The notes beneath the pieces are model-generated. The model did not search any database, was not told the DNA's origin, and saw nothing but the letters and a program-made list of their open reading frames with translations. The position numbers and the translations under genes are program-made. DNA of 53,957 nt from Gammaproteobacteria bacterium (GTDB taxonomy: Bacteria; Pseudomonadota; Gammaproteobacteria; Pseudomonadales; Pseudohongiellaceae): the NCBI GenBank assembly GCA_030654835.1, contig JAURWS010000038.1, forward strand, positions 1 to 53,957. The letters run 5' to 3'. This document shows, in pieces, positions 1 to 53,957 of this stretch. The number at the start of each line of letters is the position of its first letter. Within the stretch, counting starts at the first letter, position 1.

Positions 1-139
1 ATTGAGCATCCTTCAGCTCCTTGAACACTCCAAACTCAAGCACTGGAGTGCAGTCATACTGCCCGCGCTCACCGCTAGTGAATTCAAGCAGCAGTTTATA
101 GCCCGGCAAAGGTGATACAGACTTGACTCTTGGGTTCAT
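1..139 (-). CDS. DUF2442 domain protein, 3' end outside the window
   Basis: Reading from the ATG at 139 downwards gives 46 codons that open MNPRVKSVSPLPGYKLLL and continue with a GERGQYDC stretch and GVFKELKD. This is the usual N-terminal pattern of short DUF2442 proteins (K-V-x-P-L-x-x-Y-x-L, then GVFxxLKD). The family often sits beside DUF4160 proteins in toxin-antitoxin-like pairs, but its function is unproven. The gene runs off the left edge, so its length and partner cannot be seen. A second DUF2442 gene lies at the opposite end of the window (50738-50998). Confidence 0.75.
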   Translation of the reverse strand, partial: MNPRVKSVSPLPGYKLLLEFTSGERGQYDCTPVLEFGVFKELKDAQ

Positions 140-167
140 GAATTACCTTAGCCTCTCGATTCAGATT

Positions 168-248
168 TGTGGGAGCGGGCCTGCCCGCGATTGATCTGTC
201 TTTTGAAGTTGATTGGGCACTGAATCGCGGGCAAGGCCCGCTCACACA
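168..248. repeat. REP/BIME-like inverted pair
   Basis: A left arm TGTGGGAGCGGGCCTGCCCG and a right arm CGGGCAAGGCCCGCTCACACA face each other around a loop of roughly 30 bases. The arms belong to the REP family seen eleven times in this window. It lies between the partial DUF2442 gene and the first copy of the small conserved gene. Confidence 0.85.
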
Positions 249-291
249 GGAATACCTGGAATCCCACCGCCGCGCTCCAACACCGTCCTCG

Positions 292-465
292 TCAAACTCT
301 AGATCGCTTCCTTGCTACAGGAACCCCTTTGTAGGGGCCTTCAGATTGCTTATGAGAAATGATTTTTCCTTCCGTTCTGTCGATCTTCACATAATGACCC
401 GTGCGCGGGTTCTTGACCTGCACCACGTCGTTTCCACCAGAATTGGACGTCTTCTGTTTTGACAT
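292..465 (-). CDS. Small conserved protein of unknown function, copy A (57 aa)
   Basis: Translated from the ATG at 465 this gives 57 residues starting MSKQKTSNSGGNDVVQVKNP, followed by RTGHYVKIDRTEGKIISHK and a basic end RKRSRV. A near-identical copy lies at 4099-4266; across the shared part only one residue differs (Q40 here, K40 there). Preservation of the protein in two copies argues that it is a real gene although it is short. It is hydrophilic and basic, with no membrane segment or signal peptide. I do not recognise a function; a DNA- or RNA-associated protein would fit the composition, but this is a guess. The stop codon differs between the copies because the downstream flanks diverge exactly there. 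Confidence 0.6.
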   Translation of the reverse strand: MSKQKTSNSGGNDVVQVKNPRTGHYVKIDRTEGKIISHKQSEGPYKGVPVARKRSRV

Positions 466-513
466 AAGAACTACTCAAAAGGATGTTTACGCTTCAAGGT
501 TATAGCCTGCCCC

Positions 514-594
514 TGTGGGAGCGGGCCTGGCCGCGATTCGGTGCCCCAATCAGCGCCAAGAAAAAAATCAATCGCGGGCAGGCCCGCTCCCACA
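514..594. repeat. REP/BIME-like inverted pair
   Basis: Arms TGTGGGAGCGGGCCTGGCCG and CGGGCAGGCCCGCTCCCACA are in inverted orientation. The element separates the small conserved gene (start at 465) from the truncated hicB, whose stop codon is only about 10 bases beyond the right arm. Confidence 0.85.
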
Positions 595-602
595 CACGAT
601 AA

Positions 603-884
603 CTAAGCCGCCACCAGATCCTCAATAACAAGTCGACGCCCAAGAACCGTCAACGCAGCCACCACCCCATCAAGTCGAGACAAATGGTCTGGATTAACCA
701 AACGCCGGACAGCACTCTCCGAAACACTCAAAAGCTCAGCGAGCCGCACATTCGATACGCCCTGCTCCCGCATCGCCGAACGCAGCGCCAACTTTGCGGC
801 AACCAGAGGACTAACCGGAACAAGGTACTCCCCCGCATGCGGCTTTGAAGGCACTGGCAGCGTACGGTTCTCTATCCGCCACAT
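603..884 (-). pseudogene. hicB-like antitoxin, C-terminal HTH part only (copy A)
   Basis: The last ~80 codons match almost residue for residue the C-terminal half of the full hicB gene at 2652-3083, including the helix-turn-helix stretch NVRLAELLSVSESAVRRL. The N-terminal HicB fold (about 60 residues in the full copy) is missing: similarity stops after the equivalent of LESRSLPMP, and upstream sequence turns into a half-REP at 903. It could still make a 93-residue DNA-binding protein from the ATG at 884, so a repressor-like remnant is possible, but decay after a REP-associated deletion is more likely. No hicA is adjacent. Confidence 0.7.
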
Positions 885-902
885 TGGCGTGCTTGAGCAG
901 GT

Positions 903-929
903 TGTGGGAGCCTGCCTTACAGGCGATTA
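903..929. repeat. Half REP element
   Basis: TGTGGGAGCCTGCCTTACAG followed by GCGATTA matches a single divergent REP arm without the facing partner. It lies exactly where homology between the two hicB copies ends, and so may mark the deletion point. Confidence 0.55.
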
Positions 930-954
930 GCTTCGAGCTTGAAAGACCGCTCTA

Positions 955-975
955 CTAATACCATAATGTTATTAG
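955..975. promoter_or_regulatory. Candidate operator upstream of hipBA
   Basis: A perfect 6-base inverted repeat, CTAATA and TATTAG, is separated by 9 bases and sits about 31 bases before the hipB start. HipB-type antitoxins repress their own operon by binding such palindromes; assigning it here is inference from position and symmetry. Confidence 0.4.
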
Positions 976-1006
976 AAGACAATTTGAGGGATATAGTAAT
1001 ACACCC

Positions 1007-1312
1007 ATGTTACTTATAACATTGACCAAAGCTCAACAACGGCTTGCCGAAAATATTCGCCAGCGCCGATTGGAATTGGAGTTAACCCAAGAAGGACTTG
1101 CTGAGCGCTCGGGGGTGCCGCTGCCCACCTTGCGCAAATTTGAGCAAAAGGGGCAAATATCGCTGGAGTCACTCCTGAAGCTGCTGATGGTGCTGGGCGG
1201 GATAGAGGAACTCATCAAGGCAACGCAGCCGAAGCCAGCGGAATTCACGTCGATTGATGACGTGCTAAGCGCCAACAATGCGCCTGTTCGCAAACGAGGC
1301 CGCCGCAAGTGA
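1007..1312 (+). CDS. hipB: HipB-like antitoxin (XRE-family HTH)
   Basis: This is a 101-residue protein with a helix-turn-helix at about residues 12-65 (LAENIRQRRLELELTQEGLA ... VPLPTLRKFEQKG) and a basic tail KRGRRK. In HipBA modules the HTH antitoxin binds the HipA kinase and represses the operon. The stop overlaps the start of hipA (GTGA), showing translational coupling. The ATG at 1007 has only a distant purine stretch (GAGGG at 986-990), so translation may be weak or begin at the TTG at 1022. A CTAATA/TATTAG palindrome lies upstream. The assignment rests on the HTH plus the HipA partner. Confidence 0.85.
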   Translation: MLLITLTKAQQRLAENIRQRRLELELTQEGLAERSGVPLPTLRKFEQKGQISLESLLKLLMVLGGIEELIKATQPKPAEFTSIDDVLSANNAPVRKRGRRK

Positions 1313-2544
1313 AGAACCCGCTGTCAGTGCTTGAGACAAAGGTCGGCCTGGATTTTGGTGAAGGCATCCAGTCTGTAGGCCGTTTGGCCATGCGCGAGCG
1401 AAAGATTTATTTTGAGTATGACAGCACGTTTATCAAAAATGGGCTGGAGATATCACCTTTCCACCTTCCTTTGAAGTCAGGCGTTACACGCTTTGACGAT
1501 GGCCTGTTTGAAGGTCTGCCCGGCGTGTTTAACGACAGCTTGCCCGATGGCTGGGGACGCCTGTTATTTGACCGCTATGCACGCACGCTGGGCATTTTGC
1601 CCGCCGATATAACACCACTGGCACGGCTGGCGCATGTTGGGCATCACGGCATGGGGGCGCTTGTTTATGAGCCGGACCACAGCGCACATGAAGCAAATGG
1701 CACCATTATTCTGGACAAGCTGGCTGAGCAGGCGCAAGAGGTGCTGAGCGGTGCGTCTGATCACGTTTTGAGCGAGCTTTTGAGCCTGAATGGATCTTCA
1801 GCAGGCGCTCGCCCCAAGGCACTTATAGGGCTGGATAGTGAACGTCTGCACGTTGTTCATGGTGTTCATGAGTTACCCGATCAATACAAACCCTGGCTTG
1901 TTAAATTTGCAAACAACCAGGACGGCGCTGATGCGGGTGCTATCGAGTATGTGTATGCGCTGATGGCCAGGAACGCAGGCATTGATATGCCAGAGGTGCA
2001 TCTTTTCCCTGCCAGGCATGGCGCTGGTTATTTCGCCATCCAGCGCTTTGACAGGGACGGTAAACAGCGGCTACACATGCACACGGCCTGCGGCCTCCTG
2101 CATTCGGATTACCGAACGCCTTCGCTTGACTATGAAGACATGATCGCGCTGACCAGCCAGCTGACGCGGGATATGCGCGAAGTGGAAAAAATGGTCCGTC
2201 TTGCGGTGTTTAATGTGCTGGCACATAACCGTGATGACCATGCCAAAAACTTCACCTTCTTGATGAATCCTAAAGGGCAATGGCACCTGTCACGGGCTTA
2301 TGACCTGACGTTTTCATCAGGGCCTGGAGGCGAGCAAAGCACCATGGTGATGGGCGAAGGCCGCAGTCCAGGTATCGCTCACCTGATAAAGCTGGGCGAA
2401 GCAGCCAAAATTGCCAAACCCCGCATCCACGAAATTATAGGGCAAACACAAACAGCGCTTGGCCAGTGGCCAGCACTTGCCAAAGAGTTCGGTGTCAGCG
2501 CTGCCAACATCAAGCTGGTTAGTGGGCTAATCGGCCCTCTCTAA
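1309..2544 (+). CDS. hipA: HipA-family Ser/Thr kinase toxin
   Basis: This is a 411-residue protein of normal HipA length. Visible hallmarks are GSSAGARPKA (residues 162-171, the HipA P-loop-like motif), the catalytic stretch HNRDDHAKN (306-314) and YDLTFS (331-336, metal-binding D-L-T). E. coli HipA phosphorylates glutamyl-tRNA synthetase and induces growth arrest; the target of this homologue is unknown. The GTG start overlaps hipB by four bases. The catalytic residues look intact, so the pair may be functional. The stop is followed 23 bases later by a REP pair and then the convergent hicB. The whole hipBA unit is bracketed by direct repeats of the hicB 3' end (603-884 and 2652-2930). Confidence 0.92.
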   Translation: MKNPLSVLETKVGLDFGEGIQSVGRLAMRERKIYFEYDSTFIKNGLEISPFHLPLKSGVTRFDDGLFEGLPGVFNDSLPDGWGRLLFDRYARTLGILPADITPLARLAHVGHHGMGALVYEPDHSAHEANGTIILDKLAEQAQEVLSGASDHVLSELLSLNGSSAGARPKALIGLDSERLHVVHGVHELPDQYKPWLVKFANNQDGADAGAIEYVYALMARNAGIDMPEVHLFPARHGAGYFAIQRFDRDGKQRLHMHTACGLLHSDYRTPSLDYEDMIALTSQLTRDMREVEKMVRLAVFNVLAHNRDDHAKNFTFLMNPKGQWHLSRAYDLTFSSGPGGEQSTMVMGEGRSPGIAHLIKLGEAAKIAKPRIHEIIGQTQTALGQWPALAKEFGVSAANIKLVSGLIGPL

Positions 2545-2567
2545 ACGTTAAAAAGCTCCCGAACACC

Positions 2568-2638
2568 TGTGGGAGCGGGCCTGCCCGCGATATGTTCCGT
2601 GCGACACAAAAACAATCGCGGGCAGGCCCGCTCCCACA
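2568..2638. repeat. REP/BIME-like inverted pair between convergent genes
   Basis: Perfect arms TGTGGGAGCGGGCCTGCCCG and CGGGCAGGCCCGCTCCCACA enclose a short loop. The element at 3786-3856 has almost the same loop (ATATGTTCCGTGCGACACAA, then one base difference), so the two are recent copies of each other. It lies between the ends of hipA and hicB and could act as a bidirectional transcription barrier. Confidence 0.9.
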
Positions 2639-2651
2639 GGAGATAAAGTGG

Positions 2652-3083
2652 CTACGCCGCCACCAGATCCTCAATGACAAGCCTCCGCCCAAGAACCGTC
2701 AACGCAGCCACCACCCCATCAAGCCGAGACAAATGGTCTGGATTAACCAAACGTCGAACAGCACTTTCCGAGACACTCAAAAGCTCAGCGAGTCGAACAT
2801 TCGATACGCCCTGCTCCCGCATCGCCGAACGCAGCGCCAATTTTGCGGCCACCAGAGGGCTAACCGGAACAAGGTACTCCCCCGCATGCGGCTTTGAAGG
2901 CATAGGCAACGAACGGCTCTCTAATGAATAGCCAGCCAAGGCAGCCCCCAGAGCGTCTGCCATATTCTGCAACGCCGACTCTGCTGAGTCGCCGTCAGTG
3001 ACCGCCTCAGGGATGTCTCTTGCGACCGTAAGGTAACGGCCTTCAACGTCCAGAGTTAAAGCGACCGGGTAGATATAACGCAT
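2652..3083 (-). CDS. hicB: HicB-family antitoxin, full length, no HicA partner seen
   Basis: From the ATG at 3083 the protein has 143 residues: an N-terminal HicB fold (MRYIYPVALTLDVEGRYL ... DIPEAVTDGDSAESAL) and a C-terminal HTH (NVRLAELLSVSESAVRRL). I chose this start rather than the ATG at 3125 because GAGAGG lies just before it and because HicB proteins begin at this motif. HicB neutralises the HicA mRNA interferase and represses its operon. No hicA can be read on either side, so this is a solitary antitoxin. A palindrome at 3137-3154 is a plausible operator. Its last ~270 bases are duplicated at 603-884. Confidence 0.85.
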   Translation of the reverse strand: MRYIYPVALTLDVEGRYLTVARDIPEAVTDGDSAESALQNMADALGAALAGYSLESRSLPMPSKPHAGEYLVPVSPLVAAKLALRSAMREQGVSNVRLAELLSVSESAVRRLVNPDHLSRLDGVVAALTVLGRRLVIEDLVAA

Positions 3084-3136
3084 TCTCAACCTCTCAAACT
3101 CATGACCATTCATATGGGATTCCATTCCCAGAGGAA

Positions 3137-3154
3137 TCGTACATATATGTACGA
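3137..3154. promoter_or_regulatory. 18-bp perfect palindrome, candidate HicB operator
   Basis: TCGTACATATATGTACGA is a perfect 18-base palindrome about 55 bases upstream of the chosen hicB start. A second inverted repeat (GATTCC at 3118 and GGAATC at 3133) lies between it and the gene. HicB proteins bind palindromic operators containing TATA-like centres; the link is inference. Confidence 0.45.
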
Positions 3155-3331
3155 ATCAAATGATAGATTACATCCTGCTCAAGAAGAAGTATAGACAACT
3201 TTACGACAGCGCGCCTGACCCCCCGTGCTTTTCACGCACACCAATTAGCCGCAAACTGATTGCTTGTTATACCGACGCATCCCGAAATGCACGACGGACG
3301 GCATTGATTTTAGTTTGCTGGCCCGGCCCTA

Positions 3332-3340
3332 TGCTAGAAT
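3332..3340 (+). promoter_or_regulatory. Extended -10 promoter candidate for the antitoxin-like gene
   Basis: TGCTAGAAT matches an extended -10 (TGnTATAAT) with one mismatch and lies 27 bases before the ATG at 3368. No convincing -35 box is present, as is typical for extended -10 promoters. Confidence 0.4.
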
Positions 3341-3367
3341 CGCATCAAAGTGTTAAGCGAGGCCATT

Positions 3368-3556
3368 ATGTCAACCCAGTCTTTCGATAGAACATTTACC
3401 GTTACTGACCGCAAAGCCATAAAAAAGCTCAATGCGAGCCTCGCTGCTGCACCAAAAACACTGGTCCGACAAATGGATGTCAAGACCGAAAGCATGCGAG
3501 GGATCGCTATATTAAAACACTCACTGTCCGCCTCAAAGACGCAATTGCAGAGCTAA
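3368..3556 (+). CDS. Putative short antitoxin next to a broken GNAT toxin
   Basis: This is a 62-residue ORF beginning MSTQSFDRTFTVTDRKAIKK with a basic helical C-terminus (MRGIAILKHSLSASK). GAGG lies 7 bases before the ATG. The layout, a T-V-T-D-x-x-A-I-K-K-L N-terminus followed by a short helix, resembles small antitoxins that I associate with adjacent acetyltransferase or kinase toxins, but I cannot name a family. Directly downstream the reading frame passes into degraded sequence and then into the C-terminal end of a GNAT protein (3564-3773). The antitoxin frame itself is intact. Confidence 0.5.
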   Translation: MSTQSFDRTFTVTDRKAIKKLNASLAAAPKTLVRQMDVKTESMRGIAILKHSLSASKTQLQS

Positions 3557-3563
3557 GTTCTAA

Positions 3564-3773
3564 CGAACTTCATGCACCATCAATGAAATTTTTAACCAGA
3601 TATACCCAGCTTTATTACAAGCTCATGAGTCAGTTGGTGGTCGCGTGATTCTGCTTGAATGCGAAGATAATCTTAAACTCGTCAATCTTTACCAAGCCTC
3701 CGGGTTTGAAGTTCTTCAAAAACAAGATCTTGTACAGATGTATCGCATTTTTGATCCTATCGAAGTCCAATAG
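3564..3773 (+). pseudogene. GNAT acetyltransferase, C-terminal remnant
   Basis: After an in-frame TAA at 3561 this frame reads INEIFNQIYPALLQAHESV then VGGRVILLECEDNLK, ASGFEVLQKQDLVQMYRIFD and a TAG stop. The string VILLECE...LVNLYQASGFEVLQ is the typical last beta-strand region of GNAT acetyltransferases of toxin-like type. The N-terminal two thirds, including the acetyl-CoA pyrophosphate loop, are absent, so this is a remnant. It follows the antitoxin-like ORF directly, suggesting a former antitoxin-toxin pair that lost most of the toxin by deletion. Confidence 0.6.
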
Positions 3774-3785
3774 CACACCACCCCT

Positions 3786-3856
3786 TGTGGGAGCGGGCCT
3801 GCCCGCGATATGTTCCGTGCGACACAAAATCAATCGCGGGCAGGCCCGCTCCCACA
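3786..3856. repeat. REP/BIME-like inverted pair, sister of 2568-2638
   Basis: The arms are identical to those of the element at 2568-2638 and the loop differs from it by a single base. It lies 13 bases after the stop of the GNAT remnant, between two convergent units. Confidence 0.9.
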
Positions 3857-3886
3857 GGGATGCCTAGAATCCCGCCGCGAGCACTT

Positions 3887-4102
3887 CTACGCTGTTCCTC
3901 GCCCTGTCCGCCACAACTTGATCATGACTGTTTCCTTGCCCAGCGCCTGGGCAACGCCCAGTTCAAAGTAGATGTTGGCCATTGTTCCGGCCGGGACTTG
4001 AGGTAGGGGATTTGCGAGGCGGGTAATCAGAAAACAATTCTGCGGCATTGACGGAATCTTGCTGGTCAATGCGTCCCCGTCCGTGGGGCTGTATATGATC
4101 AA
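3887..4102 (-). pseudogene. Remnant of a nucleotide-binding / deoxyribosyltransferase-like protein
   Basis: A 71-codon frame ends in the stretch MANIYFELGVAQALGKETVM. The pattern N-x-x-x-E-L-G-x-A-x-A-L-G-K is characteristic of the nucleoside 2-deoxyribosyltransferase / TIR-like fold, found in some NAD-consuming and phage-defence effectors. The N-terminal half is missing and the only starts are a TTG at 4102, which overlaps the small gene, or internal codons, so I read it as a remnant. The homologous place beside the other copy of the small gene (about 280-292) lacks this sequence, so it was deleted there or inserted here. Confidence 0.4.
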
Positions 4103-4266
4103 GATCGCTTCCTTGCTACAGGAACCCCTTTGTAGGGGCCTTCAGATTTCTTATGAGAAATGATCTTTCCTTCCGTTCTGTCGATCTTCACATAGTGGCC
4201 CGTGCGCGGGTTCTTGACCTGCACCACGTCGTTTCCACCAGAATTGGACGTCTTCTGTTTTGACAT
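4099..4266 (-). CDS. Small conserved protein of unknown function, copy B (55 aa)
   Basis: From the ATG at 4266 the product is 55 residues with the same sequence as copy A (292-465) except K40 for Q40 and the loss of the last two residues. Upstream bases (GAACTACTCAAAAG) are also shared with copy A, so the duplication includes the putative promoter region. The stop overlaps the N-terminal side of the nucleotide-binding remnant. Its function is unknown; conservation between the copies at protein level supports coding. Confidence 0.6.
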   Translation of the reverse strand: MSKQKTSNSGGNDVVQVKNPRTGHYVKIDRTEGKIISHKKSEGPYKGVPVARKRS

Positions 4267-4372
4267 ATGAACTACTCAAAAGAATTGTTGCGCTGCAGGA
4301 GTATAGTACAAGCCACAGGTACCTGCCAAAAGACGTGACAACCGATGCATTTCTCGCCGCAGCACCACCCCC

Positions 4373-4440
4373 TGTGGGAGCGGGCCATGCCCGCGGTTGG
4401 ATTGGCGCAAGAATCATCGCGGGCAAGGCCCGCTCCCACA
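4373..4440. repeat. REP/BIME-like inverted pair
   Basis: Arms TGTGGGAGCGGGCCATGCCC and GGGCAAGGCCCGCTCCCACA. It is the last REP of the left accessory block, 105 bases before manC. The sequence between it and manC contains GGCTAGAAT (4502-4510), a possible -10 box. Confidence 0.88.
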
Positions 4441-4545
4441 TACAACACACACACAAGCAATAAATTCATCAAACCAACACTGCCAAACCCCACCCCACAA
4501 AGGCTAGAATAACGAACCCAAGACAAGGAATTCTCTAATTACAAC

Positions 4546-5997
4546 ATGATCAAAATTACCCCAGTAATTCTATGCGGTGGCTCCGGCACCAGACTCTGGC
4601 CACTCTCGCGCACCGGCTTTCCCAAGCAGTTCTTATGCCTCACGGGTGATGAAAGCCTTTTTCAGATGGCTGTCCGAAGACTTCACGACCTGTGTGCCAG
4701 TGACATTGAAGTCCAGGCCCCATACATCGTCAGCAATGAAGAACACCGTTTCCTTGCCCTGGAGCAACTCCGCGAAACCGGTATTAATCTTGGCGCAGCC
4801 TTGCTCGAACCTTGCGGCCGTAACACCGCCCCTGCCCTCACACTCGCCGCCCTCGCGGCATTGGAAGATGGCAACGACCCAGTGCTGGTGGTCACCCCTG
4901 CCGATCAGACCATTAGCGATGCAAACTCATTCAAAGGCGCAATTCAAAGCGCTATAAGAGAAGCGGCGACAGGCTCCATTGTTATCCTGGGAGTCACACC
5001 AGATCGCCCTGAAACCGGCTACGGCTATATACAGGTCAGCGCGACAGAAGCGCCTACAGTAGATGTCAAACGCTTCGTGGAAAAGCCAGATCTCGACACT
5101 GCGCTACGCTATTTGGAGGAAGGCAACTACTACTGGAACGCCGGCATGTTTGTGCTCAAGGCATCCGAGTGGATGGCGGCTCTGGAACGTTTTCGTCCCG
5201 ACATCGCTCAGGCAACACGCGAGGCATGGAGCACGCGCAGCACAGACACGAGCACTTCCGCACAATTCATCCGCCCGGGGAAGAACGAGTTCTCCGCAAT
5301 TCCAGCAGAATCTGTGGACTATGCAGTGATGGAGCACTGCCCGGGCAGCGAGTTTTCGATCAGGATGGTACCGCTAACGGCAGGATGGAGTGACCTCGGT
5401 GCGTGGGATGCCGTGTGGCAATGTCTGCCAAAGGACGACGCAGGCAATGCTCACTTCGGAGATGTCATCACCACCAGCAGCCAAAACAGCCTTGTGCATG
5501 CCACCAGCCGTTTGGTCAGTCTAGTGGGCGTCGAAAATATTATCGTCATTGAAACCGCAGACGCGGTGCTCGTCGCGGATCGCTCACGAAGTCAGGAGGT
5601 CAAGGCGATAGTGGCATCACTGCATGCGCAAGGACGCGAAGAGCATACTCTGCATCGTAAGGTTCACCGGCCTTGGGGTTGGTACGACAGCATCGATGAG
5701 GGGGAGCGCTTCAAAGTGAAGCGGATACAGGTCAAGCCTAAAGCCAGTCTTAGTTTGCAGAAACACCATCATCGCGCGGAGCACTGGATAGTGGTGAAGG
5801 GTACTGCGGAAATCACCAATGGCGATAAGGTCTTTATATTGGGAGAGAATCAATCTACGTATATTCCTCTTGGAGAAACACATCGATTATCGAACCCCGG
5901 CACAATACCTCTTGAAATTATTGAGGTGCAGTCCGGAAGCTATCTCGGAGAGGATGATATTGTTAGATTTGAGGACAGTTATGGGAGAGGGAACTGA
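4546..5997 (+). CDS. manC: Mannose-1-phosphate guanylyltransferase / mannose-6-phosphate isomerase
   Basis: This is a 483-residue bifunctional enzyme. The N-terminal nucleotidyltransferase is marked by [14 protein letters not shown] (residues 9-22), FVEKPD and YYWNAGMF. The C-terminal cupin isomerase carries [17 protein letters not shown] and [19 protein letters not shown]. It makes GDP-mannose, the precursor for gmd and fcl in the opposite-strand operon. Its stop overlaps the ugd start by one base (TGATGA), so the two are co-transcribed. The ribosome site is weak: AAGGA lies 15 bases from the ATG. No phosphomannomutase gene is in the window. Confidence 0.95.
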
Positions 5998-7163
5998 TGA
6001 AGATTGCCATCGCCGGAACGGGTTATGTAGGCCTCTCCAACGCAGTGCTATTGGCTCAGCATAATGAAGTGGTCGCGCTGGATATCGTTCTTGAAAAAGT
6101 AGCGATGATCAACGCAAAGCGCAGCCCGATTGCCGATCACGAAATTGAAGAATTCTTGGCCACCAAGCCGCTGAACTTGCGGGCGACACTCAATCCGCAA
6201 GAAGCCTATGAAGGCGCCGATTTCGTCATCATCGCTACTCCCACAGACTACGATCCGCAGACCAACCAATTCAACACCCGCAGCGTGGAGTCGGTAATTC
6301 GCGACGTAATACGCATCAACCCCCAAGCGGTTATGGTGATCAAATCGACCGTTCCTGTCGGTTACACCGCCAAAATTTGCGAAGAGATGCAGTGCAATAA
6401 CCTTATCTTCTCGCCAGAGTTTCTGCGGGAAGGCAAAGCCTTGCATGACAACCTTTACCCTTCGCGCATCATTGTGGGGGAACGCTCAGAACGCGCCGCT
6501 GTATTCGCTGCGCTGCTGCAGCAAGCGGCGATCAAAGTGAACATTCCTGTGCTGTTCACCGGCTCCACAGAGGCGGAAGCAGTCAAGCTTTTCTCAAACA
6601 CTTATCTCGCCATGCGCGTGGCGTATTTCAATGAGTTGGATACCTACGCCATCAGCCACGGACTGGATACACGCCAGATCATTGATGGAGTGTGCCTGGA
6701 TCCACGCATTGGCAATCACTACAACAACCCTTCCTTCGGCTATGGCGGCTACTGCCTGCCGAAGGACACCAAGCAATTGTTGGCAAACTATAGCGATGTC
6801 CCACAGAACATGATCAATGCAATTGTGGAAGCCAACAGAACACGGAAGGATTTCATTGCGGATGAGATAATTCGCCGCAACCCGAAAGTGGTTGGTATTT
6901 ATCGGCTAATCATGAAGGCGGGGTCGGATAACTTCAGGGCATCAAGCATTCAGGGGATTATGAAGCGCATCAAGGCCAAGGGAATACAGGTGATAGTACA
7001 CGAGCCTGCCATCACTGAACCTGAGTTCTTCCGGTCTCCAATCGTCAATGACTTGGAAGTATTCAAGCGTGACTGCGATGTGATTATTGCCAACCGCATG
7101 ACGTCCATTCTTGAGGACGTGGCGGCAAAGGTTTTCACGCGTGACCTCTTTGGCAGTGATTGA
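5997..7163 (+). CDS. ugd: UDP-glucose 6-dehydrogenase
   Basis: This 388-residue protein matches the length and much of the sequence of the E. coli/Klebsiella Ugd type. It has an N-terminal Rossmann motif GTGYVGL (7-13), the conserved KSTVPVGYT and the active-site loop [15 protein letters not shown] with catalytic Cys253, and ends in TRDLFGSD. It oxidises UDP-glucose to UDP-glucuronate with NAD+. The product is the substrate of the convergent epimerase, whose stop codon is 9 bases away (7173). The gene is coupled to manC by a one-base overlap. Confidence 0.95.
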
Positions 7164-7172
7164 GTAACAACG

Positions 7173-8225
7173 CTATACGCTAAAGAATTCCCGGTACCAA
7201 GCCACAAATCGATCAATGCCCACCTGAATCGGTGTATTGGGCTTATAGTCCAGATCCTCCACCAAGTCCGCAACATTCGCGTACGTGGCTGGCACGTCGC
7301 CAGCCTGCAGCGGCAACATGTTCTTCTTGATCTCCTTTCCTAACGCTTTCTCGATGGCCGTGATGAATTCCATGAGCTCGACGGGATTATTGTTGCCGAT
7401 ATTGTAAATCTTATAAGGGGCAGACGACGTCGACGCCTCAGGCTGCTTGCCATCCCATAGCGGATTAGGTTTCGCAGGATTGTCTATCACCCGCACCACG
7501 CCCTCCACGATGTCATCGATATACGTGAAGTCACGCAACATCTTGCCGTGGTTGAACACATCAATCGTGCGTCCTTCCAGCGCAGCTTTGGTGAACAGAA
7601 ACAGCGCCATGTCCGGCCGCCCCCAAGGGCCATACACCGTGAAAAAACGCAGCCCAGTCGTAGGAATGCCGAACAGATGACTGTAGGTATGTGCCATCAG
7701 CTCGTTCGACTTTTTGCTGGCAGCGTAGAGGCTGATGGGATGATCGACGTTGTCGGAGGTAGAAAACGGCAGCGCTTCGTTCAGACCATAGACTGAGGAA
7801 CTCGACGCATAAGAAAGGTTCATAACGCCGTGGTGGCGACACGCTTCGAGAATGTTGAGAAACCCGACGATATTGGCATCGATGTAGGCTCGTGGATTCT
7901 GCAACGAATAGCGCACGCCCGCCTGTGCGGCCAGGTTGCACACGGCGTCGAAGCGCTCGGCGGCAAAGAGTGAAGTCAGCGCCTCGTTGTCCTCCAGTTT
8001 CAACTGGATGAAACGGTAATTAGGCTGTGTGGCCGAGGTCAGCAGCTCGTTGTATGCAATGTCGGACTGCGCGATACCTGCACGCTCCAACCGTCCGTAC
8101 TTCACGCGCTGATCATAGTAATCGTTGATGCTGTCGAGGCCGATAACCTCGTCGCCGCGTGCCAGCAAACGTTGCGCCAGATGAGAACCGATGAACCCTG
8201 CTGTCCCGGTAACAAGAATCTTCAT
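7173..8225 (-). CDS. NAD-dependent epimerase, probably UDP-glucuronate 4-epimerase
   Basis: From the ATG at 8225 the protein has 350 residues and an SDR fold: GTAGFIGSH near the N-terminus, LDSINDYYDQRVKYGRL, SSSSVYG and the catalytic YAASK. The DYYD...LKYGRL segment is typical of the CapI/LspL/WbnF group that converts UDP-GlcA to UDP-GalA. I prefer this start over the upstream ATG at 8255 because AAGGAA lies just before it and because the Rossmann strand begins there. It lies downstream of vanZ across a REP, so it may have its own promoter or be the last gene of the long operon. With ugd it would supply UDP-GalA. Confidence 0.85.
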   Translation of the reverse strand: MKILVTGTAGFIGSHLAQRLLARGDEVIGLDSINDYYDQRVKYGRLERAGIAQSDIAYNELLTSATQPNYRFIQLKLEDNEALTSLFAAERFDAVCNLAAQAGVRYSLQNPRAYIDANIVGFLNILEACRHHGVMNLSYASSSSVYGLNEALPFSTSDNVDHPISLYAASKKSNELMAHTYSHLFGIPTTGLRFFTVYGPWGRPDMALFLFTKAALEGRTIDVFNHGKMLRDFTYIDDIVEGVVRVIDNPAKPNPLWDGKQPEASTSSAPYKIYNIGNNNPVELMEFITAIEKALGKEIKKNMLPLQAGDVPATYANVADLVEDLDYKPNTPIQVGIDRFVAWYREFFSV

Positions 8226-8304
8226 GTACTGCTTTCCTTCAAAAAATAAACGCAATCATAGCCCATGAATATGACAATTCTCATAAACATAAACCCTACC
8301 AACC

Positions 8305-8371
8305 TGTGGGAGCGGGCCTGCCCGCGATTGACTAAGCACAAGCCTCATCGCGAGCAAGGCTCGCTCCCACA
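8305..8371. repeat. REP/BIME-like inverted pair abutting the vanZ stop codon
   Basis: Arms TGTGGGAGCGGGCCTGCCCG and CGAGCAAGGCTCGCTCCCAC. The outer end is one base from the vanZ stop at 8373, so it is placed where a terminator or mRNA-stabilising hairpin would be expected. Confidence 0.85.
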
Positions 8372-8372
8372 C

Positions 8373-8828
8373 TCACTGCCTCCGCCCGTTCAAATACAGA
8401 AGCGCAGCCCCCACTCCAATCATTACGCCAACACCATCCGCCACAAGATCTCCCGGCGTAGCGCTACGTCCAGGCACAACCTGCTGAACCAACTCCGTCA
8501 CCACGCCATACAGGATGAGCACCACGCACGCCAACCACCAGCGCTCCCTGAAGGTGGTCCAGCCGCGCACAAACAAGGCTGCGCACACGGCAAACAACGA
8601 GGCATGCACGAACTTGTCGATGGGTAGATTCGAAGACATCAACGTAGAGGAAGGCCAGGGCCACCACGGATGAATCCATATTTGCAGGGCTTCTATCCAA
8701 TGCCCTGGCATGGATAGCAACATCGAGATTGCAACGAACGATCCCAGTGCCAGTCGCCGATACCGACGCGTACGGCGCTCCCCTGTGGGAGCGGGCCATG
8801 CCCGCGATCGACTAAGCACAAGACTCAT
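8373..8828 (-). CDS. VanZ-family membrane protein, 5' end altered by a REP
   Basis: The core has four hydrophobic segments (for example LALGSFVAISMLLSM, FVHASLFAVCAALFV, WWLACVVLILYGVVTELVQQ and DGVGVMIGVGAALLYL) with the VanZ-like charged loops PIDKFVHAS and PGRSATPGDLVAD. VanZ-like proteins are small inner-membrane proteins of uncertain function that are common beside polysaccharide genes. The frame continues upstream through the REP at 8784-8849, so the only good ATG (8828) lies inside the repeat and the first ~14 residues are repeat-encoded. A start at a TTG or ATG after the repeat would shorten the first membrane segment. The true start is uncertain. Confidence 0.7.
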   Translation of the reverse strand: MSLVLSRSRAWPAPTGERRTRRYRRLALGSFVAISMLLSMPGHWIEALQIWIHPWWPWPSSTLMSSNLPIDKFVHASLFAVCAALFVRGWTTFRERWWLACVVLILYGVVTELVQQVVPGRSATPGDLVADGVGVMIGVGAALLYLNGRRQ

Positions 8829-8849
8829 CGCGAGCAAGGCTCGCCCACA
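8784..8849. repeat. REP/BIME-like element between wbuC and vanZ
   Basis: Arms TGTGGGAGCGGGCCATGCCC and CGAGCAAGGCTCGCCCACA. The loop (GACTAAGCACAAG...) is shared with the element at 8305-8371, so the two are copies. It begins 4 bases after the wbuC stop and overlaps the vanZ 5' end. Confidence 0.85.
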
Positions 8850-8853
8850 GAAG

Positions 8854-9357
8854 TCACAACGCTCGATTAGCAACAGCGGAACGCAGGTATTGAAGGTATT
8901 CATTAGCCTCGGAAGTCTGCTCTTCCGGTGCCCAAGGCGCAGGCTCTTTTGCGCCATTTGAATTGAACGGCCCCGCTTTCAACTCAAGCAAAACGGAACC
9001 TGGCTGCAAGGCAACAATGGTATGCCAGACACCTGGTGCCAAGTCCACACCCACCGACAACGCAGACGCATCTGCATAACGCTCTGTACCAAAACTAATG
9101 ATCTCTTGTATTGCACCGTTGTCATCAAAAATGAACAGCGCAAACTTACCGCGTACTGCAATAAGTGTCTCTGATTTAGGATCAATCGCGTGACGATGCG
9201 GACGAATATAACTTTCCATTCCTATGGCGTTCATAAAGCGCTGGCAGGGATCGTCATAACTGACGTGGATGTTGCGATGCTGGCGTGATCGCGCAGACCT
9301 CGATGCTTCGTCTATCAGAGAAGCGAGGTAATCGTCAGAAAAACGCTGAATTGTCAT
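8854..9357 (-). CDS. wbuC: WbuC-family cupin metalloprotein
   Basis: This 167-residue protein carries the WbuC pattern RQHRNIHVSYDDPCQRFMNA followed by RPHRHAIDPKSETLI and a second cupin half (GVWHTIVALQPGSVLLELKAGPF). The histidines of PHRH and WHT are likely metal ligands. WbuC genes accompany wbuB in O-antigen loci with L-FucNAc (for example E. coli O26); the biochemical role is not established. The start overlaps the wbuB stop by four bases, and a REP follows its own stop. Confidence 0.88.
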   Translation of the reverse strand: MTIQRFSDDYLASLIDEASRSARSRQHRNIHVSYDDPCQRFMNAIGMESYIRPHRHAIDPKSETLIAVRGKFALFIFDDNGAIQEIISFGTERYADASALSVGVDLAPGVWHTIVALQPGSVLLELKAGPFNSNGAKEPAPWAPEEQTSEANEYLQYLRSAVANRAL

Positions 9358-10544
9358 TTCTGCAAGGCCTGCACAATCTGAGACACCGCTGACTTCGGTG
9401 AAAATGACTGAAGGTATAACTGGCGGCAGCGATTGGACATCTCACCTCCTTCCTCCAAATCGTCAATCAAGATTTCTGCTTTAGCGACAAACTCAGCCAC
9501 CTCAACATGAGTCAAAACTACCCCCACTCGGTGCGCACTAATCATTTGCTCAAGATCATTGCCAGGATTGATGACCGCGAAAACCGGCAAACCTGACTGC
9601 ATATAGGATATGAACTTTCCGGGGATATTGTGTGTTTTATGCCGAACGTCTAAGGCCACGATACCTGCATGGCACTGTGCATACAGGCCGGGGATCTCGT
9701 CTGGATCAATCTCATCAAAGAAAAGCACATTATCAAGTGCAAGCTGCTCGGCCTTAGCTTTCAATCTCTGACTATCACTTCCTCGACCAACGAAAACAAA
9801 ACCAACATCTGTTCGCGCCTGCATGGCGTGGACGAACTCGAAAATATTGTCCATGCCCTGAGCAATACCCATATTACCAGCGTAAACAAATATCATTCTG
9901 CCCGCCAACGGCGATGCAGAAATTCTGATGGAACAATTGCTCGCAGGCAGATCAGACAACCAGTTTTGCAAGATATCCAGCTTCCCTTTTCCTTTAGAAA
10001 GCCAATTCTCAAAGTAGACGCGATTACCCGGTGTTTGAACGCCAATCACATTTGCGACAGAATACTGATAGTTCGCTATGGCTCTAAAGAAGAGATAAGG
10101 CAAACCCTTGCCCATCAGCCCCATGTCGACTGCCCATTCCGGAAATATGTCCCGAATAATAAGGTAAGTTGGGCACCGACTTTTAAGAGAGAGAAACCGA
10201 ACCATGGGACCAAAGAATATTGAGGGCGAGTACCAAAGCACAGCATCAAATTGAGTATTGGCCAAAGGTGACCTGTTGTAGTTAAGCCTCATGAAAAAAG
10301 GCATAAACAGCTCAGCTAAAGTTCTGCGCGCGTAGCCCACATCTTTTGTCCTTGGTGTCCGTAATCTGAGCAGCCGCACACCCTGGTAATATTCAATCAA
10401 CCAAGGTTCAGCCTGCTGAGGACTGGCGACCAATACGGTTACGTCATGTCCTTGTTTAACAAACTCAAGGGATAGGTCTCTCAGTTGCACTGCACCCGAG
10501 GATCTCAAAGGTGGGAATGTGTCAGCTACTAACGCAGTATGCAT
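9354..10544 (-). CDS. wbuB: WbuB-like glycosyltransferase, GT4 family
   Basis: This is a 396-residue GT-B protein. The N-terminal part reads ADTFPPLRSSGAVQLRDL and IRDIFPEWAVDMGLM; the C-terminal nucleotide-sugar domain has FVYAGNMGIAQGMDN and GKFISYMQSGLPVFAVINPG. WbuB enzymes are assigned as L-fucosamine (L-FucNAc) transferases, and the three enzymes making that donor are encoded immediately upstream (fnlABC), with wbuC immediately downstream. It probably acts at the cytoplasmic face of the inner membrane, adding L-FucNAc to the lipid-linked unit. The acceptor is unknown. Confidence 0.9.
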   Translation of the reverse strand: MHTALVADTFPPLRSSGAVQLRDLSLEFVKQGHDVTVLVASPQQAEPWLIEYYQGVRLLRLRTPRTKDVGYARRTLAELFMPFFMRLNYNRSPLANTQFDAVLWYSPSIFFGPMVRFLSLKSRCPTYLIIRDIFPEWAVDMGLMGKGLPYLFFRAIANYQYSVANVIGVQTPGNRVYFENWLSKGKGKLDILQNWLSDLPASNCSIRISASPLAGRMIFVYAGNMGIAQGMDNIFEFVHAMQARTDVGFVFVGRGSDSQRLKAKAEQLALDNVLFFDEIDPDEIPGLYAQCHAGIVALDVRHKTHNIPGKFISYMQSGLPVFAVINPGNDLEQMISAHRVGVVLTHVEVAEFVAKAEILIDDLEEGGEMSNRCRQLYLQSFSPKSAVSQIVQALQK

Positions 10545-10557
10545 TTAGATAAACGCC

Positions 10558-11688
10558 TTAGTACTTCTTCCAGACAACACGATTCACGTAATCGGTATAA
10601 CTGTGAATTATTCGCACGACCTTTTCTGACACATTGGGCATGCTGTAGTCAGCCACCTGCCTGAGGGTTCTATTCTGCCCCCTGCCCTGCGACGCCAATA
10701 TTGTTAACGCCTGCATAACACGCTCAGAGCCCACTCCCACCATCATTACTGCAGCTTCTTCCATGCCTTCGGGACGTTCGTGCGCTTCGCGAATATTGAG
10801 CGCCGGAAAATTCATAATGGAGGATTCTTCATTGATGGTGCCGCTATCCGACAACACAGCCTTTGCAGACAACTGCAATTTGTTGTAATCCATATAACCA
10901 AGCGGCTTGAGCAACTGCACAAAACTGCTGAACTTTACACCCACAGAATCCACACGCTTCTGAGTGCGTGGGTGCGTGGAAACAATCACGGGCAGCTGGT
11001 ACGTTTCCGCGATGGTATTCAGAGTTTCAACCAGATTTGAAAAATTTTTGTCGGAGTCAATGTTCTCTTCGCGATGCGCGCTAACAAGAAAGTATTTTTC
11101 TTCAACAAGAGACAAACGACTCAAAACATCAGAGGCCTCAATACGCGGCAAATAATGATGTATAACCTCATGCATGGGGCTGCCGGTTTTAATCACCATA
11201 TCCGCCGGCAGTCCTTCCTTCAACAGATACTCTCTGGCGATTGAGCTGTAGGTCAAATTGATGTCCGCAGTATGATCTACAATGCGCCTATTGATCTCTT
11301 CAGGTACGCGCATGTCAAAACAGCGGTTGCCTGCCTCCATATGAAATGTCGGTATCTTGCGGCGTTTGGCAGGAATCACTGATAGGCAGCTATTGGTGTC
11401 GCCCAGCACAAGCATGGCGTCGGGTTTTACTTCAGCAAGTACAGCATCAACAGCGATAATTACTTTGCCGATGGTTTCAGCGCCGCTGGCTCCAGCGGCA
11501 TTCAAGAAGAAATCCGGCTTACGAATATTCAGATCATCAAAAAATATCTGATTGAGTTCGTAGTCGTAATTTTGGCCCGTGTGGACAAGAACATGTTCGC
11601 AGTGCTCATCCAATTTGGCGAGCACTCTGGACAACCGAATGATCTCTGGCCTGGTGCCCACGACTGAGACGATCTTGAGTTTTTTCAT
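10558..11688 (-). CDS. fnlC: UDP-N-acetyl sugar 2-epimerase (last step to UDP-L-FucNAc)
   Basis: This is a 376-residue non-hydrolysing 2-epimerase: VVGTRPEIIRLSRVL at the N-terminus, HTGQNYDYELNQIFF, HMEAGNRCFDMRVPEEINRR, SAHREENID and LSDSGTINEESSIMNFP. It epimerises UDP-N-acetyl-L-pneumosamine at C2 to give UDP-L-FucNAc, by analogy with FnlC/WbjD. I take the ATG at 11688 because it starts the first strand; an upstream start at 11730 would overlap fnlB. Only one base separates it from the fnlB stop. Order and spacing match fnlA-fnlB-fnlC. Confidence 0.92.
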   Translation of the reverse strand: MKKLKIVSVVGTRPEIIRLSRVLAKLDEHCEHVLVHTGQNYDYELNQIFFDDLNIRKPDFFLNAAGASGAETIGKVIIAVDAVLAEVKPDAMLVLGDTNSCLSVIPAKRRKIPTFHMEAGNRCFDMRVPEEINRRIVDHTADINLTYSSIAREYLLKEGLPADMVIKTGSPMHEVIHHYLPRIEASDVLSRLSLVEEKYFLVSAHREENIDSDKNFSNLVETLNTIAETYQLPVIVSTHPRTQKRVDSVGVKFSSFVQLLKPLGYMDYNKLQLSAKAVLSDSGTINEESSIMNFPALNIREAHERPEGMEEAAVMMVGVGSERVMQALTILASQGRGQNRTLRQVADYSMPNVSEKVVRIIHSYTDYVNRVVWKKY

Positions 11689-11689
11689 G

Positions 11690-12799
11690 TCATACCTTGC
11701 ACGCAATGGTGTCTGGCCGGGCTCGATCAAAGATCTCGTTTGCCCAAAGCATTACCAGCAGCTCGTCACTGCCGATATTCGTAATGTCGTGTGTCCAGCC
11801 CGGCACTGTCTCGACGATCTGTGAAACCTCGCCGCTGGTGAGTATCTCGAAATTCTCGCCACTGAGCATGTGCCGAAAACCAAAACGTGCCTGGCCTTTG
11901 ATGACCAGAAACTTTTCTGTCTTGCTGTGATGGTAATGGCCGCCGCGAGTAACTCCCGGGTGTGCCGTGAAGAAAGAGAACTGCCCGCTGTCCTGTGTCT
12001 TGAGCATTTCCACAAATACGCCACGCTGGTCGCCATGGCGCGGCACCGTGTAGGCAAACTGCGAGACAGGCAAGTAACTGACATATGTCGAATACAAGGC
12101 CCGCGTAAGCCCCGTGCCTACACGTTCGCTGACCAGTGTGCTGCGACAAAGGCGGAAAGCATGAAGCTGATCGGCCAGTGCCCCCAGCGTAATCTCGTAT
12201 TCTGGCGCAACAGTGCCCGTCTGACATCCTTTCGGCAATGCCGAAAGTGCTGCAAGGAAGGCGTCGATAACATCGTCCACATAGACAAGACGCAATGCCT
12301 TCTCTCGGTCGTGAATCACGATGGGCAACTCGTTCGCAATATTGTGCGCAAACGTGGCCACAACTGAATTGTAGTCAGGCTTGCACCACTTGCCGAAGAC
12401 GTTAGGCAAGCGGTACAAAACCACGGGACTGCCCATATCCGCAGCTAGGCCGCGCAGAATGTCTTCCGCTGCGCGCTTGCTGTTGCCGTAAGGGTTGTCG
12501 AGTTCCGCCTGAATGGACGAGGCCATCAGCACAGCGACGGAGCGCCCGCACGCTCTGATGGCATCAGCGAGTGCCTGAGTGAGCCCCACATTCACGCGCT
12601 GAAAATCCGCTGGGTCCTGCGGCCTGTTCTCACCTGCTAAATGGATGACGACGTCTGCCTGCGCGACCAAGCCTAGCAGGGACTCCGGAGCGCTGCTGCG
12701 CTCGAAGCGCAACACCTCAAAGTCTTCTGGCTGCTCAGTCAGCCGCAAGCACAGATTCTTACCAATGAAGCCCTGCACGCCTGTCACCAGAATGCGCAT
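11690..12799 (-). CDS. fnlB: Bifunctional reductase/cupin FnlB (CapF/WbjC type)
   Basis: This is a 369-residue two-domain protein. The N-terminal SDR has GVQGFIGKNLC and NPYGNSKRAAE; the C-terminal cupin (about residue 260 on) has GDQRGVFVEMLKT, TRGGHYHHSKTEKFLVI and the Zn-ligand-like HYHHSKTE. CapF/WbjC proteins epimerise at C3 and reduce the 4-keto intermediate in UDP-L-FucNAc synthesis. The ATG at 12799 is chosen because MRILVTG starts the Rossmann strand. It lies one base from fnlA and fnlC, so the three are one unit. Confidence 0.92.
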   Translation of the reverse strand: MRILVTGVQGFIGKNLCLRLTEQPEDFEVLRFERSSAPESLLGLVAQADVVIHLAGENRPQDPADFQRVNVGLTQALADAIRACGRSVAVLMASSIQAELDNPYGNSKRAAEDILRGLAADMGSPVVLYRLPNVFGKWCKPDYNSVVATFAHNIANELPIVIHDREKALRLVYVDDVIDAFLAALSALPKGCQTGTVAPEYEITLGALADQLHAFRLCRSTLVSERVGTGLTRALYSTYVSYLPVSQFAYTVPRHGDQRGVFVEMLKTQDSGQFSFFTAHPGVTRGGHYHHSKTEKFLVIKGQARFGFRHMLSGENFEILTSGEVSQIVETVPGWTHDITNIGSDELLVMLWANEIFDRARPDTIACKV

Positions 12800-12800
12800 G

Positions 12801-13829
12801 TCAGGCCTCCGGCTCCAAATGCTGCCCTGCCACAATCGCCTGCATGAAAGGCAACTTCATCAGCAAGGCCTGCATGCCAACGACATCCAGCCGCGTGGTA
12901 TTGTCGGAGTTGTAGTCCTCGGCAACGGTAATTCTGGATTCTCCTTGCTCCACGAACTTTTCATAGTTGAGGTCACGCTGGTCGGGCGGAATACGGTAGT
13001 AGTCGCCAAGGTCCTGCGCAGCGGCCATTTCTTCGCGACTCAGCAATACCTCGTAACGCTTCTCGCCGTGACGAGTGCCGATCACGCGGATTTCATGCTG
13101 CGGAACGTCCATCAGCGAAATCAAGGCCTTTGCCAGCGTCTCAATAGTGGAAGCTGGCGCCTTCTGCACGAAGATGTCGCCAGGCCTGGCGTTTGCAAAG
13201 GCAAACATGACGAGGTCGACAGCTTCATCCAGAGTCATCATGAAGCGAGTCATGCTGGGATCAGTGATGGTGAGCGACTTGCCCTTTCGCACCTGTTCGA
13301 CGAACAGCGGGATTACTGAACCGCGTGACGCCATGACATTTCCGTAGCGTGTTGCCGAGATGACGGTGGTGTTGCTGTTGCGAGACTTGGCAACCACCAC
13401 CTTTTCCATCATCGCTTTCGAGATGCCCATCGCATTGATTGGATAAACCGCTTTGTCAGTGCTCAAACAGACTATTTTAGCAACGCCGCACGCGATCGAC
13501 GCCTCCAGCACGTTTTCCGTACCCAGGATATTCGTCTTCACTGCTTCCATCGGGTGAAATTCACAGGCAGGCACTTGCTTGAGCGCCGCGGCGTGGAAAA
13601 TGTAGTCCACACCCACCACAGCATTCTTGACGGACTGATAGTCGCGCACATCTCCCACATAGAACTTGATCTTGGAGTTGGCGTACAGCTTGCGCATGTC
13701 GTCCTGCTTTTTCTCGTCCCGGCTGAATATGCGAATTTCGCGCAGGTCTGAGTCCAGGAATCGACGCAGGACAGCGTTTCCGAAAGAGCCGGTGCCACCG
13801 GTAATCAAAAGTACTTTGTTGTTGAACAT
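12801..13829 (-). CDS. fnlA: UDP-GlcNAc 4,6-dehydratase/5-epimerase FnlA (CapE/WbjB type)
   Basis: This 342-residue extended SDR carries GGTGSFGNAVL (11-21), SRDEKKQDDM and HAAALKQVPACEFHP. The usual catalytic Tyr is replaced by Met134 (MGISK, Lys138), a feature of the inverting FlaA1/CapE/WbjB dehydratases that also epimerise C5. It commits UDP-GlcNAc to UDP-L-FucNAc. It is followed within one base by fnlB. No second nucleotide-sugar dehydratase of this type is present in the window. Confidence 0.93.
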   Translation of the reverse strand: MFNNKVLLITGGTGSFGNAVLRRFLDSDLREIRIFSRDEKKQDDMRKLYANSKIKFYVGDVRDYQSVKNAVVGVDYIFHAAALKQVPACEFHPMEAVKTNILGTENVLEASIACGVAKIVCLSTDKAVYPINAMGISKAMMEKVVVAKSRNSNTTVISATRYGNVMASRGSVIPLFVEQVRKGKSLTITDPSMTRFMMTLDEAVDLVMFAFANARPGDIFVQKAPASTIETLAKALISLMDVPQHEIRVIGTRHGEKRYEVLLSREEMAAAQDLGDYYRIPPDQRDLNYEKFVEQGESRITVAEDYNSDNTTRLDVVGMQALLMKLPFMQAIVAGQHLEPEA

Positions 13830-13857
13830 ATCAAATTCTCTATGTGCGCCCGAGCGC

Positions 13858-15012
13858 CTATTGTGACACTCGAGCCCGGACTGTTTCGGCTAGAAAGTGG
13901 AAAGTGTCGTCTGCACACTTTTCCCAAGAATATTCTGATGCCTTCGCAAAGGCCAATTCGGCCATGCGTGCACGCAGTGCAGGATCATTCATCAATTGCT
14001 CCAGCGCACAGGCAATCGAAGCGATGTCATCGGGACTGAAGTAGACGCCTGCATCGCCCAACACTTCTGGCATCGGCCCCAGAGAGGAGGACGCAATCGG
14101 CAAGCCAGCCGCCATTGCTTCAATCATGATGTTGGGCAAGTTCTCGCAGCTGGATGCGAAAACAAACGCGTCCGCCTTCAAGTACACCTCGTGCAGCTGT
14201 TCGAACGGCAACTCGTCAGACCAGTGCAGGAAATTGCCCGCCACGTCCAGCTTGTCCAATTCCATACGCAATCTGCGCCCGTAACTTCCCCATGGCGCTC
14301 CCACGAACTGAATTTCGACCGGCATGCCTCGGTTGCGAAGATTGCTGACAGCATGTGCTACTGCGATCTGGTGCTTGTATGGCATGGCAATGGACACGTA
14401 CAGAAAGCGAAAAGGTGCTTCAAAATTGCAGTCAGCACGTGATCTCTGCGGGCGCGGATTGTACAGAAATCGTCGTTCGATTCCGTGCGGAACCAGCGCC
14501 TGCCGGCCACTCAGACTTCCGAGGGCGCGATGAACAGTGTCCATCGCATACTGCGTCAGGAAGATCACGCCATCGGCACGTTTGAATGATCGGCCCTGCG
14601 ACTGACGCAGCATTTGCATTTTCAGCCACATCGCTGTAAGCACACCAAATCTGGCGGCTTCTCGCGGCTCGAATGGCAGCATGTTCTGCGACATGGTTAC
14701 GGTGGGAATCGGCACATTTGCAGGCAAGGTTCCGCCGGGCGAAAACAACACGTCACACCCCTTGTCGAGCAACTCCCTAGGCAAACGCCGTTGCTGCGAC
14801 AAGGTTCTGCCAACCAGCCCCGACTCCACCCAGGCAGGACTGCAAATCTCCAGCCAGGGACGTGCCGGCAACAACGCCGCCGTAGCACGACAGGCCCAGA
14901 CACTTATCTTGTCGATTCCACTCTTTCCGGGCTCGGCAGATGAAAGCAGGCGAGAGAGATGGGTAACTCCGCCCCCCTGCCGCAAATTACTGGCGTCTAT
15001 GCCGACATGCAT
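13858..15012 (-). CDS. Glycosyltransferase, GT4 family
   Basis: This 384-residue GT-B protein starts MHVGIDASNLRQGGGVTHLS and has the GT4 C-terminal signature FVFASSCENLPNIMIEAMAAGLP split by the usual E-x7-E spacing. Similar proteins with the MHVGIDASNLR opening occur in O-antigen loci as mannosyl- or galactosyltransferase-like enzymes, but donor and linkage cannot be read from the sequence. It lies between galE and fnlA with short gaps (12 and 28 bases). Confidence 0.88.
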   Translation of the reverse strand: MHVGIDASNLRQGGGVTHLSRLLSSAEPGKSGIDKISVWACRATAALLPARPWLEICSPAWVESGLVGRTLSQQRRLPRELLDKGCDVLFSPGGTLPANVPIPTVTMSQNMLPFEPREAARFGVLTAMWLKMQMLRQSQGRSFKRADGVIFLTQYAMDTVHRALGSLSGRQALVPHGIERRFLYNPRPQRSRADCNFEAPFRFLYVSIAMPYKHQIAVAHAVSNLRNRGMPVEIQFVGAPWGSYGRRLRMELDKLDVAGNFLHWSDELPFEQLHEVYLKADAFVFASSCENLPNIMIEAMAAGLPIASSSLGPMPEVLGDAGVYFSPDDIASIACALEQLMNDPALRARMAELAFAKASEYSWEKCADDTFHFLAETVRARVSQ

Positions 15013-15024
15013 TCCGTTTTATCC

Positions 15025-16023
15025 TTAGCAGGTTTGTTCCCATTGCCAGGCATGGCGGCACATCTCGACAAGCCCGAAGCGCGCCTTCCACCCAAGCAAG
15101 CGTTCCGCCTTCGAAGAGTCAGCCCAACACTCGGCAACATCCCCCGAGCGGCGCGGACCCACTTCATAAGCAATTTTTTGCCCCGTCGTCTGCTCAAATG
15201 TGCTGATCAGTTCAAGCACCGACACTCCGGTCCCGGTGCCCAGATTGAAGACCTCAAAGCCGGTTGTATGTTGCAGGTACTGCAATGTAGCGACGTGGCC
15301 TTCGGCCAAGTCCTGCACATGAATAAAGTCGCGAATTCCCGTGCCATCGCGAGTGTGATAGTCACTGCCAAAAACAGTTAAACGCGGCAGTCTGCCCGAT
15401 GCAACCTGGGTGACGTAGGGCATGAGGTTGCCGGGAATTGCCGTTGGGTTTTCGCCAATCAAACCACCCGAATGCGCGCTGACAGGGTTGAAATACCGCA
15501 GGCATGCGACCCGCCACTCTGGATCACTGGCAGCCAGATCTCGCAGAATCCTCTCGGCCATCAACTTGGAACGGCCGTAGGGATTAATGGGAGACTCGGC
15601 ACGGCATGCTTCCGTCACAGGCATCTCTTCAGGCAAGCCGTACACTGTGGCGGAAGAACTGAAGACGATGGTCTTGATGTTCTTCTCATGCATGGCACGC
15701 AAAAGCGCAAGCGTGCCGCCCACATTGCAATCAAAGTATTCGAGGGGTATAGACAAGGATTCAGAGGGCGACTTCAATCCAGCAAAGTGCAAGACAGCGG
15801 CAATATTGTGGCAGTTGAACACCTGCTTCAACACAGCTGTGTCTCGCACATCGCCCACAACCAGCACGGGCTTGCGCCCCGTGATTGTTTCAATGCGTGA
15901 AACGACGTCCAGCTTTCCTGATGACAAGTTGTCAAGAATCACCACGTCGTAGCCGGACTCAAGCAACGCCACGCAGGCATGGCTGCCGATGTAACCCAGG
16001 CCACCTGTGACAAGTACTACCAT
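15025..16023 (-). CDS. galE: UDP-glucose 4-epimerase
   Basis: From the ATG at 16023 the protein has 332 residues and classic GalE features: LVTGGLGYIGSH, DNLSSG, SSATVYG, catalytic NPYGRSK and a C-terminal GDVAECWAD. It interconverts UDP-Glc/UDP-Gal and may accept the N-acetylated forms. An alternative ATG at 16035 adds four residues; neither has a strong ribosome site, and both fall just after the asnB stop. It provides a Gal or GalNAc donor for the repeat unit. Confidence 0.92.
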   Translation of the reverse strand: MVVLVTGGLGYIGSHACVALLESGYDVVILDNLSSGKLDVVSRIETITGRKPVLVVGDVRDTAVLKQVFNCHNIAAVLHFAGLKSPSESLSIPLEYFDCNVGGTLALLRAMHEKNIKTIVFSSSATVYGLPEEMPVTEACRAESPINPYGRSKLMAERILRDLAASDPEWRVACLRYFNPVSAHSGGLIGENPTAIPGNLMPYVTQVASGRLPRLTVFGSDYHTRDGTGIRDFIHVQDLAEGHVATLQYLQHTTGFEVFNLGTGTGVSVLELISTFEQTTGQKIAYEVGPRRSGDVAECWADSSKAERLLGWKARFGLVEMCRHAWQWEQTC

Positions 16024-16041
16024 GAGTCTATCCATGTTTTT

Positions 16042-17904
16042 TCAAAGGACTGCACCATACGTCTTGCGCCAAAGTTCGAACTGCACCAGCGCAAACAAGC
16101 GCTCACCGTTGCTGCGTCCGCGATCCTGGCCGTCGAGCAAGTCTTTCACAGTAGCCGCATCAAACATGCAGTCAGCACTTGTCAGCGTGTCCCAGAACAA
16201 GTCTCGAAACGGCCCCGCATTCAACCACGACGCCATGGGAATGGAGAAACCCTGCTTGCGCTTGCGATCAAATGCCGGTGGTAGCAGTCGCGAAGTCAGG
16301 CGCTTCAACAATATCTTCTTGTCGTCTGCAGTTGCCTTCAGATGGGAAGGAACTCTGGCGAACGCGAATTCGATTAGACGATAGTCCAGTAAAGGCGCGC
16401 GTATCTCCAGTGAATTGAGCATGCTGGCCCTATCGACCTTCACCAGAATGTCCTCTGCCAGATAGTCTTGAAAATCCAAACGGGTAGCCCGCTGCAACAA
16501 GTCTGATTGAAAAGGTACGCGCGCGCTTTTCGTCCACTCAGCGACCAAGGTATGCGACGCGTGTGCACGTAGCAGTTTGCTGCGCGTTGTTCTGTCGAAA
16601 AAGCTCGAGTTCAGCGGCAGACTGCTTTGAAGATCGGCATCGAGGCCTTGCAGGAAATTGCGCCCCTTGACGCCAACGGGCAACACTTTCTCCGCTGCCT
16701 GAGCTACCCCATGACGCAGTACCTTTGGCACGCGGGCCAGCAAGCGCTGCTGGCGCAACAGGCGGCTGTAGTGCCCATAGCCACCAAATAGTTCATCGCC
16801 CCCATCACCACCCAATGCAACTGTGCAGTGCTGGCGCACCAGATGACTCACCAGCCAGGTGGGAAACATGGACGAATCTGCCATTGGTTCGTCGAACTGC
16901 CGCGCCAACGCAGACATAAGGTCTGCTGTTGCCGGCTCTGCAACAAGTTCCGTATGATCTGTCCCGAAGTGCCTGGCAATCAAGCGCGCATGAGGCGTTT
17001 CATCTAGCTCGCCGTGCCCTGTAAAGCCGATGCTGAACGTCCGGACATTTCTGGAATGTCGCACTGCCATCGCTGTCACAAGGCTCGAGTCCACCCCACC
17101 ACTGAGCAGAATGCCGACTGGAACATCAGCCACCAACTGTCGACGCACAGCGTCCTCCAGCAACGCTTCCAGTTCATCCAGAAGCGCCTCTTCATCGGCA
17201 GGCACTGCGGACTCTTCGAATTCGGGCACTTGCCAATATCGCCAGACTGTGACCTTTCCGCTGCCGAGCTCAAAGACCATGGCGTGCGCAGGTGGCAGTT
17301 TCTTGTAGCCCCGTAGAATGCACAGATGACCGGGCACAAAACCCATCGACAGGTAGCAATCGAGCGCTTCCGGATCAATCTGAAGGGGCGCGGCAGAGTC
17401 TGCCAACAATGCCTTCAACTCAGACCCAAAGCGCAGTTCTGCATTGTCGTGGCGATAAAACAACGGCTTTTCGCCTGCACGATCACGGGCCAGGAACACT
17501 GTCTGACGAGCGGCATCGTAAAGCGCGAAGGCAAACATCCCATTGAAATGCATCAGGCACTCTGTGCCCCACTGGCGGTATGCCGCCAGTATCACTTCCG
17601 TATCCGAACCCGACGTGAACCCGTGCCCCTTGGCCATCAACTCGTCGCGCAGCTCACGAAAGTTGTAGATCTCGCCGTTGAATACGATGCTCAAGTTGCC
17701 GAAGGCATCGTGCATGGGCTGATGCCCCGCCGGTGAAAGATCAATGATCGCCAGGCGTCGATGCGCCAGCCCTACTCTGCCATCTGGCGACCACCACTCC
17801 CCTGCGTCATCCGGGCCACGATGCGTCATAGCATCGCGGCCGAGAGAGAGCCATTCACGGTGCGACTGGGGATTGATGGACGCTATTCCTGCGATGCCGC
17901 ACAT
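16042..17904 (-). CDS. asnB: Asparagine synthase (glutamine-hydrolysing)
   Basis: This 620-residue protein starts MCGIAGIAS with the Cys2 nucleophile of class II glutamine amidotransferases, carries RLAIIDLSPAGHQPM and FNGEIYNFREL in that domain, and the ATP-pyrophosphatase loop LLSGGVDSSLV with ALGGDGGDELFGGY further on. AsnB-like proteins in O-antigen loci amidate uronic acid residues or are thought to do so; here ugd and the epimerase make uronic acids, so amidation of GlcA/GalA is a plausible role. Free asparagine synthesis cannot be excluded. Confidence 0.92.
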   Translation of the reverse strand: MCGIAGIASINPQSHREWLSLGRDAMTHRGPDDAGEWWSPDGRVGLAHRRLAIIDLSPAGHQPMHDAFGNLSIVFNGEIYNFRELRDELMAKGHGFTSGSDTEVILAAYRQWGTECLMHFNGMFAFALYDAARQTVFLARDRAGEKPLFYRHDNAELRFGSELKALLADSAAPLQIDPEALDCYLSMGFVPGHLCILRGYKKLPPAHAMVFELGSGKVTVWRYWQVPEFEESAVPADEEALLDELEALLEDAVRRQLVADVPVGILLSGGVDSSLVTAMAVRHSRNVRTFSIGFTGHGELDETPHARLIARHFGTDHTELVAEPATADLMSALARQFDEPMADSSMFPTWLVSHLVRQHCTVALGGDGGDELFGGYGHYSRLLRQQRLLARVPKVLRHGVAQAAEKVLPVGVKGRNFLQGLDADLQSSLPLNSSFFDRTTRSKLLRAHASHTLVAEWTKSARVPFQSDLLQRATRLDFQDYLAEDILVKVDRASMLNSLEIRAPLLDYRLIEFAFARVPSHLKATADDKKILLKRLTSRLLPPAFDRKRKQGFSIPMASWLNAGPFRDLFWDTLTSADCMFDAATVKDLLDGQDRGRSNGERLFALVQFELWRKTYGAVL

Positions 17905-17923
17905 AACTATACCGAACCAGGAA

Positions 17924-18946
17924 TCAGCGAATGACTCTTAATGCACACCCAATAGGAGTGGGTCGTTGAAAATATTTTTCAACATTCAATATCTTATCTG
18001 TGTCAGGTTGCAGAGAAGTGATCAAGTCGCGAATCTCGCTATCAGATTTGAGATGCTGGAATGAGTGTGATCCGTAACAATCAAATGTGTTCAAACTAGC
18101 ACTGTTGAATCTTCGCTTCATATTCTTCCAAAGAGACTCACCACTTATGCTGGGCACATCTCCCATAACACAAAATCCTGCCTTCTCGATAACTAGACCA
18201 AGGATTGGAACCAGACGCAAGAACGCCACCAGACGAGAGTAAAGTAAGATGATTAAAAAGGGCATACGCGATAAGACTGCGCGAAGCGGTATATAGACAA
18301 AATTGAACCTTAACCAACGCAATAAGCCCTTGTTATTAAGCGGATAGCAATTGAAGACAAACTCCCCCCCTGGGGCGGTGAGAGCGAAAAGTGCGTTCGC
18401 CGTTTTTTCCACTGAGGGAGTGTGTTGAATTACATTGTGGCAATACACAATCCCTTCGATACTTTGATCACGAAGAGGTGGGGCGTCAATCGAGCACTGA
18501 ATTATGTCCACATTCTTAAGCCCAGACAGGTTCCGATATACAACTTCATCTACTGCATGCGACAAGTCCATCAGAATCACGTGCTTGGCACCATATTCTG
18601 CAAACCATCTAGCCTGTGCGCCACTCCCTCCACCTGCATCTACAATCAATTTATCTTTGAATATGCTCGTACTTCCGAAGGTATTGGCTACAGTGTGTCT
18701 TAACCAATTTTCCTTAAAGTCAGTGAAGTTGAAATAGTTCCACTCATCGCCAAACGAATTTACGCTTGCGCGCGGAACATTCTCCACAAATCTGGGAATT
18801 CCTTTGATGATTGGGTAGCACCTGCCAGAAGGGGAAATCAAACTTCCAGATAATATGACGCCTTCTTCAGACACAACTGCGTTTATCAACTGAAGTGGTT
18901 GCTTTGTAACTGGTTCGCACAAAAAACTTAGGAGAAGTGGGGTCAT
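17924..18946 (-). CDS. Class I SAM-dependent methyltransferase
   Basis: This is a 340-residue protein. An N-terminal Trm112-like segment (SFLCEPVTKQPLQL ... GRCYPIIKGIPRFV) precedes a class I methyltransferase core: VDAGGGSGAQARWFAEYG (102-119) for SAM binding and YCHNVIQHTPSVEKT as the motif after strand 4. A hydrophobic stretch (FVYIPLRAVLSRMPFLIILL) follows. Proteins with this arrangement often occur among polysaccharide genes; the substrate is unknown. The base composition is more AT-rich than that of asnB, and this marks the start of a more AT-rich stretch running to about 38 kb. Confidence 0.82.
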   Translation of the reverse strand: MTPLLLSFLCEPVTKQPLQLINAVVSEEGVILSGSLISPSGRCYPIIKGIPRFVENVPRASVNSFGDEWNYFNFTDFKENWLRHTVANTFGSTSIFKDKLIVDAGGGSGAQARWFAEYGAKHVILMDLSHAVDEVVYRNLSGLKNVDIIQCSIDAPPLRDQSIEGIVYCHNVIQHTPSVEKTANALFALTAPGGEFVFNCYPLNNKGLLRWLRFNFVYIPLRAVLSRMPFLIILLYSRLVAFLRLVPILGLVIEKAGFCVMGDVPSISGESLWKNMKRRFNSASLNTFDCYGSHSFQHLKSDSEIRDLITSLQPDTDKILNVEKYFQRPTPIGCALRVIR

Positions 18947-18985
18947 GCAACACTCACATTTCGTTTTGATGTCAGAAGAAAAATC

Positions 18986-20011
18986 CTAAATGCTAGGTGT
19001 ATATCCGATAGTTCGCTTAATTCTTACAATCAAATGGTCACAAAACCGCTCGCCGAATATAACCAGTGCCCATTTGTAAAGATAGAAGTACGCAGTACAG
19101 CCGAACCCGACTTCCACTTCCAGACGCTTGGCATAACGCAAGAAAGACGGGATGCCACGTTTGCGCTGGATGGAAAGAAAGGGGTAGGAATACTTGGAAA
19201 GATCTACGCGGACCAGTTTGGTCAATCCCGTGCCGTGTTGCTGATCGAGATAGGACGTAACCTCGAAATAGGCTTTGGTGAAATTGATTGAATTGTCGTG
19301 GGACACACTGCCCGGAGTGAAGCGACTTTTTTCCGCCTCTGACGAACCAAACATAGGTTTGTCTTCTCGAAAACTCTGAACAGCATGCGCTACTGGAATA
19401 TCGCAATAAACAGAGTCGTGTTGCAGACATACTTGTGACATCAGATAAACCTGATACAGAAGAGTGCCATCGAGGTCGGCAGTTGCATATTTCAAGGCCT
19501 CTGCTCGCGACACGGTGAATCCGCAAATAGTGACACTGCGTTTGAACAACCAGGCAACCGTGGCCTCGCCTTTTGGCAGCAACTTGGATTCTGGCAGGTA
19601 ACGATAGTACTCAGTGCGCCCATCAGGGTGTTCAGTCAGATAGGTGCGCAAGACATAGGGCTTGTCACGATGCACATCGAGAAACTGCAGAAACTGACTT
19701 AAAGCGCCAGGTACGAAAAGATCATCATCCCCCATGAACATGATGTACTCGCCGGACGCACACTCTACGAGTCGGCGCAGATTGCCATCAAAGCCGAGAT
19801 TCGTTGCATTCTCATGATAATGAGTCACATACCTCGAAGATTCTGCGAATTGATTAACCGCATCTCTAACTTCCACCCGCTTCGGTGCCTGGTCTTCGCA
19901 GACGACAATTTCAACAAGCTCCGGGCTGCAGTCGATGGATGCAAGCAATTGCACCAGCTGACGAGGGCGGTTGTAGCTTGGAATGCAAATTGAAAGAAAC
20001 GGTAAATTCAT
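18986..20011 (-). CDS. Glycosyltransferase, GT2 family
   Basis: This 341-residue GT-A protein opens LSICIPSYNRPRQLVQLLAS and has the metal-binding DDD at residues 95-97 (YIMFMGDDDLFVPGAL). The general form resembles abequosyltransferase-like GT2 enzymes of O-antigen loci, which use CDP-3,6-dideoxyhexoses. Given the CDP-sugar module in this operon, a role in transferring that sugar is possible but not shown. Confidence 0.85.
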   Translation of the reverse strand: MNLPFLSICIPSYNRPRQLVQLLASIDCSPELVEIVVCEDQAPKRVEVRDAVNQFAESSRYVTHYHENATNLGFDGNLRRLVECASGEYIMFMGDDDLFVPGALSQFLQFLDVHRDKPYVLRTYLTEHPDGRTEYYRYLPESKLLPKGEATVAWLFKRSVTICGFTVSRAEALKYATADLDGTLLYQVYLMSQVCLQHDSVYCDIPVAHAVQSFREDKPMFGSSEAEKSRFTPGSVSHDNSINFTKAYFEVTSYLDQQHGTGLTKLVRVDLSKYSYPFLSIQRKRGIPSFLRYAKRLEVEVGFGCTAYFYLYKWALVIFGERFCDHLIVRIKRTIGYTPSI

Positions 20012-20027
20012 AGTGGGAATACTTAGC

Positions 20028-20738
20028 TCAATTCTTTACAGCTTCGACGAAGAGCGATACATCCGGGTATATATCCAGAAAGTCTATGTCTGGTGTTCTT
20101 CCCTTCTGATATTCACAACGGGTAACCGAGGAAAAACCAGCTTCTTCCAATACCGATTGGATCATTTCGAAGTCATACATGTACTTGTGCCGCGCAAGGT
20201 AGCTTCCTTTTCCGGACACGAAGAAGTAGTCCTCCAACATTTCCTCTTTGCGCCCCAGAGCATAAAGGGAGACGGCGAACGTAAGATCCGGAATCGAGAT
20301 TCTGATGGTACCGCCTGATTTCAGGGCCAGAGCACACTGTTTCAGCAGCGTCGCAGCTTCATCCTTGAAAATATGTTCGAAGAAGTGAGATGAGTAAATG
20401 AAATCAACTGAATTGACAGGAAGGGGCAAACTCAGCGCGAGGTCGTGATAAAGAAACCGGTGGCGGCTCAAGATGCCGGTATATTGCTCGAAGGTGTAAT
20501 ACTGCCTTGAACCCGAGAGACCATACAAAATCTTGTGGAACCCGACGGGCCACGATGCAAACATCGCATTCAGACTGCCGTCAATATTTAACCAGCCCTT
20601 TGCAACACGCAAACCACAACCAAGGTTGACCTTGACGAGCTGATCGCCCTCGTCTTTTACTGGGGTAATTTTGCGATTATGCAACAGCTTGCCAGCAACG
20701 CGTATTGATTGATCAACTACACCTCTTAGAAAATTCAT
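20028..20738 (-). CDS. SAM-dependent methyltransferase
   Basis: This 236-residue protein has the pattern VKVNLGCGLRVAKGWLNID (SAM-binding G-x-G around residues 39-42), then SVDFIYSSHFFEHIF and LKSGGTIRISIPDL. This is the small methyltransferase type common in LPS gene clusters, acting on sugars or lipid-linked glycans. The start is two bases from the end of the preceding glycosyltransferase gene, indicating co-translation. The substrate is not recognisable. Confidence 0.82.
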   Translation of the reverse strand: MNFLRGVVDQSIRVAGKLLHNRKITPVKDEGDQLVKVNLGCGLRVAKGWLNIDGSLNAMFASWPVGFHKILYGLSGSRQYYTFEQYTGILSRHRFLYHDLALSLPLPVNSVDFIYSSHFFEHIFKDEAATLLKQCALALKSGGTIRISIPDLTFAVSLYALGRKEEMLEDYFFVSGKGSYLARHKYMYDFEMIQSVLEEAGFSSVTRCEYQKGRTPDIDFLDIYPDVSLFVEAVKN

Positions 20739-20739
20739 A

Positions 20740-21813
20740 TCAATTCTCTGCCTTCGATTTCAATGTGCTGACATGGTCCAGGACCGTTTTCATGCGCGAG
20801 ACGATATCATGGCCGTCTTCTATAACTCGCTTTCTTCCACCTGCGGCCACTCGACACCTAAGACTTTCATTCCCGATGTACCGTGAAATCTTCAGAAGCA
20901 ACTCTTCTTTGTTCCGAAAATAATCCGTTTCTTCGCCTTCTGTATAAAGCGATGCTACATCGTCAGAATATTCAGAAAGCATCAGTGTCCCTGTCGCTGG
21001 AATTTCAAAGCAACGTCGAGTGTAAGAGTCACGATTAAGTTTTGAGAAAAAGCATAGGGAAATTTTTGCTCCGCAAAGAGCTTTGTTGTACTCCTCGCCC
21101 CAAACCAAGCGAACAGGCGCGAGGTGTTTCAACACTTCTGATTTCCGAAGTAAATGATTCCACTCATATGGAGGACCATACAAGCGCAGATTGAACCCAT
21201 TTCGTGCGATCTCTTCAAGCATCTGCAATCTTCCATCGTTCTCAAAGTGGCCGATGAACACAACATCGCATTCATAGTGTGGTTTGTCATCATCAGTCAG
21301 ATCCATGGGAAAATTTGACTCTGGTAGATACCATGATCTCAGCAATTCAACTTGTTTCGCCCCAATGTTTCTGAAATCAATAAGGTTGTGATGACGGTAG
21401 GCAAACATCAGATCATAAACAGGTGTGCTTTTCAGGAAGTGGCGCCAAAGCAAGCGAGAGTGACCATTGGCAAAAGGGTCATCGTTGTTGTATCCACAAA
21501 CAACGCAATCAAAAACGCTATTCTTAATCGCACTTATTGTATGCGAATAAACATGAGTACCACGATAGACAAATACAAGGTCTGGTTTGAATTCGCGCGC
21601 TGCGAGAACAAGATCAGAGTTGAGCTTGATCAGCGCTGGGCCGAGCAGGAACTTATTCTGAATTCGTTGCCAGAATCGCCCCAATCGGTTTGGGGAAACG
21701 AAATAGCTGAACCAATAGAATGACCGAACCTCGTGTCCTAGCTCGTCGAGCGCATTAGCAACAGCGACTTCGTGAATGGCGGAATGACCATCGCCAACTA
21801 CCAGTACTTTCAC
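20740..21813 (-). CDS. Glycosyltransferase-like protein (CgeB / GT-B type)
   Basis: This 357-residue protein starts MKVLVVGDGHSAIHEVAVAN and has DLVFVYRGTHV in the N-terminal domain and a C-terminal segment YTRRCFEIPATGTLMLSEYS followed by IGNESLRCRVAAGGRKRV. The R-x-F-E-x-x-A-x-G-x-x-x-L-S/T signature is that of the CgeB-like group of GT-B glycosyltransferases. The donor is unknown. It is tightly packed between a fucosyltransferase and a methyltransferase. Confidence 0.8.
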   Translation of the reverse strand: MKVLVVGDGHSAIHEVAVANALDELGHEVRSFYWFSYFVSPNRLGRFWQRIQNKFLLGPALIKLNSDLVLAAREFKPDLVFVYRGTHVYSHTISAIKNSVFDCVVCGYNNDDPFANGHSRLLWRHFLKSTPVYDLMFAYRHHNLIDFRNIGAKQVELLRSWYLPESNFPMDLTDDDKPHYECDVVFIGHFENDGRLQMLEEIARNGFNLRLYGPPYEWNHLLRKSEVLKHLAPVRLVWGEEYNKALCGAKISLCFFSKLNRDSYTRRCFEIPATGTLMLSEYSDDVASLYTEGEETDYFRNKEELLLKISRYIGNESLRCRVAAGGRKRVIEDGHDIVSRMKTVLDHVSTLKSKAEN

Positions 21814-21826
21814 GATATGCTTTCAA

Positions 21827-22720
21827 TCATATCTTGATCCACTCATCTGGAAGTAAACCCTCAAATCCCCACCACATCTTTCCATGGCGCATCTCAAACC
21901 CCGGCGCAATAACAGTCTTTCCCTCAGACCTAGATAGCCAAGCGCCCCACCAACTGAAAGTACTATTAGCAATGATGAAATGCTGGCACAAAGTCATCAA
22001 CCATAAGTCTGCATAAGCATTCCCATCGCCTTGATTGTGCGCGACAATCGTGACACGTGTATCAGGCAGAGGGAGCCGAGCTCGAGCAGACTCAGGTCTA
22101 TCAGAAAAAATGAAGTAATGTGCGGTAGGTGCCAGGCGTTCCATCTCCTCTACTGCTTTCGTGTAGTAACCTCTAGGCGCATTATTTATACTACCTGCCT
22201 GCGGCTCATCAAAAAAACGAACATGAACCGCAACTGCAGTACAGTTGCGTATTTGCTCAGCCACAGACAAGTTTATCGCATCTCCAGGCGGTATAATTTG
22301 CAAATCTTCGCGAATAGTAGCTTCCACATCCTTAAAGTACTTCTCACTTTGCCAATACCCCTCCAGATATACATTCCGTTGAGGTTTGAAAGAAAGGAGG
22401 CGTGGATCGAAGTCAATACTCTCTTGCATAACATATGCTCGGTGCTTAAATGGCAAACAATAGCTAATTTTGCGATTAACCGCCCGCCGAAGTCTAGACA
22501 ATGGTTCAAAACGCTCTGATGCACTGGCTTTTCGACACGAGAGATTAAAGTGATCAAGCTGAAACTGTCGTTGGTACACAGAGTCATAAGTAAAACCACT
22601 GATACTATCTAAAACTAGTTCAGCGCCACAAACTAGAGATAGTCGACGTGCTGCTGCGTAACAGAAAAGTTGATTTCCAAGCCCGCCAACGATTCGAGGA
22701 ACGACTTTAAATTTTGGCAT
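21827..22720 (-). CDS. Alpha-1,2-fucosyltransferase-like protein, GT11 family
   Basis: From the ATG at 22720 (GGTGG six bases upstream) the protein has 297 residues with GT11 motifs: RIVGGLGNQLFCYAAARRL near the N-terminus, YLEGYWQSEKYF, and STFSWWGAWLS with a following KTVIAP. GT11 enzymes transfer L-fucose from GDP-L-fucose, which the locus makes through manC, gmd and fcl. Motif I reads HVRFFDEP (166-173) instead of HxRRxD, losing the second arginine. Either the enzyme tolerates this or it uses another donor. The alternative start at 22738 adds six residues. Confidence 0.85.
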   Translation of the reverse strand: MPKFKVVPRIVGGLGNQLFCYAAARRLSLVCGAELVLDSISGFTYDSVYQRQFQLDHFNLSCRKASASERFEPLSRLRRAVNRKISYCLPFKHRAYVMQESIDFDPRLLSFKPQRNVYLEGYWQSEKYFKDVEATIREDLQIIPPGDAINLSVAEQIRNCTAVAVHVRFFDEPQAGSINNAPRGYYTKAVEEMERLAPTAHYFIFSDRPESARARLPLPDTRVTIVAHNQGDGNAYADLWLMTLCQHFIIANSTFSWWGAWLSRSEGKTVIAPGFEMRHGKMWWGFEGLLPDEWIKI

Positions 22721-22800
22721 GACAGCACCACCAGGCATATAGTTTCAATTTAGTCTAGGGGCGAGCGGAAATGATAAGCAGAAAAAGTCAGCCCGGATTC

Positions 22801-24339
22801 CTAACTACCAATACCACAAAGGTTGCTTTTTAATATTCTTCTATTAGCTATAAACCATCTAAAGGAGAATACACAGAACATGTAAATAACCAACATAACA
22901 GTCATTAATCGAAAGTAACCAAAATTCTGGTACCATATCGACCTAAATCCATGCAACCCGTATACGATGTACCATGTCAGATAGAAGTAGTTATTAAATT
23001 CCAGACCGCGCCGCAATATCCATCCAAAAAAATATGAGATAACAAAGGACACAATAAAGCAGCCAATCAACCCAAAATTCCAGTACGCTTCCGCAACTTC
23101 AAAGATGCCACCTTGTGTCATCATGGTTCCATTTACTTCAGTTGCCCATTCAAGACCTAACGGCCTAGGGAAGCCCAAAAATGCAGGTGGAGATATCAAA
23201 AGATAATTGAAGTAGCTTTCACCAAACAACAGACCAGTATAACCTTCTCTTACTTGGACTATCGCGCTGTACAATCCTCCTAACATCATATTGCCAGTTT
23301 CAAAATACAACATTTTATGTCCATAAACACTGCTGATTAGCCTTCCTGTTTCATTCTCCAACATAATTTCTACAACTAGCCATGGATCTACACCCGTCCG
23401 TGCTATAGCGATAAAAGTAGAAATCAAATAGGCAGATGAAAGTATGGCAAGTAACACGAGGAAGTATTTCACGCCCGCGAAATACCGCTTAAAGACAAGC
23501 AACTCCAATATTTTCGAATTAAACACCAATAAAAATACAACAAATGCCTGTGGTAAAAAGTCAGCACGACTCCCAGCAAGCATGCCCGGTATCAGTGTCA
23601 GTATTGATATAACAAGATATCTAAAATTGATATTCGTCTTGCAGATGCTACTAAGCAACAATAAGGAAATGCCTGTGAAGTGAAATAGGTTAAAAACCCC
23701 GAACTCAATAGAAAAGCCTTCTTGGCCGTCAGCGTACGTTTTTCCTCCGCCGACAATTCCACCAGCTTTCCAGACATACAATAAAGAAAATAGAACTGCA
23801 ACAATTAGACCCGCGCGCCTCATCCCTAATCTATACTTACTTGGCAACATGAACTCTGAACATTTTGTGCTGTCAAATCGAAGTAGCGCAGTATGCCAAC
23901 CGATAAGAGACCCGCAAAGAGAAAACATGCCAGCGAGAACAAGTATTCGTGTGTTTTCAACATTTTGAAAATTTAAACCAAAAGGTGCAACGAATACCTC
24001 GCCAGGATACAAATACCACACAAGAGCGGTACCAAATATCAACAGCCAAACTAAAAAATAGCGAAACAAATAGAGAATATTTACACCCGTGCTGAACAGA
24101 CAGATGTAACCATGGAGCCCCAGCAAAAGCGTAATCGATAGAAAATATGGAAACGACGCCCAAACGGTTGCAGAAAGATAAACCGCAAATGAAAGGAAAA
24201 GTATGTAGAGTGATAACACTATAGCTACCCTAGAGCTTGAAGCACTAGGTGTGGCAAACAACAGTGGTATCGACTGATTTAAATACATAAGAGATTTTTC
24301 TAGTTTAGCCGTAGTGATATATGAATAATTGTGGCTCAA
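22801..24339 (-). CDS. wzy: O-antigen polymerase Wzy
   Basis: This is a 512-residue, very hydrophobic protein with about a dozen predicted membrane segments and a large loop carrying ARTGVDPWLVVEIMLENETG. The late motif EVNGTMMTQGGIFEVAEAYW and the surrounding helices are typical of the oligosaccharide repeat-unit polymerase type. It would polymerise lipid-linked repeat units at the periplasmic face. The N-terminus is uncertain: the ATG at 24339 overlaps the FkbM stop by four bases and gives 17 residues before MYLNQ. A unique wzy per O-antigen structure is the rule, and no other candidate is present. Confidence 0.85.
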   Translation of the reverse strand: MSHNYSYITTAKLEKSLMYLNQSIPLLFATPSASSSRVAIVLSLYILFLSFAVYLSATVWASFPYFLSITLLLGLHGYICLFSTGVNILYLFRYFLVWLLIFGTALVWYLYPGEVFVAPFGLNFQNVENTRILVLAGMFSLCGSLIGWHTALLRFDSTKCSEFMLPSKYRLGMRRAGLIVAVLFSLLYVWKAGGIVGGGKTYADGQEGFSIEFGVFNLFHFTGISLLLLSSICKTNINFRYLVISILTLIPGMLAGSRADFLPQAFVVFLLVFNSKILELLVFKRYFAGVKYFLVLLAILSSAYLISTFIAIARTGVDPWLVVEIMLENETGRLISSVYGHKMLYFETGNMMLGGLYSAIVQVREGYTGLLFGESYFNYLLISPPAFLGFPRPLGLEWATEVNGTMMTQGGIFEVAEAYWNFGLIGCFIVSFVISYFFGWILRRGLEFNNYFYLTWYIVYGLHGFRSIWYQNFGYFRLMTVMLVIYMFCVFSFRWFIANRRILKSNLCGIGS

Positions 24340-25160
24340 TCAATTCGAAATAGAAAATTATGACAATTTAGCACCTGCCCCCCGGATACAACTCTCTTAA
24401 CTATCTCTGGCGTAATTTCTATAGAATCCTCATTTGCCGTAAAGGCTCTGTATCCTTGCGAAAAGAAAATCTCAAAGGTTTCACCAAAATACGGATTGAT
24501 AGTCTGCCCTCTGGGCTGGTGTTCGGCAGCTGATATTTCCATTATCCAAATTGTATTTGCTCCATTCTTTAATATATTTTTCGCGCCTTGCAACATCAAA
24601 TACTCCGCACCCTCAATATCAACAAGTATCAATGCTTTCTTTCCGGCAACTGCATCTCCAAGCACGCGATCCAAGCTTAACACTGGAACTTGGGTAACAT
24701 AGCTTTCTGGAATATTAGCCCATCCCTTAACAAGAGATGCCCCTGTTCCCCCTCCCCACATATTCAAAATATTTGTCCCCGAGCCTAGAGCTATCGGAAA
24801 TATTTCTGCCTGATCGGCCCAATTGTTGTTTTGAATATTCTTCAGCAAGTAATGTAAGTTGCGCGCATTAGGTTCCACTGCAATTACAGACCTACCCATA
24901 CTTAACGCATGACAGCAGTAGTAGCCCACATTAGCTCCAATATTCACAAGCACATCTACATCAGCAACTAGCCTTCGCATTAGCTTAGTCTCTTCAGGCT
25001 CAAATATTCCCTCTGCCATTCCATCATGTCCAGCAAATGTGAACCCCCAGGGTGTGTCACGAGGCGGATGCCGCTGGTCGAGGAAGTCACGGGAATTGCG
25101 ATAGAAACGTGCCAAGACAGGAATGCGTTCAACAACCGCTTTAATTAATCTCTTAACCAC
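24336..25160 (-). CDS. FkbM-family methyltransferase
   Basis: This 274-residue protein has the FkbM signature: VLVNIGANVGYYCCHAL (70-86), VIAVEPNARNLHYLLKNI and LILVDIEGAEYLMLQGA. FkbM enzymes are SAM-dependent O-methyltransferases often found in polysaccharide loci. The stop is coupled to the wzy start by four bases. The substrate is unknown; with the CmcI-like protein and two other methyltransferases in the operon, the glycan is probably heavily methylated. Confidence 0.88.
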   Translation of the reverse strand: MVKRLIKAVVERIPVLARFYRNSRDFLDQRHPPRDTPWGFTFAGHDGMAEGIFEPEETKLMRRLVADVDVLVNIGANVGYYCCHALSMGRSVIAVEPNARNLHYLLKNIQNNNWADQAEIFPIALGSGTNILNMWGGGTGASLVKGWANIPESYVTQVPVLSLDRVLGDAVAGKKALILVDIEGAEYLMLQGAKNILKNGANTIWIMEISAAEHQPRGQTINPYFGETFEIFFSQGYRAFTANEDSIEITPEIVKRVVSGGQVLNCHNFLFRID

Positions 25161-25248
25161 ATTAATACCTTGTTTATATAAACACTAATATATTGAAGTC
25201 TGCTTGAATGTAGAGCTAAATTAGCTTCGCATTTTTAGTATGTAACTT

Positions 25249-26091
25249 TTAAATTCCAAAGTCTTTTTGAAGACATTTAATATTTTTTTGCATAAGAAAT
25301 GCGGTCATCAAATAGAGAATCGATGCACCAAAGAAGCCGAAGTTACTGCGCAAAAGTACCCACTCTGCCCTAAGATATTCTTTAGCACTTATTTTTTTTC
25401 CATTAAGTGAATATGGAATTCGAACCCCATCTGTACCTGCTGTGTATAAATTCAATGGAATGACAAAAATCGATGAATTCAATTCATACCAATGAGTTAG
25501 ATACACATCCATAAAATCAGATTCACTTAAAGGAATTTTTCTTAGCAACGAGGTTCGATGAAGACCGTAAATCAGGCTCGGGCAACTATTGATTAGTCTG
25601 AAAATATACTTTTGATATTTTTTCAACACTGGCGGAGCATATCCAACAAAAGAGTTTACCTTCACCCCGGTATTCAAATCTGAAGTATCCATATTCGAGA
25701 AAACCAGTCCTACATTATCATATAGAGCAAATACTTCCATCATCCGTTCTATTGCGATTGGGTGACGCCTATCATCATGCGCAGCCCACATAAAGTACAT
25801 TCCTATCGCCTCATTCAAAACGCATTTAAAATTTGCGTCTGGTCCAAAATTTTTTATCTGCCTCAAGTATCGTATACGCTGATCTCGTTCCGCATACTCC
25901 CTGCATATCGCTTCTGTTCTATCAGTTGACGCATTATCAGAAATAATCAATTCGAAATCAGTAAAGGTTTGTGTCAACAATGAATCCAATGCCTCGCGAA
26001 TGAATTTTTCGCCGTTGTAAACCGGCATACCTATAGAAACCTTTGGCACTAGGCTCTCAACGGCAACAAGAGACCTTTGCTTATCAGTCAT
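25249..26091 (-). CDS. Glycosyltransferase, GT2 family
   Basis: This 280-residue GT-A protein carries PKVSIGMPVYNGEKFIREAL, DFELIISDNASTDRT and the DD of MWAAHDDRRHPIAIE (106-107) as the metal-binding pair. It resembles rhamnosyl- or galactosyl-transferase-like GT2 members, but the donor cannot be assigned. It lies between wzx and the FkbM gene, with an 88-base AT-rich gap before the latter. Confidence 0.88.
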   Translation of the reverse strand: MTDKQRSLVAVESLVPKVSIGMPVYNGEKFIREALDSLLTQTFTDFELIISDNASTDRTEAICREYAERDQRIRYLRQIKNFGPDANFKCVLNEAIGMYFMWAAHDDRRHPIAIERMMEVFALYDNVGLVFSNMDTSDLNTGVKVNSFVGYAPPVLKKYQKYIFRLINSCPSLIYGLHRTSLLRKIPLSESDFMDVYLTHWYELNSSIFVIPLNLYTAGTDGVRIPYSLNGKKISAKEYLRAEWVLLRSNFGFFGASILYLMTAFLMQKNIKCLQKDFGI

Positions 26092-26108
26092 GAGGCAGAT
26101 ACCTATAA

Positions 26109-27632
26109 TTAGATGGATTGAAAACGTAGTTTGGTCTGCATCAGCAAAGCTGTACGCACACGGGGTGCGGATACGGCAGCCGCCACTAGAGTAATCGCAC
26201 TAGCGAGAAATAGCCAAATTAGCTGTGAGAGAGTAGATTCAGCGTCGGGCATCGCCCATGCGCTGACGTATGCGACGGTTAGGGCCGCAACCAATGGCCA
26301 TAACAAGTCTTGCACGTACCAACGCCATTTTTCCTGAGTCAAAATTCTACGATACATGAATTGTGTACTAATTAAGACATAACCAGCATTCAAGCTAATC
26401 CAGACCCATGCAGCACCTTCTGCGCCGTAGCGAGGAGTAGCCCATAGTATCGCAGGCACGATTACCGCAACAGAAACTGCATTAGTGCACGTAGCCAACT
26501 TTGTCCAACCGTGAGCGAGTTGGGTTTGATATGGAATCCAATTTAGACAGTTAAGCAAATTCCCGAAGGCTAGCAAGCTAAGCAACTTCGCGCTGCGCTG
26601 GGCAAGCGCGACATCTTGTGTCCAAAGCCGCAGGACCATCTCAGAATATACAATTAATATAATCGCGGCGCTCCCCATCAATACCGAAACCAATTGCGCG
26701 CCTTGGTGAAATGTGTCGATCAATGCACTCTCTTGCTGACTGGCGTGCAGCTCGCTAAGACGCGGCGACCACGCTTGTGTAATCGGGCCAGTCAGTATAT
26801 ATAGCGCACCTGCTACTATCGTGGCTAACGTGTAATACCCGTACTCGCTCAAGGTTAAAATTTTAGACAATATAATTTTATCGACTTGCGTGAGTAACAA
26901 AGCCAAGAAAGTAATACCCATTACTCCTCCAGCGAAACGTCCGATGCCACGAAGAGCTGACATCGAGAAGCGACCGGGGCGATCCGTTTCGGGTAGGTAG
27001 CGGTATGTGGCCCAAACAAATATGCCAAGGGATAGCAGTGAAACTATACCTTGCCAGATAAAAAAAGCTTCTATAGTAGGGGAGACCCAAATCAAAATGC
27101 CTGCCGCACCGAATCCGCGTGTGGTAGCTAGAATGCTGTTGATGATGTTGTACTGCACCTGTCGCTGTAGACCTACAACACAGCTACTGTAAACGCCCTC
27201 AACAAACCGCATCGCAGTGACAGCCCCCATCATGGCGAAAGCTCGAGCAACTATATTTACGGGTAGTTCTTCAGAGCGCAGCCAATCGCTTGCCAACCAG
27301 CCGGACGCAGCCCATATCCCCAGTCCTATCGACACTGAGATGCCAATGGCAATAATCTCGATACTACGCAGTAAATCACGAATACTATTGGCACTGTGCA
27401 CGCCTCCTGTAAATCGCGCCATTTCGCGGTTTAGCGTGGGTTTCATACCCATGTCTAGCAAGACTAACCAAGCTTGTAGCACTGCGAACAAGCCGATCAA
27501 ACCATAGGCTTCTATTCCTAGAAACCTGATATACAAAGGAATGAAAGCTAAGCTCATTAGGGCGACCCAAGCTTGGCCAATGTAGTTAGCTATAAGATTC
27601 CGTTTGAGGTCCGTCTGCTTACTACCCGACAC
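26109..27632 (-). CDS. wzx: Oligosaccharide repeat-unit flippase Wzx
   Basis: This is a 507-residue protein with 12-14 membrane segments and the N-terminal pattern NYIGQAWVALMSLAFIPLYIRFLGIEAYGLIGLF of the polysaccharide transporter superfamily (F-L-G-x-E-x-Y-G-L). It flips the undecaprenyl-linked unit to the periplasm. Its start overlaps the CmcI-like gene by 11 bases, so the two are translated together. Confidence 0.9.
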   Translation of the reverse strand: MSGSKQTDLKRNLIANYIGQAWVALMSLAFIPLYIRFLGIEAYGLIGLFAVLQAWLVLLDMGMKPTLNREMARFTGGVHSANSIRDLLRSIEIIAIGISVSIGLGIWAASGWLASDWLRSEELPVNIVARAFAMMGAVTAMRFVEGVYSSCVVGLQRQVQYNIINSILATTRGFGAAGILIWVSPTIEAFFIWQGIVSLLSLGIFVWATYRYLPETDRPGRFSMSALRGIGRFAGGVMGITFLALLLTQVDKIILSKILTLSEYGYYTLATIVAGALYILTGPITQAWSPRLSELHASQQESALIDTFHQGAQLVSVLMGSAAIILIVYSEMVLRLWTQDVALAQRSAKLLSLLAFGNLLNCLNWIPYQTQLAHGWTKLATCTNAVSVAVIVPAILWATPRYGAEGAAWVWISLNAGYVLISTQFMYRRILTQEKWRWYVQDLLWPLVAALTVAYVSAWAMPDAESTLSQLIWLFLASAITLVAAAVSAPRVRTALLMQTKLRFQSI

Positions 27633-28401
27633 GCTTCAAGTACCCGTCAGGTGCAACGGTTATGAGAAGTTTGTGCTGAATACACTTATCGATTTCAAAC
27701 TCTGGGTGGCTCTGGAGATACTTCCAGACGGCAGTCTTGGGATTGTCACCCGGCCCCCAAGGACGATCAATTGAGAGCTCAGCAGGCATTTCCTCGATAA
27801 TCGTGTCAAAAACAACACAGTAACTTCCAGTTGTAACCAAAGGAGCGTAAGCCTCTAGCTCGGCGAGAACATGACCATGCGTATGGTTAGAGTCTAAACT
27901 AACAAGAATGCGCTTATAGTTTTTCGCGATATTCTTTACCTGAGATACAGTATCAGGAGCAGTACTAGAGCCCTGAATCATTTGAATCCAGTTGCTCATA
28001 GGATGCTGTTCTATTGCAAGACGGTTATGATCTCGAATATCGATGTCGAGACCAATTACCTTTCTCTTGGTTTGTTTGGGATCGCAAGAAACACCTGCCT
28101 CAACCGCGTCACACATATCCAGCATCGCCATAAGCGAGGCGTAATAGATGAGCGAACCGCCATGTGCAATACCCGATTCGATAATTAGGTCCGGCTTGAC
28201 CCGCCATATAAGCTCTTGCATCGCCCATGCATCATTTGGAAACTGAATTGCGGGGCGATCCATCCACCTGAAGTTGTAGGACCATTTATGGCGAGCGACT
28301 TCTTGAGTCCAGTTGCGCGAGAGAGCCTGAAGCTCATAATCAGCCCCCAGGCCTTTGATGTTTTCTTCTACTTCTTGTGCAAATTGTTCAATAGCATTCA
28401 T
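27622..28401 (-). CDS. CmcI-like methyltransferase (cephalosporin hydroxylase family)
   Basis: From the ATG at 28401 (AGGA nine bases upstream) the protein has 259 residues. The SAM-binding core reads DLIIESGIAHGGSLIYYAS, with VIGLDIDIRDHNR and the metal-site segment ILVSLDSNHTHGHVLAELEA, then CVVFDTIIEEMP. The family was named for CmcI, but most members, such as mycobacterial rhamnosyl O-methyltransferase, methylate sugars. It is likely to O-methylate a sugar of this polysaccharide. It overlaps wzx by 11 bases. Confidence 0.85.
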   Translation of the reverse strand: MNAIEQFAQEVEENIKGLGADYELQALSRNWTQEVARHKWSYNFRWMDRPAIQFPNDAWAMQELIWRVKPDLIIESGIAHGGSLIYYASLMAMLDMCDAVEAGVSCDPKQTKRKVIGLDIDIRDHNRLAIEQHPMSNWIQMIQGSSTAPDTVSQVKNIAKNYKRILVSLDSNHTHGHVLAELEAYAPLVTTGSYCVVFDTIIEEMPAELSIDRPWGPGDNPKTAVWKYLQSHPEFEIDKCIQHKLLITVAPDGYLKRVG

Positions 28402-28472
28402 TGTGCTGGTCCTATGAAAATCGATGTATTGCATTACTAAAGACAGTTGGGTCGGCTACGCAAATGACCACT

Positions 28473-29135
28473 TCATTGACTGTTGCGATCAAGTACAAGA
28501 TTAAAACAATAGCGCGCATCAGGACTATCTGTACCTTCTGCGCCAATTTTCCACTGAGTTTCATTATCCTTGACTACACTGATCAAAGGATGACGTGACC
28601 AGCCATTAAAGCCAATCTGTTTATTCATCATAATTGAGGCAACATTATCCGCCATCACATAGGCGTGTATGCGCTGCACGCCAGTCTCACGGAAGAGCCA
28701 TTCAACTAGTGCCATGCCGGCAAACACCATAAGCTTGGGGTGTCCCAGACGATCGCCTCGCATTGCGTTATCGAGCAACACATCATCCTTCGCAAGGTCT
28801 TTGAATCCGAAGTGCCCTACAACTTGATCATTCACATATATCATCAGAAGCATTTGTCCAGGAGTCTTAAACAAGACATTCTTCATCCAATTTCGCGTGC
28901 GCTCCGGTGTTGCCAAAAAATGAGTGAGGAAATTACCCATGTTTTGGTTGCGCCAATCCGTAAGCTTTTGAATGAGCTCAGGTTGATCCAAGTGATCTGT
29001 GGTTAGTGGTCTCATGAATCCCACTTCCAGCCCTTTCTCATCATTGATGCCTAGCGTTAGATGCTCGCTTCCAGCAATTATTCTATCGATAAGTAGTTGA
29101 ATAGAGTTCTTCATTTGTATAATAAGAGTGGTCAC
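28473..29135 (-). CDS. GNAT-family acyltransferase
   Basis: This 220-residue protein has GNAT features: LLMIYVNDQVVGHFGFKDL as central strands, LMVFAGMALVEWLFRE and the terminal RIHAYVMADNVASIMMNKQI with N-x-x-S-I-x-M-x-x-x-x-G-F. It starts four bases inside the end of the hydrolase gene. Placed directly after the ACP/LuxCE/ThDP/NeuB module and in the same operon as a DegT aminotransferase, it is the best candidate for attaching an acyl group to an amino sugar. The substrate and acyl donor (CoA or ACP) are not known. Confidence 0.85.
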   Translation of the reverse strand: MTTLIIQMKNSIQLLIDRIIAGSEHLTLGINDEKGLEVGFMRPLTTDHLDQPELIQKLTDWRNQNMGNFLTHFLATPERTRNWMKNVLFKTPGQMLLMIYVNDQVVGHFGFKDLAKDDVLLDNAMRGDRLGHPKLMVFAGMALVEWLFRETGVQRIHAYVMADNVASIMMNKQIGFNGWSRHPLISVVKDNETQWKIGAEGTDSPDARYCFNLVLDRNSQ

Positions 29136-29842
29136 GCATTTTGAGTTATAAGTGTTTTAAGCCCTACTGGATTATCAAGCATAGGGAAATGCCCGGATTG
29201 GTTAAGTTCGGCCACTTCAACAGAGTGACTTTCTAAAAATGACAGACCCGATTCGCTCAACCTACTACGCGCACCTGTTATATAAATAATTGGGAAGCAA
29301 ACTGAATTTAGTGCGTCGGATATGACCTGCGACCGCACTCTCTGCACCAAATTGTAAGCCATAATTCGTAACGCCTCACCGGCTACGGATTTGAAACCGT
29401 TGCTCCATAAAATAATGTCTTGCTCGTTATGTTTATGAACTAATTGTGACTTCAAAGTCATTTTGGCAACAGACCTGAAGCGTGAAAGCCAGCTGGCGAA
29501 TTGAACCTCATCTAATAACGTTAATTCTGAAGTCCAAACTGCATCATCACGATGTACAATGCCTTCGATTAAAATTACCTTGTTAGGTTGCACACTGCTC
29601 GCAACGATTTCTGGCAAGAGGGCGGCGGAGAATGAGTGAAGCACAAGTGTCGTATCTTCCCATTGATCGCGCCTCACTCGGTCAGAAATTGAATTCCAAA
29701 TACCTTGCCAGTCGTAAACTGTCAGAGTTGAACACCCGTGACCAGGCAGATCGATCGCAACTACTTCATCGTTTAATAGTGGTGCTAATCTGCTCCATAT
29801 CACGGAAGAAAGACCCAGCCCATGTACGAGGACATATCTCAT
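29132..29842 (-). CDS. Alpha/beta hydrolase
   Basis: This is a 236-residue protein: VLVHGLGLSSVIWSRL as the oxyanion-hole region, AIDLPGHGCS, the nucleophile elbow LVLHSFSAALLP with Ser in H-S-F-S-A (the last Gly of G-x-S-x-G replaced by Ala), and QSGHFPMLDNP carrying the catalytic His. It could be a thioesterase releasing an acyl group from the ACP at 33185, or an esterase. It lies between the NeuB-like gene (17 bases) and the GNAT gene (overlap), so it is part of the same coupled set. Confidence 0.82.
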   Translation of the reverse strand: MRYVLVHGLGLSSVIWSRLAPLLNDEVVAIDLPGHGCSTLTVYDWQGIWNSISDRVRRDQWEDTTLVLHSFSAALLPEIVASSVQPNKVILIEGIVHRDDAVWTSELTLLDEVQFASWLSRFRSVAKMTLKSQLVHKHNEQDIILWSNGFKSVAGEALRIMAYNLVQRVRSQVISDALNSVCFPIIYITGARSRLSESGLSFLESHSVEVAELNQSGHFPMLDNPVGLKTLITQNA

Positions 29843-29859
29843 TGTGTTGCTTGTTTTAA

Positions 29860-30891
29860 TTACGATAAATCTTGCGGTTGAATAATTGAGCCAGCATCAA
29901 TGTGCCTTTTGACTGTGCGACCTATGTGGGTTTTGAACTTCGATGGTTGTATCCCTGTGGCAGGCCGTTTGAATTCAATGCAATCTTCGCTTAATGCTTC
30001 ACCAGGCTTCAGATCGATTTTTGCCACCATGCTGCGACGCATTTTTGGAATCTGCGCTTTCTCATCATCACCGAGTATACGACTGCATCCACCCAAGGCT
30101 TCATAAACGCGGTGGCAGGCCTTTACCATGGCTTGCATTTCTTCTGGTTCTGTTGCCATCTGGTTGTCCATGCCTATTCGCAAACAATCCAACGTAAAGT
30201 GTTTTTCGATTATGCATGCACCCAACGCAACGGATGCTGCGGGTATCTCTAAACCTTGACTGTGATCCGAATAGCCGATTGGGAAGCTAGGAAACTCGCT
30301 TCTTAATCCCACAATATTCTGTAGGCGAATAATTTCAGGCGATGCGGGGTAAACGGAAGTACAATGCAAAATAATCAATTGATCATTTCCAGTTGATTGA
30401 ATCGTTTCAACTGCCTCAATGATTTCTTCAAATGTACCCATGCCTGTAGAAAGTACAAGAGGCACTCCCAACTGCCCGAGCTGCGTCAGGTAGGGCAAAT
30501 TATTGAGCTCCATTGATGCGATCTTTACAAATGGGACATTGCACTCAGTAACAAGAAATTTTGCCTCTTCAATCGAGTATGGAGTTGAAGAAAAGTCAAT
30601 CCCTTGCTCCTCAGAATAAAGTGACAACTCTTTAAGCTGCGCTCTATCCAAAGCAAATTTATTAACAATTCGTTTAGCAATCGTGTTCTCTTTATAATAG
30701 CTTTCACAGTATAAAGTTTCAGCACTCCAAGATTGGAATTTGACGCAGTCGCATCCCACCGCTCGCGCCTTATCTATCATGTCTCTCGCTATATCCATAT
30801 TGCCAAAATGACTAGTGTTCAATTCAGCTACTATGTAGGGCTTTAGATAATCGCCCACGCGACGACCATTTCGAAAAGTGACAACTGACAT
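29860..30891 (-). CDS. N-acetylneuraminate synthase-family (NeuB-like) PEP-condensing enzyme
   Basis: This 343-residue protein has a TIM barrel with YIVAELNTSHFGNMDIARDM, CDCVKFQSW, FSSTPYSIEEAKFL, VPFVKIASMELNNLPYL, LVLSTGMGTFEEI, HCTSVYPA and GYSDHSQGLEIP, then EKHFTLD and a C-terminal SAF domain from about residue 285 (RRSMVAKIDLKPGEAL). Family members condense PEP with an aldose to make nonulosonic acids. The usual IGINHNG is replaced by LNTSHFG, so the substrate may differ. No CMP-sialate synthetase, UDP-sugar hydrolysing epimerase or sialyltransferase is in the window, and its direct neighbours are a ThDP enzyme and acyl-handling genes. The exact reaction is open. Confidence 0.85.
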   Translation of the reverse strand: MSVVTFRNGRRVGDYLKPYIVAELNTSHFGNMDIARDMIDKARAVGCDCVKFQSWSAETLYCESYYKENTIAKRIVNKFALDRAQLKELSLYSEEQGIDFSSTPYSIEEAKFLVTECNVPFVKIASMELNNLPYLTQLGQLGVPLVLSTGMGTFEEIIEAVETIQSTGNDQLIILHCTSVYPASPEIIRLQNIVGLRSEFPSFPIGYSDHSQGLEIPAASVALGACIIEKHFTLDCLRIGMDNQMATEPEEMQAMVKACHRVYEALGGCSRILGDDEKAQIPKMRRSMVAKIDLKPGEALSEDCIEFKRPATGIQPSKFKTHIGRTVKRHIDAGSIIQPQDLS

Positions 30892-30899
30892 AATGTCCC

Positions 30900-32690
30900 C
30901 TATTGATCTATGGGTTCAACGACCATTTCTTGCAAGAAAAGCTCGCGAGGAAGGAAAGGTTCTTGATCCTCTAACGGGCGACGTAAAAATCGTTTATCAA
31001 TTGTGCTACGCGCGTGACTGATTTCAATGTAGCTTTGGTCTGGCTTGCCCATAATTTCGCAAAGTACAGCTTTTTCATTTGCAAACATTGTAAGTAGACC
31101 TGAATCAAGCTCATTCACACCATCAATTCGGAGATAATGTAAACCGAAACATTCGGCCACTTTTGCAAAATCGGGGCAACTTACACCATTATCCGGGTCG
31201 GTACCAATAGTTCTTTTGCGAAACAAATCTCGCTGTCGGCGCCTGATAATGGAGTATACGTTGTTATTAATTACGATGATCTTTATAGGCAACTTTTGGT
31301 AACGAATACTTTCCAACTCTTGTAAGTTCATCATGATTGACCCATCGCCAATTACTGCAAGTACAGTGTGAGGCGTTGCATGCTGGGCTCCAATCGCCGC
31401 TGGTAGAGCAAAGCCCATCGCTCCTTGAGACACGGGATGTATGCAGTTAATGCCTTCAGAAAAGCGGATATTCGACGGAAGAATTACTTCGACTAATCCA
31501 GAGTCCGTGACTAATGTAGACGGCCTCGGGAGGAGCACGCTTAGCCGATCGGCTAGTTGATAGAGGTCAACAAAATTTTCAGATTGAAACTCGGGTTCTA
31601 CATTACCGAACAACTGCTTCCAACGTTTACACTTTTCGACCCAACTTGGGTCTGATAGCTTAGCTTTACGGAGATTTAGTTTTTCTAAAAAATAAGCGAG
31701 GTCACTTTCGATGAATTGATCGATCGAGACTGAGTTCTTGCTATGTTCAATAGGGTCTATATCTACTACTTTGACTATTGCTTCACGAGCAAACTTACAG
31801 AAATCAGGGCCTGTGGTAAGCGAGGTAAGCCTTGACCCAAGCACCAACACAAAGTCGGAGTTCTGTATAGCGAAATTCCCAGCACGAGAACATCCCATTG
31901 CACCGACTGAACCTATTGAAAGTAAAGCCGCTGATCCATAAGTGTCGGGTGCGGAGGCTGTGTAGGTAAGTGGCAATTGCCAGCGTTCAACAAAATCCTT
32001 TAGCTTATCCTCTGCACCTGCGGAGCGCACCCCACGACCTATCAGAACGACTGGTCGTTGAGCAGCCTGCAATGATCTGAAAATTTGATCGATTTCGTCA
32101 TCACTCGCAGTAGCCATAATAGAATGGCGCGACAGATCTAGAGCAGGGATAGCTGCTGACTCTATCAGTGAACTTTGCAAATCCAGTGGAATATCAAGCC
32201 AAACTGGTCCTTTACGCCCAGATAGTGCCGCATGTAATGCAAGATCCATTGCCTCGACGATCTCTTCCGGCTTGGTAATCATTCGTGCGAACTTAGTAAT
32301 CGGGGCAACCAGCGCTACTATGTCTGCTTCCTGCTGCCCGTATGTACGCAGCGGTAAACCCGTAAAGCGGCTGGTTTCACGCAAGATATTTTGGCCGGAG
32401 ATAAAAATGCAAGGCACACCGTCTTGCCACGCGGATAGAACTCCTGTCAGGGTATTGGTTGCAGCACACCCTGTGGACACTAAGCATGCACCAATGCCTC
32501 CAGTCTGCTCGGCATAACTTACCGCAGCAAAAGCGCAGGATTGCTCGTGGTGCAATGAGACCGCATGTAGCGTCGAGTTCTTTGCAAGCGCATCACTCAG
32601 AAATAGCGCGCCACGTCCCGTGACTTGAAATACGTTCCTAACACCCACTTGGACGAGGCGCTGCATTATATAGTCAGCTACACGCATCAT
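30900..32690 (-). CDS. ThDP-dependent enzyme, acetolactate-synthase-like
   Basis: This 596-residue protein has the three-domain layout of the POX/AHAS family. The catalytic Glu49 sits in SLHHEQSCAFAA, the middle domain has RPVVLIGRGVRSAG, and the cofactor motif GDGSIMMNLQELESIR ends in IIVINNN. Such enzymes decarboxylate a 2-keto acid and may ligate the fragment to a carbonyl. YerE, which builds the branched sugar yersiniose from a CDP-keto sugar and pyruvate, belongs to this superfamily and is one precedent. It lies 8 bases before the NeuB-like gene and 4 after the dehydratase. No FAD- or quinone-binding feature stands out. Confidence 0.85.
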   Translation of the reverse strand: MMRVADYIMQRLVQVGVRNVFQVTGRGALFLSDALAKNSTLHAVSLHHEQSCAFAAVSYAEQTGGIGACLVSTGCAATNTLTGVLSAWQDGVPCIFISGQNILRETSRFTGLPLRTYGQQEADIVALVAPITKFARMITKPEEIVEAMDLALHAALSGRKGPVWLDIPLDLQSSLIESAAIPALDLSRHSIMATASDDEIDQIFRSLQAAQRPVVLIGRGVRSAGAEDKLKDFVERWQLPLTYTASAPDTYGSAALLSIGSVGAMGCSRAGNFAIQNSDFVLVLGSRLTSLTTGPDFCKFAREAIVKVVDIDPIEHSKNSVSIDQFIESDLAYFLEKLNLRKAKLSDPSWVEKCKRWKQLFGNVEPEFQSENFVDLYQLADRLSVLLPRPSTLVTDSGLVEVILPSNIRFSEGINCIHPVSQGAMGFALPAAIGAQHATPHTVLAVIGDGSIMMNLQELESIRYQKLPIKIIVINNNVYSIIRRRQRDLFRKRTIGTDPDNGVSCPDFAKVAECFGLHYLRIDGVNELDSGLLTMFANEKAVLCEIMGKPDQSYIEISHARSTIDKRFLRRPLEDQEPFLPRELFLQEMVVEPIDQ

Positions 32691-32694
32691 TTTA

Positions 32695-33180
32695 TTAGAC
32701 GCTCTTAGTTCTTGGTTTGAATTGATCCAATATTGCCGGCACAGCTACGACAAACTCTGCGCTACATGCAGACTCGCCGTCAACGAAGCTTATAGCAGAA
32801 CCAATAGCAATTCCGCGCTTAAATGATTTCAAACTCGCCTCTATACGTAACACATCACCCGGAACTATTTTTCGCTTGTACCTAATATTGTCAATTGAAA
32901 CAAAGTTAGTTTTCATTCCTGCATACTCTTCTTTACACAAGAAGGTCAGGATGAAAGTCTGCACTAGACTTTCAATAAGCACGAATCCCGGAACATTGGG
33001 CTCATCGTCAAAATGCCCAGGGAAAAACCACTCGTTATAAGTGAAACACTTGATTCCAGTGGCACGCTCGCCAGGGACTAAATCAACAATTTTATCGATC
33101 AATAATACTGGATACCGGTTACGCTGGTGCTTAATGATGGCCTTGATATCAAGTATCGTTTGGGTAGGTGCGTTGGTCAT
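32695..33180 (-). CDS. FabZ-like hotdog dehydratase
   Basis: This 161-residue protein has the FabZ active-site layout: FFPGHFDDEPNVPGFVLIES with His56 and Glu70 both present, although the spacing insert DD differs from HFPGxPxMPG. It probably dehydrates a 3-hydroxyacyl group on the adjacent ACP, or is a related isomerase or thioesterase. It ends 4 bases before the ThDP gene and starts 4 bases after the ACP gene, so it acts with them. Housekeeping fabZ genes lie with lpxA/lpxD; this one is clearly separate. Confidence 0.83.
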   Translation of the reverse strand: MTNAPTQTILDIKAIIKHQRNRYPVLLIDKIVDLVPGERATGIKCFTYNEWFFPGHFDDEPNVPGFVLIESLVQTFILTFLCKEEYAGMKTNFVSIDNIRYKRKIVPGDVLRIEASLKSFKRGIAIGSAISFVDGESACSAEFVVAVPAILDQFKPRTKSV

Positions 33181-33184
33181 AATC

Positions 33185-33424
33185 TCAGCTCATGGAAATA
33201 TTGTATTTAGCAAGAATACTTTGCCCGACCTCAAAACTGGAAAATTCAATAATATCGTCAATATCAAGCTCCACATTAAACCTCTCCTCCAAGGTTGCCA
33301 TCAAAGCCATATGACCAACACTATCCCAAGCTTCGATATCTTGGTACTTCAAATCAGACAAATCACTGTCTTGAACCATGAAGGTCTCTTTAAATGCGTC
33401 TACGTATTTTTCTAGGTTGCTCAT
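33185..33424 (-). CDS. Acyl carrier protein
   Basis: From the ATG at 33424 this is a 79-residue acidic protein with the phosphopantetheine site DIEAWDSVGHMALM, Ser35. The C-terminal helix has EERFNVELDIDDIIEFSS. I prefer this start to the upstream ATG at 33493, which would overlap luxC and add residues before the first helix. It carries acyl intermediates for the ligase, dehydratase and reductase encoded around it. A dedicated ACP inside an O-antigen operon indicates synthesis of a special acyl or polyketide-like group. Confidence 0.9.
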   Translation of the reverse strand: MSNLEKYVDAFKETFMVQDSDLSDLKYQDIEAWDSVGHMALMATLEERFNVELDIDDIIEFSSFEVGQSILAKYNISMS

Positions 33425-33449
33425 GATACCCTCATAAAAATTACTTGGT

Positions 33450-34658
33450 TTATTGCTCTGAAATAATCCGTGATAGCGTGCCAATAATGTCATAGCCGTC
33501 CCAAATTACCCCAATGTCAAGTGCCTTGCCTACTGGCACAACGCGATCTACTCCGTTTACTCCGGCTTCAATGATGCTGTCTATAATTGATTGGGGGCTA
33601 ACTCCAAAACATGTCACCGTCTGAAAGCGATCGTCTACAATCGACTTCAATCCCTCAAGGTCGTTGTCTATCGCTTCAAAGAAGAATCCATGTTGCCCCC
33701 TGTAATTCTCAATCTTTTCGGGCAATGACTCTAGGCGAACTCTATAAATATAGTTTTGTTGCCTTGATATCGAAGTGCAACCTTTCAATCGTATCGCAAC
33801 GCTACAAAGATGACTGTATTTGTCTACCGCGTGTATCGCAGGTGGCACAAACTTCGTAGAAAGTAGATGCTCCATAGCGGGCCAAAAACGCGACATAGCA
33901 TTGTCTACATCCTCTCTACTTCCCTGCCAAATGACAAGATGAGGAGATGAGCATGCATTTTGATCCAGCAGAAAAACGTCATTATAAAACCCAGATACCA
34001 AATTATCGATTGCTTGTTCATCTGCTGCGTTGATAGCTTCGGCACCCAGAATACACAACGAGTACCGATCAGGAAAACATATGTCTATACACCGAGGGGA
34101 GGTAATCATAGAGCGCAAGTGATTGATTGTGACATCACCTCCCCAAAGAACCCGAGCATGACATAACCGGGACAATTCCGCCGTTATCTCATGCTCTCGT
34201 GGATATTTAATCACCCTCGTCATTGCCGCTATGCGAGTATGCTTAGGGTCCCTAAATAAATCAGAAATCTCCCCACAAATTATGGTCGCCTGAGGGTGAT
34301 TTGACTCTGAGATACGGACAATATTGGCGTTACCAGCCAAAATGCCAAAAGCCAAGGAGAACGCAAAATTAACCGGAACGTTAGCTGGCGCGATGTGCAG
34401 CACGAGTCCACGACCAATTCGACGAGTTTGAGTATCAAAGCTACGAGACAGGCGAGTCAGGTTTGAGCGACGGCACCAGTAAGCAAAAGCAGCCACATCT
34501 GGATATAATCGGATACTTGGATTGGCAAATAAACGGATTGACAGAGCGCCCAAAAAACTGATTGCTTCGGAGGAGTAAGGGGTCAACGGCTGACTAACCA
34601 TCTCCGGCAGCTGGCTACCAACAATAACTTCCACAGACAAATCAGGTACGCGTTTCAT
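33450..34658 (-). CDS. LuxC-like acyl-CoA/acyl-protein reductase
   Basis: This 402-residue protein is of the LuxC (aldehyde dehydrogenase-fold) type: GLVLHIAPANVPVNFAFSL, GNANIVRISESNHP, VLWGGDVTINHLRSM, DICFPDRYSLCI and the active-site stretch LLDQNACSSPHLVIW with nucleophile Cys236. LuxC reduces an acyl group, delivered as thioester by LuxE, to an aldehyde with NADPH. Here no luxAB luciferase is present. The gene overlaps the LuxE-like gene by 17 bases and is followed by ACP. Its likely role is to release an ACP-bound or LuxE-bound acyl chain as aldehyde for a later carbon-carbon bond-forming step. Confidence 0.88.
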   Translation of the reverse strand: MKRVPDLSVEVIVGSQLPEMVSQPLTPYSSEAISFLGALSIRLFANPSIRLYPDVAAFAYWCRRSNLTRLSRSFDTQTRRIGRGLVLHIAPANVPVNFAFSLAFGILAGNANIVRISESNHPQATIICGEISDLFRDPKHTRIAAMTRVIKYPREHEITAELSRLCHARVLWGGDVTINHLRSMITSPRCIDICFPDRYSLCILGAEAINAADEQAIDNLVSGFYNDVFLLDQNACSSPHLVIWQGSREDVDNAMSRFWPAMEHLLSTKFVPPAIHAVDKYSHLCSVAIRLKGCTSISRQQNYIYRVRLESLPEKIENYRGQHGFFFEAIDNDLEGLKSIVDDRFQTVTCFGVSPQSIIDSIIEAGVNGVDRVVPVGKALDIGVIWDGYDIIGTLSRIISEQ

Positions 34659-35730
34659 AGGTATCGCTGCAGCCACGCATCTCGGCTTTCTCCAGTCGGC
34701 CAATTACTCGGAAATACTTTCCTAATCTCTGGCACCGACAATCATCCACTCCAAGCAGCACCCCTAAATCTTCTGTAAGCAGCGCGTGTCCCGGGTAACT
34801 GCAGGGGAGCAAGGATAGTACTTCGATGATGCCTTCTTCGCCGACCTCAGCGATCCCAAAGTCAATTGGCCGACGAAAAATAACATCTGCATAGATCGGC
34901 GCGTGTAAATGCCCAAATTCACATTCAACAAACAAAGAGCCTGTTTGCTCAACCATGCCATAGTAATTGACGACTTTATTTACATTTGCAACGGACTTAA
35001 GTGCATGACGAAAAGCATCGTTATCAACAGATTGTTCTTGTAACTTTTTCCACCCCCCTCCATGGACAACAATCCCTTTATCTAAGGGTAAATGAATGCC
35101 TTTTTTTTGCAACGACAACACAAAATGCTGCCAAATCACGAAAGTAAAACCGAAAATGAAAACTGGACTCCCATGATGGCGCGCCAAGAATGCCTCTATT
35201 GCCGGCATATCAAGTGACATTGAGTCATCGAGCGCATAAGTAACATTTAACCCAAACATCGAAAACCCAAGTATCCCGGCACCACGCGCTGAAAAGGCTT
35301 GACGATTTTTCAAGATACTCGGCGAGTCAATAATTAGCATGGGCAGCCGTTTCTTGCCCAACACATCTGACATCAAGCGTGATAATACTTTGGTTTGTAG
35401 AGCTGCGGTCTTACGATCGAGATAGATTTTTGAAACTTGTTGTCCGCTTGTACCGGACGAAGTCATTATTTTGAAAACCTCATCTGATTCGATACTAAGC
35501 AGATCGAATTCTTTAAACAACCGCACTGGAATAAAAGGGATATCTTCAAGACAGTTAACTGATCCTGTATTCTCTACCAAAACATTCAATATTTTTTGAT
35601 AACTCTCACATTGAACTGAATGCCATTTCGTTAATTCAACCAGTGCTTTTGTCAACTTATGTGATTTAACGTCAGCGCTGAAAGCATAAGGGTTGAATTC
35701 AAGCCAGTCAGAAAAATCAGGTGCATTCAT
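34642..35730 (-). CDS. LuxE-like acyl-protein synthetase
   Basis: This 362-residue adenylate-forming protein has TSSGTSGQ (90-97), VVHGGGWKKLQ, VVNYYGMVEQTGSLFVECE and the C-terminal RLEKAEMRGCSD, in which Cys354 matches the acyl-accepting cysteine of LuxE. LuxE activates a fatty acid with ATP and hands it to LuxC. It overlaps the ligase gene by four bases and the LuxC-like gene by 17 bases, so these three proteins are made together. The acid it uses cannot be read from the sequence. Confidence 0.88.
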   Translation of the reverse strand: MNAPDFSDWLEFNPYAFSADVKSHKLTKALVELTKWHSVQCESYQKILNVLVENTGSVNCLEDIPFIPVRLFKEFDLLSIESDEVFKIMTSSGTSGQQVSKIYLDRKTAALQTKVLSRLMSDVLGKKRLPMLIIDSPSILKNRQAFSARGAGILGFSMFGLNVTYALDDSMSLDMPAIEAFLARHHGSPVFIFGFTFVIWQHFVLSLQKKGIHLPLDKGIVVHGGGWKKLQEQSVDNDAFRHALKSVANVNKVVNYYGMVEQTGSLFVECEFGHLHAPIYADVIFRRPIDFGIAEVGEEGIIEVLSLLPCSYPGHALLTEDLGVLLGVDDCRCQRLGKYFRVIGRLEKAEMRGCSDTYETRT

Positions 35731-37169
35731 GTTAACAATATTCCTAACTGTGACTGTAACTCACTATACTGAATCTTGCCTGAGTCACTGCGAGGAAATT
35801 CCGTAACGCCGTAGACTGATACAGCTGACTGCGCGATGTGTAGACTCCCAACCACCAACTTCTTTACCAACTTCGCTTTTTCTGCATCGATGTTTAGAGC
35901 GTAGACTTCAAGATAATTATCTTGACCAGCACATGCCGCGACATAACCAGACTCAAATAGAAGTCCATCTATATCAGAGAGGCTTACACGATTACCATAA
36001 AGCTTGATAAATCGTTTACGCCGACCAACGATAAAATAATAGCCATCGCCGTCGCGCCGCGCTATGTCACCCGTCCGCAACACTCCGTGCCTTTCATCTG
36101 ATTTTTCCAAGTCTTCATAACTATCAGCATAACCCATTGACACATTTGGCCCTTGATACACTAATTCTCCAGGAGAATCAGCGCAGTCGAAGATCTGCCC
36201 AGACTTATCTTCAAGCCAAAATTTCCCACCAGGTATAGCGATTCCGATACTACCTGCTTTGAAAGTAGCCTCACTGCTAGGCAAATAGGACATCCTCGCA
36301 GTTGCCTCAGTTTGCCCGTACATAGAAAAAAAACGCCTCCCACTGCTCTCACAATAACTGGCATACTCCATAGTTAACTTAGTATCCATACCTCCACCCG
36401 CTTGGGTCAATGTTCGTAGACTTGGGAGATTCATGCTTGTGAAACGTAATTTTTTTAACATCTCATAGTGGTAGGGAACCCCACCCATACTAGTCGCTTG
36501 TATGTCATGGAAAAAATTCCAAAAATCCCTATCAAAAAAAGTTTTATTTGTTATAGCTAGTGTTGCACCAACGAAAATATGGCTGTGAATAATTGACAAC
36601 CCGTAGCTATAACTGGGTGGCAAAGTTGTGATAGGAACTTCGTTTGATGTTAACTCGAGAAATTTGGCAATCGATTCAGCATTAGAGTACAGGTTCCGAT
36701 GGGAAAGTCTCACATACTTTGGGTTGCCAGTGCTTCCAGAAGTAGCTAACAATAAAGCTAAAGAGTCGTGACAACGTCTCTCAGGATTATGAAGATTTAA
36801 CAAACAGTATCCATCTTGAGACAGCATGCAGTCAGCTCTCTCAAACTCCTTTCTTCTAGCCTCTGGTAACCAAATAAAATGTGGTCTGTATGAACTCGCA
36901 AGATGATGTAATTTTTCTGTTGAAATAGTTACGGCAACCATCATCGGTACAGCGTTTGCGACCAGCAGAGCGAAATATCCAGAAAGAGCACTAATTTCAT
37001 TTTCGACTATACAAAATACCAACTGTCTATTAGTCGCAGTAAAAGGAGGCTTGATTGCTTTTTGATAGACGTCCAAATAAGTCAGCAATTCTCCCTTCGC
37101 ATTCACGCACAAATTTTTGGCTTTATGCTTAACGAAGTAGTTTGCAATACTAGTGGAGTCGTCCTTCAT
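35727..37169 (-). CDS. AMP-dependent acyl ligase
   Basis: This 480-residue member of the ANL superfamily carries LLATSGSTGNPK (140-151), FSMYGQTEATARMSYL, RTGDIARRDGDGYYFIVGR and the C-terminal FPRSDSGKIQYSEL with the catalytic Lys. It is short for an acyl-CoA synthetase and looks like an acyl-ACP ligase or D-alanine-ligase-like enzyme. It presumably loads the dedicated ACP. It is coupled to the LuxE-like gene by a four-base overlap, giving two adenylating enzymes in one module, one for entry (ligase) and one for exit (LuxE). Confidence 0.87.
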   Translation of the reverse strand: MKDDSTSIANYFVKHKAKNLCVNAKGELLTYLDVYQKAIKPPFTATNRQLVFCIVENEISALSGYFALLVANAVPMMVAVTISTEKLHHLASSYRPHFIWLPEARRKEFERADCMLSQDGYCLLNLHNPERRCHDSLALLLATSGSTGNPKYVRLSHRNLYSNAESIAKFLELTSNEVPITTLPPSYSYGLSIIHSHIFVGATLAITNKTFFDRDFWNFFHDIQATSMGGVPYHYEMLKKLRFTSMNLPSLRTLTQAGGGMDTKLTMEYASYCESSGRRFFSMYGQTEATARMSYLPSSEATFKAGSIGIAIPGGKFWLEDKSGQIFDCADSPGELVYQGPNVSMGYADSYEDLEKSDERHGVLRTGDIARRDGDGYYFIVGRRKRFIKLYGNRVSLSDIDGLLFESGYVAACAGQDNYLEVYALNIDAEKAKLVKKLVVGSLHIAQSAVSVYGVTEFPRSDSGKIQYSELQSQLGILLT

Positions 37170-37224
37170 GCTTTTTTGATTCTCAATCTAAGTCCCCGCC
37201 AACACAGCCAATCGCCAAAACACT

Positions 37225-38331
37225 TTACCTATAGAGTTTTTTGATTACACCCGTAACGCGTTCTATATCTTCATCACTTATTTCATGATAGCTGGGCAAA
37301 TTAATTGATCTCTTAGGAATTGACCAAGCGTTGACATTTGACTCGACTGAAGAAAACATGTCTAGATCAGATAGCGGCCAAAAGAAGACTCTTGCATCTA
37401 TGTTATCTGCTGAAAATGCCATCTGAAGTTTTTCTCTACTTATGTTTGCATCCAAATCAAAAACCACAGTTGGCATCCAAGCGCCATTAACTATTCCCTC
37501 AGACTCTGGGTTCATACTGACAGATGATATTTGCGTCAATTGTTTTCGATATTTAGCAAAAACTTCACGCTTCCTGCTTACAAGCTCATCAATGCGCTCC
37601 ATCTGAGCACAACCAATAGCTGCCTGAATATTTGACATTTTGTATTTGAATCCCACCATATCTGGCCAAAACTGTTTTGTTTGTCCTCGGGAACGACCAT
37701 GATTACTCAACGTCAAGACATTTTCGTAGAGTTCCGCGTCGTTAGTGACAAAGATACCACCTTCGCCGGTGGTTAAAGTTTTTGTGCCATGAAATGAGAA
37801 TGTACCAAACTTTCCCATGGAGCCAGCGCGCTTGCCGTGATATACGGAGCCTATGGCTTCAGCAGCGTCCTCAATTACTGGAATGCCATACTTTTGGCCA
37901 ATAACAAGCAGGCGATCCATCTCGCACAGATTTCCGTAAAGATGGACGGCCACGATTGCCTTGGTCTTGGGCGTGATCGCAGCCTCAACCTGTATTGGGT
38001 CCAAACACCAAGAATCCTCAAGGATATCGACGAAGATTGGTTTGGCGCCTAAGTGTACGATTGGTGAAGCGGTCGCAATCCAGTTGGTATCTGCCATGAT
38101 GACTTCGTCACCGGGGCCTATACCTAAAGCAGCCATGCCCATATGAAGCGCACCGGTGCAGCTGGAGGTAGCAATAGCATATTTCACCCCAAGGTGTTGC
38201 TTGAAGGCGGCTTCGAAACGATTTATATAGTCGTAACACCTATCACCCCAACCATTTTTTGCAGCATCAGTGGCGTAGCTGACTTCAAGGTCGGTTATAG
38301 ATGGTTTTGTGTAGTAAATACGGTTGCTCAT
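37225..38331 (-). CDS. DegT/DnrJ/EryC1/StrS sugar aminotransferase
   Basis: From the ATG at 38331 the protein has 368 residues: NRIYYTKPSITDLEVSYA, SSCTGALHMGMAALGIG, Asp155 in EDAAEAIGS and the PLP Lys184 in SFHGTKTLTTGEGG. The Lys shows it is a transaminase, not the CDP-sugar 3-dehydrase ColD/DdhC type that has His there. It is similar in form to perosamine or 4-amino-4,6-dideoxyhexose synthases. It lies between the C-methyltransferase and the acyl ligase, so it may aminate a CDP-4-keto-6-deoxyhexose at C4, with the acyl module then decorating the amine. Confidence 0.88.
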   Translation of the reverse strand: MSNRIYYTKPSITDLEVSYATDAAKNGWGDRCYDYINRFEAAFKQHLGVKYAIATSSCTGALHMGMAALGIGPGDEVIMADTNWIATASPIVHLGAKPIFVDILEDSWCLDPIQVEAAITPKTKAIVAVHLYGNLCEMDRLLVIGQKYGIPVIEDAAEAIGSVYHGKRAGSMGKFGTFSFHGTKTLTTGEGGIFVTNDAELYENVLTLSNHGRSRGQTKQFWPDMVGFKYKMSNIQAAIGCAQMERIDELVSRKREVFAKYRKQLTQISSVSMNPESEGIVNGAWMPTVVFDLDANISREKLQMAFSADNIDARVFFWPLSDLDMFSSVESNVNAWSIPKRSINLPSYHEISDEDIERVTGVIKKLYR

Positions 38332-38370
38332 AAGTTGATACTTTAAAGTCAGTTTCAAAGCAATTTGCGC

Positions 38371-39597
38371 TTATTTGAGAATCGCCATACTCGGAACGGC
38401 TGTTACAAACTGAGTTCCCTGTTTTTCCAAAACTTCATTCTGCTGTTTAACCTCACCGGCGATATTCCACGGCAAGATAAGCACAAAATCCGGAGCGTAT
38501 GTTGCTAATGAATCCGGCGGCAAAATTGGAATATGACTGCCCGGCATATATTTACCTTGTTTGGCTGACGCCGCATCGCACACAAATGGTAGCAAATCAG
38601 GTTTAACACCGGCGTAATTCAATAAAGTGTTGCCCTTAGCTGCTGCACCGTAAGCGGCAACTTTTTTGCCAGAGCGCTTTTGCTCGATTAGAAAGCTTAG
38701 CAAATCATCCTTAACCTTATCGGCTCTCGCTTGAAAGCTTTGATAGATGCTCAATTTTTGCAGTCCACGCTGATTTTCTTCAGCCAGCAATGCTGCCACC
38801 GCTGGCGTGCTGATACGGCTATCCTCAGCATGACAACCATAAATTCGTAAGCTCCCCCCGTGCGTAATCAACTGCTCCACATCCCAAACTCGCAAGCCTG
38901 CAGCTTTGAAAATGATATTTACGGTGTAAAGCGAGAGGTAGGAAAAGTGCTCGTGGTAAACGGTGTCAAACTGAGTTTGCTCGATCATTCGCATAAGGTG
39001 AGGGAATTCAAGTGTGATCGTGCCACATGGCTTTAATGCAGCTTTAAGGCCCCTGGAAAAGTCATTGATGTCGGGAACATGAGCAAAGACATTGTTGCCG
39101 ATAATCAGGTCAGCCTGCCGTTGAGCCGCAGCCAGATGCTTCCCCAGAGTCTCGCCAAAGAATTCGCGTAGCACCGGTATACCTAGCTTTTCTGCAGCAG
39201 CGGCAGTGCTGGCGGTGGGCTCAATACCCAAGCAAGGGATACCCGCCGCAACGAAGTTTTTCAATAGGTAGCCGTCATTGGATGCTACTTCAACTACATG
39301 GCTGCGGGCGCTAAGTTGTAGTCGCAAAATCATGGCCTCGACAAAACTTGCTGCATGCGCCAGCCAGCCGCTTGAGGTGCTGGAAAAGTAAGCATAGTCA
39401 GGACTGAAAAGTTCGTCAGCCTCTGCGTAATCTTCTGTCTGCGCAAGCCAACAGTGTGTGCAGATTTTGACTTTCAGTGGATAGTACTTTTCCGGCTTGC
39501 TCAGGTCCGCCTGGTTCAAGTATGCATTAGACGGCGGCGCAAATCCGAGATCAAGAAAAGTGTACTGCAATGGTTCTGAGCAATGACGACAGTTCAA
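38371..39597 (-). CDS. Sugar C-methyltransferase (TylC3/NovU type)
   Basis: This is a 408-residue three-part protein. The N-terminal zinc domain has Cys3, Cys6, Cys46 and Cys49 (MNCRHC ... ICTHCW). The SAM core has VVEVASNDGYLLKNF and TITLEFPHL followed by QFDTVYHEHFSYLS. The C-terminal domain has VAAYGAAAKGNTLLNY. This architecture is that of nucleotide-sugar C-methyltransferases acting next to a 4-keto group (for example TylC3, NovU). The HEHFSY motif carries catalytic-type residues. It overlaps the RmlC-like gene by four bases, so the substrate is probably the CDP-4-keto-6-deoxyhexose made by RfbG. The expected product has a methyl branch at C3 or C5. Confidence 0.88.
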   Translation of the reverse strand: MNCRHCSEPLQYTFLDLGFAPPSNAYLNQADLSKPEKYYPLKVKICTHCWLAQTEDYAEADELFSPDYAYFSSTSSGWLAHAASFVEAMILRLQLSARSHVVEVASNDGYLLKNFVAAGIPCLGIEPTASTAAAAEKLGIPVLREFFGETLGKHLAAAQRQADLIIGNNVFAHVPDINDFSRGLKAALKPCGTITLEFPHLMRMIEQTQFDTVYHEHFSYLSLYTVNIIFKAAGLRVWDVEQLITHGGSLRIYGCHAEDSRISTPAVAALLAEENQRGLQKLSIYQSFQARADKVKDDLLSFLIEQKRSGKKVAAYGAAAKGNTLLNYAGVKPDLLPFVCDAASAKQGKYMPGSHIPILPPDSLATYAPDFVLILPWNIAGEVKQQNEVLEKQGTQFVTAVPSMAILK

Positions 39598-40154
39598 ACT
39601 TCTACTCCATTAAAGGTCGTAGTTACATGAGGATGCAGGGCATCTCTGGCTGAAAGTTCGGTAATATTCAGTGGCCACTGAATTACAAGACGCGGGTCTT
39701 GGGCATTTAACCCGGCTTCCGCACCCGGGCTATGAGCAGAGCTATGGCAATACAACAGCGTCACATTATTGCTCAGCGTTTGGAAGCCGTGAGCGAAGCC
39801 CTCGGGTATGAATAACGCGCGGTGGTTGTCGGCAGTAAGCAACTCGGCGTGCCACTTCAAAAAAGTAGGTGAACCTCTGCGCAGGTCGACGGCAACGTCC
39901 CAAATTTCGCCTTGAATGCAGGTTACTAACTTCATTTCGGCATGGGGAGAATGCTGGTAATGCAAGCCACGTACGGTACCGCGCAGGGCCGTGAAAGTGT
40001 GGTTGATCTGGGCAATCGGTTTGTACCAACCGGCAGCAGAGAGTTCTTGTGCACAAAAAATTCGCGAAAAAAAACCACGACTATCACCCAATTGTTGCCG
40101 CTCAACGAGTTTCAGACCAGCTAATGGCAGGTCGGTGATGGTAAACCGGCTCAT
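39594..40154 (-). CDS. RmlC-like 3,5-epimerase of the CDP-sugar branch
   Basis: This 186-residue cupin matches dTDP-4-dehydrorhamnose 3,5-epimerases: GDSRGFFSRIFCAQEL, QINHTFTALRGTVRGLHYQ and FIPEGFAHGFQTLSNN. Neighbours on both sides overlap by four bases and belong to a CDP-glucose pathway, so it likely epimerises the CDP-4-keto-6-deoxyhexose at C3 and/or C5, before or with C-methylation. It is not next to the distant rmlA at 49 kb. Confidence 0.85.
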   Translation of the reverse strand: MSRFTITDLPLAGLKLVERQQLGDSRGFFSRIFCAQELSAAGWYKPIAQINHTFTALRGTVRGLHYQHSPHAEMKLVTCIQGEIWDVAVDLRRGSPTFLKWHAELLTADNHRALFIPEGFAHGFQTLSNNVTLLYCHSSAHSPGAEAGLNAQDPRLVIQWPLNITELSARDALHPHVTTTFNGVEV

Positions 40155-41209
40155 TGCAGTGTCTCATAAACAGTGATTTCGGCTTCACATAATCTGCGAG
40201 CATCTGCGCCATGCTGCTGATCTCGATACCAAGTCATAGTACGCATGATGGTCTCTGCCAAATTCCATTTAGACCCAAAGCTAAGTATCTCACGTACTTT
40301 TGCCGTTTCCAGTGACAGCAAACCCGCTTCATGAGGACCAGTGTTTACCTCACCAAAAGCGATCTGTCCCTGACCAAAGGCGGTCCGGGCCAGTTCAATC
40401 ACTTCGCGCACGGTAGCGGCTTCGTTAGAGGGCGGGCCGAAGTTGTAGGCACCCGCCAACTCGGGTTGATTCCATAGTTTTTCAGCGAGATTGAGATAAC
40501 CAAACAACGGTTCCAGTACATGCTGCCATGGCCTGATGGCTTGCGGTCGGCGGATTTCAAGCGTAGAAGCAGTTTGCCAGGCACGTACAGCATCGGGAAT
40601 CAAACGATCTTCTGACCAATCGCCGCCACCAATGACATTGCCGGCACGAGCGCTAGCTATCGCGATTCCTTGTTGCTTGAGGAATGCATCGCGATAACTT
40701 GCAATAACAATTTCACTGGCTGCTTTGCTGGCACTATACGGGTCATAACCACCCAATGCATCGGTTTCCCGATATGGGTAGCCCCATTCGTTATTGGAAT
40801 AAACTTTGTCTGTAGTCACCATTACTGCGACTCTGGTGTTATCCATTCCACGTAATGCATCTAACACATGGGCAGTGCCCATAACGTTGGTGGCATAAGT
40901 GGTTATTGGGTCTCGATAGCTGGCGCGTACCAATGGCTGTGCGGCCAAATGAAAGACGATGTCTGGATGTGATTGGCGAATAATTTTAACGAGCGCTGCA
41001 TCGTTACGAACATCACAGAAGTGGCTATCCATGCTTTTCGCGAGATCGGCCAGTTCAAACAAACTGGGGTTAGTCGCAGGTGCTAAGGATATACCAGTAA
41101 CTTGTGCACCGAGCCGCTGCAGCCATAGGGTAAGCCAGCTTCCTTTAAACCCTGTATGGCCTGTAAGAAGAACGCGTTTACCACGCCAGAAGTCCTTCGT
41201 TTCGGTCAC
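40151..41209 (-). CDS. rfbG: CDP-glucose 4,6-dehydratase
   Basis: This is a 352-residue SDR from a GTG at 41209 that overlaps the rfbF stop as GTGA; an upstream GTG at 41224 is less likely. Motifs are [55 protein letters not shown] and the catalytic YSASKAASE. The VYxNxEWxYPYRE segment is diagnostic for CDP-glucose dehydratases. It forms CDP-4-keto-6-deoxyglucose. Confidence 0.94.
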
Positions 41210-41979
41210 TGCCAAATCTTCCACGGTGCTTCGCCGCCGATCCAGAGTTCTTCAAGGTAGTTTTTATCGCGCAAGGTATCCATTGGCTGCCAAAATCCCT
41301 GATGCTCAAATGCCATCATTTGCTGCATTCTGGCTAGCTGGGTGAGTGGCTCCCCCTCCCAACTCGTTTGATCCCCTTCGATAAGCGATAGGCATTCAGG
41401 GGATAAGACGAAAAATCCACCATTGATGAGTCCACCATCACCGCGCGGCTTCTCAACAAAATTTGTTACCTGGTTGCCAATCCTTTCCAATGCACCATAA
41501 CGTCCGGGAGGCTGAACTGCGGTGACTGTGGCGAGTTTCCCATGTCCCTGATGGAATTTAATCGCTGCACTGATATCTACATCACTCACGCCATCGCCAT
41601 AGGTGAAACAAAAGGCTTCTTCTTTTTCAATGTAGCGAGCTACACGTTTTAATCGGCCACCAGTTAATGTCGCGTCTCCAGTGTCAACTAGTGTTACCTT
41701 CCAAGGTTCTGCTTTTTGATTGTGGACTTCCATTCGATTATCCGCCATATCAATGGTGACATCGGACATATGAAGAAAGTAATTGGCGAAATATTCCTTG
41801 ATGACATAACCTTTATAGCCACAGCAAACGACAAACTCGTTAACCCCGTGAGCAGAATACATTTTCATGATGTGCCATAAAATAGGCTTGCCGCCGATCT
41901 CAATCATGGGTTTAGGTTTAAGGTGCGTTTCTTCAGATATGCGCGTACCAAGTCCACCTGCAAGGATCACCGCTTTCAT
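41206..41979 (-). CDS. rfbF: Glucose-1-phosphate cytidylyltransferase
   Basis: This is a 257-residue nucleotidyltransferase: [54 protein letters not shown] and [17 protein letters not shown]. The [26 protein letters not shown] stretch is the RfbF signature. It makes CDP-glucose from CTP and glucose-1-phosphate for RfbG. I use the ATG at 41979; an ORF extension to 42021 would precede the first strand. The 63-base gap before it, after gmd, is the largest break in this part of the operon and may mark a module border. Confidence 0.94.
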
Positions 41980-42042
41980 AACTGGACCTCGCAGTAACCA
42001 CCGTATACGGCAACAAAGCATCTGACAAACTTATTCATATAA

Positions 42043-43128
42043 TCATTCCTGACTTACTGACACGCTGTAACCGTTGGACCGCAAAAGTGCCTGTTTTCTT
42101 GATTCAGCCAAATCAGTAGCTGTCATCTCTGAAATCATTTGATCCAACGTGATCTCTGGCACCCAACCAAGTTTCTCTTTGGCCTTGCTGGGGTCTCCTA
42201 GCAAAGATTCGACCTCCGTTGGCCTAAAGTAGCGCGGATCAATTCTAATGATAGGGTGATCATTCCAGCACCCAATTTCATTGAGACCAACACCTTTCCA
42301 CTCAATTTCCATACCAAGGACACTAGCAGCTTTTTCTATAAACTGCCGTACGCTATATTGCACGCCGGTGGCAATAACAAAATCTTCCGCACGCTCTTGC
42401 TGCAACATCATCCATTGCATCCGTACATAATCTTTTGCGTGCCCCCAATCGCGCATGGCGTCGATGTTCCCCATGTAGAGGCAGTCTTCCAGACCTTGGC
42501 TGATATTCGCCAAGCCACGCGTAATTTTACGTGTAACAAACGTTTCACCTCTGCGCGGACTTTCGTGATTAAACAGGATGCCGTTGCACGCATATATACC
42601 GTAGGCTTCGCGATAATTCACAGTAATCCAGTAAGCATACAATTTGGCTACGGCATAAGGACTACGCGGATAAAATGGCGTGGTTTCGCGCTGAGGTGTC
42701 TCTTGCACTAAACCATATAGTTCAGATGTAGAAGCTTGGTAGAACCGAGTTTTCTTCTGCAGACCTAGAATACGAATCGCTTCCAGAATACGCAAAGTAC
42801 CCATGCCGTCTACATCAGCGGTGTACTCGGGACTCTCAAAACTCACCGCCACATGGCTTTGCGCAGCCAGATTGTAAATCTCATCAGGTTGGGTTTCTTG
42901 CACAATACGCACGAGGTTGCTGGTGTCCGACAGGTCGCCGTAATGGAGCTTGAAATTGGCATTGCCTACATGTGGATCCTGATAGATATGATCCACTCGC
43001 TGGGTATTGAACGAGCTGGCTCGGCGCTTTATACCATGCACAATATAATTTTTTTCCAGCAGAAACTCCGCCAGATAACTCCCATCTTGGCCCGTGATGC
43101 CTGTAATAAGTGCAGTTTTTTGTGTCAT
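42043..43128 (-). CDS. gmd: GDP-mannose 4,6-dehydratase
   Basis: This is a 361-residue [71 protein letters not shown] and catalytic [15 protein letters not shown]. It converts GDP-mannose from ManC to GDP-4-keto-6-deoxymannose. It is coupled to fcl by four bases. Confidence 0.95.
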
Positions 43129-44117
43129 AGATTGTTGGTAGTTTGAAAGGAAGTTAGGAAATCTTGGTAGGCTTGTGCCAAACCCTTGGCCAGAGGAACT
43201 TTGGCTTGCCAGCCCAGAGCATTCAGCCGCGCGCTATCCATGAGTTTACGCGGCGCTCCATCCGGCTTACTGGTGTCGAATTGAATTCGACCCTCATAGC
43301 CAACTGCCTTACTCACTAATTCTGTCAAGGCTGCAATGCTCAAGTCGTCACCACAGCCTACGTTGATGTGACTGAGCATGGATTGAGTGTGTTGCGCGTA
43401 AGTGTCTTTTAGTAGTTGCATAACATGCACACTGGCAGCAGCCATATCGTCTACATAAAGAAACTCACGCCGTGGTTCACCGCTGCCCCATATTGTAACC
43501 GAGGGGGCACAGCTCATTTTCGCTTCATGAAATCGTCGGATTAACGCCGGTATAACGTGAGAATTTTCTGGATGATAATTGTCGCCGGGGCCATACAAAT
43601 TGGTAGGCATGACGCTGCGATAATCCACGCCATGACTTTGACCATATTGGCGATTGTAACTCTCGCACAACTTGATACCCGCAATCTTGGCGATGGCATA
43701 AGGCTCGTTGGTTGGCTCCAGAAGCCCGGTAAGCAATGCACCCTCTTGCATGGGCTGCTCTGCCAGTCGGGGATAGATGCAGCTTGAGCCCAGGAACAAT
43801 AATTTTTTTACTCCGTTACTGAAGGCGGCATGAATGACGTTTGCTTCGATCATCAGGTTTTGATAGATAAATTCAGCGGGGTAGTTATTGTTTGCGTAAA
43901 TCCCCCCCACTTTCGCGGCTGCAAGATACACCTGATCAGGCTTTTCAGTTTGAAAGAAATCCATCACTTGCGCTTGATTCGTAAGATCAAGCTCGACATG
44001 ATTGCGAGTGATTAATTTCATCTGTCCTTGCGACTCTAGCGCTCGCACAATAGCCGAGCCCACCATGCCGCGATGGCCTGCTACATATATTTTGGGTTGT
44101 GTTAGAACCACGCTCAC
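43125..44117 (-). CDS. fcl: GDP-L-fucose synthase
   Basis: This is a 330-residue [55 protein letters not shown], catalytic [17 protein letters not shown] and [19 protein letters not shown]. It epimerises and reduces the Gmd product to GDP-L-fucose, the donor expected by the GT11 protein at 21827. It overlaps gmd and wzz by four bases each. Confidence 0.95.
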
Positions 44118-45085
44118 TGTTTCTGTTGCCGCGAATTTTCTAGCATCGGTTTTAGCTTACGTCGTAAATAGACGATCGCCAGAGCGAACAGACCACCAAC
44201 CATCGTGCCAACGATGGCTATATTTGATCGACGTGGTTCCACTTTGACGTCAGGGATAGTTGCTGGATCGATGACACGAAAAACGTATTCGTCGCGAACA
44301 TCAGCCAACATGGTGATGCGAGTCTGTGACTCAATCAGTTGATAGAACACTCGTTGCATATCCACTAACTGCGTTTGCTCCAGTTGACCCCGTAAATAAG
44401 CAATCGCGCGGTTTGCTTCATCGACATCTTGAGTTCTGATATCAGCGTTGATGGCAGCCACCAGCTTATTGACCCACTCTGCCGCTTCAATCGGGTTATG
44501 CCAGTTAATGGCAATTGTCACGATCCCTGTGGTGCGATCTGGCCCACCGATGGACAAGATGTTGGTAAAGGCCCGATAGGCGTTTTGCTGAGAGGGCGGG
44601 CCACCTGCTGAAAGCCATATTCCGCTTGAAGCATCATAGGCCTCTTCATTAATGACGCCTACACCTGTGCTCTTGTCCCAACTGCCGGCAAATAACGGAA
44701 CAAGCAGATTATTACTCTGAATAAAGCGACCGATAAATTGACGCGACTTCAAGGTGGCAATGGCAGTGCTTATATTGTCTCCTCCACTGCCACCTACGTT
44801 GACTCCCAATAACGCTGCTGCGCCACCAAACTGAGCACTCAGGCCGCCCATGCTCTGGTCGTTGTCAGCAGGTGCTAAAACCGCCTCGGCTCTGTATATA
44901 TCTGGCTGCATCAACGCATAAATCACTGAACCGATAGCGAACAACGCAGTTACACCAATGATCAGCCACTTCTCCGCCCACAAAATCCAGAACAATTCGC
45001 GCAGATCAATTTCATCTTCCACGTAGTCGGCATAAGGCTGTGGTTGTGGCGCGTCTTGTTGGTTCAGCTGATTATTTTCCATCAC
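44114..45085 (-). CDS. wzz: Chain-length determinant Wzz
   Basis: This 323-residue inner-membrane protein has an N-terminal membrane helix (about 39-59, [20 protein letters not shown]), a periplasmic coiled region around [20 protein letters not shown], and a C-terminal helix ([19 protein letters not shown]) ahead of a basic tail. The [19 protein letters not shown] segment before the second helix matches the Wzz proline-rich motif. There is no cytoplasmic tyrosine kinase domain, so it is an O-antigen-type PCP1 rather than Wzc. It sets modal chain length with Wzy. Confidence 0.92.
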
Positions 45086-47925
45086 TGCCCCACGCTATCA
45101 ATCGCCAACAACGTCGTCGAAATATTGAACAGGATCTGCGTGATATTGCGCCACACACTCAGATAGTTGGTCCGCCTCGCATCAAACGGCACAATAATGC
45201 TGTCGCCCGGCTCCAGCCGCGACGCCTGCTGGAAGAACCAGCGGCTGTCGCCATAGGAGATCACCTCACCGTTGGCCTTGATGATAAAAACATTGTTCCC
45301 GTCCGCGTTCGAGGTGTATCCGCCGCTGCGGCCAATGTAGTCAGATACGCTGTAGCCTCGGTGGAACAGGTGGCTGGTGGGACGGTTTACTTCGCCAATG
45401 ACGCTGACTTCCTGCTGCGTGCGCGGAACCAGCAGGCGGTCGCCACTACGCAGGATCACGTCGTAGCTCTCGTTGTTACGATTGCCGCTATCCAGTGCCG
45501 CTGGCAGATCGATTGCCAGGCGACCTGTGGCCTCAGCCTGCTCCACCAGGGCGAGCATTTGACCAATGTCACCGGTGGCTGCCGCAGCGTCTTCTGTGCT
45601 TTGAAAGCTTTGGGTTACCATGTCGCGCTGCAGGCGCTGGCGGAATTCATCGAGCATACGCTGCTCATTAACACGCAGCTCCTCACGCAGGAAGATGGCA
45701 GCCCGTGGCTCTGCGTATTCGGTCAGGCCACCGGCGCGCTGAATCAGTGAAGTGAGAGTTTCTTCTTTGGTGATGCTGTAGGTACCGGGGGATTTGACCT
45801 CGCCGCCAATGGTAACGGTTTCAAACTCGGTCCAGTTCGGCATCTGGCGAATGGTGAGCTGGTCAAAGGGATTGAGCTCCAAGTCCAGCCCATCGCTACC
45901 GCGTGTCTGCAGATTCACACCCACGTGACCGATGATACGACCCACGTCTGGTTCGGCGTCGTAGCGAGTGACTTCGGCAGTGGTGATGTCAGCGCTTTCA
46001 GTAAAGCCACCAGCCGTTTCGATCAGGTCGCTCACCGTCATGCCGATCTGCAGAGGATAGTTGCCTGGAAAGCGCACATTACCGCCAACATTGACGATAC
46101 TTGTAGGTTGATTGCTGTTGGCTTGAGCACGGAGTTTGTCCAGTGTCTCGGCAAGCAGAGCATTGCGAGATTGGTTGATGTTGAAGACCATGACCTTGTC
46201 GAGTTCCTGCAAGACAATGCGCTCTTGAGTCAGCAGGGACTGATCATTCAGTGCAGAGGCCTGCACGGCAATGGTGCCCCTTCTATCGATCTGGCGTTCC
46301 AGCAGCAGGTAGTCCAGATCAGTGTTGATGCCCAAGCCACCGGCAAAGCGAATGGCGTCATCCATGCTCATGTCGCGCACCAGCGGATATTCGCCGGGAA
46401 AACGCACGTTGCCGCTGACAGTGACAATGAGCGGCGGATTTTCAAATGTGGCTTGTTCGCGCAGGCGCTCGAGCAGGCTGGCCACTTGATCCTGACGCGA
46501 CTGGCTGGCGCCAAAGGTGAGCAGCTGGTCGCGCGGTTGCAGGTTCAGGTCCTGGGCGCCGCCCGGATTGCTGATGGCGCCGCCCAGATTGACGTACAAC
46601 AATTCGATTCGACGTGTGGGCGGAATCTCGCGGGCGATCAGGGCATATTCCAGATCCGGGTTGGGCAGCATTTCTTCCACGGAGCCGAGCACGTCGCTGA
46701 CACGCAGGCCGGATGCCCACTGAAAACTGCCGGGGCGGTGCACATGGCCCTCTAGCATGACCACGTTTTCCAGTTGATCCAGCACCGAATAAACCTGAAT
46801 GACATCGCCGTCGTTCAGCACGGGATCGGGAGCGCTACCGGGGCGCAGATCGACGTTGACGATAATGCGTTCGCCGTTCTCGTTGATGCGTTCGATGCGT
46901 GAGGCCTGCGGGAAGGCAGTTGGGTTGAGGCCACCGGAGAGGCCGAGGATTTGCGCGGGGCTGGTTTCGTCCCTTAGCTCGTAAATGGCCGGGCGGCGCA
47001 CTTCGCCAGCGATGCCGACGGTTTTGCCGATGGGCGGAATGAAGATCACGTCGCCAGGCAGCAGGCGGGCATCGCCGCTGGTGTCGCCACTGAGCAGCAG
47101 ATCGTAGAGGTCGAGTTCGGTAATCAGTTCACCACTGCGCATGAGGCGAATGCTTCTGAGCGAGCCCACGCGGGTGACGCCGCCACTGGCAAACAGGGCG
47201 TTCGTCATGGTGCTGAGTGAGCTGACGGTGTAGGAGCCGGGTTGAGCGGCTTCACCGAGCACAAACACGTTGATGGAGCGCAAGGCACCTAGCGTGATAG
47301 AGGCGTTCTGGCCGATCAGTTGATTGGCGACGATGCTCTGGATCTGATCGCGCAGTTCCTGAAAATTGAGGCCGGCCACGCTGACCGGGCCAATCTCCGG
47401 GAACATGAGCATGCCTTCGCGGGTGATGACCAGTTCGTGCGTCAGGTTGCGCTGGCCGTAGAGCTGAATGATGACGGTGTCGCCCGGGCCCATGACGTAG
47501 GTGGAGGGCACGGGGATGTTGGTGGTGGGCGCGAAGGTGCTGGGGGCGCCGGAGAACAGTTCGTAGCCGAATTGTCTGAGCGGCTGGGCGGTTTGCTGGC
47601 TGGCCTGATCTGTGGTGACGGTGTCCTGCTGCTGGCGTTGTTGTGCGTCTTGTTCGATGGCTTGCTCTGCCTGGGTTGCAGCAGTGTCGGCGGCAGGCGT
47701 GAGGTTGACGGCCTCGGGGATCTGTTGCTGGCGCTCGCCCGGCTGAGCACCGGCCTGCTGGGCCAGCGCCTGGCGCTCCTCGTCACTGAGGCTTTGCACC
47801 TGCTGGATCTGCGCGGGGGTGAGGCTGGGCTGTGCGGTGGCCGTATTGCTGACAAGCAAGACGCTGAATGCAAGTGCGGTCAGGACCTTCATGGCTTTAA
47901 TGAGCTTTCTGGATTGCATTGGCAT
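45082..47925 (-). CDS. Large SLBB-repeat polysaccharide export protein
   Basis: This is a 947-residue secreted protein with a signal peptide (MKVLTALAFSVLLVSNTATA), a Gln-rich linker, a poly-export domain (YVMGPGDTVIIQLYGQRNL) and about seven SLBB-type units, each marked by a G-x-V-x-x-P-G-x-Y core (for example VTVSGNVRFPGEYPL, VNVGGNVRFPGNYPL, VTIGGEVKSPGTYSI). It is far longer than Wza (about 380 residues) and has no lipobox Cys after the signal peptide. Similar long SLBB proteins occur at the head of surface-polysaccharide loci of marine gammaproteobacteria. It is the first gene after the ops element and overlaps wzz by four bases. Confidence 0.88.
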   Translation of the reverse strand: MPMQSRKLIKAMKVLTALAFSVLLVSNTATAQPSLTPAQIQQVQSLSDEERQALAQQAGAQPGERQQQIPEAVNLTPAADTAATQAEQAIEQDAQQRQQQDTVTTDQASQQTAQPLRQFGYELFSGAPSTFAPTTNIPVPSTYVMGPGDTVIIQLYGQRNLTHELVITREGMLMFPEIGPVSVAGLNFQELRDQIQSIVANQLIGQNASITLGALRSINVFVLGEAAQPGSYTVSSLSTMTNALFASGGVTRVGSLRSIRLMRSGELITELDLYDLLLSGDTSGDARLLPGDVIFIPPIGKTVGIAGEVRRPAIYELRDETSPAQILGLSGGLNPTAFPQASRIERINENGERIIVNVDLRPGSAPDPVLNDGDVIQVYSVLDQLENVVMLEGHVHRPGSFQWASGLRVSDVLGSVEEMLPNPDLEYALIAREIPPTRRIELLYVNLGGAISNPGGAQDLNLQPRDQLLTFGASQSRQDQVASLLERLREQATFENPPLIVTVSGNVRFPGEYPLVRDMSMDDAIRFAGGLGINTDLDYLLLERQIDRRGTIAVQASALNDQSLLTQERIVLQELDKVMVFNINQSRNALLAETLDKLRAQANSNQPTSIVNVGGNVRFPGNYPLQIGMTVSDLIETAGGFTESADITTAEVTRYDAEPDVGRIIGHVGVNLQTRGSDGLDLELNPFDQLTIRQMPNWTEFETVTIGGEVKSPGTYSITKEETLTSLIQRAGGLTEYAEPRAAIFLREELRVNEQRMLDEFRQRLQRDMVTQSFQSTEDAAAATGDIGQMLALVEQAEATGRLAIDLPAALDSGNRNNESYDVILRSGDRLLVPRTQQEVSVIGEVNRPTSHLFHRGYSVSDYIGRSGGYTSNADGNNVFIIKANGEVISYGDSRWFFQQASRLEPGDSIIVPFDARRTNYLSVWRNITQILFNISTTLLAIDSVGQ

Positions 47926-47983
47926 CGTCTTGGTTTACCGTGAATTTTTGTTGGCTGGCCAATCATACCGGCCAAGGCGCAGG

Positions 47984-47995
47984 CACGCTACCGCC
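47984..47995 (-). promoter_or_regulatory. ops element for RfaH
   Basis: On the minus strand this reads GGCGGTAGCGTG, a full match to the 12-base ops core, followed by CCTGCGCC. It lies 59 bases upstream of the export gene and 64 bases after the end of rfaH. ops in the non-template strand pauses RNA polymerase and recruits RfaH, which then suppresses termination over long operons. The rfaH gene immediately upstream makes the function very likely. Confidence 0.88.
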
Positions 47996-48058
47996 CTGCC
48001 CGTGCATTTCTGCAGCATCTGTTGTGTTCTATTCAGCTGGCCTTTCTACTTGGCCGTT

Positions 48059-48583
48059 CTAGCTGGCTTTGGCCAACTGTGTTGCCTGCATTGCCACAGC
48101 CTGCTGCGAGTTCAGAATATTGAGCAGCACAATGATGCGCTCATCAGGTGTCACGGCTTTGACAATGGCTTCAATATGTTTGAAACAGCCGTCGATAATC
48201 ACGACTCTTTCGCCAGGCTTGTATAGCGCTTCTGGTTCCTGCTCTGACGTGAAACGTTGTCTTAGTGCGTGGATCAGCATGGAATCGACTGGCTGCGGGC
48301 GGCCGTTGAAGCTGACCACTTTGGTCACTCCCCGGGTAGCCCGCAGGGAGCTCCAGTTGCTTTGTTCATGCAGTTGGATGAATACATAGCCTGGAAACAG
48401 CGGTTCCGTCTTGACCTGAAGTTTGCCGCGCTGGATTTTCTTGATGCGATGATTGGGGGAGTAAAACTCGAACCCCTGGTTTGCGAGATTTTCCTGCGCA
48501 CGGTCGTGCTGCTGCGTCTTGATTTGCAGCAGGTACCAGGTTTTGGTGGTGGTGTTTGTATCGGGGTCTTGAAGGTGGATCAT
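48059..48583 (-). CDS. rfaH: Transcription antiterminator RfaH
   Basis: This 174-residue NusG paralogue has KTWYLLQIKTQQHDRAQENL, GFEFYSPNHRIKKIQRGKL, TEPLFPGYVFIQL and SLRATRGVTKVVSFNGRP in the NGN domain, then a KOW-type C-terminal domain (KPGERVVIIDGCFKHIEAIV). RfaH binds RNA polymerase at ops and couples transcription to translation. It lies directly upstream of an ops site and overlaps the regulator gene before it by four bases, so it is a dedicated, locus-borne copy. Confidence 0.93.
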   Translation of the reverse strand: MIHLQDPDTNTTTKTWYLLQIKTQQHDRAQENLANQGFEFYSPNHRIKKIQRGKLQVKTEPLFPGYVFIQLHEQSNWSSLRATRGVTKVVSFNGRPQPVDSMLIHALRQRFTSEQEPEALYKPGERVVIIDGCFKHIEAIVKAVTPDERIIVLLNILNSQQAVAMQATQLAKAS

Positions 48584-48930
48584 GATTCCGTCCCTGAGCT
48601 GTCTTGGGGTGCCAAGTCAATTTCCCTTTGCAACTCTTCAATCTCCGTCTTCAGCGCCTTGTATTCGGCGACTTTGCTAGCCAGGAATCTTTTTGTTAAT
48701 GCGGCCTTGCTTTCGATGCCAGTTGGCGTCAGGACATACAGGTAATGCGTTTTATTGTCGCTCTTGGTGAAGTTGCGGGCCTTGATCATGCCTTTTTCAA
48801 TCAGCGCCTGGAGACAGAAATTAACCTTGCCAAGACTGATGCCCAACTCGCCTGCCAACTGCCGCTGACTGATGTCAGGGTTGATTTCCAGGGTCTTGAG
48901 AATCTTGTAGCGGGCTTCGTCGCTCAGCAT
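48580..48930 (-). CDS. MarR-family EPS-associated transcriptional regulator
   Basis: This 116-residue winged-helix protein carries LSDEARYKILKTLEINPDIS, QRQLAGELGISLGKVNFCLQ and ALIEKGMIKARNFTKSDNK, then a coiled C-terminal part (KALKTEIEELQREID). It matches the small MarR-like regulators that accompany EPS loci. It is coupled to rfaH. A GTTCA/TGAAC inverted repeat lies 31 bases upstream and may be its own operator. It may act as the first-level switch, with rfaH as the second. Confidence 0.85.
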   Translation of the reverse strand: MLSDEARYKILKTLEINPDISQRQLAGELGISLGKVNFCLQALIEKGMIKARNFTKSDNKTHYLYVLTPTGIESKAALTKRFLASKVAEYKALKTEIEELQREIDLAPQDSSGTES

Positions 48931-48960
48931 TGTTATTCAGCCATATGAGACTTGATGTGC

Positions 48961-48975
48961 GTTCAACCACTGAAC
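48961..48975. promoter_or_regulatory. Inverted repeat upstream of the EPS regulator
   Basis: GTTCAACCACTGAAC is a 5+5 inverted repeat with a 5-base spacer, 31 bases before the regulator start. It is a plausible operator for an HTH regulator; no clear sigma-70 boxes can be set with confidence. Confidence 0.3.
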
Positions 48976-49037
48976 ACATGGTAGCCGCGCTTCCAACGGC
49001 TGGCAATAGCCTGAACGGGTATAAAATCCAGGGATGA

Positions 49038-49925
49038 TTACGAATTGACCAGAGCGCGCAGATATTGGCCGTAGCCGTTCTTGGACAGGCTCTCCGAGAC
49101 CTTGATCACTTGTTCATTGCTTAGCCATTGGTTGCGCCACGCGATCTCTTCCAGACAGGCAATCTTCAGGCCCTGGCGATGCTCGACCGTCTGCACAAAC
49201 ATGCTGGCTTCGAGCAGGCTTTCGTGGGTTCCCGTGTCCAGCCACGCAAAACCGCGACCAAGCAGTTCCACATTCAGATCGCCGCGTTCGAGGTAGGCCT
49301 GATTGACGGTGGTAATTTCCAGCTCGCCGCGCGCGGAGGGTTTGACGTGTTTGGCGATGTCGATCACGTCGTTGTCGTAGAAATACAGCCCAGTGACGGC
49401 GAAGTGTGATTTGGGGGTTTTCGGCTTCTCTTCAATCGAGATTGCGCGCTTGTTGGCATCGAACTCGACCACGCCGAACCGTTCCGGGTCTTTGACCTGA
49501 TAGCCGAACACTGTGGCGCCCTGCTCTCTCGCCACCGCCTCGCGGAGTTTGCCGGTGAAACCCTGCCCGTAGAAAATGTTGTCACCGAGCACCAGGCACA
49601 CGCGATCCTTGCCTATGAATTCCTCGCCGAGGATGAAAGCTTGCGCGAGGCCGTCCGGGCTTGGCTGGATCGCATAGGTGAGGTTGATGCCGTATTGACT
49701 GCCATCGCCCAACAGACGCTGATAGCCGCTGATGTCTTCCGGGGTGGTGATGATGAGGATGTCGCGGATGCCGGCCAGCATGAGCACCGACATCGGGTAG
49801 TAGATCATCGGTTTGTCATAAACGGGCAGTAACTGCTTCGAGATTCCTTTGGTGATGGGGTAGAGCCTTGTTCCACTTCCCCCGGCCAGCACAATTCCCT
49901 TGCATGACGTCGTTGCTGCAGTCAT
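49038..49925 (-). CDS. rmlA: Glucose-1-phosphate thymidylyltransferase
   Basis: This 295-residue protein carries [54 protein letters not shown] and [20 protein letters not shown], the RmlA signature. It makes dTDP-glucose. No rmlB, rmlC (true dTDP type) or rmlD is present in the window, so those must lie elsewhere or the product feeds another pathway. It ends 107 bases before the EPS regulator gene and is followed upstream by a REP pair. Confidence 0.93.
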
Positions 49926-49980
49926 TTGATCTCAAGCTCTATGAAGTTTTGATTGCGGGGGATGATACACGATGGGTAAG

Positions 49981-50045
49981 TGTGGGAGCGAGCCTGCTCG
50001 CGATGGTTTTGTGGTAATTCAATCGCGGGCGGGCCCGCTCCCACA
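49981..50045. repeat. REP/BIME-like inverted pair
   Basis: Arms TGTGGGAGCGAGCCTGCTCG and CGGGCGGGCCCGCTCCCACA. The loop with GGTAATTCAATCGCG is shared with the element at 52586-52650. It lies upstream of rmlA and marks the right border of the polysaccharide locus. Confidence 0.88.
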
Positions 50046-50160
50046 TCTTGTGCTATATGTTAAGTGTCATATTTAATCGGGACCGGCACCAGCTTTACTA
50101 TTCGATGCAGAGTAAAGCTGTCGGTTGCCACGCCAAATTCACGAAGTAAGGGAGTCAATG

Positions 50161-50403
50161 ATGGCCACTTTAAGCAGCAAACGCCAGATCACCTTGCCCA
50201 AAGAATTGTGCGACAAGGCCAATATCCATCCGGGCGAGCAATTCCGCATCCTCGAACACAACGGGCATATCACATTGATCAAGCAACGGAACAACGCCAG
50301 TGCGGGGGTATTGCAGCACCTGAAAATGAGGGCTGATGTGACGGATTCGGAGTCTCGTGACAACACCATTAATGTGGGAGCGGGCCCTGCCCGCGATTTT
50401 TGA
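50161..50403 (+). CDS. AbrB/MazE-type antitoxin with a REP-encoded C-terminus
   Basis: From the ATG at 50161 (AAGGGAG six to seven bases upstream) the protein has 80 residues. The first ~45 form a swapped-hairpin AbrB domain (MATLSSKRQITLPKELCDKA ... LEHNGHITLIKQ). From about residue 71 the frame enters a REP (INVGAGPARDF), so the natural C-terminus, which would contact the toxin, is replaced. The following frame holds the C-terminal part of a PIN toxin, so this was probably a VapBC-like pair. Confidence 0.65.
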   Translation: MATLSSKRQITLPKELCDKANIHPGEQFRILEHNGHITLIKQRNNASAGVLQHLKMRADVTDSESRDNTINVGAGPARDF

Positions 50404-50450
50404 GTGCTTTTAACGTAAATGCAAAATTCAATCGCGAGCAGGCTCGCACA
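50373..50450. repeat. REP/BIME-like element inside a former toxin-antitoxin pair
   Basis: Arms TGTGGGAGCGGGCCCTGCCC and CGAGCAGGCTCGCACA surround a loop with GAGTGCTTTTAACG. The element joins the truncated antitoxin reading frame to the truncated PIN frame. Confidence 0.8.
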
Positions 50451-50681
50451 GCGTCGGTTCTTCTGAGAAGGCTGTTGCAGGATGGCCCGCCCATCCGCTT
50501 CGAAAACAATAACGTTATTTGGATCGCTTTGAACGACTTCCTTGAGTTTGAGAAGACTGATTTTCAGGACGCGCTGATTGCCCGCAAGGCCGAGGATCTT
50601 GGATGCTCTCGCGTTCCCAGCTTCGACAAAGCTGCTCAGTTGAGAAGACTGCTAGACTCGAAGTGTAGTGGTCAAGAATAA
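50451..50681 (+). pseudogene. PIN-domain (VapC-like) toxin, C-terminal remnant
   Basis: The frame reads RFENNNVIWIALNDFLEFEK, TDFQDALIARKAEDLGCSRV and PSFDKAAQLRRLLD. The D-F-x-D-A-L-I-A...LGC...FDKxAAxL series is the C-terminal half of PIN toxins, containing the third and fourth acidic residues. The N-terminal LLDTN half is missing and the upstream boundary is the REP. The only starts are within the REP. It is probably not a functional ribonuclease. Confidence 0.65.
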
Positions 50682-50778
50682 AGGCCACAACCTGCTGCAG
50701 TTGAACGAAATTACGACACTGATTGAGGAGCACCACCATGAACTTGTCGACGCCTGGAAAGACCACTTCGGATGTTGA
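50659..50778 (+). pseudogene. DUF4160 protein, C-terminal remnant
   Basis: In a second frame that starts within the end of the PIN remnant the codons read VVVKNKGHNLLQLNEITTLI then EEHHHELVDAWKDHFGC and stop. This matches the C-terminal helix of DUF4160 proteins (NKGxxxxxLxxIxxLIxEHxxxLxxAWxxHF). DUF4160 usually precedes DUF2442, as here, where the stop lies 40 bases inside the DUF2442 gene. The rest of DUF4160 has been lost. Confidence 0.55.
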
Positions 50779-50998
50779 GGTCACGAACATTTCCAATCGT
50801 GGTCTCTCTCTGTTGTGTCGCAGTAAACAAATGTTCCTTTCCTACGAGCAGTTTCCCTGGTTCTTGAACCAACCCGTGAAGGCGATACTGAATGTCGAAG
50901 AAGTATCTCCTAGCCATTTTTACTGGCCTGATATCGACATTGATCTCACGGAGGAGATTATTGATCATCCTGAGCGTTATCCGCTTTTGGCCCGGTAA
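50738..50998 (+). CDS. DUF2442 domain protein
   Basis: From the ATG at 50738 (GAGGAG seven bases upstream) the protein has 86 residues: DVEVTNISNRGLSLLCRSKQ, MFLSYEQFPWFLNQPVKAIL and SPSHFYWPDIDIDLTEEIID followed by HPERYPLLAR. The HLYWPDLDVDL...IxHPERYPL string is diagnostic for this DUF2442 subgroup. It overlaps the DUF4160 remnant, so the pair is broken but this half looks intact. The gene ends 46 bases before the convergent vapC. Confidence 0.85.
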   Translation: MNLSTPGKTTSDVEVTNISNRGLSLLCRSKQMFLSYEQFPWFLNQPVKAILNVEEVSPSHFYWPDIDIDLTEEIIDHPERYPLLAR

Positions 50999-51044
50999 GT
51001 GAGAAACGGTAAACCCACGGGGTTGGAATGGTCTTGGGCATTAT

Positions 51045-51461
51045 TTACTCCCACGGATTCAGTATCTGGACTCCCATGTGCTCGAAATCCACTACGTGTC
51101 TTGTGACCACAGTCATGCCATGCACCAGTGCGGTTGCGGCGATCCATGCGTCGCGATGCGGTCGAGGGTCCGGGACTTGCATTTCTGCACAAGTGCGGGC
51201 GACGGGAATGTCCACAGGGAGAATGCGACCTGAGAATGCGGGCAGCACCTGATGTTCGAGCCACGTGCGGAGAATCGTGCCCTGAACTGCATCTCGCCTC
51301 TCCAGCAGGAGTATTCCAGTCTCCAGTTCCAAGACGGTAACGACGGAAAGATACAGACTGTTTGTCGCAGCGCTACTTGCCCATGTCTCCACATTCTTGT
51401 TGGCTTTATCACTCCTGACCTTTCGTAGCTCAGAGATGACGTTAGTATCCAGTAGATACAT
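51045..51461 (-). CDS. vapC: VapC/FitB-like PIN ribonuclease toxin
   Basis: This 138-residue PIN protein carries YLLDTNVISELRK with the first Asp, SVVTVLELETGILLLERRD with the Glu, and PHRDAWIAATALVHGMTVVT with the later Asp. The NVISELRK variant is that of the FitB subgroup. All the acidic active-site positions appear present. It starts at the stop of the Phd-like antitoxin, overlapping by one base, so it is a complete type II pair. Confidence 0.92.
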   Translation of the reverse strand: MYLLDTNVISELRKVRSDKANKNVETWASSAATNSLYLSVVTVLELETGILLLERRDAVQGTILRTWLEHQVLPAFSGRILPVDIPVARTCAEMQVPDPRPHRDAWIAATALVHGMTVVTRHVVDFEHMGVQILNPWE

Positions 51462-51718
51462 TACGAGAAGTCCGCTGGCCTGAAGAATTCATCGCTCAAT
51501 TTGGGTGCTTCGAATTCGATATCTGCAGCACCCGGCATCGCCAGTAGATCCACGATGCTCTCTTGGCTGCGCGTCACTCTTTCGTAGTCCTCGAAAGTTA
51601 GCAGCACATGTGCTGGCCGACCACGGTCCGTAATGAAAACGGGGCCAACGCTGGCTGCCTTTTTAGCCCCACTGGTGTCTTGATTGAATTCCCGGCTGGA
51701 GATGGTGGTAATTGTCAT
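51461..51718 (-). CDS. Phd/YefM-family antitoxin
   Basis: From the ATG at 51718 (GGAGG five bases upstream) this 85-residue protein carries TTISSREFNQDTSGAKKAA, GPVFITDRGRPAHVLLTFED and a C-terminal acidic tail EFEAPKLSDEFFRPADF that would thread into the VapC active site. The Phd fold dimerises and binds the operon promoter. It is an intact partner of the downstream vapC. Confidence 0.9.
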   Translation of the reverse strand: MTITTISSREFNQDTSGAKKAASVGPVFITDRGRPAHVLLTFEDYERVTRSQESIVDLLAMPGAADIEFEAPKLSDEFFRPADFS

Positions 51719-51814
51719 ATGAACCTCCGTCATTCGAATTGTAGAAACGTTACTACATTCTTAATGGCTACGGCAAATGAACTTTGCGATTCGCGGGGCG
51801 CTTTATGGGGACGT

Positions 51815-52213
51815 TCATGCGTTAGAAAGGTCGAGAATCTGACTTAAGCGCTGGCAAACTTCCTGAAAGCTGGTTGTCGCGAGAGCCTTTAAAGGATGCG
51901 CCGACGCACTACGAACACGCCAATCAAAAGACTTGGGTTGATGGCAAAGCACGAAACTGGTTTTGATCTGGCTGCCCTGCCCTTTACTTTTACCAACGGC
52001 CACTGCGAATGGGTTATCCAAATTGTACTCTGCCGTTGTCATAGGAAGCCCGATGACAAGCGATGTTCGATCGTTGAAACTGCGGGGTGACAGCACCAGA
52101 AAGGGATGGACATCGCGCATCTCACGGCCTGCCTGAGGGTTACAGTCTATCCAGATTACATCCTTGCGATCGGGAACCCAACCTGCAGCCAGCACAGGCT
52201 TTCTGACTACCAT
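51815..52213 (-). CDS. MazF/PemK-family mRNA interferase toxin
   Basis: This 132-residue protein carries WVPDRKDVIWIDCNPQAGRE, HPFLVLSPRSFNDRTSLVIG and LPMTTAEYNLDNPFAVAV, the usual PemK/MazF beta-barrel segments with the R-x-x-H-P-F-L-V-L-S motif. It cleaves mRNA at short sequences in known family members. Its start overlaps the antitoxin stop by a few bases. The first ~10 residues (MVVRKPVLAA) are unusual, so a slightly later start is possible. Confidence 0.9.
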   Translation of the reverse strand: MVVRKPVLAAGWVPDRKDVIWIDCNPQAGREMRDVHPFLVLSPRSFNDRTSLVIGLPMTTAEYNLDNPFAVAVGKSKGQGSQIKTSFVLCHQPKSFDWRVRSASAHPLKALATTSFQEVCQRLSQILDLSNA

Positions 52214-52458
52214 TTCTCAGCACCAAGTGCTTTTGCCTGCATGACTTCCCCTGCATGTCGCTCAGGATCGAACAGTGCCAAACGCTGCTCCAAGCTTAAC
52301 TTTTCCTCTTCAGGTCGAATGGTGATAGCACCGCCCATCACCGAAATTCGAACCTTCTGATCCACCTGCAAATCAGCAGCACGAGCGACAGCAGCGGGAA
52401 GACGGACCCCGAGGTTGTTTCCCCATTGTTTGATGCTCAATACTACCTCTGTCGTCAT
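52207..52458 (-). CDS. MazE/PemI-family antitoxin
   Basis: From the ATG at 52458 (AGAGG six bases upstream) this 83-residue protein has an AbrB-type N-terminus, LSIKQWGNNLGVRLPAAVAR, and KVRISVMGGAITIRPEEEKL, then an acidic C-terminus (LEQRLALFDPERHAGEV). The MazE subfamily pattern WGNSLGVRIP is clear. It forms a complete pair with the downstream PemK-like toxin. Confidence 0.9.
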   Translation of the reverse strand: MTTEVVLSIKQWGNNLGVRLPAAVARAADLQVDQKVRISVMGGAITIRPEEEKLSLEQRLALFDPERHAGEVMQAKALGAEKW

Positions 52459-52585
52459 TTCAGCCTCTTTGATACCCATGTTGTTTATACGGAGTTTAAA
52501 CGGCAGATTGAATATGATCAATCTCTTTACAAGCAGAAAGGTAGCGTAATTTTTGGGGTTGCAGGCAGGCTCGATTGGCAGAGAC

Positions 52586-52650
52586 TGTGGGAGCGGGCCT
52601 GCCCGCGATGGTTTTTTGGTAATTCAATCGCGAGCAGGCTCGCTCCCACA
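52586..52650. repeat. REP/BIME-like inverted pair
   Basis: Arms TGTGGGAGCGGGCCTGCCCG and CGAGCAGGCTCGCTCCCACA. The loop is shared with 49981-50045. It lies upstream of mazE. Confidence 0.88.
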
Positions 52651-53222
52651 GGGGTGGCAATGCGCCTTGAGGAATTCAGGGGCGAGGTCCGCACCGTTAA
52701 ACCAGACGAGGGTTTCCAATTCAGGATCAACGGCAAACCGTTTGAACATATATAGTTCTCATCGCTCTCTACTCGTGTGTTTACGTGAACCAATACGGTC
52801 CGCAAAATCCGCCGGATCCTTCAATCTGCTAAATATCCCAAAATTCAAATATGGTTTCATGTCCAAGCGCCTGACTTTACTAACCGTAGCCTTATACCCT
52901 GAATCAGTAGTGTCCGGTTAAATTGATTATGCAGATGCTAAAGCCCAGTTATGACGCAGCTTTTCAGCCGATTTCATTTGGTGTCGATTTGAAACGCGAT
53001 GCCTTAAATTGAACGCACTCGTCAACGCATTGCGCGCCGTAGCAGCGGATTGTGAGCGCTCTGGCCTGAATTGTGGATGGAGGTGACGCTGGATTAATGT
53101 TTATTCGTGAAAATATAGGTGCATATTTGGCAGCGAAATCATGGAGATAGGGCTATAATATGTACATATAAACAGCGCTTTAAAGCCATCCATTTGCGGC
53201 CTTTCCAAGGAGGAATTGTCTC
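52651..53222. other. Non-coding stretch between mazE and the DUF222 gene
   Basis: No convincing gene is seen in this stretch. It holds a 31-codon frame right after the REP (MRLEEFRGEVRTVKPDEGF ..., 52660-52755) that I cannot assign, a TAGTGTCCGGTTAAATT stretch at 52908 that resembles an insertion-sequence end but has no visible partner or transposase, and a promoter-like TATAAT before the DUF222 gene. Confidence 0.4.
53154..53159 (+). promoter_or_regulatory. -10 box candidate for the DUF222 gene
   Basis: A perfect TATAAT lies 64 bases before the start at 53223. No good -35 is present at 17 bases, so the assignment is tentative. Confidence 0.35.
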
Positions 53223-53957
53223 ATGTCACAGCTCCCGTCTCTTGCTCTCATCCCACAAGACAACGCCGCGCTCAGCGACGAGATTACCCGTCTCGCCGGA
53301 CACATCAACGCTGCTCAGCATCGCTTCCTGACACTGCTTGCTGCGCTCATCGAACGCGCCGCATGGGAGGGCTACGGCATCAAATCGCCAGCGCACTGGC
53401 TCAATTATCACTGCGGCATTGATCTCGGTGCCGCGCGCGAAAAAGTACGCGTCGCGAAGAGCCTGCAACAACTTCCGGGCATTGATGAGGCGTTCCGCTC
53501 TGGCACGATCAGCTACTCCAAAGTGCGCGCCATGACCCGTTCCGCGACACCGGAAAATGAACAGATGCTGTTGCAGGTGGCGCTTCATGGCACCGCGCAA
53601 CACGTTGAGAAATTGGTGCGAAAATATCGGCGTGCCGAGAGCTTGACGGATGACCGCCGCGCCGAGAGCCAGTACGAAGCGCGCGAACTCACCTGCTACT
53701 TCGACGACGATGGGATGCTGGTGCTGCGCGGCCGGATGACACCGGAAGACGGTGCTGTCTTCATGAAAGCCGTGGAAGCGATGGTTGCTGCACAGAATCC
53801 ATCTGTCGTTGCGGATGAAGATACTGCAAATCTCTCCGAAAAAACGTTCCCGCAGAAACGTGTTGATGCATTGTTGGCATTGGCCGAGCAGGCGATGAGC
53901 ACGATGGAAGAAGGATTGCAGCCGCTGTCGTCCGCCGACAAATATCAGGTCGTGATT
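53223..53957 (+). CDS. DUF222 / 13E12-repeat protein, 3' end outside the window
   Basis: The frame is open for 245 codons to the right edge, with AAGGAGG eight bases before the ATG. It reads LTLLAALIERAAWEGYGIKS, PAHWLNYHCGIDLGAAREKV, SYSKVRAMTRSATPENEQML and GTAQHVEKLVRKYRRAE, the helical DUF222 domain of 13E12-repeat proteins, followed by CYFDDDGMLVLRGRMTPEDG. These proteins usually end in an HNH nuclease domain, which would lie outside the window. They spread in many copies in some genomes and are thought to be mobile or defence-linked. Confidence 0.85.
   Translation, partial: MSQLPSLALIPQDNAALSDEITRLAGHINAAQHRFLTLLAALIERAAWEGYGIKSPAHWLNYHCGIDLGAAREKVRVAKSLQQLPGIDEAFRSGTISYSKVRAMTRSATPENEQMLLQVALHGTAQHVEKLVRKYRRAESLTDDRRAESQYEARELTCYFDDDGMLVLRGRMTPEDGAVFMKAVEAMVAAQNPSVVADEDTANLSEKTFPQKRVDALLALAEQAMSTMEEGLQPLSSADKYQVVI

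Follow-up and report, generated by a model that had tools for sequence, protein, structure and literature searches.

Described systems related to the cassette

Parts of the gene cassette described here have precedents in tetronate synthesis by Vibrio cholerae O1, in flagellar glycosylation islands, in the Shewanella sfm operon and in erwiniose synthesis. Perosamine of V. cholerae O1 is N-acylated with tetronate (rfbKLMNO / wbe, VC0248-VC0252), and the tetronate genes resemble the cassette in that an acyl carrier protein (ACP), an AMP ligase and LuxE/LuxC stand next to an aminosugar pathway. A similar set, consisting of an ACP, a ligase, an iron-ADH-like gene and an 826-aa LuxE protein that is probably fused to LuxC, is found in locus L019. 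RfbN of V. cholerae O1 is a LuxE/LuxC-type protein. In the tetronate pathway, reduction of the aldehyde would fall to an alcohol dehydrogenase, and such a gene is present in L019, whereas the present cassette has a ThDP enzyme and a NeuB homologue instead.

Flagellar glycosylation islands of Aeromonas, Enterobacteriaceae and Dickeya contain ACP, AMP synthetase, LuxE, LuxC and FabG, with tktA/tktB in addition in Dickeya, and the sections of the reports that concern them assign only a role in 'fatty acid synthesis / liposugar' (PMC7874193, PMC4875605, PMC7575072). These sets lie in flagellar regions together with FabG or transketolase, and the same sections mention no NeuB-ThDP pair. In Shewanella oneidensis, the operon sfmABCDE (SO_3261-SO_3265) includes genes for a NeuB-domain protein, a TPP enzyme and a FabG-like protein. 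A flagellin glycan, in which a 236-264 Da moiety is believed to be nitrogen-free, depends on this operon (PMC3765264); as described there, it is without LuxE, LuxC or ACP, and its likeness to the cassette lies in the annotation of NeuB-domain and TPP enzyme genes. YerE and ErwE have a CDP-3,6-dideoxy-4-keto sugar as substrate, and the YerE-like ErwE prefers 4-hydroxy-2-oxo acids as donors, according to the parts of the report that treat these enzymes (PMC12247030). The yersiniose and erwiniose systems (YerE, ErwE, JanthE) share a YerE-like ThDP enzyme, rfbF and rfbG with the present gene set, which differs in the absence of RfbH. An initial sequence-only reading was aware of no published pathway with this gene set. 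Large parts of the set are in fact already published, and only the full combination was not found in the literature searched.

Composition of the cassette

The window, i.e. the whole stretch analysed, comprises 53,957 nucleotides of contig JAURWS010000038.1 from a gammaproteobacterium of the Pseudohongiellaceae; all the genes described below lie on its minus strand. Nine intact and tightly packed ORFs occupy positions 28473-37169, with intergenic gaps from the AMP ligase to the GNAT of -17 to +22 bases and a LuxC-ACP gap of +25 if the ACP begins at its own ATG. Their Pfam domains (AMP-binding, LuxE, LuxC, PP-binding, FabA-like, three TPP-enzyme domains, NeuB+SAF, Abhydrolase_6 and Acetyltransf_3) agree with the identities first assigned, and the presence and compact packing of the nine genes are confirmed; neither a ketosynthase nor an iron alcohol dehydrogenase is found among the nine by Pfam. 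The catalytic residues named from the sequence alone also hold in alignments: of 94 LuxE rows, 93 have the Cys at position 354; for LuxC, Cys251 (numbered 236 if the ATG at residue 16 is the start) is present in each of the 88 rows, out of 90, that have no gap there; and Glu49 of the ThDP enzyme is kept in each of the 17 rows, out of 18, without a gap. In rows from ThDP-bearing loci, the FabZ-like protein keeps His56 in 15/16 and Glu70 in 16/16. The ACP carries a DS motif at Ser35.

The cassette begins with an AMP-forming acyl ligase (35727..37169; Pfam AMP-binding, 129.8 bits), followed by a LuxE-like acyl-protein synthetase (34642..35730; Pfam LuxE, 188.6 bits; PDB 7xc6_E, 9e-15) and a LuxC-like acyl reductase (33450..34658; Pfam LuxC, 94.3 bits). 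The AlphaFold model of the latter has a pLDDT of 90, and its best fold match is LuxC 7xc6_A (TM 0.71 by query length). Judged by their domains and catalytic cysteines, both are members of the LuxC/LuxE fatty-acid reductase family, and orthology to the long-chain bioluminescence enzymes is absent (NCBIfam LuxC, 41 against a cut-off of 750 bits; LuxE, 69 against 550). The ACP (33185..33424) matches Pfam PP-binding weakly (21.2 bits; cut-off 20.8), and the FabZ-like dehydratase (32695..33180) passes NCBIfam PRK00006 (122.1 bits; cut-off 113) while falling below TIGR01750 (113.4 against 155). The ThDP carboligase (30900..32690), which has a GDG motif, finds JanthE 8rph as its best solved match (362 bits; next, 220); it is termed YerE-like from this comparison with solved structures.

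The NeuB-type PEP-condensing enzyme (29860..30891; Pfam NeuB, 245.6 bits, plus SAF) belongs to a cassette-specific clade; it shares 48-70% identity with 16 cassette homologues and no more than 36.5% with any other NeuB protein fetched. The fold is conserved, and of 12 key columns, whose residues presumably serve PEP and metal, 10 show no variation across 18 rows (17 from cassettes and 1 other); of the remaining two, one is E/D (11:7) and the other S/T (17:1). The conserved residues are compatible with a sugar aldehyde as substrate too.

Downstream of NeuB, an alpha/beta hydrolase and possible thioesterase (29132..29842; Abhydrolase_6) precedes a GNAT acyltransferase (28473..29135; Acetyltransf_3, 38.5 bits). 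The hydrolase is not conserved in the cassette: a phmmer search at 1e-5 of the ORFs of L013-L102 and the window labelled only the window ORF itself. GNAT genes 45-62% identical to that of the window stand directly after NeuB in L024-L027. A CmcI/rhamnosyl O-methyltransferase family protein (27622..28434; NCBIfam NF045824, 92.5 bits, below the cut-off of 400) has homologues adjoining the cassette in L025, L026 and L027, not in L024. Thus, eight of the nine genes originally grouped together recur, the hydrolase is not part of the set, and the CmcI-type gene is to be added.

On the other side of the cassette lie genes for a glucose-1-phosphate cytidylyltransferase, RfbF (41206..42021; TIGR02623, 472.6 bits, cut-off 300), a CDP-glucose 4,6-dehydratase, RfbG (40151..41224; TIGR02622, 483 bits, cut-off 278), an RmlC-like 3,5-epimerase (39594..40154; TIGR01221, 156.0 bits, cut-off 155.75), a protein that we take to be C-methyltransferase-like (38371..39597; no NCBIfam family match at 1e-10) and a DegT-family sugar aminotransferase (37225..38358; Pfam DegT, 409.6 bits). 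Homologues of the epimerase and of the presumed C-methyltransferase adjoin the cassette in L024-L027. RfbH, which is needed for 3-deoxygenation of the CDP-3,6-dideoxy-4-keto sugar, is marked by His replacing the PLP Lys. The DegT protein was rejected as an RfbH 3-dehydrase; it retains the Lys (SFHGTK) and reaches 177.9 against a cut-off of 423 with the RfbH model, and a 3-dehydrase is therefore missing from the window set. No FabG lies between the DegT and CmcI genes, and no flagellin-like ORF was noticed by eye in the ORF list of the window.

Recurrence of the cassette and exchange of its aldolase

Mapping covered the best 80 of at least 549 LuxE loci, and 81 LuxE loci were examined in co-occurrence counts. 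Among the 80 fetched, the set AMP ligase-LuxE-LuxC-ACP-FabZ-ThDP-NeuB-GNAT recurs in four other species (a Rhizobium, two Chromobacterium and a Novosphingobium) with aminotransferase and/or CDP-sugar genes alongside; hence eight of the nine genes, all except the hydrolase, do travel together. A looser core of LuxE, LuxC, ACP and ligase is spread across phyla.

A YerE-like ThDP gene is present in 18/81 LuxE loci (again the best 80 of at least 549), and all 18 have an aldolase-type gene: the cassette NeuB clade in 15, DmpF+DmpG in two (L049, L091) and a DmpG-like protein, below its NCBIfam cut-off, in one (L082). The DmpF and DmpG proteins of L049 and L091 are Pfam matches, and the three of these four that were scanned exceed NCBIfam equivalog cut-offs. 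Conversely, 2/17 cassette-NeuB loci (L080, L092) are without ThDP in the fetched stretch. Of the 53 loci that extend 8 kb or more in both directions, 22 have a split transketolase pair and 16 the YerE-like ThDP enzyme, with zero overlap (Fisher 3e-5), and cassette NeuB is found in 13/16 ThDP loci against 1/37 others. On the LuxE tree, NeuB and ThDP go together in about six of seven independent pairs (median p 0.031, range 0.016-0.22); FabZ-ThDP co-occurrence is not significant after allowing for relatedness (median p 0.125).

YerE-like genes found without using LuxE (n=18) have an aldolase-type gene adjacent or one gene off in 11 cases: seven adjoin a NeuB-like gene, three are one gene from DmpFG and one adjoins a weak HpcH/HpaI match. 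No aldolase was recognised for the other seven, where some contigs are cut and part of the neighbours were scanned. LuxE was not found in 17 of these 18 genomes, some of which are just 57-82% complete.

A proposed two-module pathway

From the gene set, the intact residues, the recurrence and the aldolase exchange, all of which are observed, we infer every substrate and the order of steps of a two-module pathway that would build an unusual acyl substituent for an aminosugar of the O-antigen, with no ketosynthase in the window set; we give this reading a probability of roughly 0.4. In the donor module, the NeuB-type enzyme would join PEP to an aldehyde to yield a 4-hydroxy-2-oxo acid, which the YerE/ErwE-like ThDP enzyme would decarboxylate to a 3-hydroxyacyl carbanion equivalent. 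DmpG yields 4-hydroxy-2-oxo acids. Since DmpFG replaces NeuB in some loci, aldolases co-occur with the ThDP gene and ErwE prefers such acids, NeuB probably supplies the ThDP enzyme with this donor. The ThDP and NeuB enzymes had been proposed at first as alternative extenders adding two carbons (from pyruvate) or three (from PEP); the neighbourhoods favour their action in series.

In the acceptor module, LuxE would activate a carboxylic acid of small size, for which a hydroxy acid, e.g. malate, is a plausible candidate; the acyl group would then pass via Cys354 to LuxC for reduction to the aldehyde. A malate/lactate-dehydrogenase-like gene stands shortly after LuxC in six loci (adjacent in five), and all six have the Arg that we assume to be malate-type (one read by eye); the single one scanned, in L031, is below both models, the lactate model scoring higher (290 against a cut-off of 304; malate, 225 against 283). 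L049 and L091 retain LuxE/LuxC even though DmpF can feed their aldolase, so that the LuxC aldehyde is, on gene content, the likeliest acceptor of the ThDP enzyme. The ThDP enzyme would couple the donor unit to this aldehyde, the AMP ligase would load the resulting acid onto the ACP, FabZ could dehydrate a beta-hydroxy carbonyl of the chain, and the GNAT would move the chain onto the amine of a CDP-6-deoxy aminosugar, predicted to arise through RfbF, RfbG, the epimerase, the C-methyltransferase and DegT.

Alternative readings

YerE-like enzymes are known to accept ketones, and a CDP-4-keto sugar pathway lies in the window, so the ThDP acceptor may instead be the sugar. NeuB would then combine the LuxE/LuxC aldehyde with PEP, and the ThDP enzyme would add the 4-hydroxy-2-oxo acid unit to the 4-ketone of a CDP-sugar, as ErwE does for erwiniose, giving a C-branched higher sugar rather than an N-acyl group. 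The nearness to JanthE, the action of YerE-like enzymes on CDP-ketosugars (in the parts of PMC12247030 that treat them), rfbF and rfbG in the window and two LuxE-free clusters with RfbF-, RfbG- and RfbH-like genes and DmpFG (L142, its RfbH checked by model, and L152) favour this route. It is nevertheless unlikely: the 3-dehydrase is missing, rfbG-labelled genes occur in just 4/16 full LuxE-ThDP loci (best 80 of at least 549 LuxE loci mapped), the ACP, ligase and GNAT are left without explanation, and L049 and L091 own an aldehyde source in DmpF.

An acyl chain would also result if the LuxC aldehyde entered NeuB and the ThDP enzyme coupled the product to a second, metabolic aldehyde. LuxC is the sole evident aldehyde maker of the cassette because no DmpF-labelled gene occurs in NeuB loci. 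Such wiring is rather improbable, as LuxC is kept beside DmpF in L049/L091 and NeuB-like/ThDP pairs exist in genomes that gave no LuxE match, although that NeuB-like group is only 23-27% identical.

A 'liposugar component', as suggested for flagellar islands in the relevant sections of PMC4875605 and PMC7874193, would mean that ACP, FabZ, LuxE and LuxC provide a glycan with its lipid part, in the form of a fatty acyl group or fatty aldehyde, and KAS III genes are found close to LuxE in 9/81 loci (best 80 of at least 549 mapped); this is very doubtful given LuxC/LuxE scores far under the long-chain cut-offs, the lack of a ketosynthase among the nine genes, and a ThDP enzyme, aldolase and transketolase left unexplained. 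That NeuB is an ordinary nonulosonic acid maker unrelated to its neighbours is already disfavoured and barely credible: its fold and most key residues are kept, which speaks for such a role, but it forms a separate group, lies below both equivalog cut-offs (NeuB, 299.3 against 399.65; PseI, 235.4 against 340.25) and has no CTP_transf_3 gene as CMP-synthetase partner on the window's contig.

The window genome has CTP_transf_3 genes on another contig (C48), and other cassette genomes have extra matches. In C. aquaticum and Novosphingobium the matches are limited to KdsB and GlmU, respectively, so that CMP activation of the NeuB product is improbable in these two.

Implications

Beyond the window, the two-module reading extends to a chain builder, shared across several phyla, that would form its key bond without a ketosynthase, from a LuxE/LuxC aldehyde and a ThDP-bound acyl unit of interchangeable source (NeuB-type, DmpFG or transketolase), a relative of sialic acid synthase having turned into a 4-hydroxy-2-oxo acid supplier for a ThDP carboligase; this comes near to even odds while staying short of them. 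So far, LuxE/LuxC beside flagellar glycan genes have been interpreted as 'fatty acid synthesis'. The exchanges of aldolase and transketolase point rather to a shared chemistry, aldehyde plus acyl anion, which gives many unexplained loci a testable role. For YerE-like enzymes the pattern yields predicted donors, and for one NeuB clade it predicts a non-sialic role. The surface-sugar genes of this bacterium appear to make an unusual side chain by a type of pathway that is predicted, from genes, in distant bacteria as well.

The cassette in the window

The genes for an AMP ligase, LuxE, LuxC, ACP, FabZ, a YerE-like ThDP carboligase, NeuB, an alpha/beta hydrolase and GNAT all lie on the minus strand at 28473-37169, where the sequence-only reading had placed nine consecutive genes, and every one of them matches its Pfam family, the ACP marginally. 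From the AMP ligase to GNAT, the intergenic gaps are -17 to +22 bases, and that between LuxC and ACP is +25 with an ATG start. The catalytic residues named in that reading are intact in the window and conserved among homologues. The predicted model of LuxC (pLDDT 90) has Photobacterium LuxC as its best structural match (TM 0.71, 17% identity), and that of NeuB (pLDDT 91.5) matches NeuB and PseI.

Upstream, in the same orientation, are genes for CDP-glucose synthesis and 4,6-dehydration, which score above the NCBIfam cut-offs, an RmlC-like epimerase scoring right at its cut-off, a DegT sugar aminotransferase and a protein that we take to be a C-methyltransferase (CMT). A CmcI-type O-methyltransferase, with an NCBIfam score below the cut-off, is encoded downstream. 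REP-like repeats (TGTGGGAGCGGGC...) are found at both ends of the window (168-8849 and 49981-52658), and the listed families have no copy from about 8.9 to 49.9 kb, the stretch with the polysaccharide genes. The ends also hold, as judged by eye from translations, XRE-type and HipA-like ORFs (1007-2544), likely a toxin-antitoxin pair, and VapC-like and MazF/PemK-like ORFs accompanied by a small ORF resembling an antitoxin (51045-52521).

Recurrence of the cassette

Of 293 genomes from the order to which the window belongs, 10 have a LuxE homologue, the window's own genome counted. A scan of genome contigs with a LuxE alignment seeded from this order confirmed at least 549 relatives, of which the best 80 were taken as loci (L-numbers below), making 81 with the window; the counts describe these 80 most similar loci and are no census. 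Genes were labelled by homology, first with profile models from the window proteins, then with a further set from Pfam-identified proteins. When the neighbourhood search proposed in the sequence-only reading was run, the order AMP ligase-LuxE-LuxC-ACP-FabZ-ThDP-NeuB-GNAT was found again, among the best 80 of at least 549, in Rhizobium esperanzae (L024), Chromobacterium haemolyticum (L025), C. aquaticum (L026) and Novosphingobium (L027). The window proteins are 65-71% (ThDP), 64-70% (NeuB) and 45-62% (GNAT) identical to theirs. CMT and epimerase genes occur in all four stretches, the CDP-glucose genes RfbF and RfbG in L024-L026, and DegT and CmcI in L025-L027. The closest LuxE among the best 80 (L023) is on a 3.9 kb contig that shows AMP ligase-LuxE-LuxC only. 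A plasmid search with the window ThDP protein at 1e-120 gave no match. The same Novosphingobium genome holds a second pair about 58 kb from the cassette (L114), in which a NeuB-like gene (24% identical) adjoins a ThDP gene truncated by the end of the fetched stretch.

Exchange of aldolases and carboligases

The cassette NeuB proteins stand sharply apart: they are 48-70% identical to that of the window, other fetched NeuB proteins being at most 36.5% identical, and form a clade with moderate tree support (0.87). Fifteen of 17 cassette-type NeuB genes share a locus with ThDP. A further variant is seen in L080 and L092, where such a gene lies beside FabG and LuxE/LuxC without ThDP in the fetched stretch. 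Where ThDP stands without the cassette NeuB, a pair of neighbouring proteins (about 300 and 350 aa) had sizes suggestive of acetaldehyde dehydrogenase and 4-hydroxy-2-oxovalerate aldolase. A Pfam scan of these neighbours identified DmpF and DmpG in L049 and L091, and among the three proteins scanned against NCBIfam (all but the L091 DmpF), both DmpG and the L049 DmpF score above the cut-off. L082 has an HMGL-like protein with the same aldolase as its best NCBIfam match, at 87 of 229 bits and below the cut-off. By these family matches, each of the 18 ThDP loci found through LuxE has an aldolase-type gene, though in L082 the match is weak.

Within 10 kb of LuxE, a transketolase pair (N- and C-terminal halves, confirmed by Pfam in L055) is found at 30 of 81 loci, a YerE-like ThDP gene at 18, neither at 33 and both at none. 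For the 53 loci flanked by 8 kb or more on both sides, the tally in the same order becomes 22, 16, 15 and 0, and the exclusion has p = 3e-5 (Fisher test, relatedness ignored). On the LuxE tree of these 53 loci, the three module states require at least 22 changes; roughly 5 of 7 independent pairs have ThDP and transketolase going in opposite directions (median p 0.06), and for ThDP and the cassette NeuB roughly 6 of 7 go in the same direction (median p 0.03, with a range of 0.016-0.22). FabG is associated with transketolase (Fisher 5e-4), but the tree gives a median p of 1; likewise FabZ with ThDP (Fisher 7e-4), but with a tree median p of 0.125, which is not significant. Ketosynthases are not excluded at every LuxE locus, since KAS III genes are near LuxE at 9 of 81. 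In some cassettes (L031, L047, L049, L061), KAS III, FabG and a second ACP lie beside ThDP, which is accompanied by NeuB in L031, L047 and L061, not in L049.

ThDP genes without LuxE

The window ThDP protein was also searched, independently of LuxE, against 398 genomes of the phylum (E <= 1e-90), giving 18 ThDP genes besides its own, 33-39% identical. A NeuB-like gene directly adjoins ThDP in seven (sharing 23-27% identity with part of the window NeuB), DmpF and DmpG are one gene away in three, and one (L149) has beside it a weak HpcH/HpaI aldolase match (31.2 bits, cut-off 25) to a protein with no NCBIfam match. At the remaining seven no aldolase was recognised, several contigs being cut and part of the neighbours covered by the scan. 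Proteins of 541-548 aa adjoin ThDP in L140 and L141 and match nothing in Pfam at 1e-5; the scan took in neither the protein of similar size in L144 nor the neighbours in L143 and L151. LuxE was not found in 17 of these 18 genomes, some only 57-82% complete, and in the other it is on a different contig from ThDP. The aldolase-ThDP pair therefore seems, from gene neighbourhoods, to exist independently of LuxE. In L139, L142, L143 and L152, a DegT protein encoded close by carries His in place of the lysine; that of L142 scores as RfbH, resembling classical branched-sugar clusters. A group of NeuB-like proteins of 500-525 aa is encoded beside YerE-like ThDP genes in L139, L145, L146, L147, L148 and L150, and in L145, whose protein was scanned, a cupin domain lies at the C-terminus.

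Alternative functions and known systems

A sialic acid synthase role is improbable for the cassette NeuB, which scores below both equivalog cut-offs. Ordinary nonulosonate synthesis is made less likely by these scores, by the separate NeuB group and by the lack of CTP_transf_3 genes beyond KdsB and GlmU: in the assemblies searched, C. aquaticum shows KdsB alone and Novosphingobium GlmU alone from this family, and both genomes carry the cassette NeuB. The window genome has two other NeuB and two CTP_transf_3 genes together at a separate locus (contig C48). Against the window ThDP being an ordinary acetolactate synthase, its closest solved structure is JanthE, a branched-sugar enzyme, and all 25 listed NCBIfam matches (of 54) are below the cut-off. 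A comparison at JanthE Tyr297/Lys567 was dropped, as the window has Pro/Ile there by eye and the columns vary within the clade. A liposugar role is disfavoured, since it would leave ThDP and the aldolase unexplained.

The perosamine of V. cholerae O1 bears tetronate, in whose synthesis RfbL putatively loads RfbK or CoA. These tetronate genes are resembled by a set in a genome from the same order as the window (L019:12374-17405), namely an AMP ligase, an iron-alcohol-dehydrogenase-like gene and an 826-aa LuxE-matching protein, which is longer than LuxE alone and is probably LuxE fused to LuxC. The LuxE-LuxC-ACP-ligase genes are also known from flagellar islands in Aeromonas, enterobacteria and Dickeya (PMC7874193, PMC4875605, PMC7575072). 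In Shewanella, sfmA-D (NeuB, TPP enzyme, FabG-like, methyltransferase) are required for a flagellin glycan with a 236-264 Da part of unsolved structure (PMC3765264). The 236 Da part corresponds numerically to C9H16O7, which a C4 semialdehyde joined to a C5 unit would yield upon reduction and which equally fits a deoxynonose; this match was not used as evidence. A full-text literature search, with subscription literature mostly outside its scope, found in the texts available no description of the LuxE-ThDP-NeuB combination.

Proposed donor and acceptor

In six loci a malate/lactate-dehydrogenase-like gene follows close after LuxC, directly adjoining it in five. All six proteins have Arg at the malate-type position, which we take as the residue rule for malate dehydrogenase. 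Of these, the L031 protein was scanned and fits lactate dehydrogenase better than malate dehydrogenase, with neither score reaching its NCBIfam cut-off, which counts against malate. Malate semialdehyde would also serve V. cholerae tetronate.

DmpG-type aldolases join pyruvate to an aldehyde to form 4-hydroxy-2-oxo acids; a NeuB-type enzyme would arrive at such acids from an aldehyde and PEP. Such acids are the preferred donors of the YerE-like ErwE (PMC12247030), and 4-hydroxy-2-oxovalerate is also accepted by JanthE (PMC12247030, PMC12188165). On the simplest reading, NeuB would be the source of the ThDP donor.

The usual acceptors of transketolase are aldehydes. An aldehyde made by LuxC is favoured as the acceptor, less certainly than the donor, because L049 and L091 retain LuxE and LuxC despite DmpF, the aldolase's own aldehyde maker, because the alternative module is transketolase, and because the aminotransferase of the window's sugar path would use up the 4-ketone. 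NeuB would supply the donor for ThDP and LuxE/LuxC the aldehyde, and the product would be destined for an aminosugar of the O-antigen.
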